Of a DNA stretch of 40,834 nucleotides, positions 1 through 40,834 are shown one piece after another (position 1 is the stretch's first letter; each line of letters starts with the position of its first letter). The notes below the pieces were generated by a model. That model was not told where the DNA came from. It did no database searches and worked only from the letters and a program-made list of their open reading frames with translations. Location: contig JAFZFH010000003.1 of the NCBI GenBank assembly GCA_017555965.1, forward strand, positions 1-40,834. Reading direction: 5' to 3'. The translations under genes and the position numbers were made by a program. This DNA is from Bacteroidales bacterium. Its GTDB lineage: Bacteria > Bacteroidota > Bacteroidia > Bacteroidales > UBA932.

Positions 1-113
1 TACACACGTACGCATACGCCTCTTCTCTGAGGACAAGCATCCAACGCGCGAGATTTGCTCTTCTCGACGATAACCTCGCGTCCTTTGCGAACTAATTGTT
101 GAATTGTAGGCAT
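1..113 (-). CDS. rpsL: 30S ribosomal protein S12, N-terminal part (runs off the left edge)
   Basis: Reading the minus strand from the ATG at 113-111 gives 37 codons that begin [12 protein letters not shown] and continue through [15 protein letters not shown], the highly conserved S12 N-terminus. S12 is a 30S decoding-centre protein and in bacteria usually heads the str operon (rpsL, rpsG, fusA). Only the first ~30% is in the window; the segment where streptomycin-resistance substitutions fall lies outside. The gene is divergent from the metallophosphoesterase, with about 170 bp between the start codons. The identification rests on a near-exact family match over the visible residues. Confidence 0.95.
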
Positions 114-165
114 AAATGTTTGTAAATAAATAATTTATGTTCATTTCCCCATATTTTGGGGGCTG

Positions 166-195
166 CAAATATACGAATAATTTTTTATTTATCAA
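166..195 (-). promoter_or_regulatory. Promoter of rpsL
   Basis: On the minus strand a TATATTTG box (173-166) fits the Bacteroidota -7 consensus TAnnTTTG, with a TTG at 195-193, 19 nt upstream. This would give a leader of about 45 nt before the rpsL ATG. Consensus match only. Confidence 0.6.
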
Positions 196-259
196 CAAAA
201 ATATTGAATTTCAGTATTTTGTGCTGTTGATAACTTTCAGGCACACCGGAAAAATGCAT

Positions 260-267
260 TATATTTG
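260..267 (+). promoter_or_regulatory. -7 box of the metallophosphoesterase gene
   Basis: TATATTTG matches TAnnTTTG exactly and lies 17 nt before the ATG at 285, implying a very short leader. The -33 region is weak (ACTTTC near 233-238). Confidence 0.5.
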
Positions 268-284
268 CGTCAGACACGTATATA

Positions 285-1334
285 ATGAAGAAGATGAGCG
301 CAGAAATTTTCTCCACACTATCCATCATACTCCTATGTTGGACCGCACTGATTGCCGCAGATGCAATCGTCAGCACGATACTTAAACTGACTGCAGGCAT
401 TGCATTTAAAAAGGCTTTCCTATGGGGACTCATCAGTCTTCTTGTCCCTCCTGTATTCATATTATATGGAACATTGGTAGAGAGAAACATCTTCAAGGTC
501 AAGACTGTCGAAATCGGATTCACGGACCTTCCATCCGGTTTTGACGGATACAGGATAGTACATATTTCCGACATACACGCCCGTTCCTTCATAGGAAGAG
601 AAAAGCATCTGAAGAGAGCTGTCGGGAAGATCAATGCACTTGAGGCTGACATGATTGCTTTTTCCGGCGACCTCATCACCATGACACCTGATGAGCTTAA
701 CGGACTTTCAGAAATCCTGAGCGGACTGAAAGCCGCAGACGGCGTATTCTCGGTTCTAGGCAACCATGACTACAGCATGTACTCGAATATGGGCGAGGAA
801 GAAAAGGGCATGGCCATAGAAAGGCTCATCGGAGAGGAAAGGGCAATGGGATGGAATCTTCTGATGAACGGGAACTCGATCATCAGGTACGGCATTGATT
901 CCATTGCTGTCGTTGGAGTGGAGAACACTTCCCCGTCGAGACACTTCCCTTCGAAGGGCGACCTGACCCGAGCTGCCGCGGGCACAGACGGAATGTTCCG
1001 CATCCTCCTTTCGCACGACCCGCTGCACTGGGAATCCGAAATCATCGGGCAGGACTTCCCTCTCACACTTTCCGGCCACACCCACTCCATGCAGTTCTCC
1101 CTCCTGGGATGGAGCCCGAGCAGGTACATGTTCCCGCAGTACCGAGGGCTGTACTCCACCGGCAAATCCGGCAGCAGCCGTAGCAGATATTCCGGAACTG
1201 AACAACAGAAAAATGGAAATCCGGAAACAGACCTTCAGCACCTGTATGTAAACCCGGGCTTGGGTGAAACAATCTTCCCTGCCCGCATCGGCGTCCGCCC
1301 CGAAATCACCCTGATCACCCTACGAAAAAACTAG
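285..1334 (+). CDS. Membrane-anchored metallophosphoesterase (calcineurin-like)
   Basis: The 349-residue protein has two hydrophobic N-terminal segments (about 8-27 and 44-63) and then a calcineurin-like phosphoesterase domain. Metal-ligand motifs occur in order: SDIHA (D96, H98), SGDLI (D129), GNHDY, LSHDP and SGHTHS near residue 265. This is the full two-metal set, so an active hydrolase is expected. The closest general type is the YaeI-like membrane phosphoesterase family; the substrate (lipid pyrophosphate, nucleotide or phosphodiester) cannot be told from sequence. The start at 285 fits the -7 box at 260-267; a second ATG at 294 is possible. It is monocistronic and divergent from rpsL. 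Confidence 0.85.
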   Translation: MKKMSAEIFSTLSIILLCWTALIAADAIVSTILKLTAGIAFKKAFLWGLISLLVPPVFILYGTLVERNIFKVKTVEIGFTDLPSGFDGYRIVHISDIHARSFIGREKHLKRAVGKINALEADMIAFSGDLITMTPDELNGLSEILSGLKAADGVFSVLGNHDYSMYSNMGEEEKGMAIERLIGEERAMGWNLLMNGNSIIRYGIDSIAVVGVENTSPSRHFPSKGDLTRAAAGTDGMFRILLSHDPLHWESEIIGQDFPLTLSGHTHSMQFSLLGWSPSRYMFPQYRGLYSTGKSGSSRSRYSGTEQQKNGNPETDLQHLYVNPGLGETIFPARIGVRPEITLITLRKN

Positions 1335-1427
1335 AGTCCCGCACCACTGTGACACTTTTCCGGCTTTTTCTGTAACAGATGGCACCCTAGCAAAGGGTGA
1401 GATGTGGGAAATTTCGGTAAGTTTTTG

Positions 1428-1435
1428 TATATTTG
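1428..1435 (+). promoter_or_regulatory. -7 box upstream of the Ogt-like gene; decides its start
   Basis: TATATTTG fits TAnnTTTG. It lies inside the longest open frame, which begins at 1404, so a transcript starting near 1442 could not use the 1404 ATG. The first usable ATGs are at 1452 and 1482. No clear -33 TTG is seen. Confidence 0.5.
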
Positions 1436-1451
1436 GAAGTTGCATGCGGGG

Positions 1452-2192
1452 ATGGGGAACTTTTCAAATGTATCTTCTACTATGGGAACTGACAGGACAG
1501 ACAGAAAAACTGACAAGACGGGCGGAAAATGGATAATAGTCCGTATTGACGGTAAGATTGCGGCCGTATCCACAGACTACAGACTGCTGGCACAGATATC
1601 GGGACATCTTGCGGCACAGGCTGCAAGAAAACCAGGACAGAAAGTCCTGTACGGAGAGATTTCCGCGACTGCAGCAGACTTCGAGGAGGTTTGGCGGCTC
1701 CGTCAGGAAGTGCAGTGGGATGACCTGATGCTTTTCGGAACGGATTTCCAGAAAAAGGTCTGGAAGAAGCTTTGGGAGCTGACGCATGACGGGGGGATCC
1801 CCGGTCAAGCCGGGGATGACGAGAGGACCGGAGGGGATGACGAGAGGGTCGGAGGTATCGGCATGCAGGGACGGAAGGATGGTACAAGACTGGTGAGCTA
1901 CAGTGATTTTGCGGAGCTTTGCCAGAACCGCGCAGGAGTGCGCGCAGTAGCACATGCCATCGGCCTCAACCCGGTTTCGGTCATCATCCCATGTCACCTT
2001 ATAATCCCGAAGGAGGCGATCGACAAAATCCGGGAAATCCACAACAAGGCGCAGGCAACGATATTCAAGGGAGATGACCTCTGTATCGGAAGCATATTAA
2101 GCGGCACATCTATAGATTTCGGCGAATATGCCCTCGGAAAAGAGATGAAAAGGGAACTTATTATCCGCGAACTGACAGAAAAAAGCATATAG
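1452..2192 (+). CDS. Methylated-DNA-[protein]-cysteine methyltransferase (Ogt/MGMT-like), divergent
   Basis: The protein would transfer O6-alkyl groups from guanine to its own cysteine. Visible family signatures are FQKKVWKKLWEL (start of the DNA-binding domain), SYSDFAEL, AVAHAIGLNPVSVIIPCH and a C-terminal KEMKRELIIREL. The acceptor cysteine in PCH is kept, but the usual following Arg (PCHR) is Leu, and the PCH-to-end segment is longer than in E. coli Ogt. Between the VWKKL helix and SYSDF lie about 30 extra residues (GGIPGQAGDDERTGGDDERVGG and onward), encoded by an inserted palindromic repeat. ATG 1452 was chosen because the -7 box excludes 1404; ATG 1482 is an alternative. Catalytic competence is uncertain because of the insertion. 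Confidence 0.75.
   Translation: MGNFSNVSSTMGTDRTDRKTDKTGGKWIIVRIDGKIAAVSTDYRLLAQISGHLAAQAARKPGQKVLYGEISATAADFEEVWRLRQEVQWDDLMLFGTDFQKKVWKKLWELTHDGGIPGQAGDDERTGGDDERVGGIGMQGRKDGTRLVSYSDFAELCQNRAGVRAVAHAIGLNPVSVIIPCHLIIPKEAIDKIREIHNKAQATIFKGDDLCIGSILSGTSIDFGEYALGKEMKRELIIRELTEKSI
1796..1841 (+). repeat. Palindromic repeat (family R1) inside a coding sequence
   Basis: A 25-bp unit at 1796-1820 has perfect 8-bp arms ATCCCCGG / CCGGGGAT around TCAAG and ends in GAC. It is followed by a degenerate 21-bp unit (1821-1841) ending in GGGGATGAC. The same 25-bp unit recurs at 14076 and 25861. Here it is read in frame; the 21-bp period gives a 7-residue echo (GQAGDDE, RTGGDDE). Confidence 0.85.
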
Positions 2193-2207
2193 CTTCCAAA
2201 AATTAGA

Positions 2208-2215
2208 TATCTTTG
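2208..2215 (+). promoter_or_regulatory. -7 box of the GH43 gene
   Basis: TATCTTTG fits TAnnTTTG and lies 28 nt before the ATG at 2244, just after the Ogt-like stop codon. No good -33 TTG is seen. Confidence 0.45.
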
Positions 2216-2243
2216 GCGAAACAAACATAACTGATAACACAAA

Positions 2244-3827
2244 ATGAAAAAATTACTTACCCTTCTTATTCTGGCGATAACTTCAACCGCCGCATTCGCT
2301 CAGGGCTATTCAAACCCTGTGGTAAAGGGCTTCTCACCAGACCCGAGCATCTGCCGAGTAGGTGAAGACTACTATCTCGTAACCAGCAGCTTCCAGTATT
2401 TCCCGGGAGTTCCTATCTACCACAGTAAGGACCTCGTCAACTGGAAACAGATCGGACATGTACTCACACGTGAGTCACAGCTCCAGCTCGAAGGCGCAAA
2501 CTCAAGCCAGGGAATCTATGCTCCTACCCTCCGTTACCACAACGGCAAGTTCTATATGATCACAACCAACACATCCAGCTTGGGTAACTTCATCGTAACG
2601 ACTAAAGACCCTGCAGGTGAGTGGTCAGACCCTATTCCTGTAAACATGGGCGGTATCGACCCTTCTCTTTTCTGGGATGAGGACGGAAAATGCTGGTATA
2701 CAGGATCGACAGGTACAAGCGTAATGCTCAGCCAGATCAATCCTGACACTGGTGAGATCCTCTCAGACACAAAGATCATCTGGAACGGAATGGGCGGCCG
2801 CTATCCTGAAGCACCGCACATCTACAAGAAGGACGGCTGGTACTACCTCATGATCGCTGAAGGCGGTACAGAGTTCGCACATAGCGAGACTATCGCGCGC
2901 AGCCGCAACATCGAAGGACCATACGATCCGGCACCGCACAACCCAATCATGACACACTTCACAGCAGCCGCACAGAACAGCCCTATCCAGGGTGTGGGAC
3001 ATGCTGACCTCGTTGAAGCACATGACGGTTCATGGTGGCTCGTATGTCTTGCTTTCCGCGTAAACTCAGGTCTTATCCACCTTCTCGGACGCGAGACATT
3101 CCTTGCACCTGTACGTTGGGACAAGAATGCATGGCCGGTAGTGAACGGCAACGGAGAAATCGCCCTCAAGATGGACGTGCCTACTCTTCCGCTCAAGCCA
3201 TTCGAAGCAGAACCAGCACGCAACGAGTTCGACAAACCGCTCGGACCTAAGTGGTCATGGCTCCGCAAACCTGTTGAGGAAAGATATGAAATCAAGAAAG
3301 GCAAGCTCCGCATGCACGGATCGAAAGAGGGTCTCAACGAGCTTAAGAACTCACCTTCATTCGTAGGTTTCCGTCAGGAGGACTTCAACTTCCAGGCAGA
3401 GACATGCGTGGAGCTCGGCAAGGCAAGCAACGGCGACAAGGCAGGTATGACTGTCTACATGGACTACAACGGACACTATGACGTATATGTAGGGAAGAAG
3501 GGCGGAAAATGGGTTGTGGGAACAAACTACACATTCGGTCCTGTCAACCACAGCGAGGAAGTTTCTGTCAAGGACGGAAAGGTATGGCTCCGCGTCACTG
3601 GAGACCGCAACCAGTACCACCTCTGGTATTCTACAGACGGCAAGAAGTTCAAGGAAGCAGGTGTAGCTGATGCACGCTTCATCAGTACAGAGACTCTCGG
3701 TAACTTCACAGGTATCATGCTCGGACTCTGGGCACAGTCCCCTACCGAGAAGGGTTACGCCGACTTCGAGTACTTCGAGTACAAGGAAGTCGCACCTCAG
3801 TGGCCTATGCGCAGAAGACCGCAGTAA
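2244..3827 (+). CDS. Secreted GH43 beta-xylosidase / alpha-L-arabinofuranosidase with C-terminal beta-sandwich
   Basis: A signal peptide (1-20, ending AFAQ) is followed by a five-bladed GH43 propeller. The three expected acidic residues are visible: D33 in GFSPDPSI (base), D139 in GGIDPSLFW (pKa modulator) and E189 in RYPEAPHIY (acid). From about residue 325 to 520 there is a GH43_C2-like beta-sandwich (FVGFRQEDFNFQAET, GLWAQSPTEKGYADFEYFEY). This domain is typical of exo-acting xylosidases, where it helps form the -1/+1 site, so release of xylose (or arabinose) from xylo-oligosaccharides is the likely role. It has its own promoter and a strong terminator. Its 3' end and terminator are duplicated at 6480-6576. 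Confidence 0.9.
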   Translation: MKKLLTLLILAITSTAAFAQGYSNPVVKGFSPDPSICRVGEDYYLVTSSFQYFPGVPIYHSKDLVNWKQIGHVLTRESQLQLEGANSSQGIYAPTLRYHNGKFYMITTNTSSLGNFIVTTKDPAGEWSDPIPVNMGGIDPSLFWDEDGKCWYTGSTGTSVMLSQINPDTGEILSDTKIIWNGMGGRYPEAPHIYKKDGWYYLMIAEGGTEFAHSETIARSRNIEGPYDPAPHNPIMTHFTAAAQNSPIQGVGHADLVEAHDGSWWLVCLAFRVNSGLIHLLGRETFLAPVRWDKNAWPVVNGNGEIALKMDVPTLPLKPFEAEPARNEFDKPLGPKWSWLRKPVEERYEIKKGKLRMHGSKEGLNELKNSPSFVGFRQEDFNFQAETCVELGKASNGDKAGMTVYMDYNGHYDVYVGKKGGKWVVGTNYTFGPVNHSEEVSVKDGKVWLRVTGDRNQYHLWYSTDGKKFKEAGVADARFISTETLGNFTGIMLGLWAQSPTEKGYADFEYFEYKEVAPQWPMRRRPQ

Positions 3828-3846
3828 ACCGCTGACATAAAAAAGC

Positions 3847-3901
3847 AACTCCCTCCCATATAGAGAACATGCTCATCTCGACTATGGGAGGGAGTTTTTT
3901 T
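3847..3901 (+). terminator. Rho-independent terminator after GH43
   Basis: 14-bp arms AACTCCCTCCCATA (3847-3860) and TATGGGAGGGAGTT (3883-3896) are followed by a T run. The loop is 22 nt. A near-identical copy lies at 6523-6576. Confidence 0.85.
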
Positions 3902-3946
3902 GCAACAAATAATGAAACTGTTCGTCATAATTGTAAAATTAAGATT

Positions 3947-6253
3947 ATGAAAAGACTATTCGTGTTGTATTTCTTATTGACGGCAGTATCATCGATATCC
4001 TTATCTGCACAAAATATCACAGGTAAAGTCGTAGATGAATATGATTCACCTTTGGCATATGCCAATGTCATTCTTCAAAGATCGGACTCAACCTATATCG
4101 AGGGTGCGGTAGCTGATACTTCCGGAAGATTCACAATATCATCCCATCCGGAAGCAGCCAGGCTTCAGATTTCGTTCATCGGATATGAAACCCAGTACAG
4201 GGCTTTGAACGACCTCGAGCTGATCAGACTTGAGCCCGACACTGAGGTTCTGGGAAAAGCTGTAGTCAAGGCAACTCTTCCAAAGACAGAGATTCATGGA
4301 GATGCTCTTGTAACAAAGATCGAGAACAGCGTGCTTGCTGAGTCCGGATCAGCAACTGACGTACTGGAAAGGCTTCCTGGTGTGACTTTAAAAGATGAAA
4401 GTTTCGAAGTGTTCGGCAAAGGAACACCTCTTATCTTTGTCAATGGAAGACAGGTAAGAGACAACGCGGAACTTGAACAGCTCAATTCCAACGAAGTCAA
4501 GGCAGTGGAGGTCGTCATGAATCCGGGATCCAGATATGATGCATCTGTCAGATCTGTAATCAGGATTCAGACTGTCAGAAAACAGGGTGAAGGATTCGGA
4601 TTCGACCTGCGTTCTACAACCTATCAGGGAGAGAATACTGACCTGATCGAAACAGTCAACATGAACTACCGATACAAGGGCTTCGACGTTTTCGGCTCGC
4701 TGAACTATACCAGGAATGATTGGTTCCAGAAGGCAGTCATCAAAGAGACTCTGCAAGGTCGCCAGTTGCTGAAAGTAGACCAGAATGCTGTCTTTTCAGG
4801 ACTTTCGAACAATCTTGCAGCCACCATCGGCCTTAACTATCAGTTCAATGAGAACCATTCCATCGGCTTGCGTTACCGCCCCGACTATCTTATATCAAGC
4901 AAAAACGGAAATCATGTACTTGCCGATGTGACGCTTGACGGGATCATTGAGGATGTGAACGAAACAAAGGCAATCGGATATGCAGACCCGAAAGTCGATC
5001 ATCAGATGAACTTCTATTATAACGGTACAGTGGGCAAGCTGAATATCGACTTCAACACAGATATCCTGGGAGGTAAATATACTGAAATCAAAAGATTTGA
5101 CGAACTGAGCGAAATGCAGGATGACCGCACGTTGAATACGAGCAACCATATCATAAACAGACTGTATGCGTCCAAACTGATTTTCTCTTATCCTATCGGC
5201 AAGGGAAGTCTGTCAGCAGGTACGGAGTACACATATACATACAGGACAGATGATTATCTCAATCCGGAAGGATATGTTGAATCTTCCAACACGACAATTC
5301 AGGAAGACAACGTGAATGTATTCTTGGATTTTGTTTATCCGTTCAGCTTCGGATCAGTCTCTGCGGGGTTACGATACGAGCATATGGCATTCAACTATTA
5401 CCAGGACAAGGCATATCAGACAGACCGTAGCCGTAAATATGACAATGTGTATCCGAACATATCGTTCGACGCACATGCCGGTGATTTCCAGTTCATGCTG
5501 AGTTATGCTGTCAAGACTCAGAGACCGACCTACCATCAGCTAAGGAACTCTGTCGTCTATATGAACAAATACAGCGTGGATGTCGGCAATCCTTTCCTCC
5601 TTCCGGAGGTTACCCATGACCTGTCATTCATGAGTGCATGGAAATACATCCAGCTTGGCGGAAGTTTCCAGCACACCCGAAACGCTATTCTTCAACAAGG
5701 ATTTGCAGCAGAAGGAAACGACAAGCTGATCATGTCCAAAACGTTCAATCTGGAGCAAGGTATCCCGACTCTGGTCGCATTCGTATCAGTAAATCCGACA
5801 ATTTCGTTCTGGTCTCCGAGATTAGGAGCAAGCATCGAGAAACAATGGCTGACAATACGTTATGACTCGTTTGAATTCAATTGTAACAAACCTATGGTCC
5901 AGCTCGAATTCGGCAACACCTTCAACCTCGGCAAAGGATTTACGTTCAATGCGGATTACACATATATCAACTGCGGATTCTGGAGGGATTTCATGGGTGT
6001 CTCACCTTCACACAAAGTCGATGTTTCAGTAAGAAAGTCATTCCTCAACGATGCCTTGACTGTAGAATTAAGAGGTCATGACCTGCTTCAGGCAAAAGAC
6101 GACATCTTCACGCAAACGAATGTGTTTTCAATATTACAGTATAATATAAGAGATACTCGAAAAGCCTCATTGACAATAAGATACAGATTCAACAGCACAA
6201 GAAGCAAATACAAGGGCACCGGTGCCGGAGACCAACAGAAGAGCAGGATGTAA
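3947..6253 (+). CDS. TonB-dependent-receptor-like outer membrane protein, OMP_b-brl_3 family (paralogue A)
   Basis: The 768-residue protein has a signal peptide (1-22, SLSAQ), then a CarboxypepD_reg-like beta-sandwich (about 23-105: GKVVDEYDSPLAYANV, FIGYE) and a plug domain (about 115-230: LERLPGVTL, GTPLIFVNGRQV, EVVMNPGSRYDASV). The remainder is a beta-barrel ending TIRYRF. After the last strand comes the conserved tail YKGTGAGDQQKSRM. The family imports or senses ligands at the outer membrane; no SusD partner is adjacent, so the ligand is unknown. The start was set at ATG 3947 (MKRLFVL) because it opens a normal signal peptide; the in-frame extension to 3869 runs into the GH43 terminator. 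Paralogues B, C and D are in this window. Confidence 0.88.
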   Translation: MKRLFVLYFLLTAVSSISLSAQNITGKVVDEYDSPLAYANVILQRSDSTYIEGAVADTSGRFTISSHPEAARLQISFIGYETQYRALNDLELIRLEPDTEVLGKAVVKATLPKTEIHGDALVTKIENSVLAESGSATDVLERLPGVTLKDESFEVFGKGTPLIFVNGRQVRDNAELEQLNSNEVKAVEVVMNPGSRYDASVRSVIRIQTVRKQGEGFGFDLRSTTYQGENTDLIETVNMNYRYKGFDVFGSLNYTRNDWFQKAVIKETLQGRQLLKVDQNAVFSGLSNNLAATIGLNYQFNENHSIGLRYRPDYLISSKNGNHVLADVTLDGIIEDVNETKAIGYADPKVDHQMNFYYNGTVGKLNIDFNTDILGGKYTEIKRFDELSEMQDDRTLNTSNHIINRLYASKLIFSYPIGKGSLSAGTEYTYTYRTDDYLNPEGYVESSNTTIQEDNVNVFLDFVYPFSFGSVSAGLRYEHMAFNYYQDKAYQTDRSRKYDNVYPNISFDAHAGDFQFMLSYAVKTQRPTYHQLRNSVVYMNKYSVDVGNPFLLPEVTHDLSFMSAWKYIQLGGSFQHTRNAILQQGFAAEGNDKLIMSKTFNLEQGIPTLVAFVSVNPTISFWSPRLGASIEKQWLTIRYDSFEFNCNKPMVQLEFGNTFNLGKGFTFNADYTYINCGFWRDFMGVSPSHKVDVSVRKSFLNDALTVELRGHDLLQAKDDIFTQTNVFSILQYNIRDTRKASLTIRYRFNSTRSKYKGTGAGDQQKSRM

Positions 6254-6275
6254 AAGGATACCTGACGAACAGGTT

Positions 6276-6444
6276 CTATAGTCTGCTTTGAGCTTCGGCA
6301 CCTGCTCCTGAACCTTTATATTTGTTGCTTGATGAGTTGAAGGTGTAACGGAGAGTGATGTTCAGACGGGAAGAAATCGCTTGTGTATCTTGACAGGTTC
6401 TGATCGGGATTCAGCCTGTCGGAATAATCGAAGCCTACATACTC
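6276..6444 (-). pseudogene. Internally deleted relic of a receptor paralogue (OMP_b-brl_3)
   Basis: Read on the minus strand, 6444-6364 encodes EYVGFDYSDRLNPDQN...SRYTSDFFPS, matching the barrel segment EHVGFDYQDILNPEQS...DDLFPS of paralogue C. It then joins out of frame, near 6363-6368, to RLNITLRYTFNSSSNKYKG and SGAGAEAQSRL-stop (6368-6276), the C-terminal end of the same family. Relative to paralogue C about 240 residues are missing between the pieces, and everything upstream is gone. It lies opposite in orientation to the intact copies A and B on either side. It is closest to paralogue C in these motifs, suggesting a lost fifth receptor. Confidence 0.85.
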
Positions 6445-6446
6445 AC

Positions 6447-6503
6447 GGCAAGGACTTCAAGCAGGTCGAGCCTCAGAGACCTATGCGCAGAAGACCGCAG
6501 TAA
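6447..6503 (+). pseudogene. Relic of a GH43 gene 3' end
   Basis: The frame reads GKDFKQVEPQRPMRRRPQ-stop. The last eight codons and stop equal the end of the intact GH43 at 2244-3827 (PMRRRPQ). The first part resembles DGKKFKE of that protein (nucleotides 3637-3653), which suggests a second internal deletion of about 45 residues. No start or upstream domain is present, so it is a remnant. It abuts the receptor relic at 6444. Confidence 0.75.
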
Positions 6504-6576
6504 ACCGCTGACATAAAAAAGCAACTCCCTCCCATATAGAGAACATGCACATCTCGACTATGGGAGGGAGTTTTTT
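6480..6576 (+). repeat. Copy of the 3804-3901 block (GH43 stop plus terminator)
   Basis: 6480-6572 aligns with 3804-3896 at a constant offset of 2676, with a single base difference (3873 T versus 6549 A) and one fewer T in the run after it. Similarity continues weakly (GTTCGTCATA) toward the start of the next receptor gene. This marks an ancestral duplication of a [GH43 end, terminator, receptor] unit. The rest of the gap, 6577-6667, holds only a short 6-bp hairpin CGTCCG/CGGACG (6627-6648) ahead of paralogue B. Confidence 0.9.
6523..6576 (+). terminator. Duplicated terminator (orphan)
   Basis: Same 14-bp stem as at 3847-3901 with a run of T. No intact gene now precedes it, so it probably insulates paralogue B from transcription coming from upstream. 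Confidence 0.8.
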
Positions 6577-6667
6577 GCAACATATCATGAACCAGTTCGT
6601 CATATTTACAAAATCAACATCAGGGCCGTCCGATAAAAGTTCCGGACGATCAGTATAATCATTATAG

Positions 6668-9013
6668 ATGAAATCAAGTATGAGACGAACTTTCAAGAAA
6701 ATGATTCTTTGTGCCGTCGCTCCACTCGTGTTGGCGGCACTTCAGACGAACGCATCTGCACAATCCATCAAAGGAAGGGTCATCGATGAAAACAATGAGC
6801 CGTTGGCCTATGCCAATGTAATGCTTCAGGAGGCAGATTCAACCTACATCAGCGGAGCTATGACCGACACACTCGGAGTCTTCGTCCTCGAAGCGGCCCC
6901 GCAGGCTGCCATGATCCATATTACCTTCATCGGATATGACCCCTACATAAAAGCAGTACACGGCAAAGACATGGGCACGATCCGTATGATCCCCGATTCG
7001 GAAATGCTCAGCAAGGCTGTGGTCAAAGGCTATCTCCCCAAGACTGTAATCAAGGGTGATGCCTTCGTGACTCCCATAGAGAACAGCGTACTCGCCGAAG
7101 CCGGGTCTGCAAACGATGTACTGGATAAACTTCCAGGTGTTATCTCAAAGGATGGAGAATATGAAATCATCGGCAAAGGAACTCCTATAATATACATCAA
7201 TGGTCGCCTTATACGGGACAACTCCGAACTGGAACAGCTCAGTTCGAGGGAAATAAAGTCCGTGGATGTAGTCCAGAACCCTGGCGCAAGATACGATGCG
7301 ACCGTAAAGGCAGTAATCAGGATACATACTATCAGGAGGGTGGGCGACGGATTCGGATTCGATGTACGCTCATCATGGCTCCAGTCGGAATACACAAACC
7401 TGAATGAAACCGTAAACATGAACTACAGGCACAACAGCCTTGACATATTCGGCTCCCTCATGTATTCAGATTCTGAGTCTTTTCAGGATTCCGAGACTTA
7501 TCAGACCTTGAGTTCAAGGAAGATGCTTGAGACCGTGCAGACAGGACATCGCGACGGAAGGAAGCAGGGGCTTACCCCGACCATTGGTCTCAACTGGCAG
7601 ATAAGCGACAACCACTCTACCGGTATACGATACAGGCCAAGTATCAGCCTGAGAACATCGTCCACTCAGGATTTCAGTACAATCGCGATCTTGGACGGAG
7701 TATTGGACGACGAGACCAATACTGTCGCCGAGGGACATTCCGACCCGAGCCCTACCCATGAACTGAACATGTACTACAACGGCACTGCAGGCAAGCTGAC
7801 TATAGACTTCAATGCCGATTTCCATGACATCAGATCCAACGGCAAAACAACTTACAACGAGTTGAGCCAGCATAAGGATGACCGCATCCTCAACACAGTC
7901 AGCAATATTCACAACAGACTCTATGCATCAAAGCTGACCCTCACCTACCCTATCCTCGGCGGCGTACTCACTGCCGGAAGCGAGTATTCCAATACCAGCA
8001 GATATGACGAATATCTGAACGGCGAAGGCTACATACCAAGCGCATTCACGACCATCAGGGAGTTCGAGACCAGTGCTTACGCAGAATACATCTTCCCGTT
8101 CAGATTCGGCAGTCTGACAGTAGGGGCAAGATATGAACATATCGGATTCAGATACTACGAGAATGAAGTCTTCAAGGAAGACCAGAGCAGGACATATGAC
8201 AACATCTATCCTAATGCATCTTTCTCAGCAGTTGCCGGTCCTTTCCAGCTCCTCCTCAATTACTCGGCGAAGACCGCCAGACCTCACTACAGCTATCTTA
8301 GCAACTCACCCATTTACACCGACCGTTACTGCATGCAGCAGGGAAATCCCCTGCTCAGACCGGAGATGAACCATGATGTATCCCTTGCAGCCGTATGGAA
8401 GTTTATCCAGGCCGGAATCAGCTATCAGACAGTAAAGAATGCAATCCTCGAGACCGCCACAGCACAAGAGGGAACCGACAATGCCATACTCATCTATCAC
8501 GACAATTTCCACAAGAACATACCGACAATGCAGGTAATGGTCGCCGCCACACCTACCATAGGAATATGGTCTCCACGCCTTACCTTGGCCCTTGTCAAGC
8601 AATGGCTTACAATGGAATCATTTGGTAAGGAAGTCAAGATGAATCAGGCTCTTCCTGTAATTCAGTTCGACAACACCTTGACCTTGCCGAAGGGATTCAC
8701 ATTGAACTGCGACTATTCCTTCCAGGGAAAAGGAGACAGCAGGGTCTATCATCTACAGAAGTCTACCAACACCCTGGACGCATCGATCAGAAAATCGTTC
8801 CTCAAGAATGCGCTTGCAGTCGAAGTATTCGCAAACGACATTCTTGATGATGAGTCAACAGAAATCATGATATACAGCAAGGCCCACTCGATCAGACAGT
8901 TGAGCAAGAGGTCCATGCGCACGTATGGAATCACCCTCCGATACAGCTTCAACACCACCCAGAGTAAATACAAGGGAACAGGTGCCGGAGCACAGCAGAA
9001 AAGAAGGATGTAA
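6668..9013 (+). CDS. TonB-dependent-receptor-like outer membrane protein (paralogue B)
   Basis: This 781-residue protein is clearly homologous to paralogue A along its length: shared PLAYANV, FIGYD, ENSVLAEAGSANDVL, GKGTPIIYINGRLIRDNSELEQL and NPGARYDATV. Signal peptide about 1-32 (ASAQ), CarboxypepD_reg-like domain 33-115, plug 125-240, then the barrel. The C-terminus is SKYKGTGAGAQQKRRM. ATG 6668 and ATG 6680 (MRRTF) are both possible starts. It sits after the duplicated terminator in the same relation as A after GH43, so A and B are tandem duplicates whose intervening GH43 copy was lost. It ends convergently with the GH2 gene. Confidence 0.88.
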   Translation: MKSSMRRTFKKMILCAVAPLVLAALQTNASAQSIKGRVIDENNEPLAYANVMLQEADSTYISGAMTDTLGVFVLEAAPQAAMIHITFIGYDPYIKAVHGKDMGTIRMIPDSEMLSKAVVKGYLPKTVIKGDAFVTPIENSVLAEAGSANDVLDKLPGVISKDGEYEIIGKGTPIIYINGRLIRDNSELEQLSSREIKSVDVVQNPGARYDATVKAVIRIHTIRRVGDGFGFDVRSSWLQSEYTNLNETVNMNYRHNSLDIFGSLMYSDSESFQDSETYQTLSSRKMLETVQTGHRDGRKQGLTPTIGLNWQISDNHSTGIRYRPSISLRTSSTQDFSTIAILDGVLDDETNTVAEGHSDPSPTHELNMYYNGTAGKLTIDFNADFHDIRSNGKTTYNELSQHKDDRILNTVSNIHNRLYASKLTLTYPILGGVLTAGSEYSNTSRYDEYLNGEGYIPSAFTTIREFETSAYAEYIFPFRFGSLTVGARYEHIGFRYYENEVFKEDQSRTYDNIYPNASFSAVAGPFQLLLNYSAKTARPHYSYLSNSPIYTDRYCMQQGNPLLRPEMNHDVSLAAVWKFIQAGISYQTVKNAILETATAQEGTDNAILIYHDNFHKNIPTMQVMVAATPTIGIWSPRLTLALVKQWLTMESFGKEVKMNQALPVIQFDNTLTLPKGFTLNCDYSFQGKGDSRVYHLQKSTNTLDASIRKSFLKNALAVEVFANDILDDESTEIMIYSKAHSIRQLSKRSMRTYGITLRYSFNTTQSKYKGTGAGAQQKRRM

Positions 9014-9032
9014 AAGAAGTTGTGGTCTGTTT

Positions 9033-9060
9033 CCCTGCCGCTTAAAACGGCAGGGTTATT

Positions 9061-9062
<2 letters not shown>
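9033..9062. terminator. Terminator between convergent receptor B and GH2
   Basis: 8-bp arms CCCTGCCG (9033-9040) and CGGCAGGG (9048-9055) with a 7-nt loop, followed by TTATTTTATT on the plus strand. It overlaps the GH2 stop region at its right end. Confidence 0.7.
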
Positions 9063-12156
<3,094 letters not shown>

Positions 12157-12189
12157 TTACCGTAGATTAAATTTATGGAACTGAAGCAG

Positions 12190-14010
12190 TTACTTGCTGA
12201 CAACCAGCAGGAAGCCGCCGCGAGGCTGGCACTCTACCTGGGTCGGAAGCTTCTTGATATCGGTGATCTGCCATGGCTGGTCGGCTGTATCGGCAAACAT
12301 GCGGGCCTTCACCTTCTTCTTGCCGAGGAAGCTGAGGTCGGTTTCAAGAGTCATCGGCTCATCGGTTCCGTTGATTCCTGCAACATACCATACATTACCG
12401 CTTCTGCGGGCAAGTACCGCACTCACTCCCGGATATCCGCTGACATAGCGTGTCTCATCCCATACTGCCGGCAGCTGGCCGAGGAAGTCCTGCACTTCCT
12501 GCGGCTGAGCAAGGAAGCTCTCAGGGCTATCTGCAAGATGCTGGAGACCGCTCTCGAAAAGCACTGTGAGCGCAAGCTCGTGTGCATTCGAGGTGATGTG
12601 CGGATGCTGCGAGTCGCTGAAAGCGCATGGAGTATAGTCCATAGGACCGATTACGTTGCGGGTGAACGGGAGCACGGCATTATGGCTCGCCGCCTTCTTT
12701 GTGAATGTAGGCACATTGTTATACCACTCTGCACCATAAACGCCCTCGGTTGTGAGGAGGTTCGGGAATGTACGCTGCCATCCGCGAGGAATCGGCGCGC
12801 CATGGAAGTTGATCAGCATGTTGTGGCGGGCTGCACACTCCATGAGTTCGATACAGTAGTCCATGTTCACCTGGTTGTCACCGCTGAAGAAATCGACCTT
12901 CACACCCGCAACACCAAGGCTTTCGCACCATGCAAATTCCTTCTCACGGTCCTCAGGGTCATTCAGGCGGAACTTCGGACCGGGAGCACCATTGATCCAA
13001 CCGATCGAAGAGTTGTACCATATCATCGGCTTGATGCCCTTCGAATGGGCATAAGCGATCGCATCCTCGACTGTCTTGCCGTCCTTCATCTCGTCCCACT
13101 CGGCATCGATGAGCACGTACGGAAGACCGAGGGTCGCGGCCATGTCGACGTATCTCTTGATGATATTATAGTCATTCGATCCGTGGTTGTTCGCCCAATA
13201 GATCCACGAAACAACACCCGGCTCGATCCAACTCACGTCCTTATATTGTGTCGGCTCGCTCACATCTGTAACCAATGTGGACTCGACGACATCCGCGAGA
13301 GTACCGATGATTGCGACACGCCATGGCGTATGCCATTCCCCTGTCAGAGGAACCTCGTTCGGTTCAACGACGACCTTATAGCGTTCGCCGTCGTTATAAA
13401 GGCTAGAACCGCTCTGATTTCTTTCGATATTTGCCTCGGTTATGAGCGCGAAGACGCCATCGGCGGACTCCATCAACGCCGGATAACCCCAGCGGTTGCT
13501 CCATCCCTCTTCCGAAACGGAAGCTCCGCTGAACCCTCGGATCGGCTTCACCTTATAGGTTGTGTTCATCGGGAAATAGCCCTCATATGACTCCGTCCAC
13601 TGCATGAACCAGCGCTTTGTTCCCTCCGGAATCACATAGACAGTGTTTTCCTGAGGCTGCTTCTCGTTCTGAAGGCCGGTATATTCATAGCGGAATGCTA
13701 CACCATCATTATAAAGTCTTACTACCATATAGGCGTTCTGACCGACCGGAGCCTTATATTCATTAGCCTCATTGGTACAGTGCAGGCGCTTGCCTTCCAG
13801 CATCTGGTAATCATCCTTGACCTTTCTTACAAAAGTCAGTTCATTAAAAGGAACATCTGCAAGATGGAGAGCCTTCTGATTTTCGTAACTTACAACCAGC
13901 TGGTTACCAGAAACTTCTGCAGATAATTTACCGTTAGGAGATACTGGGTTCTGGGCATGCATCATCATGGCTGCACCCAGGAGAAGAATTGAGGTTAGAA
14001 GTTTTTTCAT
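12190..14010 (-). CDS. Secreted GH97 glycosidase, probably a retaining alpha-galactosidase
   Basis: The 606-residue protein has a signal peptide (1-20, MMHAQ), an N-terminal beta-super-sandwich (SPNGKLSAEVS) and a TIM barrel (VSWIYWANNHG, YVLIDAEWDE, VKVDFFSGDNQ). GH97 enzymes split into inverting alpha-glucosidases (SusB type) and retaining alpha-galactosidases; the Asp in GVKVDFF (D373) occupies the nucleophile position of the retaining type, with E422 or E428 of TTEGVYGAEW as acid/base. The start was moved from an upstream in-frame codon to ATG 14010 because that opens the signal peptide and the upstream part is a hairpin. The GH2 gene follows; together they could trim galactosylated oligosaccharides. 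Confidence 0.87.
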   Translation of the reverse strand: MKKLLTSILLLGAAMMMHAQNPVSPNGKLSAEVSGNQLVVSYENQKALHLADVPFNELTFVRKVKDDYQMLEGKRLHCTNEANEYKAPVGQNAYMVVRLYNDGVAFRYEYTGLQNEKQPQENTVYVIPEGTKRWFMQWTESYEGYFPMNTTYKVKPIRGFSGASVSEEGWSNRWGYPALMESADGVFALITEANIERNQSGSSLYNDGERYKVVVEPNEVPLTGEWHTPWRVAIIGTLADVVESTLVTDVSEPTQYKDVSWIEPGVVSWIYWANNHGSNDYNIIKRYVDMAATLGLPYVLIDAEWDEMKDGKTVEDAIAYAHSKGIKPMIWYNSSIGWINGAPGPKFRLNDPEDREKEFAWCESLGVAGVKVDFFSGDNQVNMDYCIELMECAARHNMLINFHGAPIPRGWQRTFPNLLTTEGVYGAEWYNNVPTFTKKAASHNAVLPFTRNVIGPMDYTPCAFSDSQHPHITSNAHELALTVLFESGLQHLADSPESFLAQPQEVQDFLGQLPAVWDETRYVSGYPGVSAVLARRSGNVWYVAGINGTDEPMTLETDLSFLGKKKVKARMFADTADQPWQITDIKKLPTQVECQPRGGFLLVVSK

Positions 14011-14012
14011 AA

Positions 14013-14050
14013 AAAATGCGAGCATATTTCTGTAAATATACTCGCATTTT
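14013..14050 (-). promoter_or_regulatory. Long hairpin with T tract ending at the GH97 start codon
   Basis: Arms AAAATGCGAG / CTCGCATTTT extend through TATATTT / AAATATG to a 17-bp stem (one G-T pair) with a 4-nt loop. On the minus strand the stem is followed by TTTTTT and at once by the ATG at 14010. It looks like an intrinsic terminator of receptor C or an attenuator of the GH97-GH2 pair. Confidence 0.75.
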
Positions 14051-14075
14051 GTCTGATTAACAAATATTTCGGTCA

Positions 14076-14158
14076 GATCCCCGGTCAAGCCGGGGATGAC
14101 ATGAGGAAAGCCGGGGATGACATGAGGAAAGCCGGGGATGCATAGGGCCGGGGATGAC
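14076..14158 (+). repeat. Palindromic repeat (family R1) with 21-bp tandem tail
   Basis: The perfect 25-bp unit is at 14076-14100. It is followed by degenerate 21-bp units ATGAGGAAAGCCGGGGATGAC-like at 14101-14121 and 14122-14141, and by a truncated unit whose last base (14158) is also the first base of the receptor C stop triplet (14158-14160 on the plus strand). It fills the gap between receptor C and the GH97 leader. Confidence 0.85.
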
Positions 14159-16551
14159 TACATACGGTTTTTGGCGTCGGATCCGGCACCTGAACCTTTG
14201 TACTTGTTGCTTGATGAGTTGAAGGTGTAACGGAGTGTGACATTCAGACGATGATAGTTCTGACCACTTTTCTGATGCAACTGAAAATATCCGTTGTCCA
14301 GCAGCAGTTCACTGGTCCTCATCTGCAGAACATCGCTCATGCTTATACGAAGACAGAGAGCATCATTCTTCAGCCAGCATTTCTGCACTACCAGACCAAG
14401 ATTGTATGTATTCCTCAAGAAGTTAAATTGCATCATGTCTCCCTTTGTCATCACATTCAGATTGGCCTCAAGCTGCCAGCTGCCCTTGAAGCGGAATGCG
14501 TTGTTCAGATCTATGAACACCACAGGCTTCTTTGCCGTCAACGTACGCTGGCCGTCAGGGTGGGATGGATCAAGAAGCGTCTGCTTGTAGAAATAACGCT
14601 GTATTCCGACCGTCCAGTTAGGACTGTAGCATCCGAAAGTCGGAGATGCAGAAAGGAATGCCGCAACATTGCGCAACGGCTGATCCAGATTGATCTGCCT
14701 CAGCAGAGTCACGCCCTCGTCATTGTACAGAGATGCTCCCTGAGTCAGAGTATTGTCCCTTCTCTCGTAAGCGATAAAGAAATTGAGCCACTGATAACCT
14801 ACGTTCGCGCTAACCTCGTATATGGTCTCATTCTTCAGCTTTGAGTTACCCTGCTCCAGAGAGAACGAGTTCATATAGTTTATATTCTCATTCAATCTGT
14901 CATAGCTCGGACGCGCAACCTTGGCGCTATATGCCAGGGATGTTCTGAACTGACCGAACTGATTTGACCATGATATGGATGGGAACAGGTCGTCTGTATA
15001 TCTTGCAAGCGACTGTTCCGGATTCAGAATGTCCTGATAATCGAAACCGACATGCTCATAACGAAGACCGGCGCTGAGATTTCCAAACTTTTCAAGGCTG
15101 AATGCATAATTCACGAAACCTGCAACATTCTTTTCCTTCACATCAGAATCTGTAGAAGGCAACGGATAACCGGTCATCGTAAAACTGTTCGTACGGTCTA
15201 CAAAACTCATCTCCGTACCTGCCTGAAGCTGTCCTTTCCATACCGGGTACGAAAGCACAAGTTTTGTCGCCCACAATTCAGATGTGTTCTTATCCTCATG
15301 CCTCATCAGCGACTCTCCCCTGGTGCCGATTTCAGAAAGATCCGTAACCTTACCATTTTTGCGAGTGACAAAATCTACGTTAAAATCGATATTCAGCTTG
15401 CCTGCCTGTCCGTTATAATAGGCATTACCTGTCCAATAATATGGCATGCTCATGACCTCGTTGCCTTCGGTGATGCTCTCGTCAATATAATCAGCAGCAG
15501 GATTGACACTGTTTCTGAAATCAACAAAATTATTGATCCTGTGGTCACCGGTCGGATTGATGTTGTTGCGGGTCTCTATACGTAAACCGACAGAATGGTT
15601 CTGAGAAATCTGCCAGTTGAATCCCAGGTTTGCATTGAGATTGTGATTCACATTGTGACTGAGCCACCATGAATCCTGATTGATATTTATAAGCTGGCCA
15701 TTGTTTACAAACCAGCTTGTCTGGACGGGCTGACTGATAATGACATTGTTCCTGTCGGCATAATTCACCATTCCGAAGATATCGACGGAATTGTAGCGAT
15801 ATTTCATGTTGAGGGTCGTGCTCGGATCACTATAGCCATATACCAGATCCTGATCGTTTCCGACATTGACATTGAATCCGAAACCTTCACCCTGCATCTT
15901 TACAGTCCTTATCCTTACGACAGCAGATATGGCAGCATCATAGAGCGCTCCAGGATTCGTAATGACCTCGACATTCTGTATCTCGCTAGAATGCAGAGTC
16001 TTAAGCTCTTCCTTATCCTGAACCTTACGTCCGTTGAGATAAAATACCGGTTTTCCCTTACCTATCACCTCAAGTTCATCATCTCTTTGGGTCATACCAG
16101 GAACCTTCGATAAAATCTCATGGGCCGTTCCTGAATTGCTCAGCACTGTTCCCTGAATCGTTGTAATCATGGAGTTTCCAGTAAGCTTCGTCTTAGGCAT
16201 GACCGCCCTCACTACTGCCTCAGCAAGAAAACTGCTATCCTCAGCAAGACGCACTACCTGTCCATCAACTTCCACAACCGGAAGGCAAACTGTACTGTAT
16301 CCCAAGTTTGAGAACTGCACCACGCCATGATCCGCCTCCACAGAAAGAGTGAACTTTCCCTGCTCATCAGTCATCGCACCAGTCACTATGGATGAATCCG
16401 GAAGAGACAGAAGCACCACATTCACAAACTGCAGTTCTGAGCCATCAACATCAACAACCTTTCCCGATATTTCCCTGGTCTGGGCATGACTCACCCAGGA
16501 CATCACCGACATCAAGGTCAGCAACGCCAACTTAAAATATTTACGGCTCAT
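14158..16551 (-). CDS. TonB-dependent-receptor-like outer membrane protein (paralogue C) in sigma-factor operon
   Basis: 797 residues: signal peptide 1-24 (VSHAQ), CarboxypepD_reg-like domain about 26-105 (GKVVDVDGSELQFVNVVL), plug about 115-235 (EILSKVPGM, GKGKPVFYLNGRKVQDKEELKTL, NPGALYDAAI), barrel to the last strand LNVTLRYTF, then the tail NKYKGSGAGSDAKNRM. The start codon overlaps the stop of the DUF4252 gene in TAATG, indicating translational coupling. Co-transcription with an ECF sigma factor suggests sigma-controlled expression, or a role for the receptor in the signal. A palindromic repeat abuts the stop codon. The ligand is unknown. Confidence 0.88.
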   Translation of the reverse strand: MSRKYFKLALLTLMSVMSWVSHAQTREISGKVVDVDGSELQFVNVVLLSLPDSSIVTGAMTDEQGKFTLSVEADHGVVQFSNLGYSTVCLPVVEVDGQVVRLAEDSSFLAEAVVRAVMPKTKLTGNSMITTIQGTVLSNSGTAHEILSKVPGMTQRDDELEVIGKGKPVFYLNGRKVQDKEELKTLHSSEIQNVEVITNPGALYDAAISAVVRIRTVKMQGEGFGFNVNVGNDQDLVYGYSDPSTTLNMKYRYNSVDIFGMVNYADRNNVIISQPVQTSWFVNNGQLININQDSWWLSHNVNHNLNANLGFNWQISQNHSVGLRIETRNNINPTGDHRINNFVDFRNSVNPAADYIDESITEGNEVMSMPYYWTGNAYYNGQAGKLNIDFNVDFVTRKNGKVTDLSEIGTRGESLMRHEDKNTSELWATKLVLSYPVWKGQLQAGTEMSFVDRTNSFTMTGYPLPSTDSDVKEKNVAGFVNYAFSLEKFGNLSAGLRYEHVGFDYQDILNPEQSLARYTDDLFPSISWSNQFGQFRTSLAYSAKVARPSYDRLNENINYMNSFSLEQGNSKLKNETIYEVSANVGYQWLNFFIAYERRDNTLTQGASLYNDEGVTLLRQINLDQPLRNVAAFLSASPTFGCYSPNWTVGIQRYFYKQTLLDPSHPDGQRTLTAKKPVVFIDLNNAFRFKGSWQLEANLNVMTKGDMMQFNFLRNTYNLGLVVQKCWLKNDALCLRISMSDVLQMRTSELLLDNGYFQLHQKSGQNYHRLNVTLRYTFNSSSNKYKGSGAGSDAKNRM

Positions 16552-17042
16552 TACTTGATTGATTTTGTCATCATGGATTCGAAATCGTTCCTGTTCATGG
16601 AACCTTCCAGGCAGATGAACTGTACGGAATCTCCTTCCTGGGCCAGCATTACAAGACTTGATATATTCTTATCATTACCGGCCGTATATATCCTCATGGT
16701 GTTGCCGCTGTCCTTTGCCTCCATGAGCATCTCGAAACGGCCGGACTTGATTATGGACTGGACCTCCTGCTTAAGTTCTGCCGCCTGAGCCTTGTCAGAC
16801 ACACTCAGAAGATAGAAACCTTCGAATGAACGCACAAGAGGAGCTATATCAACTTTCTCTCCGTCTGATGCTTCGATATCTAGGTTGGGAAGCTGTCCAA
16901 TCATCCTGAACATTGTCGGAGAAATATAGACCGCAGATACTCCATTAGAATCAGAGTACTTATTGTAAATTGTCTTTCCACTCTGTGCGTATGCTCCCAC
17001 TGTCATAAGAAGCAATACAACTATCGCATAAATTCTTTTCAT
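16551..17042 (-). CDS. DUF4252 secreted protein
   Basis: 163 residues with signal peptide 1-20 (VGAYAQ). The rest is a compact DUF4252 domain (MFRMIGQLPNLDI, FEGFYLLSVSD, DKNISSLVMLAQEGDSVQFICLEG). The family is Bacteroidota-specific and of unknown function, frequently beside small ECF sigma operons. It is coupled to receptor C by a one-base TAATG overlap and lies 5 bp after the putative anti-sigma gene. A related DUF4252 lipoprotein opens the same operon. A periplasmic role in signal sensing or receptor assembly is inference. Confidence 0.8.
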   Translation of the reverse strand: MKRIYAIVVLLLMTVGAYAQSGKTIYNKYSDSNGVSAVYISPTMFRMIGQLPNLDIEASDGEKVDIAPLVRSFEGFYLLSVSDKAQAAELKQEVQSIIKSGRFEMLMEAKDSGNTMRIYTAGNDKNISSLVMLAQEGDSVQFICLEGSMNRNDFESMMTKSIK

Positions 17043-17047
17043 AATTC

Positions 17048-17458
17048 TTATTTGTCTGAAAATACAGAAGTTGCCTTCTCTATTACTTGTTCTGTTTCTC
17101 CGGCCATTGCCAGACTCTTGTTGATACCAGCAGATATCGTTGCAAATGCCTTTTCCAATTCCGCATACGCCTGATACGGATCATCAAACGTATCCTTCGG
17201 CTGACCACATCTCTGCGCAACACCCAAACCCGCACCTGCCATGACGGCAACTGAGGCAGCGGCTGCAGCATACCTTACAATCCTACTGCTGTTCTGGCTT
17301 GCAGATTCGTCTTCTGTCAGATTTTCGACCATCTCAACAGCGTCAAGAGTCTCCTTGATTCGAAGCCCGAAGCCATCAGGAACGGCAATGCCTTCATCCA
17401 TGGACACAGCCTCCAGCTGCTCCAGACTCATGTTCTCTATGTCCTTTATTGACTTCAT
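17048..17458 (-). CDS. Putative one-TM anti-sigma factor
   Basis: 136 residues: a polar N-terminal part (about 1-59, acidic, SLEQLEAVSMDEG), one transmembrane segment (61-81, alanine-rich VRYAAAAASVAVMAGAGLGV) and a periplasmic tail with DTFDDPYQAYAELEKAFATI. It overlaps the ECF sigma gene by 4 bp (ATGA), the usual coupling for a sigma/anti-sigma pair. It has no FecR domain and no zinc-binding HxxxCxxC motif. The anti-sigma role is inferred from position and topology; no characterised family was recognised. Confidence 0.6.
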   Translation of the reverse strand: MKSIKDIENMSLEQLEAVSMDEGIAVPDGFGLRIKETLDAVEMVENLTEDESASQNSSRIVRYAAAAASVAVMAGAGLGVAQRCGQPKDTFDDPYQAYAELEKAFATISAGINKSLAMAGETEQVIEKATSVFSDK

Positions 17459-17937
17459 AACCTGATCTTTGACTTTAATGTTTTTCTTGCCATTGTCATA
17501 AGTACCCTTACATGTACTTTGGAGAGCCCGGTACGGTCCGATATATCCTCGTACTCCAATCCGTCTATCGCCCTCATCTTCAGAACTGTCCGCTGCTTGT
17601 CCGGGAGTTTTTCCATTTCTTCCAGCAGATATTGGAGAGCATCCTTCATATCTGTCTGACTGTCCTGACTGTCATCTTCCAGATGAGGTACCTTTTCGAG
17701 CGGCTCTGCCTTTCTGACCATCCTCTTTCTGATCCTGTCTATACAGATATTCTTCAGAAGGGATATTCCGTATGCCGTCGGATTCTGTATGCCTTCCAGA
17801 CTGCTGCGGGCCGCCCAAAGCTTCAGATACAGCTCCTGTACGGCATCTTCGGCGTCAGCTTCCGACTCCAGAAGATAATAAGCCACACGATAGAACCTGT
17901 CAGAGAGAGGAATCCATATGTTGCTGAAATTACTCAT
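17455..17937 (-). CDS. ECF-type RNA polymerase sigma factor
   Basis: 160 residues. Sigma region 2 is visible at about 12-75 (FYRVAYYLLESEADAEDAVQE, NICIDRIRKR) and region 4 at about 108-155 (LPDKQRTVLKMR, YEDISDRTGLS, VHVRVLMTMARKTL). No region 3 or extra C-terminal domain is seen. The gene overlaps the upstream lipoprotein gene by 8 bp and the downstream anti-sigma gene by 4 bp. It probably directs core polymerase to envelope genes, perhaps including its own operon. Confidence 0.93.
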   Translation of the reverse strand: MSNFSNIWIPLSDRFYRVAYYLLESEADAEDAVQELYLKLWAARSSLEGIQNPTAYGISLLKNICIDRIRKRMVRKAEPLEKVPHLEDDSQDSQTDMKDALQYLLEEMEKLPDKQRTVLKMRAIDGLEYEDISDRTGLSKVHVRVLMTMARKTLKSKIRL

Positions 17938-18454
17938 TCACAACATCCTTGAGTATTCCAAGATCCTTCAGATTTACCTTGCCGAAAAAACATATCATAT
18001 TGCACTCTTCAGGAATATTGATGATCACATCATTTATCTTCTCACCATCCTTTGAAAGAGTGCCGTAGATTTCCACCTTTTCGCCACTGTCATTTACCTC
18101 CATGATCTTTTCTGCGCCGTCAAGAAGCAAAGCCGCCTCTTTGCGGAAAGCCTGTTTATCGCTGTCGGATGCACCTTCATACTCAACCACCACAAACTTG
18201 CTTATTCCGCTCAGCACATTGAGCGCTTCCTTATCTTCCGCAGATCCGGCAGTTGCATTTGCAAGCATCTTCATCAGTCCCATGGCCATGCCTCCGAAAG
18301 ACATAACCTCAAACCCATCCTTACCAGTATACTTATTTACGAGCTTCTCTGTCGCACCCGCATCAACCTTCACCTTATTTGCCGCAGGTGACTTACAGCT
18401 GACAGGAGTTGTCAATAAGACGGCAAGCATTATAATGGAAAATAATTTCTTCAT
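17930..18454 (-). CDS. DUF4252 lipoprotein
   Basis: 174 residues. A lipobox (TTPVSC, lipidated C20) predicts membrane anchoring. The mature part resembles DUF4252 (VMSFGGMAMGLMKMLANAT, FVVVEYEGASDSDKQAF, KINDVIINIPEECNMICFFG). It is the first gene of the minus-strand operon with an ECF sigma factor, anti-sigma, a second DUF4252 protein and receptor C. Placement before the sigma factor and in the periplasm makes it a candidate sensor; this is inference. Confidence 0.78.
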   Translation of the reverse strand: MKKLFSIIMLAVLLTTPVSCKSPAANKVKVDAGATEKLVNKYTGKDGFEVMSFGGMAMGLMKMLANATAGSAEDKEALNVLSGISKFVVVEYEGASDSDKQAFRKEAALLLDGAEKIMEVNDSGEKVEIYGTLSKDGEKINDVIINIPEECNMICFFGKVNLKDLGILKDVVNE

Positions 18455-18524
18455 ATACTTTACTTTTTAAGTTACTTTTTTGAGCACTCACCTATACAGA
18501 CGCACTTGCAGGATTTTTGTTAAT

Positions 18525-18560
18525 AAAAAAGTCAGCACAAATATAACATTTTGTGCTGAC
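18525..18560 (-). terminator. Terminator of receptor D, with a promoter-like box in its stem
   Basis: 11-bp arms GTCAGCACAAA (18531-18541) and TTTGTGCTGAC (18550-18560) with an 8-nt loop; on the minus strand the stem is followed by TTTTTT (18530-18525). The same DNA holds TATATTTG (18545-18538), a -7 match for the DUF4252-sigma operon starting at 18454, though no -33 TTG was found. Confidence 0.75.
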
Positions 18561-18567
18561 CCTGCAT

Positions 18568-20880
18568 TTACATTCGGTTCTGAGCCTCTTTTCCGGCTCC
18601 TGTGCCCTTATATCGGCTCTTTGAAGCATTGAAGGTGTATCTGAGACTTACATCCAGACGGTGATTGTTTCTTATCGGATGCTCTTTATAGATAAAGAAT
18701 CCGTCATCGGAATACACATCCTGCATGCTGCACTTGAGCACATCGGCGACACTCACTCTCAGGCAGAGGGCATCATTCTTCAGCCAGCATTTCTGCACGA
18801 CGAAACCAAGGTTATACGCCGACGTGGTCATCCTGAAGTTGATATTATCGCCCTTGGTGCGGATGTTCATGTTCGCTTCCACCTGCCAGCTATGTTTGAA
18901 GCGGAACGCGTTATTGAAGGCAAAATTGAAGATAGGTCTGTCAAATCCCATCACATTCCACTGCTTCCTCACTCCGGCACTCCAGTTCGGGCTGTACACT
19001 CCCCATGTCGGGTTAGCCGACACAAAGGCAGTGGCACTGCGCATCGGTTCGGAAAGATTGCTGGCTCTCACAAGCAGTATACCCTCGCCATTATAGTCAT
19101 AGAACAGATTTGTCAAGGTGTTGTCCCTACGTTCATATGCGACCGAAAGACTGAGCCATTTATATCGAGCATTCAATCCAGCCTCCTGCATTCTTTCATT
19201 CTTAAGCTTGGAGTCTCCCTGCATGAGGGTGAACGAATTGATGTAGGTGATCTTGTCCCCCAGATCATTATAACTCGGGCGGCTGGTCCTCAGACTGTAG
19301 GACAGCGATGCATGCACAGGACCGAACTGTCCCGACCACGCAAGATTCGGAAAGAACTCATCCTGATAACGGCTCATGCTGCCAGAAGCATCCAGCAGGT
19401 CTGTATAATTGAATCCGACATGCTCATATCGCACTCCTGCGTTCACCGAGCCGAACTTCTGAAGGTTGAAACTGTAGGAAACAAAGGCCGAGATATTATC
19501 TTCCTCAACATTGGAATCGGATGAAGGGAGAGGATAGTTGGTGATCGAATGAGTGTTGCCTCGATCGACAAGCACCGCCTCCGTTCCCGCCTCAAGCTGT
19601 CCTTTCCATACCGGATACGTAAGCACAAGTTTAGCCGCTGCAAGTCTTGAAGTCGTCACACCTTCCTGAAGCATCTCCGTATGTTCCGTATCATTCACGA
19701 CCGATGATATATCGTTGACCAGATCCTTCCTGTTCAAAAGATAATCCGCATTGAAGTTTACACTCAGCTTCCCGAAAAGACCGCTGTAATAGACATTGCC
19801 TTCCCAATCGTATGGAGAATTGCGAACCTCCTCCTGATCAGACGCGTTATGAATCAGACTCTCTGAAGATCCGAACTTGCGATGGATATCAGTAACCGAC
19901 GAGAGATATGTACCCGCTTCTACTGTCTGATGCGTCACCACACGCGCTCCGACCGAATGATTTTCTGCCAGCTGCCAATTGAATCCAAAATTATAGTCCA
20001 TGGCACTGGAGAACCAATGATTTTTCGAGACATGTTCCTGGATGACCTCATCGTACTCATTCAGAAACATATGGCCATTGTCTTCGTAGATGCTTATCTC
20101 ATCCCATTTCCAATAGTTCACAGAACCGAACATGTCGAAATTCTTGAAACGGTAGCGGAGATTCATTCCGGCACTGGGGTCGCTGGCCCCGAACATAAGG
20201 TCTTGATTATTAGCCACATTCAGATCAAATCCAAAACCTTCGCCTTCGCGACGGAGAGTCTTGATGCGCACGACAGCCGTTACAGTTGCATCATACTGTG
20301 CTCCGGGATTGCTGATAACCTCGACGCTCTGGACATCCTCCGAACGCATCTGCTTGAGTTCATTCATGTCGTGGAGTTTCCTTCCGTTTATATAGACTAC
20401 CGGCGAACCCTTGCCGATGACCTCAAGTTCAGTGCCTTTTGCCATCATTCCCGGTACCTTGCCCAGCATCTCCAGAACTGTTCCGGAACTGCCAAGCACA
20501 GTTCCCTGAATATCAGTCACCATGGAATTGGCGGTAATCCTGGTCTTGACCATCATTCCGGTTGCAACCGAACCTTCAAGCATGGCGGCGTCCTCCTTAA
20601 GAACAATCTGCATATTCTCAGAAGGAGAGACATATATAGTTTCATACCCGAGCATGGCAACCATCAGCACTCCATCTTCCTCTGTCGGAAGAACGAACGA
20701 ACCATCTTCATCGGTCACGACACCGCTCACAACAGTCGAATCCGCTTTCGACAGAAGTACTACGTTAGCATATGATACGGGATTGTTTTCCTCATCAACA
20801 ACACGTCCCTTCCAATCCTCCAGGGCGTAAGAGGTAAGGCCTGTTGAAATCAACAGGCAAAGAGCCATAAATATTTTCAT
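18568..20880 (-). CDS. TonB-dependent-receptor-like outer membrane protein (paralogue D) in second sigma operon
   Basis: 770 residues: signal peptide about 1-19, CarboxypepD_reg-like domain about 22-95 (GRVVDEENNPVSYANVVLL), plug about 105-225 (EMLGKVPGM, GKGSPVVYINGRKLHDMNEL, NPGAQYDATV), barrel, last strand LDVSLRYTF, then RYKGTGAGKEAQNRM. It lies 19 bp after the two-TM putative anti-sigma gene, so it is the final gene of that operon. It is most similar to paralogue C (shared YEHVGF, SYNDLGDKI-like, VQKCWLKNDALCLRVS). The ligand is unknown and no SusD is present. Confidence 0.88.
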   Translation of the reverse strand: MKIFMALCLLISTGLTSYALEDWKGRVVDEENNPVSYANVVLLSKADSTVVSGVVTDEDGSFVLPTEEDGVLMVAMLGYETIYVSPSENMQIVLKEDAAMLEGSVATGMMVKTRITANSMVTDIQGTVLGSSGTVLEMLGKVPGMMAKGTELEVIGKGSPVVYINGRKLHDMNELKQMRSEDVQSVEVISNPGAQYDATVTAVVRIKTLRREGEGFGFDLNVANNQDLMFGASDPSAGMNLRYRFKNFDMFGSVNYWKWDEISIYEDNGHMFLNEYDEVIQEHVSKNHWFSSAMDYNFGFNWQLAENHSVGARVVTHQTVEAGTYLSSVTDIHRKFGSSESLIHNASDQEEVRNSPYDWEGNVYYSGLFGKLSVNFNADYLLNRKDLVNDISSVVNDTEHTEMLQEGVTTSRLAAAKLVLTYPVWKGQLEAGTEAVLVDRGNTHSITNYPLPSSDSNVEEDNISAFVSYSFNLQKFGSVNAGVRYEHVGFNYTDLLDASGSMSRYQDEFFPNLAWSGQFGPVHASLSYSLRTSRPSYNDLGDKITYINSFTLMQGDSKLKNERMQEAGLNARYKWLSLSVAYERRDNTLTNLFYDYNGEGILLVRASNLSEPMRSATAFVSANPTWGVYSPNWSAGVRKQWNVMGFDRPIFNFAFNNAFRFKHSWQVEANMNIRTKGDNINFRMTTSAYNLGFVVQKCWLKNDALCLRVSVADVLKCSMQDVYSDDGFFIYKEHPIRNNHRLDVSLRYTFNASKSRYKGTGAGKEAQNRM

Positions 20881-20899
20881 TGTTCAGATTATTATGCTG

Positions 20900-21268
20900 T
20901 CAGATACGGACAATACCTGTCCATCTTACGGCCATTACAGTCGCCATGAAACCCAATATCGTAATCGTCATCGGATTTCGAATACCTGAGATATGGAAGA
21001 CGTATCCCGCAGTGAATATTACCAAGCAGAAGATTATGCTTATCAAAGAGGCAATCAACGCCTGTCTCTTTCTACGCTTCGCTTGTCCCTGGAAAATCTC
21101 TTTTACCTTCCTTATATTTTCCTGGACGTCGGTATCACTTCCGGCGAGTGAAGCCGGTACGGGCAAGGAGTCTATCTGACGGATCAGGTTTGCCATGAAA
21201 GCATCGTTGCCCGATACAGGAATCCTGTTTTCCTGCATGAATCTTCTTATGTCCTGTTCTGTCTTCAT
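20900..21268 (-). CDS. Putative two-TM anti-sigma factor
   Basis: 122 residues. The N-terminal ~66 are cytoplasmic-type and charged (EQDIRRFMQENRIPVSGNDAF, VKEIFQGQAKRRKR). Two hydrophobic helices follow (about 69-92 and 98-116), ending TGIVRI almost at the second helix, so no periplasmic domain remains. It overlaps the ECF sigma gene by 4 bp. Position and topology suggest a membrane anchor or anti-sigma, but the sequence differs from the one-TM protein at 17048 and from FecR. Confidence 0.6.
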   Translation of the reverse strand: MKTEQDIRRFMQENRIPVSGNDAFMANLIRQIDSLPVPASLAGSDTDVQENIRKVKEIFQGQAKRRKRQALIASLISIIFCLVIFTAGYVFHISGIRNPMTITILGFMATVMAVRWTGIVRI

Positions 21269-21768
21269 AATGTCTCCAAATATTCCTTCAGACGTCTGCG
21301 GCCGCGCGAAAGGTGCGACCTGATGGTGCCGGAAGGCATTCCTGTGATTATTTCTATTTCCTTTATAGATTTTTCTTCAATGTAAAAAAGCAGTATGACC
21401 GTCTGTTCCTGCAAGGAAAGATTTCCTATGGCCATATATAACTGCTGATTTTCGTATATCACGTCCATCGAAGAATCTGCCGGGCCATCCGGCGGTCCTA
21501 CTGAAGAAGTATCCTCAAAAGAAAGCCATTCAAATTCCTTCCCCCGTTTCTTCTGGGAGTCATACCAGCAGTTGAAGGCTATCCTGAAGAGCCACGTCGA
21601 GAACCGTGAGCGACCTTCGTAGCGTTCAAAAGAGAGATATGCCTTCAGAAGAGCCTCCTGCGCCAGATCATCTGCACGGAAGCCGTCGCCTGAGCACAAC
21701 CCGCGAAGGAACCTTCTCAAAGATTCCTGTTCCCGGGTAATCATCTCTATGAACTGCTCCTTGGTCAT
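21265..21768 (-). CDS. ECF-type RNA polymerase sigma factor
   Basis: 167 residues. Region 2 at about 10-80 (FLRGLCSG, RADDLAQEALLKAYLSFERY, FSTWLFRIAFNCWYD) and region 4 at about 110-165 (LSLQEQTVILLFYIEEKSIKEI, GMPSGTIRSHLSRGRRRLKEYL). It is only distantly similar to the sigma at 17455; the more typical GTIRSHLSRGR recognition helix suggests a different promoter set. The ATG overlaps the DUF6249 stop by one base (TAATG) and the 3' end overlaps the anti-sigma by 4 bp. Confidence 0.93.
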   Translation of the reverse strand: MTKEQFIEMITREQESLRRFLRGLCSGDGFRADDLAQEALLKAYLSFERYEGRSRFSTWLFRIAFNCWYDSQKKRGKEFEWLSFEDTSSVGPPDGPADSSMDVIYENQQLYMAIGNLSLQEQTVILLFYIEEKSIKEIEIITGMPSGTIRSHLSRGRRRLKEYLETL

Positions 21769-22169
21769 TACTTGCGCTCTTCAGCTTCTATCTGTGGCTT
21801 GAGGAACTTCATACCATAGAAAAAAGATACAAGAAGACCTATTCCAGCCGCAAGAAGCGGAAAGCCCGGATAATATCCCCAGTCAGAGAACGAAGCCAGA
21901 TCGAAAGCGGCAGCCAAGATGAACATAAGTCCCATTATGGTCAGAATAATACCTCCGCAAAGTCTGTTAACTAATCTTTCCTTTACAGACGTCACTTTGG
22001 ATTTGACAGCCAAAATGGTATTCGGATCTATATCCGCACCATTTTCAATTGCCTTGATCATTACATTCATCTTTTGCTCAGACTTCTTCGTTGCCGCCTG
22101 TGCAATGAAGAAGACTATCATGACCGGCATTATACAGCTGACGAAAATGGGAATGATAATATTTTCCAT
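21768..22169 (-). CDS. DUF6249 membrane protein
   Basis: 133 residues with three hydrophobic helices (about 3-24, 70-90 and 99-121). The cytoplasmic loop between helices 1 and 2 carries KKSEQKMNVMIKAIENGADIDPN, resembling the DUF6249 pattern often found beside ECF sigma genes in Bacteroidota. ATG 22169 (MENIII) was chosen over an upstream in-frame ATG at 22199 because it starts the first helix. It is translationally coupled to the sigma factor. The role is unknown; it may be part of the signalling complex. Confidence 0.72.
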   Translation of the reverse strand: MENIIIPIFVSCIMPVMIVFFIAQAATKKSEQKMNVMIKAIENGADIDPNTILAVKSKVTSVKERLVNRLCGGIILTIMGLMFILAAAFDLASFSDWGYYPGFPLLAAGIGLLVSFFYGMKFLKPQIEAEERK

Positions 22170-22263
22170 AATATTAGAATTTTGAATTAGACATCTCATC
22201 AGGGATCTCGTCCCGTTCCATACATTAGACTACCAGACTCTGCAGAATGTTGCAGCACCATAT

Positions 22264-22310
22264 AAAAAAATCCACTGGCAGATGTGTGGCACACACTGCC
22301 AGTGGATTTT
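22264..22310. terminator. Terminator after the secreted unknown gene
   Basis: Arms AAATCCACTGGCAG and CTGCCAGTGGATTT flank a 14-nt loop, with a run of seven A on the left (T tract for the minus strand) and TTTT on the right. It ends the aspS / unknown-gene transcript and insulates the DUF6249 operon. The rest of 22170-22335 shows no gene and no clear promoter. Confidence 0.8.
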
Positions 22311-22335
22311 ATCGATCTTGTAATGTCTTCCTATC

Positions 22336-23025
22336 TTACTGAGCAGTAATATAATTCAAGACCTTTACAAGATCATCCGTTTCATTCCATTTAATCTTGT
22401 TTGACTTCAGGAATGCATTGAAAGCCTTCTTGTCGATATTATCCATAGAAGAAACACCTGTCTTATTGGCTGGAATCATTTCATTGCCGATGACAAGATA
22501 TCTGTTGGTCCTGACCGGTAGTTTTTCAGAGTCATTCTTAATTGCATGAAGATCCTCATAAACATCAGTCAGCAGATAACCGTCATACTGATTGATTGCA
22601 TTTTCGTTATAAAGATATGTCTTGGTCGTGGTACTGCTCAACGACGAGGTTCCATACGCACCATCATTCTTTATCACAGACGAATAATTCGCTCTTTTCT
22701 CCTCTACGACATAGCCTCTTTCTGCCTCCGCAAGAACCTTCAGCATCTTACCCTGTACAAAACGGAACACGTCCTCTCCAATGACAAGACCGGTCACGCC
22801 CCAAGTATCCACCTCTCTGATCTTGCCCTTGTCGATATAGTGGGCCCTGCTCAGATTGAGATTAATATTGAAACGAGCCTTGTTTGGGGCCTTATTTGCA
22901 CGAATCAGTTCACCTTCCACGAAATCCGGGAAGAGATACGGCCAGTTGACTGTAGGAGATTCTTCCTGTGCATATGCAGATACAGCCAGCAGGATGCCTA
23001 AACAGAGGAGAAACAGTTTCTTCAT
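22336..23025 (-). CDS. Secreted protein of unknown function
   Basis: 229 residues. Signal peptide 1-19 (SAYAQ). The mature part has PYLFPDFVEGELI, a beta-rich segment NINLNLSRAHYID, VTGLVIGEDVFRFVQGKML and a C-terminal lysine-rich helical part (KKAFNAFLKSNKIKWNETDD). There are no cysteines in the mature part and no membrane helix, so it is probably a soluble periplasmic protein. It begins 9 bp after aspS on the same strand and ends at a strong terminator, so it is probably read with aspS. No family was recognised; the layout resembles small conserved Bacteroidales secreted proteins. Confidence 0.75.
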   Translation of the reverse strand: MKKLFLLCLGILLAVSAYAQEESPTVNWPYLFPDFVEGELIRANKAPNKARFNINLNLSRAHYIDKGKIREVDTWGVTGLVIGEDVFRFVQGKMLKVLAEAERGYVVEEKRANYSSVIKNDGAYGTSSLSSTTTKTYLYNENAINQYDGYLLTDVYEDLHAIKNDSEKLPVRTNRYLVIGNEMIPANKTGVSSMDNIDKKAFNAFLKSNKIKWNETDDLVKVLNYITAQ

Positions 23026-23034
23026 CGTGTATTA

Positions 23035-24807
23035 TTATTCTTTGTGCTCAGCTTTTGATTCAAGGAAAAGCTCATCCATCTGCTCCTGATCGATGAATGA
23101 AGGAGAGTCGATCATCACATCGCGACCCTGGTTGTTCTTAGGGAATGCGATATAGTCACGGATTGTCTCCTGACCACCGAAGAGGGCACATACGCGGTCA
23201 AAACCGAAAGCGAGTCCACCGTGAGGAGGAGCACCGAACTTGAATGCGTTGATGATGAAGCCGAACTTGTATTCTGCATCCTCCTTGCTGATACCGAGAA
23301 CCTCAAACATACGCTCCTGCATTGCTGCCTCATGGATACGGATAGATCCGCCACCGAGCTCAGTACCGTTAAGGACGAAGTCGTATGCATTTGCACATAC
23401 CTTCTCGAGGTCTTCCTTCTTGTCGCTGTAGAAGAGTTCGAGATGCTCCGGCTTAGGTGCTGTGAACGGATGGTGCATAGCGTAGAAGCGCTGAGTCTCG
23501 TCATCCCACTCCACGAGAGGGAAATCAACCACCCAAAGAGGTGCGAAGTTGAACGGATCGCGGAGTCCGAGACGGTTACCCATCTCAATACGGAGCACAC
23601 CGAGCATGTTCTGAGTCTTTCTCTTGGCACCGCAGAGAACGAGGAGCATGTCACCCTTCTTTGCACCAAGACGGTCAGCAACTGCCTGAAGCTGCTCAGG
23701 AGTATAGAACTTGTCGATTGAAGACTTGATTGAGCCGTCCTCGTTGATCTTGATGTAAACGAGTCCCTTTGCGCCCACCTGAGGTCTCTTCACCCACTCT
23801 GTAAGCTCGTCAATCTGCTTGCGTGTGTAGTTTGCAGTACCCTCGACATTGATTGCACCGATGTAGTCAACACTGTCAAATACAGAGAATCCACAGCCCT
23901 TCACGAGGTCTGTAATCTCGTGGATCTTCATGTCGAAACGGATATCCGGCTTGTCTGAACCGTAGAAATCCATAGCATCATACCAGCTCATGCGTGGGAT
24001 ACGCTCTGCAATCTCTACATTGAGGACATTCTTGAAGAGGGTTCTCATCATTCCCTCGAATGTATTGAGTACATCTTCCTGCTCAACGAATGACATCTCG
24101 CAATCGATCTGAGTGAACTCAGGCTGACGGTCAGCACGGAGGTCCTCGTCACGGAAGCAGCGTACTATCTGGAAATAGCGGTCATAACCGGCAACCATGA
24201 GGAGCTGCTTGAATGTCTGAGGAGACTGTGGTAGTGCATAAAACTGACCTGGGTTCATACGTGAAGGAACCACGAAGTCACGTGCACCCTCCGGTGTAGA
24301 CTTGATGAGGTATGGAGTCTCTATCTCAAGGAAGTTCTGAGCGTCAAGATAGTTACGGATCTCGTGTGCGATCTCATGACGGATTCTGAGCGCTCTCTGA
24401 AGAGGACCTCTTCTGAGGTCGAGGTAGCGGTACTTGGCTCTGAGTTCCTCACCACCGTCGCTCTCCTCCTCGATTGTGAAAGGAGGTGTGTTAGCCTTAT
24501 TGAGAACCTTGATCTCGCTGAGGCTGATCTCAATGTCACCAGTTTCCATCTTAGGGTTCTTGCTCTGACGCTCGACAACCTCACCGGTCACCTGAAGCAC
24601 CCACTCACGACCAAGGCTGGAAGCGGTCTCGACGAGCTCTGCAGCTGCATGAGCATCCACAACGAGCTGCGTGATGCCGTAGCGGTCTCTGAGGTCAACG
24701 AAAGTCATGCCTCCAAGCTTTCTGCTCTTCTGTACCCATCCGGCCAATGTAACTGTCTGGCCGACATTTTCAATGCGGAGTTCTCCGCAGGTGTGTGTTC
24801 TGTACAT
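23035..24807 (-). CDS. aspS: Aspartyl-tRNA synthetase
   Basis: 590 residues, the same length as the E. coli enzyme. Anticodon-binding OB fold at about 1-110 ([24 protein letters not shown]). The class II catalytic core has motif 2 in [18 protein letters not shown] and motif 3 in [15 protein letters not shown], with the bacterial GAD insertion between. It attaches aspartate to tRNA-Asp. It is divergent from rsmA, and a small secreted protein gene follows. Whether it is tRNA-Asn discriminating cannot be judged here. Confidence 0.97.
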
Positions 24808-24837
24808 ATATTGTCTGTTTTATATTTCTCTGTTTTT

Positions 24838-24876
24838 CATCTCGACCAAGCGAAGCGCGTGGAGAGATCTCCCGAC
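24838..24876. repeat. Imperfect palindromic element in the aspS-rsmA gap (possible repeat family)
   Basis: The segment from CATCTCGACC through AAGCGAAGCGCGT to GGAGAGATCTCCCGAC contains nested inverted pieces. It resembles the TCGACC...GTGGAGA..TCT intergenic elements I know from many Bacteroidota genomes. Only one copy occurs in this window, so the repeat status is from memory, not shown here. Confidence 0.35.
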
Positions 24877-24886
24877 TAAAATCTGA

Positions 24887-24894
24887 CAAAAATA
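24887..24894 (-). promoter_or_regulatory. -7 box for aspS
   Basis: Minus-strand TATTTTTG matches TAnnTTTG about 80 nt before the aspS ATG. No -33 TTG at proper spacing; moderate support. If used, the element at 24838-24876 is in the leader. Confidence 0.35.
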
Positions 24895-24937
24895 ATCAAA
24901 TAAAATGGAATAGAGACATATCATAAACAGAGTTTGT

Positions 24938-24945
24938 TATCTTTG
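24938..24945 (+). promoter_or_regulatory. -7 box for rsmA; decides its start
   Basis: TATCTTTG matches TAnnTTTG. Its last base is the G of the in-frame GTG at 24945, so a transcript from here starts near 24952 and cannot use that GTG. ATG 24957 or ATG 24969 remains. Confidence 0.55.
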
Positions 24946-24968
24946 TGGAGATTTTGATGAAATTGAAT

Positions 24969-25802
24969 ATGGAAGTTAGAGCTAAGAAGGCCCTGGGCCA
25001 GCACTTTTTGACAGATCTGTCTATCGCACAGAGAATTGCTGAAGCACTCCTTGTACCATGTCCCGGTCTGGAGACGCAGCATGACGCATCCAACCCTATG
25101 CCGGCGCTTGAAATCGGTCCCGGAATGGGCGTCCTCACACAGTACGTACTGCAGAGACCGGAGGTGGATCTGCGAATGGTAGAGATTGATACAGAGTCTG
25201 TTGACTATCTCCTCGTACACTTTCCGCAGGTAAACGGAAAGCTCATGGAAGCTGACTTCCTCAAGCTCAAGCTCGAAAACTTCTTCCCGGGACAGTTCTG
25301 CGTTATCGGTAACTTCCCATACAACATTTCATCACAGATCTTCTTCAAGGTTCTTGACTATAAAGAGCAGGTACCGCAGGTAGTCTGCATGATCCAGAAG
25401 GAGGTTGCAGAGCGCATCGCCGAGAAGCCTGGCACAAAGACATACGGAATCCTCTCGGTACTCCTTCAGGCATGGTACGACATCGAATATCTCTTCACTG
25501 TAGGCGAAGGTGCGTTCAACCCGCCGCCAAAGGTCAAGTCTGCAGTAATCCGACTTGTACGCAACTCCCGCACAGAACTCGGATGCGATGAAGCATTGTT
25601 CAAGACGGTGGTCAAGACTGGCTTCAACCAGCGCCGAAAGACCCTCCGCAACTCCCTCAAGCCGCTGATCCATGCAAAGGCAGACCGCTGCGCCTGGACA
25701 GAAGAGCAGCTTGCTGAATTCATCGCAGATCCGGTCTTCGAACTCCGCCCTGAGCGACTCAGCGTAGAAGACTTCATCTCACTCACCCAGAAACTTGCGT
25801 AA
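24969..25802 (+). CDS. rsmA: 16S rRNA (adenine(1518)-N(6)/adenine(1519)-N(6))-dimethyltransferase
   Basis: The 277-residue protein (from ATG 24969) has the RsmA/KsgA signatures: KKALGQHFL at the N-terminus, SAM-binding [10 protein letters not shown], catalytic NFPYNISSQ (motif IV NxPY) and the C-terminal [14 protein letters not shown]. It dimethylates two adjacent adenines in helix 45 of 16S rRNA. ATG 24969 matches the usual short lead before [12 protein letters not shown] 24957 (MKLNMEV) is close behind, while GTG 24945 is excluded by the promoter. The protein has a slightly longer loop ([11 protein letters not shown]) before motif I. Susceptibility to kasugamycin depends on this enzyme being active. 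Confidence 0.95.
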
Positions 25803-25817
25803 CTGCAACATATAAAT

Positions 25818-25853
25818 ACAACAGAGGCGGCCCCTGCGGGTCGCCTCTGTTGT
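25818..25853. terminator. Hairpin between convergent rsmA and the EF-G paralogue
   Basis: 12-bp arms ACAACAGAGGCG (25818-25829) and CGCCTCTGTTGT (25842-25853), with the arms nearly continued by GCCC/GGGT in the loop. There is no long T tract on either side, so it may act as a bidirectional stop or a 3' stabiliser. Confidence 0.6.
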
Positions 25854-25860
25854 GTATTGA

Positions 25861-25885
25861 GATCCCCGGTCAAGCCGGGGATGAC
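25861..25885 (+). repeat. Palindromic repeat (family R1), single unit
   Basis: This 25-bp unit is identical to those at 1796 and 14076, in the same orientation. It sits between the rsmA hairpin and the end of the EF-G paralogue, without 21-bp tail units. Confidence 0.85.
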
Positions 25886-25910
25886 TTTAATCTGGGAATA
25901 ATGTTGTTGA

Positions 25911-28064
25911 TTAGTCCTCTTTCTCCTCTTCGAGATATGCCTTGAGGAGCTTCTCCTGAACATCACCTGGAACCGGCTGGTAGTCAGCGAAGTCCATTGT
26001 GAATGTTGCACTACCTGAAGTGAGTGAGCTGAGGGTTGTCGAGTAGCGGTAGAGCTCTGCGAGTGGAACTCTTGCCTTGATTGTATCGAATCCCTTGTCA
26101 GTACCCATACCCTCGATGATAGCACGACGGTTCTGGAGGTCAGACATACATGCACCCATGTATTCAGTAGGAGTAAGAACCTCAACAGTGTAGATAGGCT
26201 CCATGATCTTAGGACCAGCTACGCGGAACGCCTCCTTGAATGCATTACGTGATGCGAGAACGAATGAGATTTCATTTGAATCAACCGGATGCATCTTACC
26301 ATCGTAAACGTAAACACGGATGTCACGTGCAAGCGAACCGGTAAGAGGGCCTTCGCTCATCTTCTCGTTGATACCCTTGAGGATAGCAGGCATGAAGCGT
26401 GCATCGATAGCACCACCGACAACGCAGTTGTAGTACTCGAGCTTACCGCCCCATGGAAGGTCGTACTCTTCCTTACCCTTGATGTTGAGGACAACTTCCT
26501 TGCCGTCAACCTTGAATCTGTTACCTGGGTCAACACCCTCCTGGTAAGGAGCGATAAGGAGATGAACCTCACCGAACTGACCTGCTCCACCAGACTGCTT
26601 CTTGTGACGATAGTCTGCAGTTGCAACCTTAGTAATTGTCTCACGGTAAGAGATCTTAGGAGCCGAGAACTCGATCTCGAGCTTGTTCTCGTTCTGAAGT
26701 CTCCACTTGAGTGTGTTCACGTGCTGCTCGCCCTGTCCCTTAAGGATAGTCTGCTTCTGCTCCTTGTGGTACTCGATGATGTATGTCGGATCCTCAGCCG
26801 CGATCTTTGCCATAGCCTCGCTTACCTTCTCCTCATCCTTAGCATCCTTTGCCTTGACTGCACAACGATACTTGTAGTGAGGGAACTTGATGTCGAGGTA
26901 GCAGAGGTCTGCTCCAGGGGCACAAAGAGTCACGTTTGTCTTAGCTGCGCGGAGCTTCACTGTACATCCGATGTCACCGGCCTGGAGGTCAGTAACCTTC
27001 TCCTTCTTCTTACCAGCAACTGCATAGATAGCGGAAATTCTTTCCTTATCACCAGTCTCAGGATTCTCGAGGTCCATACCCTCAGTAAGCTCACCGGACA
27101 TCACCTTGAAGTAAGCGACTTCACCAAGGTGAGGCTCTACGGCTGTCTTATATATGAAGAGTGAAACAGGCGCATCCACCTTGCACTCTACCTTCTTTCC
27201 ATCCTTTGTAACGCCAATACGCTCAGCTGGAGAAGCCGCTACGCGGATTGTGAACTCCATGAGACGCTTAACGCCGATATCCTTCTTTGCAGAAAGACAG
27301 AAAATAGGCATCACGGCACCTTCGCGGATACCGATACCAAGACCCTTTCTGATCTCATCCTCTGAGAGTGAACCCTGCTCGAAGAAAGTCTCCATGAGAG
27401 TATCGTCATACTCAGCAGCGCGCTCGATGAGTGCATTTCTGAGCTCCTCAGCTTCGTCCATCATATCAGCAGGAATCTCAAGATCCTGACGTTTGCCTGT
27501 ATCGCCTTCAAAACGATAAAGTTTCATCTTGAGTACATCGATGAAGCTGTCGAATCCAGGACCTGCATTTACAGGATACTGAACTACTACAGGCTTGCCA
27601 CCGAATGTCTCCTTCATTGATTCCAATGTTCCTTCCCAATTTGCCTTGTCACCGTCAAGCTGGTTTACAGCAACGATCATCGGAATACCATATTCTTTCG
27701 CATAGCGAGAGTAGATCTGAGTACCTACTTCCACGCCCTGCTGTGCATTTACTACGAGTACACCAAGGTCACATACCTTGAATGCAGACACTGCGCCTCC
27801 CACAAAGTCATCAGCACCCGGAGTGTCGATAATATTGAATTTAGTATCCATGAACTCCGCATAAAGAGGAGTAGCATAGATAGATCTCTGGTTGATCTGC
27901 TCGATCTCTGCATTGTCAGAAACAGTGTTCTTTGCTTCTACTGAACCTCTTCTGTCGATTACCTTACCTTCGTAAAGCATCGCTTCAGATAACGTGGTCT
28001 TACCTGACTTGGTGCTACCAAGCAGAACCACATTACGGATGTTTTGGGTTGAATAAACTTTCAT
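25911..28064 (-). CDS. EF-G paralogue (EF-G2 type), predicted GTPase-deficient
   Basis: 717 residues with the EF-G domain order: G domain 1-280, domain II, III, IV (GKMHPVDSNEISFV) and V (MGACMSDLQNRRAIIEGM). The G motifs are altered relative to canonical EF-G: P-loop GSTKSGKTT (16-24) keeps GKTT; switch I RSIYATP (60-66) replaces RGITI; G3 is DTPGADDF (80-87), with Ala84 where EF-G has the catalytic His of PGHVDF; G4 is NQLD (134-137). Bacteroides thetaiotaomicron has an EF-G2 reported to support slow translocation without GTP hydrolysis during carbon starvation; this protein fits that type. The canonical fusA is expected near rpsL, outside the window. It has its own promoter (28130-28160). 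Confidence 0.9.
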   Translation of the reverse strand: MKVYSTQNIRNVVLLGSTKSGKTTLSEAMLYEGKVIDRRGSVEAKNTVSDNAEIEQINQRSIYATPLYAEFMDTKFNIIDTPGADDFVGGAVSAFKVCDLGVLVVNAQQGVEVGTQIYSRYAKEYGIPMIVAVNQLDGDKANWEGTLESMKETFGGKPVVVQYPVNAGPGFDSFIDVLKMKLYRFEGDTGKRQDLEIPADMMDEAEELRNALIERAAEYDDTLMETFFEQGSLSEDEIRKGLGIGIREGAVMPIFCLSAKKDIGVKRLMEFTIRVAASPAERIGVTKDGKKVECKVDAPVSLFIYKTAVEPHLGEVAYFKVMSGELTEGMDLENPETGDKERISAIYAVAGKKKEKVTDLQAGDIGCTVKLRAAKTNVTLCAPGADLCYLDIKFPHYKYRCAVKAKDAKDEEKVSEAMAKIAAEDPTYIIEYHKEQKQTILKGQGEQHVNTLKWRLQNENKLEIEFSAPKISYRETITKVATADYRHKKQSGGAGQFGEVHLLIAPYQEGVDPGNRFKVDGKEVVLNIKGKEEYDLPWGGKLEYYNCVVGGAIDARFMPAILKGINEKMSEGPLTGSLARDIRVYVYDGKMHPVDSNEISFVLASRNAFKEAFRVAGPKIMEPIYTVEVLTPTEYMGACMSDLQNRRAIIEGMGTDKGFDTIKARVPLAELYRYSTTLSSLTSGSATFTMDFADYQPVPGDVQEKLLKAYLEEEKED

Positions 28065-28129
28065 TAGTCTTCTGTGTTATTGTGGTTATTATTAGCGGTT
28101 CTTTATGTATCTCTAAAGACACATCCTCG

Positions 28130-28160
28130 CAAATCTAATAAAATTTTGTCGTATTATCAA
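28130..28160 (-). promoter_or_regulatory. Promoter of the EF-G2-type gene
   Basis: Minus strand: TTG (28160-28158), 20 nt, TAGATTTG (28137-28130), a full match to the Bacteroidota pattern. Expected leader about 60 nt. No activator site was identified, although the homologue in B. thetaiotaomicron is starvation-induced. Confidence 0.65.
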
Positions 28161-28163
28161 CAT

Positions 28164-28352
28164 TTACTTACAGTTATTTATTCGATCACCTCTTCCGTTC
28201 TGCCTGAAATTAACCAGAATTTCTTCCGAAGACATACCGAAATCTCCGTACAGAATATTATCAAACATGGTTAGGTCGGCATCGCTCCGGTCGATGTCAT
28301 TTTCTGTCATTAGCCTGCTGCAGAATTGCAGATACCTGATATCGTCGTTCAT
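28164..28352 (-). CDS. Small acidic protein, unknown function
   Basis: 62 residues: MNDDIRYLQFCSRLMTEN, then DLTMFDNILYGDFGMSSEEIL and a basic-polar tail. It has no signal peptide or membrane helix. A protein-like amphipathic pattern and a well-spaced promoter (28376-28407) 24 nt upstream support a real gene. It lies between the EF-G2-type gene and the divergent XRE gene. I recognise no family. It could be a small regulatory protein or a coincidental ORF. Confidence 0.5.
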   Translation of the reverse strand: MNDDIRYLQFCSRLMTENDIDRSDADLTMFDNILYGDFGMSSEEILVNFRQNGRGDRINNCK

Positions 28353-28375
28353 GATTTTATAAATTTATGTATCCG

Positions 28376-28407
28376 CAAATCTGTCCGGTGTCATCGGAAA
28401 AACCAAA
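28376..28407 (-). promoter_or_regulatory. Promoter of the small ORF
   Basis: Minus strand TTTG (28407-28404), exactly 20 nt, CAGATTTG (28383-28376), one mismatch from TAnnTTTG. The predicted leader is about 16 nt. Confidence 0.5.
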
Positions 28408-28476
28408 CTTTTGTGACGAATCCACCGCAAATCAGAGCAGTTTTTTCTTTTTTTTATCATTTTTTCCATTTTTTAG

Positions 28477-28508
28477 TCGGATTTTCCGACGATTGGTCAG
28501 AAAATCCG
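28477..28508. promoter_or_regulatory. Operator-like palindromes upstream of the XRE gene
   Basis: A perfect palindrome GTCGGA-TTT-TCCGAC (28477-28491) overlaps a second inverted repeat CGGATTTTC (28478-28486) / GAAAATCCG (28500-28508). They cover the -33 region of the XRE promoter. A related TCGGAAAAACC lies at 28394-28404, in the spacer of the divergent promoter. Autoregulation by the XRE protein is plausible. Confidence 0.5.
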
Positions 28509-28533
28509 GTTTAAGCGAGAGGTATATAAGGGA

Positions 28534-28541
28534 TAATTTTG
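28534..28541 (+). promoter_or_regulatory. -7 box of the XRE gene
   Basis: TAATTTTG matches TAnnTTTG and lies 23 nt before ATG 28565. The upstream -33 is a weak TTT at 28510-28512 (21 nt away), overlapped by the putative operator. Confidence 0.5.
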
Positions 28542-28564
28542 TCCATGAAATCATCTTTTAAGTC

Positions 28565-28951
28565 ATGGACAACAGTTCGATCAAACAAAATATCCGCAAC
28601 AAGAGAAAGGCCAGAAAATACACTCAGGAAGAGATGGCCGACAAGATGGGGATATCCTTGACAGCCTATCGCGATCTTGAAAAAGGTGAAACATCAATAC
28701 TCAACACCAACCTGCTGAAACTGGCAGACCTCTTGAAGACTACGTCAGAAGAGCTCGTACTCGGCTACCGTCCCTCTCAGATGGAGGGCCCCGGCGTGGA
28801 AGACATAAAGGAGGAATATACAGGAAAGGTCACAGTCCTCGAACAGAGAGTGGCGGACCTTGAAAAATTGGTTCAATCTCTTGAAGAAACCATACTTACA
28901 AAGAACGAAATCATTACAATGCTCAAGAAATCACTTGATGGGGAAAAATAG
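28565..28951 (+). CDS. XRE-family transcriptional regulator with C-terminal coiled coil
   Basis: 128 residues. HTH_3 domain at about 5-62 (IKQNIRNKRKARKYTQEEMADKM, SLTAYRDLEKGE, NLLKLADLL). Residues about 80-125 form a heptad-rich coiled coil (VTVLEQRVADLEKLVQSLEETI) that would allow dimerisation beyond the HTH. No toxin, protease or ligand-binding domain is fused. It is divergent from a small ORF, with palindromes in its promoter, and its 3' end contains the promoter for rnhB. Autorepression is likely; targets are unknown. Confidence 0.88.
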   Translation: MDNSSIKQNIRNKRKARKYTQEEMADKMGISLTAYRDLEKGETSILNTNLLKLADLLKTTSEELVLGYRPSQMEGPGVEDIKEEYTGKVTVLEQRVADLEKLVQSLEETILTKNEIITMLKKSLDGEK

Positions 28952-28965
28952 ATTGCGTATTTTTG
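28935..28965 (+). promoter_or_regulatory. Promoter of rnhB inside the 3' end of the XRE gene
   Basis: TTG (28935-28937), 20 nt, TATTTTTG (28958-28965). The box ends 4 nt before the ATG at 28970, so the rnhB message would be leaderless or nearly so, unless ATG 29012 is used or the gene is read from the XRE promoter. Confidence 0.55.
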
Positions 28966-28969
28966 CACA

Positions 28970-29581
28970 ATGCGCAGTGAACCACATCTTTTGAGCTATC
29001 TTCATGAAGATATGATTGAAGCAGGATGCGACGAAGCGGGACGAGGCCCATTGGCAGGATCCGTTTTCGCCGCTGCTGTCATTTTGCCCAAGGACTTCCA
29101 TCATCCCCTGCTGAATGACTCAAAGAAGATGACCGAAAAGGCACGCGAAATTCTTCGTCCCATAATAGAAAAGGAGGCCATAGCATGGGCAGTAGAGGAA
29201 GTGACCGCCGAAGAGATCGACACGATCAACATCCTCAACGCCTCCATCACCGGAATGCAGAGAGCTGTCCGCAGACTCGAGACCAGACCCGACTTCCTGC
29301 TGATTGACGGAAACAGATTCAAGCCTTTCGACGGGTATAAGTACCAGTGCGTCGTCAAGGGAGACGCCACATATGCTTCGATTGCAGCTGCCTCAGTCCT
29401 TGCCAAGACATACAGGGACGAATATATGCGTAACCTTGCGAAAGAATATCCGCACTACGGATGGGAAAGGAACATGGGATACCCCACAAAAGAACACATC
29501 GATGCCATAATCGCACATGGCTACACACCACACCACAGAAAAAGCTTTCACTTAAAACAACTGGAACCAACACTATTTTAG
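28970..29581 (+). CDS. rnhB: Ribonuclease HII
   Basis: 203 residues. Active-site carboxylates are visible: D21-E22 in GCDEAGRGPLAG, D113 in LLIDGNRF and D132 in VVKGDATY; the SIAAASVLAKTYRD and NMGYPTKEH motifs are also present. It cleaves RNA of RNA-DNA hybrids, including single ribonucleotides in DNA. Start 28970 retains the HLLSYLHED lead that resembles Bacteroides homologues; ATG 29012 is the alternative. The dipeptidyl peptidase gene begins 2 nt after its stop. Confidence 0.95.
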   Translation: MRSEPHLLSYLHEDMIEAGCDEAGRGPLAGSVFAAAVILPKDFHHPLLNDSKKMTEKAREILRPIIEKEAIAWAVEEVTAEEIDTINILNASITGMQRAVRRLETRPDFLLIDGNRFKPFDGYKYQCVVKGDATYASIAAASVLAKTYRDEYMRNLAKEYPHYGWERNMGYPTKEHIDAIIAHGYTPHHRKSFHLKQLEPTLF

Positions 29582-29583
29582 AT

Positions 29584-31698
29584 ATGAAACGAATTGCAAG
29601 TATCATTACAGCATTGACAGTCAGCATAAGCGCTTTTGCTGATGAAGGAATGTGGATGCTTCCTCTGCTTCAGAAGATGAATGCATCTGCCATGAAAGAA
29701 CTCGGCTGTGAGCTTACTCCTCAGCAGATTTATGATATCAATAACAGTTCTCTGAAAGATGCCATCGTGCAGTTCGGAGGCGGATGTACAGGAGAGATAA
29801 TCTCCAGCGAAGGTCTCCTCGTGACCAATCACCACTGCGGCTACAGCAACATCCAGAAGCTCAGCAGCGTGGAACACGACTACCTCAAGGACGGATATTG
29901 GGCAATGAACCGCAGCGAAGAACTTCCTTGCGAAGGCCTTTCGGTAACCTTCCTCGAATACATGCAGGACCTTACCCCTATGCTTGAGAAGGTAGAGAAG
30001 AAAGGAAAGAAGACAAGAGAAGATGCTATAAAGGAAGCAGTGGCAGAGGCTGAAAAACTCAACCCTGGCTGCACAGTAAGAGCAACGTCTTTCTACGACA
30101 ATAACGTGGTGTATCTCATAGTATATAAGGTATATCGCGACGTCCGTTTCGTAGGAGCACCTCCTTCATCGATCGGAAAGTTCGGAGCAGACACAGATAA
30201 CTGGATGTGGCCTCGTCACACCTGCGACTTCTCAATGTTCCGCGTATATGCCGACAAGGACAACAATCCAGCACCATACTCTCCGGAAAACGTTCCTCTC
30301 AAGGCGAAGAATCACCTCAAGATTTCTCTTGCAGGAGTACAGGAAGGCGACTACACCATGATCATGGGTTATCCTGGACGAACAACACGTTTCCAGACAT
30401 CTCCTGAGCTCAAGTTCCAGATCGAGAAGAACGATATCAGCATTGCTGCAAGAACAGCAAGACAGGACGTGCTTCTTGAGGACATGCTCGCTGACCCTAA
30501 GGTAAAGATACAGTATGCAAGCAAGTACTCAAGCTCCTCAAATGCATGGAAGAAGTGGCAGGGAATGAAACTCGCTTTCGAAAAGCTCGACATCATCGGC
30601 AGAGCAGAACAGGAAGAGGCCCAGTTCACAGAGTGGGTGAATGCAAACAAGAAGCGCCAGGCAAAGTACGGCAACGCACTTAAGGCCCTTGCAGACGGAG
30701 TGGAGGCGCAGAAGGCCGCCAGCCTCGCTTTCACAAAAGCATCTGAGTCTGTATACAGAATCGAGATCACAAACTTTGCAAACAGTTTTGCCGCTACTGC
30801 AAAACGCGCAGTCGAAAGCGGAAGAAGCGAGAGCGAAGCTCTTGAAGCAGCATACGGCAGAATTGCCGGCCAGTATGGAGACTATTCATTCAGCACTGAC
30901 CGCAAGGTGGCCAAGACAATGATGAAGCACTATCGTGAAATCGCAGCACCTGAGCATTATCTCAAGAACATCCCTGTAGATTTCGCAACTGTAGACATCG
31001 ACGCTTATGTAGATGATGTCTTTGACAACAGCGTCTTTGCTTCTGCAGAAAGTCTTAAGGCGGCTATTGCAGAAAAGGGTACGGCAGTATTCGAGGATCC
31101 GGCTGTAGTTCTCGGTGTATCGATCTATAATGAATGCCTCAACCTCCAGACCCTCGCCAACAAGGCAGCAGGAGCAGACTTCAACAATGCAAAGACAACC
31201 TACACAGCCGGACTTCTCGAGTGGAAGGACGGCGAACCGTCATATCCGGATGCAAACTCGACAATGCGTCTCACTTACGGAACAGTGAAGGGATATTCTC
31301 CAAAGGATGCAGTGGTCTACAAGCACTACACTACTCTCGACGGAGTAATGGAAAAGGAAGATCCGGACAATTGGGAGTTCGTGGTACCAGCAAAGCTTAA
31401 GGAACTTTGGAAGAACAAGGATTTCGGTCAGTACGCAAATCCTGACGGAAAGATGCCTGCATGCTTCCTCAGCAACAATGACATTACAGGAGGTAACTCA
31501 GGCAGCCCTGTCATGAACTCAAGAGGAGAACTTATCGGTCTTGCATTCGACGGCAACTGGGAGTCAATGAGCAGCGACGTGATGTTCGAGCCAGACCTTC
31601 AGAGATGTATCAATGTAGATATCCGCTATGTACTTTTCATTGTCGACAAGTTCGGTGGTGCAGGATATCTTGTTGATGAAATGACAATAGTGAAATAA
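29584..31698 (+). CDS. S46-family dipeptidyl peptidase, DPP7-type specificity
   Basis: 704 residues, signal peptide about 1-19 (SAFA), then an S46 serine peptidase: H84 in TNHHCGY, D215 in RHTCDFSMFR and S639 in GGNSGSP form the expected triad. 18 residues after the serine, Gly657 (AFDGNWE) occupies the position that is Arg in the acidic-specific DPP11 and Gly in DPP7 of Porphyromonas gingivalis, so a preference for hydrophobic or aliphatic P1 is expected. The enzyme releases dipeptides from N-termini in the periplasm. Start ATG 29584 opens the signal peptide; an in-frame extension to 29461 only overlaps rnhB. It follows rnhB and is followed by mrp at 10 bp. Confidence 0.93.
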   Translation: MKRIASIITALTVSISAFADEGMWMLPLLQKMNASAMKELGCELTPQQIYDINNSSLKDAIVQFGGGCTGEIISSEGLLVTNHHCGYSNIQKLSSVEHDYLKDGYWAMNRSEELPCEGLSVTFLEYMQDLTPMLEKVEKKGKKTREDAIKEAVAEAEKLNPGCTVRATSFYDNNVVYLIVYKVYRDVRFVGAPPSSIGKFGADTDNWMWPRHTCDFSMFRVYADKDNNPAPYSPENVPLKAKNHLKISLAGVQEGDYTMIMGYPGRTTRFQTSPELKFQIEKNDISIAARTARQDVLLEDMLADPKVKIQYASKYSSSSNAWKKWQGMKLAFEKLDIIGRAEQEEAQFTEWVNANKKRQAKYGNALKALADGVEAQKAASLAFTKASESVYRIEITNFANSFAATAKRAVESGRSESEALEAAYGRIAGQYGDYSFSTDRKVAKTMMKHYREIAAPEHYLKNIPVDFATVDIDAYVDDVFDNSVFASAESLKAAIAEKGTAVFEDPAVVLGVSIYNECLNLQTLANKAAGADFNNAKTTYTAGLLEWKDGEPSYPDANSTMRLTYGTVKGYSPKDAVVYKHYTTLDGVMEKEDPDNWEFVVPAKLKELWKNKDFGQYANPDGKMPACFLSNNDITGGNSGSPVMNSRGELIGLAFDGNWESMSSDVMFEPDLQRCINVDIRYVLFIVDKFGGAGYLVDEMTIVK

Positions 31699-31708
31699 CA
31701 ATAACCAG

Positions 31709-32770
31709 ATGGAAATCAACGAAATAAAGAAATGGCTCCAGGAAGTGGAGCACCCTGCCAAGGGTGATAAGAATATTGTAGAGCTCGGAATGGTGGAGAA
31801 TGTGGAGGTAAGCGGAGACACCATAGTTGTCACCCTTGCATTCTCAAAGCATAGAGACCCGCTTGCCGAGTATCTTATCGGCAGCGCAAAGGCCTCTGTC
31901 ATCAGAAACTCCCCTGCCGGCACAAAGGTAGAGATCAAGTCAATCATCAAGGACGAAGCACCTAAGAAGAAACCGGGTCTCGACCTAGGAGAAGAGGAAC
32001 TTGCAAACGTAAAGCACGTGATCGGAATCGCCTCCGGTAAGGGTGGCGTCGGAAAATCTACGGTATCGGTGAACCTTGCAGTTGCACTTGCACGCCTTGG
32101 ATATAAGGTAGGACTTGCAGATGCCGACGTATATGGCCCTTCTGTTCCGAAGATGACGGCGACAGAAAACCAAATGCCTGACGCAATCCAGGAGGGCGAC
32201 AAGGAAGTAATTCTCCCGATGGAGAAATACGGAGTGAAATGGATGTCTATCGGATATTTCGCAAGACCTGAGCAGGCCTTGATATGGCGAGGTCCTATGG
32301 CATGCAACGCCCTCAAGCAGATGATTCTTCAGGTAAGATGGGGCGAACTTGATTTCCTCCTCATCGACATGCCTCCGGGAACAGGTGACATCCACATCAG
32401 CCTTGTGCATGACATCCCTATGAAGGGAGCGGTAATCGTAAGCACACCTCAGGATGTTGCACTTGCAGATGTGGAGAAGGGAGTCAACATGTTCCGCAAT
32501 AAAGACGTCAACAAACCTATCTTCGGATTGGTCGAAAATATGGCATGGTTCACACCGGCAGAGCATCCGGACGAGAAGTACTACCTTTTCGGAAAGGACG
32601 GCGGAGTCAGGATGGCGGAGAAATACGGCATTCCTCTCCTTGGACAGATCCCTATCGTACAGAGCATACGCGAAGGCGGTGACTGCGGAGAGCCGGCAGC
32701 ACTCTCATCACGCCCGGACGGAATCGCATTTGTCGCTTTGGCGGAGAAACTTGCCGAATCATTGAAATAA
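31709..32770 (+). CDS. mrp: Mrp/ApbC-type iron-sulfur cluster carrier ATPase
   Basis: 353 residues. MIP18-like (DUF59) domain at about 1-80 (VEHPAKGDKNIVELGMVENV), then an NTPase with deviant Walker A GKGGVGKST (110-118), ADADVYGPSVPKM and LIDMPPGTGD. The segment VENMAWFTPAEHPDEKYYLFG replaces the CxxC-containing region of many Mrp proteins, so cluster binding, if any, must use other residues. It probably helps Fe-S protein maturation in the cytoplasm. It lies 10 bp after the DPP7-type gene and 27 bp before a GH43 lipoprotein, with no obvious promoter between. Confidence 0.93.
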   Translation: MEINEIKKWLQEVEHPAKGDKNIVELGMVENVEVSGDTIVVTLAFSKHRDPLAEYLIGSAKASVIRNSPAGTKVEIKSIIKDEAPKKKPGLDLGEEELANVKHVIGIASGKGGVGKSTVSVNLAVALARLGYKVGLADADVYGPSVPKMTATENQMPDAIQEGDKEVILPMEKYGVKWMSIGYFARPEQALIWRGPMACNALKQMILQVRWGELDFLLIDMPPGTGDIHISLVHDIPMKGAVIVSTPQDVALADVEKGVNMFRNKDVNKPIFGLVENMAWFTPAEHPDEKYYLFGKDGGVRMAEKYGIPLLGQIPIVQSIREGGDCGEPAALSSRPDGIAFVALAEKLAESLK

Positions 32771-32797
32771 TTCACTAACCCAATAAATTAAAGACAC

Positions 32798-33964
32798 ATG
32801 AAAAGAACATTTAAACTAATGCTGCTCGCTTCTGTAGCTCTTGTTGCCGCATCATGCTGCAACAACACACAGGAGAAACCTGAAGTGAAGGTGGTTCAGC
32901 CTGGCGAACAGGCTCCTCTCGCAGATCCGGGCCAGAAGAACTTCGGCGGTTCTGCAGTGATTCCTTCACAGCCTATGGACACTACCGGAATGGCTGCAAG
33001 AAGAAAGGCTATGATGGAAGAGATGAACAAGGTGAGAACAACTCACTTCAACGACCTTTCAATGAGTGACCCGTTCATCATTCCTGATCCTGAGACTCAG
33101 ACTTACTACCTCACAAGCACAGGTGGACGTCTTTACAAGAGTAAGGACCTCATCTGGTGGGAAGGACCGTACAACATCATCAACACAGAGGACTCATGGC
33201 TCAAGGGTATGCCTGCAGCTGCCGAGATCCACAAGATCGGTGACTGGTACTACTACGCAGGTACATGGAACGACCATAGCGACCTCATCCAGCAGGTACC
33301 AAGAAGATACAACGTACCTCACAACCAGACTATCCTCCTCCGTTCAAAGAACATCGAGGGACCATACGAGATCTTCACAGAGGACCGCAACTACGACTAC
33401 CAGCCACGCGAGTGGGACTGCATCGACGGTACTCTCTATGAGGAAGATGGTAAGATCTACATGATCTTCGTTCACGAGTGGACTCAGATCATCGACGGTA
33501 CAATGGACTACATCGAGCTCTCAAGCGACCTTTCAAAGACTGTTTCAGAGTGGCCTGTAACCATGTTCCGTGCAACTGAGAACCCTTCTGTAAAGGAAAT
33601 GAACAGCCTCGGCGAGGCAACATTCGGACGCAAGCTCCCAGGTTGGGTGACAGACGGTCCTCAGATGTTCCGCACTCAGACAGGCAAGCTCGGTATGCTC
33701 TGGTCAGGTTGGGGTGACGAGCGTTACCTCCAGCTCGTATGCTACTCAGAGTCCGGCACAATCGCTGGTCCATGGGTACAGGAGCCAAAGCCATTCCTCG
33801 GCAACAACTCAGGTCACGGTATGCTCTTCCGCACATTCGAGGGCAAGCTCATCTACCTCGTACACCACGTAGAGGGCAACGGTCCAAGAAAGCCACAGTA
33901 CTGGAATGTTGACGATTCAGGCGACAAGCTCGTTCTTCTCGACCAGATCGTTCTCAAGAAGTAA
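32798..33964 (+). CDS. GH43-type lipoprotein glycosidase
   Basis: 388 residues with a lipobox (VAASC, C20), a linker, then a five-bladed GH43 propeller. Visible acidic residues: D91 in MSDPFIIPD, D210 in DCIDGTLYEE, and D286 in VTDGPQMF at the usual catalytic Glu position (Asp here, as I recall for some Bacteroidota GH43 subfamilies). It is probably a surface or periplasmic exo- or endo-enzyme on arabinan or xylan side chains. It follows mrp at 27 bp with no -7 box seen, so it may be read from upstream. A terminator ends it, and a second GH43 follows. Confidence 0.82.
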   Translation: MKRTFKLMLLASVALVAASCCNNTQEKPEVKVVQPGEQAPLADPGQKNFGGSAVIPSQPMDTTGMAARRKAMMEEMNKVRTTHFNDLSMSDPFIIPDPETQTYYLTSTGGRLYKSKDLIWWEGPYNIINTEDSWLKGMPAAAEIHKIGDWYYYAGTWNDHSDLIQQVPRRYNVPHNQTILLRSKNIEGPYEIFTEDRNYDYQPREWDCIDGTLYEEDGKIYMIFVHEWTQIIDGTMDYIELSSDLSKTVSEWPVTMFRATENPSVKEMNSLGEATFGRKLPGWVTDGPQMFRTQTGKLGMLWSGWGDERYLQLVCYSESGTIAGPWVQEPKPFLGNNSGHGMLFRTFEGKLIYLVHHVEGNGPRKPQYWNVDDSGDKLVLLDQIVLKK

Positions 33965-33990
33965 GGGCTATCCAATACAATAATTAACTT

Positions 33991-34024
33991 CCCAGTTTCC
34001 AGATTGCCGGAAACTGGGATTTTT
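33991..34024 (+). terminator. Terminator of the GH43 lipoprotein gene
   Basis: 10-bp arms CCCAGTTTCC (33991-34000) and GGAAACTGGG (34009-34018) with an 8-nt loop, followed by ATTTTT. The -33 TTG of the next gene lies in the loop. Confidence 0.85.
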
Positions 34025-34034
34025 CTTATCTTTG
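34004..34034 (+). promoter_or_regulatory. Promoter of the GH43-GH10 pair, overlapping the terminator
   Basis: TTG (34004-34006), 20 nt, TATCTTTG (34027-34034); expected leader about 35 nt to ATG 34077. Confidence 0.65.
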
Positions 34035-34076
34035 AAACATCTGTGCCAACCCATGCAATCTTAATACACATACGAT

Positions 34077-35615
34077 ATGAAGAATCTGTATTCAATCATC
34101 TCGATCCTTGCCTTATTGATCGTGACATGTGCGAACGCACAAGATCTGAAAAGGCAGTACTGCAATCCGCTTCCTATGGAAATCGGTCCTGGAGGAAACG
34201 CTTCAGGAGACGTTACCGTACTGAAATATCAGGATAAATATTACATGTACTGTACAGGTGGAGGTGCATGGGTATCTACCGACCTTGTCAACTGGGAATA
34301 TGAACATGTCGAACATGTAAGCCGCATACCCGTGGCTCCGGATGTGGCGGAATACAACGGAAGATTCTATATGTCTGGCAACGATTGTCCTCTATATGTT
34401 GCTGATCATCCGTTAGGGCCATACACACTTGCCGGCGAATGGACAAATACCGGTGAGATTTCCGAAGGATGGAACGGTGCATTCGACACGCACATATATG
34501 TGGATGACGACAACCAGCCTTACCTTTTCTGGCCGGGCAGAGGAATCAGCGGAATCTACGGCGTAAAGCTGAATCCTGACAACCTTTGCGAATTCATGGG
34601 CAAGCCTGTACACCTGTTCGGATTCAACCCTATGCACAAATGGGAACGCTATGGAGAGATGAACGAATATCCGGGCGTGGCGTGGATCGAGGGCCCGTGG
34701 GTCATCAAAAGAAACGGCATATATTATCTTGAATATTCTGCATCGGGTACTCAGTGGAAGACATACGCAGAGGGTTACTATACTGCGACATCTCCTCTTG
34801 GACCATATACATATGCAGCCAACAATCCGCTGCTTCAGAAGACAGAGGGTCTTGTGACAGGAACCGCACATGGTTCAATCGTACAGGGTCCTGACAACGA
34901 ATGGTGGCAGTTCTATACGATAGTCCTTTCAAACCCTCCAGGAGGCAGACGCATCGGCATGGACAAGGTTGAATTTGACGAAGACGGCCTTATGTCAGTT
35001 GTGGTCACCGACACTCCACAGCCTGCTCCTCTTGCAGAACCGGCAAAGGACAAGCCAAGATCGGTACCTGTGACCATCAATAAGATGCGTGCAATGAACG
35101 CACTCTCGAAGGCTTCATCCGAGCAGTTCGGATTCTTCGGATCATATGCAGTAGATGACTTCAGCGGCACGATCTGGATGCCGGAGGAGGATGACAAGGA
35201 ACCATATCTGATGATAGAACTTTCTCCTGCTACGAGATTTGACGTGGTCCAGCTGTTCACCGTCGATGCAATGCGCGTCATGTTCGGAGGCATGTCTAAG
35301 TCCGGCTCCAACAGAGGATTCGGAAGAAGTTACTCGGACCAGGTCTACAAATACAGGCTTGAGGTTTCGATGGACGGAGAGAACTTCACCACAGTCCTTG
35401 ACAGGACGGACAATACGGTCTCAAGAAACACTGTATTTGATGAGTTTGAGCCTGTAGAATGCCGATTCGTAAAGCTTACAGTCACATCGTGGCCGGAAGG
35501 TGCACCGAGAGGCATCATCGACTTCACGGTGTTCGGATATCCTTCGACCTATCTTCCTGCAGCCGTTGCTACCCCGACTTTCAGTGATTTGCCAAAAGAT
35601 GGCTCCAGACAATAA
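34077..35615 (+). CDS. Secreted GH43 glycosidase with C-terminal F5/8-type carbohydrate-binding domain
   Basis: 512 residues. Signal peptide about 1-22 (CANAQ). GH43 propeller with D45 (ASGDVTVL), D137 (GAFDTHIYVD) and E205 (WIEGPWVIKR). From about 340 to 500 a galactose-binding-like F5/8 type C domain (CBM32-like: YKYRLEVSMDGENFTTV, FVKLTVTSWPEGAPRGI) would hold the substrate. The likely role is release of xylose, arabinose or galactose from plant polysaccharide; the exact subfamily is not assigned. The GH10 xylanase begins 15 bp after its stop, so the two are probably co-transcribed. Confidence 0.87.
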   Translation: MKNLYSIISILALLIVTCANAQDLKRQYCNPLPMEIGPGGNASGDVTVLKYQDKYYMYCTGGGAWVSTDLVNWEYEHVEHVSRIPVAPDVAEYNGRFYMSGNDCPLYVADHPLGPYTLAGEWTNTGEISEGWNGAFDTHIYVDDDNQPYLFWPGRGISGIYGVKLNPDNLCEFMGKPVHLFGFNPMHKWERYGEMNEYPGVAWIEGPWVIKRNGIYYLEYSASGTQWKTYAEGYYTATSPLGPYTYAANNPLLQKTEGLVTGTAHGSIVQGPDNEWWQFYTIVLSNPPGGRRIGMDKVEFDEDGLMSVVVTDTPQPAPLAEPAKDKPRSVPVTINKMRAMNALSKASSEQFGFFGSYAVDDFSGTIWMPEEDDKEPYLMIELSPATRFDVVQLFTVDAMRVMFGGMSKSGSNRGFGRSYSDQVYKYRLEVSMDGENFTTVLDRTDNTVSRNTVFDEFEPVECRFVKLTVTSWPEGAPRGIIDFTVFGYPSTYLPAAVATPTFSDLPKDGSRQ

Positions 35616-35630
35616 AAAACCTACAATACT

Positions 35631-36773
35631 ATGAAACTCAACAGAATTTCAATTATGCTGGCGGCAGCAGCGCTTGCCGCATGTGCTCCAAAAGCTTCCG
35701 ATACCACCCTCAAGGATGCGTACGCAGACAGCTTTATGATCGGATGTGCTGTCAATCCTCGCCATACAAGCGGCAGGCTTGAGCAGGCAAATGAATTGAT
35801 CCTTAAGCATTTCAACGCAATTTCTCCAGAAAACTGCCTTAAGGCGGAGGTCGTGCAGCCAAGACCGGGCGTATGGGATTTCAGGGAGGCAGATGAATTC
35901 GTAGAGTACGGCGAGGCAAACGACATGTGGATGCTCGGCCACACCCTCGTATGGCACAACCAGACCCCATCATTCTATTGGGAGAACGCAGACGGTTCTC
36001 CAAAGACACGTGAGGAACTCATCGAGACCATGAGACAGCACATCGAGACCGTAGCCGGCCGATATGCAGGCAGGATCGATGCTTGGGACGTTGTCAATGA
36101 GATCATCGGAGAGTTCGGCGAATACCGTAACAAAGGATGGGTCAAGGCATTCGACGGCGACGGATATGAGGTCGTAAGAAATGCCTTCATCTTCGCGGAC
36201 CGTTATGCTCCGGACGCTGAACTTTACTACAATGACTTCAATGTATGGAGACCAGCCCATGTGGACGGTATCGTGACCATGGTTAAGAAACTCCAGGCTG
36301 AGGGCATCCGCATCGACGGAGTCGGCATCCAGGCACACTGGGGACTCAATTATCCTAAGACTGAATACATCGAGCACGCAATCGACACACTTTATTCTCT
36401 CGGCGTGAAGGTCATGATCACTGAGCTCGATGTGGATGTGCTCCCTATCACAAGAGAAGGTCAGGTAATCGGTCAGTCACTTACTGATCCTCTCTACCAG
36501 CATGAGGAATTCGAGGAATATCTTGACCCATATAAGGACGGGCTTCCTGCAGAAGTGGAACAGCAGCTCGCTGACAGATACGAGGAACTTTTCCGCATAT
36601 TCTACAACCGACGAGACAAGATTGACAGAGTCACACTCTGGGGCCTTACAGACGATTCTTCGTGGAAGAACGGATATCCTGTACCGGGCAGAACAAACTA
36701 CCCTCTCCTCTGGAACAGGGATTATACCCCACACGCTGCCCTCAATGCAGTATTAAGCGTTCCTGAAAACTAA
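35631..36773 (+). CDS. GH10 endo-1,4-beta-xylanase lipoprotein
   Basis: 380 residues with a lipobox (LAAC, C18), so probably anchored in the outer membrane. The GH10 TIM barrel shows acid/base E157 in AWDVVNEIIGE and nucleophile E265 in VMITELDVDV. The NCLKAEVVQP, HTLVWHNQTP, YNDFNVW and LWGLTDDSSW motifs are typical. It lacks the CBM insertion between the N-terminal half-barrels seen in some Bacteroides GH10 enzymes. It cleaves xylan backbones; its neighbour GH43 would debranch or trim the products. No susC/susD is adjacent. Confidence 0.95.
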   Translation: MKLNRISIMLAAAALAACAPKASDTTLKDAYADSFMIGCAVNPRHTSGRLEQANELILKHFNAISPENCLKAEVVQPRPGVWDFREADEFVEYGEANDMWMLGHTLVWHNQTPSFYWENADGSPKTREELIETMRQHIETVAGRYAGRIDAWDVVNEIIGEFGEYRNKGWVKAFDGDGYEVVRNAFIFADRYAPDAELYYNDFNVWRPAHVDGIVTMVKKLQAEGIRIDGVGIQAHWGLNYPKTEYIEHAIDTLYSLGVKVMITELDVDVLPITREGQVIGQSLTDPLYQHEEFEEYLDPYKDGLPAEVEQQLADRYEELFRIFYNRRDKIDRVTLWGLTDDSSWKNGYPVPGRTNYPLLWNRDYTPHAALNAVLSVPEN

Positions 36774-36782
36774 AAATTTTAC

Positions 36783-36790
36783 TACATTTG
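36783..36790 (+). promoter_or_regulatory. -7 box of the MATE transporter
   Basis: TACATTTG matches TAnnTTTG, 10 nt after the xylanase stop and 34 nt before ATG 36825. No good -33 TTG is seen. Confidence 0.45.
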
Positions 36791-36824
36791 CGGCCGTTTT
36801 TGAAAAACTTCGTAGTGTAGTAGT

Positions 36825-38162
36825 ATGAGATATGGAAAATTGAGCAAACAGCTCGTAGCGCTTGCGGGACCGATATTCATCGAGACCCTGCTGGTGATGA
36901 TGCTGGGCGCGGTAGATACTTTTATGTTGAGTCGCCACTCCGACAACAGTGTTGCAGCTGTCGGAGTGGTGAATCAGCTTATGAACCTCGTGTTTCTTCT
37001 GTTCGAGGTGATTTCTCTTGGAACATCCATCCTGTGTTCGCAGTACATAGGTGCCAAGAGAAGGGACAAGGTGATACAAGTTGTAGGTATCTCCTTGATA
37101 TTCAACCTTATATCCGGACTTCTCCTTAGCGGATGCCTCTATCTTTTCGCAGGAAACTTCCTTCAGATGATGGGACTCAGACCGGATCTGATGGCTGACG
37201 GACTTCCTTACATGAAGATCGTCGGAGGATTTGCATTCCTACAGGCAGTATCGCTTTCGCTGTCAGCATCCCTCAGAAGTGCAAACAAGGCAAAATACCC
37301 GATGTATGTATCGATGGTGGTCAATGTACTCAACATCATCGGAAACTATACCCTCATCTTCGGTAAGTTCGGAATGCCGGCCCTCGGTGTGGAAGGTGCC
37401 GCGATTTCGACATCGGTCTGCCGCCTTGCTTCCGCAGTCATCCTCTTGATCGTCCTCTTCAAGAAACATATTCCTTCCTTCCCTAAGGAGCTTTTCAGGC
37501 CATTCCCTTGGCTGGAACTGAAGAATCTGCTCAAGATCGGTATCCCGTCGGCAGGAGAGCATATGTCCTACAGCCTTTCGCAGGTCGTGATTGCCTACTT
37601 CATCAACATGATCAGCAACGAGGCGCTTGCGACACGAACCTACATCGTGAACATCGTCATGTTCACATACATCTTCGCTCTGTCGCTTTCTCAGGGAGGT
37701 GCCATCCTTATCGGACAGCTTGTCGGCAGCAAGAAGATAAACGCAGCCTATACCATCGGCAAGAGAGTCATGAGACTTGGCGTCGCGATGTCTGTCAGCC
37801 TGTCTCTTATTACAGCAATTTTCGGAAAGACAATACTCTCGCTGCTTACATCAGACCCATGGATAATATCTACAGGAGCGGCCATACTTTGGGTTGAGGT
37901 CTTTCTTGAGAACGGACGTGCGCTCAATTTCTTCGGTGTAAACGCCCTCAGAAGTGCTGGAGACATCTATTTCCCTGTAATCATAGGCATCATCGTGATG
38001 TGGGGCATCCAGGTAATCGGAAGCTACATACTCGGAATCAGCCTCGGCTGGGGACTCATCGCGATGTGGGCAATCTTCGCCCTTGACGAGAACATCCGCG
38101 GCTTCATCTTCGTCCGCCGCTGGAACAGCTTCAAATGGGTCGGCAAGGAGTTTCTGAAATAG
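36825..38162 (+). CDS. MATE-family multidrug/cation antiporter
   Basis: 445 residues with about twelve hydrophobic segments in two related halves, matching the MATE family length. Segments such as IFIETLLVMMLGAVDTFML, VGVVNQLMNLVF and the second-half SLSQGGAILIGQLVG are typical. It would export cationic drugs or metabolites using Na+ or H+ gradients from the inner membrane. It has its own -7 box and ends at a large hairpin, so it is probably not part of the xylan operon despite being next to it. Confidence 0.9.
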   Translation: MRYGKLSKQLVALAGPIFIETLLVMMLGAVDTFMLSRHSDNSVAAVGVVNQLMNLVFLLFEVISLGTSILCSQYIGAKRRDKVIQVVGISLIFNLISGLLLSGCLYLFAGNFLQMMGLRPDLMADGLPYMKIVGGFAFLQAVSLSLSASLRSANKAKYPMYVSMVVNVLNIIGNYTLIFGKFGMPALGVEGAAISTSVCRLASAVILLIVLFKKHIPSFPKELFRPFPWLELKNLLKIGIPSAGEHMSYSLSQVVIAYFINMISNEALATRTYIVNIVMFTYIFALSLSQGGAILIGQLVGSKKINAAYTIGKRVMRLGVAMSVSLSLITAIFGKTILSLLTSDPWIISTGAAILWVEVFLENGRALNFFGVNALRSAGDIYFPVIIGIIVMWGIQVIGSYILGISLGWGLIAMWAIFALDENIRGFIFVRRWNSFKWVGKEFLK

Positions 38163-38176
38163 ACATCATAATACAG

Positions 38177-38249
38177 CAAAATCCACAGATGTGGCTCGCT
38201 ACGCAGAAGCATAGGTATATGCTTCGCTCGCGCACATCTGTGGATTTTG
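38177..38249. terminator. Two-tier hairpin after the MATE gene
   Basis: The outer stem is a perfect 17-bp inverted repeat (38177-38193 with 38233-38249; CAAAATCCACAGATGTG and its complement). In the 39-nt loop sits a second perfect 8-bp hairpin GAAGCATA-GGTA-TATGCTTC (38206-38225). Only a short T-rich tail (TTTTG) follows. Confidence 0.7.
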
Positions 38250-38294
38250 GTATATTTGTCAGTGAGATATTCAAATAGGACTTGCATTTCATAG

Positions 38295-38507
38295 GCATTC
38301 CAGTACGATTTGACACTCGGATATGGTCATGGAAAGGGTTCGACATGTATGCCGGATTGGGAATGGACTGAGAATCCGATGACATTTTCCTTGAATGCAG
38401 GTATTCGCTTTGACGGAGTAATCGTGGATTTCGGAGAACATCTACGTCCTTCCATACCTGAAACCAGGGAAATTATTGATAATTATCTCCTTGATTTTAA
38501 GCATTAG
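38295..38507 (+). pseudogene. Possible C-terminal remnant of an unknown protein
   Basis: An open frame without a convincing ATG (in-frame stop at 38292-38294) reads QYDLTLGYGHGKGS, NPMTFSLNAGIRFDGVIVDFG and a helical tail to a stop at 38507. The alternation LGYGHG / LNAGIRF / VIVDFG resembles last strands of an outer-membrane barrel, but I recognise no family. It could be a decayed gene end or chance. The rest of 38250-38555 holds the DUF4249 promoter and nothing else seen. Confidence 0.3.
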
Positions 38508-38521
38508 AAGCAGTATATTTG
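38491..38521 (+). promoter_or_regulatory. Promoter of the DUF4249 genes
   Basis: TTG (38491-38493), 20 nt, TATATTTG (38514-38521), a full consensus match, 34 nt before ATG 38556. Confidence 0.65.
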
Positions 38522-38555
38522 TTTCTGGCAAGTTATACAAGTAATCCGATTGCTT

Positions 38556-39683
38556 ATGAAACGTTTTCTTACACTCATTGCGACTCTCTTGCCCGCATGT
38601 CTGACTTCTTGCGTCAGGGATGTGATTCTTGATGCAGGAGAGAATCCTCAGGTAGTTGTAGATTGTATTTTATCCAATGATGCTGTTCAGGAACTTTATC
38701 TTTGCTTTACAAAAGGCGCTTCCAGGAAAGAAGCAGAACCTCTGACAGAAGCTGTCGCAACATTGATTGACCTGACCGAATCAAAGACTGTAGGACAGTT
38801 CGTGAAAGGAGAAGAGAAAAATCTTTGGACATTGGATTATTCTGCGATTGCTCAGCATCATTACCGTCTGGAAGTCTATGTTTCCGGACATGATCTGATA
38901 TATGCAGAGGACACAATGCCTAAGAAGACAGGCATCTCTCAACAGACCATTACACATAGTGAACCATGGTATCATGAAATGCATCCGGAAGAGTATGTCG
39001 GTATTCCTGATGAATATCCACATTCTTTTGCAGGGACCTATTACAGATTTGATGACGATTTCAATTGTCCTTTATGGATATTCGGTATTGACCATGACCG
39101 GACAACTAATCTGGCCTATATTATGACCAATACCCCTATCCGCATATATGAAGAACCTGTTGCAGCATCAATCTTTACTGATCTGCCGAATGTAGACCAT
39201 TTCAACGTCACAGAGAATGTTTATGTCCCTTCATTAAGCCTCTATTATAACTCGGGGGATACGAAGGTAGCAGGCGTGACAGCATTATATCCAAACCTTA
39301 AAGGTTCATTGAAGCACCAGAATTTTCTCAGGGTTGAAGGTGGCAGATCCAACAAACCGTTTCTTGTAAACTGTGATTTTCAAAAATGGGTAGATACGGG
39401 CAATAATCCCATTTGGGGTTATCGCTATATAGTGTTCATGCATGTATCTGACATCTATGATGCCTACCTGAAAGAATCATACGAACTGATTAAAATAAAG
39501 AACAGTTCTGATTTGTCTTCAATATATTTCAGGAACAATCTGTCTTCAAACATACATGGTGGATTAGGCGTTTTCGGATGTAAAATGGAGCAGATAACAA
39601 TGTGTTGGGTGTCCCCGGCATATATTTCTGAGGAAGAATATCAGAAATTCAATATTGACGATAATCATCGCTATATATTTTGA
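38556..39683 (+). CDS. DUF4249 lipoprotein (copy 1)
   Basis: 375 residues from ATG 38556 (an upstream in-frame TTG at 38550 is less likely). Lipobox LTSC (C19). The N-terminal part (VRDVILDAGENPQVVVDCIL, LYLCFTKGA, HYRLEV, YAEDTMP) follows the DUF4249 pattern, and the rest is beta-rich. DUF4249 lipoproteins commonly sit beside TonB-dependent receptors in Bacteroidota; none is next to it in the window, but one could lie beyond the right edge. A 107-bp stretch is identical to copy 2. Function is unknown. Confidence 0.82.
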   Translation: MKRFLTLIATLLPACLTSCVRDVILDAGENPQVVVDCILSNDAVQELYLCFTKGASRKEAEPLTEAVATLIDLTESKTVGQFVKGEEKNLWTLDYSAIAQHHYRLEVYVSGHDLIYAEDTMPKKTGISQQTITHSEPWYHEMHPEEYVGIPDEYPHSFAGTYYRFDDDFNCPLWIFGIDHDRTTNLAYIMTNTPIRIYEEPVAASIFTDLPNVDHFNVTENVYVPSLSLYYNSGDTKVAGVTALYPNLKGSLKHQNFLRVEGGRSNKPFLVNCDFQKWVDTGNNPIWGYRYIVFMHVSDIYDAYLKESYELIKIKNSSDLSSIYFRNNLSSNIHGGLGVFGCKMEQITMCWVSPAYISEEEYQKFNIDDNHRYIF

Positions 39684-39706
39684 TACCGAATCAAAGGTTT
39701 ACGACC

Positions 39707-40834
39707 ATGAAAAGGTTTCCTCTATCTCTTTTCAGTACACTGCTTGCAGCAACTTTGCTTCTGACATCATGTGTCAGGGATGTGATTCTTGATGCGGGAG
39801 AGAATCCTCAGGTGGTGGTTGATTGCATCCTGTCCAACGACAATGTGCAGAAGCTTTACCTTTGCTTCACGAAAGGTGCATCCAGAGATGAGGCAGATCC
39901 TCTGACTGAGGCCGTTGCAACATTGATTGACCTGACCGAATCAAAGACTGTAGGACAGTTCGTGAAAGGAGAAGAGAAAAATCTTTGGACATTGGATTAT
40001 TCTGCGATTGCTCAGCATCATTATCGTCTGGAGGTCCAGGTACCAGGACATGATCTGATATATGCAGAGGATACCATGCCTGAATGTCTTTACGTGACTT
40101 CTTGGACACATACAGAAAATATGTTGGAAAATTCGTGGGGATCACCTACTCTTAGTTTCATTGATAATCCTTTTTATGCCGGTACCGTTTTCGGCTTCGA
40201 ATCTCTTCCGAAATATACTCTGATATACGGAATGAACTATGATTCGCAGACAGGCAGGCATGAAATTGCAGACGAAATATTCACAAATCTGCCTGTTGTG
40301 GATAATTTCAATATCACCAGTGAGGTATATGTTCCGGAAATTGTCAAATGGGTGGAGAACCTATATGTGTCTTGTGATGCAGTGAAGTCACTTTATGCTG
40401 AACTTAAAGGCGTTCCAAAACACAAGAAGTATTTATTGCTGAACAAGAATGAATTAGCCGATCATCTTTTCCAATTTATGGATGATAAGGAAGCATTCAT
40501 TGGCTATGATTTCATGGTGTTCGGTAGTTTTACCGGTGACTGGTATTGGCGTCGGAGCAGTCATCAGCAAGATTTTGGAAAGCCATTGCCGACAGAGGGC
40601 TACCTCGTTTTCGAATCTTTGTCGGACAACTATCTGACTTATATCAGAGATGCCATACATTTCATGCATTTGAAGGAGTCCACCGATATGTCGTCAATCT
40701 ATCTGAGAGACAATCTATATACAAATGTCGTTGGTGGCTTGGGAATATTTGCTGCCTCATCCAAACAGATCCAGCAATGTGCCAATAAATTCAGAACTGG
40801 TATTACAGATGAGAGATTTCAGGAATTCGGAATA
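39707..40834 (+). CDS. DUF4249 lipoprotein (copy 2, open at the right edge)
   Basis: ATG 39707 opens a frame with no stop through 40834 (376 codons visible). It begins MKRFPLSLFSTLL and has a lipobox LTSC (C22), then VRDVILDAGENPQVVVDCIL as in copy 1. The first ~130 residues are nearly the same as copy 1; after EDTMP the two diverge strongly (LYVTSWTHTENMLEN in place of KKTGISQQTITHSEP), with only weak similarity at the end (STDMSSIYLRDNLYTNVVGGLG versus SSDLSSIYFRNNLSSNIHGGLG). It starts 23 bp after copy 1, so the pair is likely one transcript. Confidence 0.85.
   Translation, partial: MKRFPLSLFSTLLAATLLLTSCVRDVILDAGENPQVVVDCILSNDNVQKLYLCFTKGASRDEADPLTEAVATLIDLTESKTVGQFVKGEEKNLWTLDYSAIAQHHYRLEVQVPGHDLIYAEDTMPECLYVTSWTHTENMLENSWGSPTLSFIDNPFYAGTVFGFESLPKYTLIYGMNYDSQTGRHEIADEIFTNLPVVDNFNITSEVYVPEIVKWVENLYVSCDAVKSLYAELKGVPKHKKYLLLNKNELADHLFQFMDDKEAFIGYDFMVFGSFTGDWYWRRSSHQQDFGKPLPTEGYLVFESLSDNYLTYIRDAIHFMHLKESTDMSSIYLRDNLYTNVVGGLGIFAASSKQIQQCANKFRTGITDERFQEFGI
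39917..40023 (+). repeat. 107-bp exact duplicate of 38757-38863 within DUF4249 genes
   Basis: Bases 39917-40023 equal 38757-38863 at a constant offset of 1160, from GCAACATTGATTG to CATCATTA. Flanks differ at several third positions on both sides. Confidence 0.9.

Follow-up and report, generated by a model that had tools for sequence, protein, structure and literature searches.

The DNA analysed here, hereafter the window, is a stretch of 40,834 nucleotides of contig JAFZFH010000003.1 from a Bacteroidales bacterium (UBA932). It encodes four receptors of the OMP_b-brl_3 family, termed A, B, C and D, and two of them lie in minus-strand modules built around ECF sigma factors. Module 1 consists of a DUF4252 protein, an ECF sigma factor, a one-TM protein, a second DUF4252 protein and receptor C, and module 2 of a DUF6249 protein, an ECF sigma factor, a two-TM protein and receptor D. 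This two-module architecture had been proposed in a first-pass annotation of the same DNA, and gene positions, Pfam and NCBIfam families and overlaps all confirm it, every module gene being an open frame where that annotation had placed it. The features are as follows:

22225..22252, minus strand: ECF-type promoter of module 2, CAAC-N18-GTCTAA; 1 match in the window, 2 in the organism's own genome
21768..22169, minus strand: DUF6249 membrane protein, 133 aa; PF19762 36.5 bits (cut-off 33); open reading frame listed from 22199
21265..21768, minus strand: ECF sigma 2, 167 aa; Sigma70_r2 and r4_2 above the Pfam cut-off
20900..21268, minus strand: two-TM protein of 122 aa, presumed anti-sigma 2 from position and hydropathy; ATGA overlap with the sigma gene
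18568..20880, minus strand: receptor D, OMP_b-brl_3 with a CarboxypepD_reg-like domain; PF14905 148.8 bits (cut-off 27)
18528..18563, minus strand: terminator-like hairpin 3' of receptor D; 14-pair stem, then a T tract
18498..18522, minus strand: ECF-type promoter of module 1, TAAC-N16-CGTCT; sole match in the window
17930..18454, minus strand: DUF4252 protein a, signal peptide, possible lipoprotein; PF14060 48.1 bits (cut-off 23.9)
17455..17937, minus strand: ECF sigma 1, 160 aa, PG0214/GFO_1088 family; NF058625 147.4 bits (cut-off 130); sigma-70 regions 2 and 4
17048..17458, minus strand: one-TM protein of 136 aa, presumed anti-sigma 1; weak NF052375 match; TM at 63-81; ATGA overlap with the sigma gene
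16551..17042, minus strand: DUF4252 protein b, signal peptide, probably periplasmic; PF14060 85.7 bits; AF2 pLDDT 88
14158..16551, minus strand: receptor C, OMP_b-brl_3; PF14905 159 bits (cut-off 27); TAATG overlap with DUF4252 b
3901..3928, plus strand: third ECF-type promoter, TGCAAC-N16-CGTCAT, of receptor A; inside an over-long listed reading frame
3947..6253, plus strand: receptor A, OMP_b-brl_3; PF14905 158 bits; listed from 3869, start re-placed at 3947
6576..6603, plus strand: third ECF-type promoter, TGCAAC-N16-CGTCAT, of receptor B; exact pattern match
6668..9013, plus strand: receptor B, OMP_b-brl_3; PF14905 164.6 bits

The ATGA joints at both sigma/small-protein pairs bear out the translational coupling of a short membrane protein to each sigma factor that had been annotated, and a TAATG joint connects DUF4252 b with receptor C. 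The two modules look like separate transcription units because two features lie between them, an ECF-type promoter (18522-18498) and the hairpin (18563-18528); the hairpin scan returned 7 sites of this type, where shuffles gave an expectation of 6.1. For DUF6249, the start at 22169 is preferred to that at 22199 since it agrees better with the spacing from the promoter seen in two relatives (52 and 63 bases).

The core of module 1 is of a known kind and not a new module, since it is already on record as PG_0214-PG_0216 of P. gingivalis. Extracts of the published work describe, at PG_0214-PG_0218 and PG_0985-PG_0987, an ECF sigma factor, a putative anti-sigma factor or hypothetical protein, and then a DUF4252 protein (PMC10101095, PMC10434189). 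Sigma 1 passes the NF058625 model of the PG0214/GFO_1088 family and likewise has a DUF4252 gene beside it and its presumed anti-sigma gene; compared with the published descriptions, the present operon differs in having a second DUF4252 gene before the sigma gene and an OMP_b-brl_3 receptor at its end. Sigma 2 falls outside this group (67.1 bits on NF058625, cut-off 130), and the two DUF4252 proteins both miss the threshold of the GFO_1090 family (80.3 and 22.7 bits on NF058626, cut-off 150). The DUF4252 assignment of the annotated 'DUF4252 lipoprotein' stands, but its lipoprotein status is unsure: a cysteine is present at position 20 here, and none in the signal peptides of the relatives L135 and L136.

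Hydropathy gives one TM segment in the 136-aa protein and two in the 122-aa protein, which has almost no periplasmic part. FecR and FecR_C are absent by Pfam from both proteins, as had been claimed, and from all sequences in their family alignments (59 and 26, respectively), and the same library does detect FecR_C in L145 and L152. The former, a Prevotella locus, is a FecR_C-bearing version that adjoins an OMP_b-brl_3 receptor. No barrel family is found in the two small proteins, and a barrel fusion such as that of Dma/Reo was not encountered. The AF2 model of the one-TM protein, of low pTM (0.26), was inspected for the pair of cytosolic helices with which CnrY-like (class II) anti-sigma factors embrace their sigma factor; it places helices at 4-8, 12-19 and 30-48 ahead of the TM helix. 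Mutual information over 94 loci (effective number 75) ranks sigma residue 30 and small-protein residue 33 highest, with physically implausible pairs scoring nearly as well.

Rather than anti-sigma factors, these proteins might be membrane effectors, the sigma factors being controlled transcriptionally or by DUF4252 and DUF6249. Both window proteins fall below every curated anti-sigma cut-off (19.2 bits against 100 on NF052375 for the 136-aa protein; no anti-sigma family in Pfam or NCBIfam for the 122-aa protein), neither family matches an anti-sigma family in Pfam, and the best-conserved stretch of the 136-aa family, PKDTFDDP..AYAE, is periplasmic. However, 40 of the 59 members of that family match the NCBIfam anti-sigma model NF052375 weakly (E<=0.01; best E 5.6e-07), the coupling to the sigma genes is tight, and the published extracts name PG_0215, the positional counterpart in P. 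gingivalis, as a putative anti-sigma factor. We regard the effector role as unlikely and infer that both proteins act as anti-sigma factors, possibly of a family other than NF052375.

Receptors C and D are 46-47% identical. Their CarboxypepD_reg-like domains, also part of the first-pass annotation, score slightly above the Pfam cut-off and start at residues 28 (C) and 24 (D), right behind the signal peptide. This domain was considered as a signalling mark and rejected, because such domains also match the N-terminal domains of SusC homologues in the PDB. The receptors themselves do not pass as SusC/RagA (TIGR04056), receptor D scoring 48.1 against a cut-off of 368.25 and receptor C being unlisted among the matches. 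Pfam reports no STN domain at the N-terminus of either, in line with the earlier claim, and it calls none either in the L145 and L152 receptors, where by eye the 75 additional N-terminal residues resemble an STN domain.

Each module carries a conserved promoter. TAAC-N16-CGTC is found upstream of module 1 in 79 of 95 regions and CAAC-N18-GTCT upstream of DUF6249 in 38 of 44, the window included in both counts, whereas no dyad exceeds 6 occurrences in three shuffles of either upstream set. The organism's own genome has five exact module-1 sites, four of them overlapping coding sequence and one at module 1 (32 for the reversed pattern), and two exact module-2 sites, one belonging to module 2 and the other to a further operon with the order DUF6249-sigma-small protein (6 for the reversed pattern). 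Non-coding exact copies are thus confined to modules 1 and 2 and the paralogous DUF6249 operon. Since site counts in most genomes do not exceed the reversed-pattern control, the evidence lies in where the sites fall, and exact patterns would miss weaker promoters. To judge from these sequences, sigma 1 and sigma 2 would read their own module promoters.

A third pattern, TGCAAC-N16-CGTCAT, has exactly two matches in the window and none in 100 shuffles. It precedes receptors A and B and a receptor on contig C7, and resembles the promoter of a third sigma operon of the same genome, on contig C148; the ends differ, with CGTCTAT at the sigma operon and CGTCAT at the receptors. Genome G222 has an operon matching this third sigma operon, with a receptor 89% identical to A inside it.

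The survey of relatives upheld one part of the neighbourhood prediction: the orders sigma/small protein/DUF4252 and DUF6249/sigma/small protein recur in many relatives, and a DUF4252 gene lies directly 3' of the 136-aa gene in 110 of 111 fetched relatives. The adjacent receptor is mostly lacking. It adjoins module 1 in 5 of 111 relatives, four of which were picked for having one, and module 2 in 3 of 45; among the loci examined, only the window joins module 1 and its receptor in a tight overlap. The place of receptor D beside module 2 is kept in L135 and L136 and also in L225, on another branch of the receptor tree. The tree, in which receptor C of the window has a long branch and an uncertain position, requires at least six changes of linkage, and on this sequence comparison linkage arose more than once. 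Repeated docking of receptors onto module 1 as operon members was entertained for the L287-L290/L303 clade and dropped because the gap holds a housekeeping-type promoter (TAnnTTTG-type, with no ECF motif, in L287, L288, L289 and L303, the four of the five loci that could be judged).

Some distant receptors lie behind the same promoters. In G014, one of 20 genomes searched, a second module-1 site occurs about 104 bases before a distant receptor, and such a site recurs in two of four further genomes of that genus (G144 and G134), while in the other two (G033 and G124) the second site falls inside other genes. No second module-1 site precedes a receptor in G058 and G165, from the window's genus. 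Several genomes with receptors in trans were chosen because the receptor had the motif: G590, picked for its receptor, has a module-1 site before a distant one, and G586, picked for its receptor promoter, has exactly two module-2 sites, of which one precedes its DUF6249 module and the other a distant receptor, at 35 bases. In G245, a 66%-identical receptor is part of the module-2 operon itself, joined by an ATGA overlap. More broadly, [CT]AAC-N15-19-CGTC, a pattern chosen after the module promoters had been seen, lies upstream of 25 of the 86 unlinked receptors left after deduplication, compared with 21 of 553 other genes, and two altered control patterns were flat. This directed test replaced an unbiased dyad search that included 100 coding bases and was swamped by coding signals.

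These counts bear on whether the receptors came to lie behind sigma operons by chance or as passive passengers, with no functional link. The rarity of linkage, the separate housekeeping-type promoter in L287-L289 and L303 and the 61 of 86 unlinked receptors without an ECF-type site would agree with it, but the enrichment before unlinked receptors, the exact module promoters before some distant ones and the multiple origins of linkage make it quite improbable. Least credible is the fixed complex of the first-pass annotation, with the receptor as outer-membrane sensor signalling through DUF4252 or DUF6249 and a minimal anti-sigma factor: translational coupling in the window and the persistence of receptor D beside module 2 speak for it, but most cores examined have no adjacent receptor, Pfam finds no STN, the 122-aa protein hardly reaches the periplasm, some receptors stand far away behind the same ECF-type promoter or, in one clade, beside the module with their own housekeeping-type one, and receptors 62-66% identical to each other follow promoters of different types, that of module 1 in G134 and that of module 2 in G586 and G245.

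The annotation had left the receptor as 'sensor, output, or both'. On sequence grounds, output is the most likely role and a sensor working the switch is disfavoured, because conserved module promoters also precede some distant receptors and cores persist without an adjacent one; the receptor might in addition serve as a feedback sensor. We consider it probable that the modules are small self-activating ECF circuits with the receptor as their output, in cis or in trans. The membrane anti-sigma factor of 136 or 122 aa would hold its own sigma factor until an envelope cue frees it, and the freed sigma factor would then transcribe its own operon from its own promoter, along with hardly any further exact-consensus site, if any. 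The STN-less receptor would be the outer-membrane product, C made by sigma 1 and D by sigma 2 in cis here, and in trans in some relatives. DUF4252 in module 1 and DUF6249 in module 2 would belong to the core, with a possible part in sensing, buffering or assistance.

The modules resemble FecI-FecR-FecA in that an ECF sigma factor, a membrane partner and an outer-membrane receptor share an operon, and differ in having neither FecR nor STN. CnrY has a one-TM topology. In working outline only, the modules may be likened to CnrYXH of Cupriavidus, described in extracts as a short anti-sigma factor with a separate periplasmic sensor (PMC4598750, PMC7406223), although cue and partner are other ones. 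EcfO-Reo and Das-Dma (ECF21) likewise control surface traits in Bacteroidota through ECF sigma factors without FecR (PMC13114119, PMC13088901); in the published excerpts, however, their anti-sigma factors span from cytoplasm to outer membrane, Dma with its own beta-barrel, whereas here the membrane proteins have 122-136 aa and a gene of its own encodes the barrel. CirYZ-Spy of Phocaeicola vulgatus, as excerpted, pairs an ECF sigma/anti-sigma couple with a co-transcribed periplasmic protein, which is a Spy-like chaperone and not a DUF4252 protein or receptor (PMC13114119). In the open-access literature searched (subscription papers were mostly outside its scope), no paper was found on OMP_b-brl_3 receptors as ECF outputs, and nothing linking DUF6249 with a sigma factor.

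A wider reading, for which the chances seem close to even, is that of a receptor-dosage system in Bacteroidota free of FecR and STN. A single genome would have at least three distinct ECF sigma factors (sigma 1, sigma 2 and that of contig C148), each reserved for OMP_b-brl_3 receptors that lack STN, whether in cis or in trans. Receptor lineages would have been rewired between sigma factors in evolution, and sensing would fall to DUF4252, DUF6249 and minimal membrane anti-sigma factors instead of the receptor. In one study, as excerpted, a class I anti-sigma factor was found near only 6% of Bacteroidetes ECF sigma factors, and the control of the rest was left open (PMC7406223). The 136- and 122-aa families are concrete candidates for such control, and the conserved promoters allow regulons to be predicted and tested directly. 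The proposed sensor becomes a probable output, and promoter type may offer a simple rule by which distant receptors can be assigned to their sigma factors.

Both modules contain the genes, in the order, that the first-pass annotation had assigned to them, as confirmed by ORF calls, Pfam and NCBIfam. Module 1 (minus strand) runs from a DUF4252 gene through an ECF sigma factor, a 136-aa protein with one transmembrane (TM) segment and a second DUF4252 gene (DUF4252 b) to receptor C, and module 2 (minus strand) from a DUF6249 gene through an ECF sigma factor and a 122-aa two-TM protein to receptor D. The tight overlaps are likewise seen, ATGA between each small-protein gene and its sigma gene and TAATG between DUF4252 b and receptor C, and the claim that the modules lack FecR and STN is borne out by Pfam, which reports neither in the module proteins. 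Owing to a hairpin and a separate promoter between receptor D and module 1, the modules look like two transcription units:

14158-18454, minus strand, module 1
18522-18498, separate promoter of module 1, between receptor D and module 1
18563-18528, terminator-like hairpin, between receptor D and module 1
18568-22169, minus strand, module 2

On the plus strand, the window also encodes receptors A and B, which belong to the family of C and D; identity is 46-47% between C and D and 48% between A and B. Directly next to the receptor C stop is a tandem repeat with a 21-bp unit (AAGCCGGGGATGACATGAGGA, 3.7 copies, window 14087-14158). Window 22336-23025 encodes a 229-aa secreted protein with no Pfam or NCBIfam family above cut-off, relatives of which occur upstream of module 2 in the loci L135 (two copies) and L136.

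The core of module 1 belongs to an already known kind, as indicated by the score of sigma 1 above the cut-off of NCBIfam NF058625, whose family names point to PG0214 and GFO_1088 (sigma 2 falls under this cut-off), and by Porphyromonas gingivalis loci. According to excerpts of two studies, P. gingivalis PG_0214 (sigma), PG_0215 (putative anti-sigma) and PG_0216 (DUF4252), which resemble the module 1 core, co-vary, as do PG_0985-PG_0987 (sigma, hypothetical, DUF4252) (PMC10101095, PMC10434189). At family level (199 genomes), 136-aa relatives were found in 59 genomes and 122-aa relatives in 12, the window's own genome being in both counts; at genus level, 136-aa relatives occur in 224 of 400 genomes and DUF6249 matches (E<=0.001) in 153, 110 of these above the curated cut-off, and neighbourhoods were read for part of these relatives. 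The proposed conservation of the neighbourhood holds for the sigma, small protein and DUF4252 order and for the DUF6249, sigma and small protein order in many relatives, but not for receptor adjacency, which is rare. Among 111 fetched module 1 relatives (window left out; L135 and L136 duplicate the G377 and G485 loci), DUF4252 directly follows the 136-aa gene in 110 and stands two genes before it in 96; a same-family receptor comes directly after in five (L287-L290, L303), four of which were fetched since a receptor nearby had already been seen. L304 has a weak receptor match (192 bits) after module 1; in L259-L264, the closest relatives, a receptor is absent from that position. The module 1-receptor gaps of L287, L288, L289 and L303 contain TACCTTTG, which we take to be the Bacteroidota housekeeping-type promoter element (consensus TAnnTTTG), and lack the ECF motif; the L290 gap is truncated by an over-long ORF start. 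Given these four gaps, a tight module 1 operon with receptor C was seen only in the window among the loci examined.

For module 2, a receptor directly follows the 122-aa homologue in 3 of 45 other loci (L135, L136, L225), a sample comprising sets of 11 and 30 (3 repeats) plus L135, L136, L161, L167, L225, L418 and L419, in which at least four loci (L167, L248, L251, L256) end before the next gene and the 30-locus set reaches ~600 bases past the homologue gene. L135 and L136, from Bacteroidales MAGs, are the nearest named loci, and the only two of 80 named receptor-query loci in which the matched receptor adjoins a module. In L167 (13395-15095) an ECF sigma region lies in one 566-aa frame, the C-terminal end of which resembles an outer-membrane barrel strand by eye.

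A dyad search without preset pattern found TAAC-N16-CGTC common to 79 of 95 module 1 upstream regions and CAAC-N18-GTCT to 38 of 44 module 2 regions, both sets counting the window and a few genomes that are present in duplicate; in three shuffles per set, the commonest dyad occurred at most six times. Excerpts of a flavobacterial transcription start site study describe a CGT box at -10 as a mark of ECF promoters (PMC9723704). The window's own genome, 86% complete, has five TAAC-N16-CGTCT sites, one before module 1 and four overlapping coding sequence (reversed control, 32). It has two CAAC-N18-GTCTAA sites (control 6): one precedes module 2, the other a further operon of DUF6249, sigma and small protein on contig C18 (L418: 5342-6657, minus strand), which has no receptor after it.

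A third pattern, TGCAAC-N16-CGTCAT, lies upstream of receptors A and B, its sole two window matches (0 in 100 shuffles), and of a receptor on own-genome contig C7; no such site is listed upstream of the contig C148 receptor. Genome G222 has a sigma-151 aa-receptor-DUF2807 operon with CAAC-N16-CGTCTT upstream, the receptor of which shares 89% identity with A. Contig C148 carries a receptor-less sigma-149 aa-DUF2807 operon (L417: 3018-4824, minus strand), its sigma 70% identical to that of G222 and its promoter reading CTGCAAC-N16-CGTCTAT. From these sets, all four window receptors stand behind predicted ECF-type promoters, of three kinds.

Module promoters also precede some distant receptors. 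Across 20 genomes, TAACA-N15-CGTCT was found 24 times, in 15 of the genomes; 11 of these sites are at module 1, 12 fall within other called ORFs and 1 lies ~104 bases upstream of a distant receptor in G014. In four more genomes of the G014 genus, a second site lies before a receptor (G144, G134) or inside other genes (G033, G124); G588 and G589 duplicate G144 and G014. G590, picked for its receptor, has a site before it, and two genomes of the window's genus (G058, G165) have none before a receptor start. The module 2 scan covered nine genomes, most picked for a motif-bearing receptor, with 50 sites, 30 of them fetched (L358-L387). The cleanest case is G586, with two sites in total (control 5): one precedes a DUF6249 module that lacks a receptor, and the other lies 35 bases upstream of a distant receptor. 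A receptor 66% identical to this distant one lies within the module 2 operon of G245 (L225), with an ATGA overlap, and the two sigmas are 77% identical; both receptors share 62-63% identity with the one that follows a module 1 promoter in G134, so close receptor relatives occur behind either promoter type. Larger module-2-type regulons are possible in G584, G585 and G587, judging by 11, 10 and 10 sites (controls 7, 4, 11). Of the sites fetched there, some closely precede receptor genes, genes for small secreted proteins or a DUF4252 gene (L383).

Strict patterns occur upstream of 4/147 (module 1) and 5/147 (module 2) fetched receptors, against 0/919 and 1/919 other genes. The looser [CT]AAC-N15-19-CGTC precedes 25 of 86 receptors, near-copies and linked genes (adjoining a sigma module) removed, against 21 of 553 other genes of the same loci (Fisher p 5e-12, made too small by kinship of the genomes), and was not found upstream of the other 61; two altered control patterns gave 3/86 against 30/553 and 2/86 against 11/553. 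A FastTree phylogeny, for which the 120 receptors were reduced to 62 by thinning the unlinked ones and keeping all 12 that are linked, requires at least six linkage changes, two each for module 1, module 2 and other sigmas, with receptor C and the L145 receptor on long branches and unsurely placed. One of the module 1 changes is mere adjacency, given the housekeeping-type promoter in the gap. L145, a FecR_C-bearing relative (688-4284), and L152 (1000-4651), from Prevotella/Prevotellaceae, hold operons of sigma, ~180-aa FecR_C protein and receptor, the canonical counterpart of the FecR-free window modules. Their receptors have a longer N-terminus, STN-like by eye, and that of L145 is OMP_b-brl_3.

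The receptor had been proposed as sensor, output or both. A fixed sensing complex including it is unsupported, since cores in most relatives examined lack an adjacent receptor and some distant receptors share the module promoters; on these sequence grounds the receptor as output of an ECF circuit is favoured. Most likely, the membrane protein (136 or 122 aa), a putative anti-sigma, would hold the sigma, a cue would release it, and the freed sigma would raise its own operon, receptor included. In the 136-aa protein, a short cytosolic portion is followed by a single TM and a periplasmic portion; the latter contains the family's most conserved stretch (PKDTFDDP..AYAE) and would be a fitting site for a partner like DUF4252. 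Hardly any of the 122-aa protein is periplasmic, so module 2 may sense within or across the membrane, possibly together with DUF6249. An anti-sigma model weakly matches 40 of 59 members of the 136-aa family (window protein, 19.2 bits; cut-off 100); the 122-aa family (26 members) has no anti-sigma family match in Pfam, nor the window protein in NCBIfam.

Self-activating ECF circuits, with the receptor as product in cis or trans, are thus a probable model overall; that at least three sigmas of one genome are dedicated to STN-less receptors, with the small proteins and DUF4252/DUF6249 sensing, is proposed tentatively. Confidence in both was lowered slightly because the reversed-pattern controls leave site counts alone weightless. 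The new side lies in FecR-free ECF circuits that would have an STN-less receptor as output, the module 1 core being already known.
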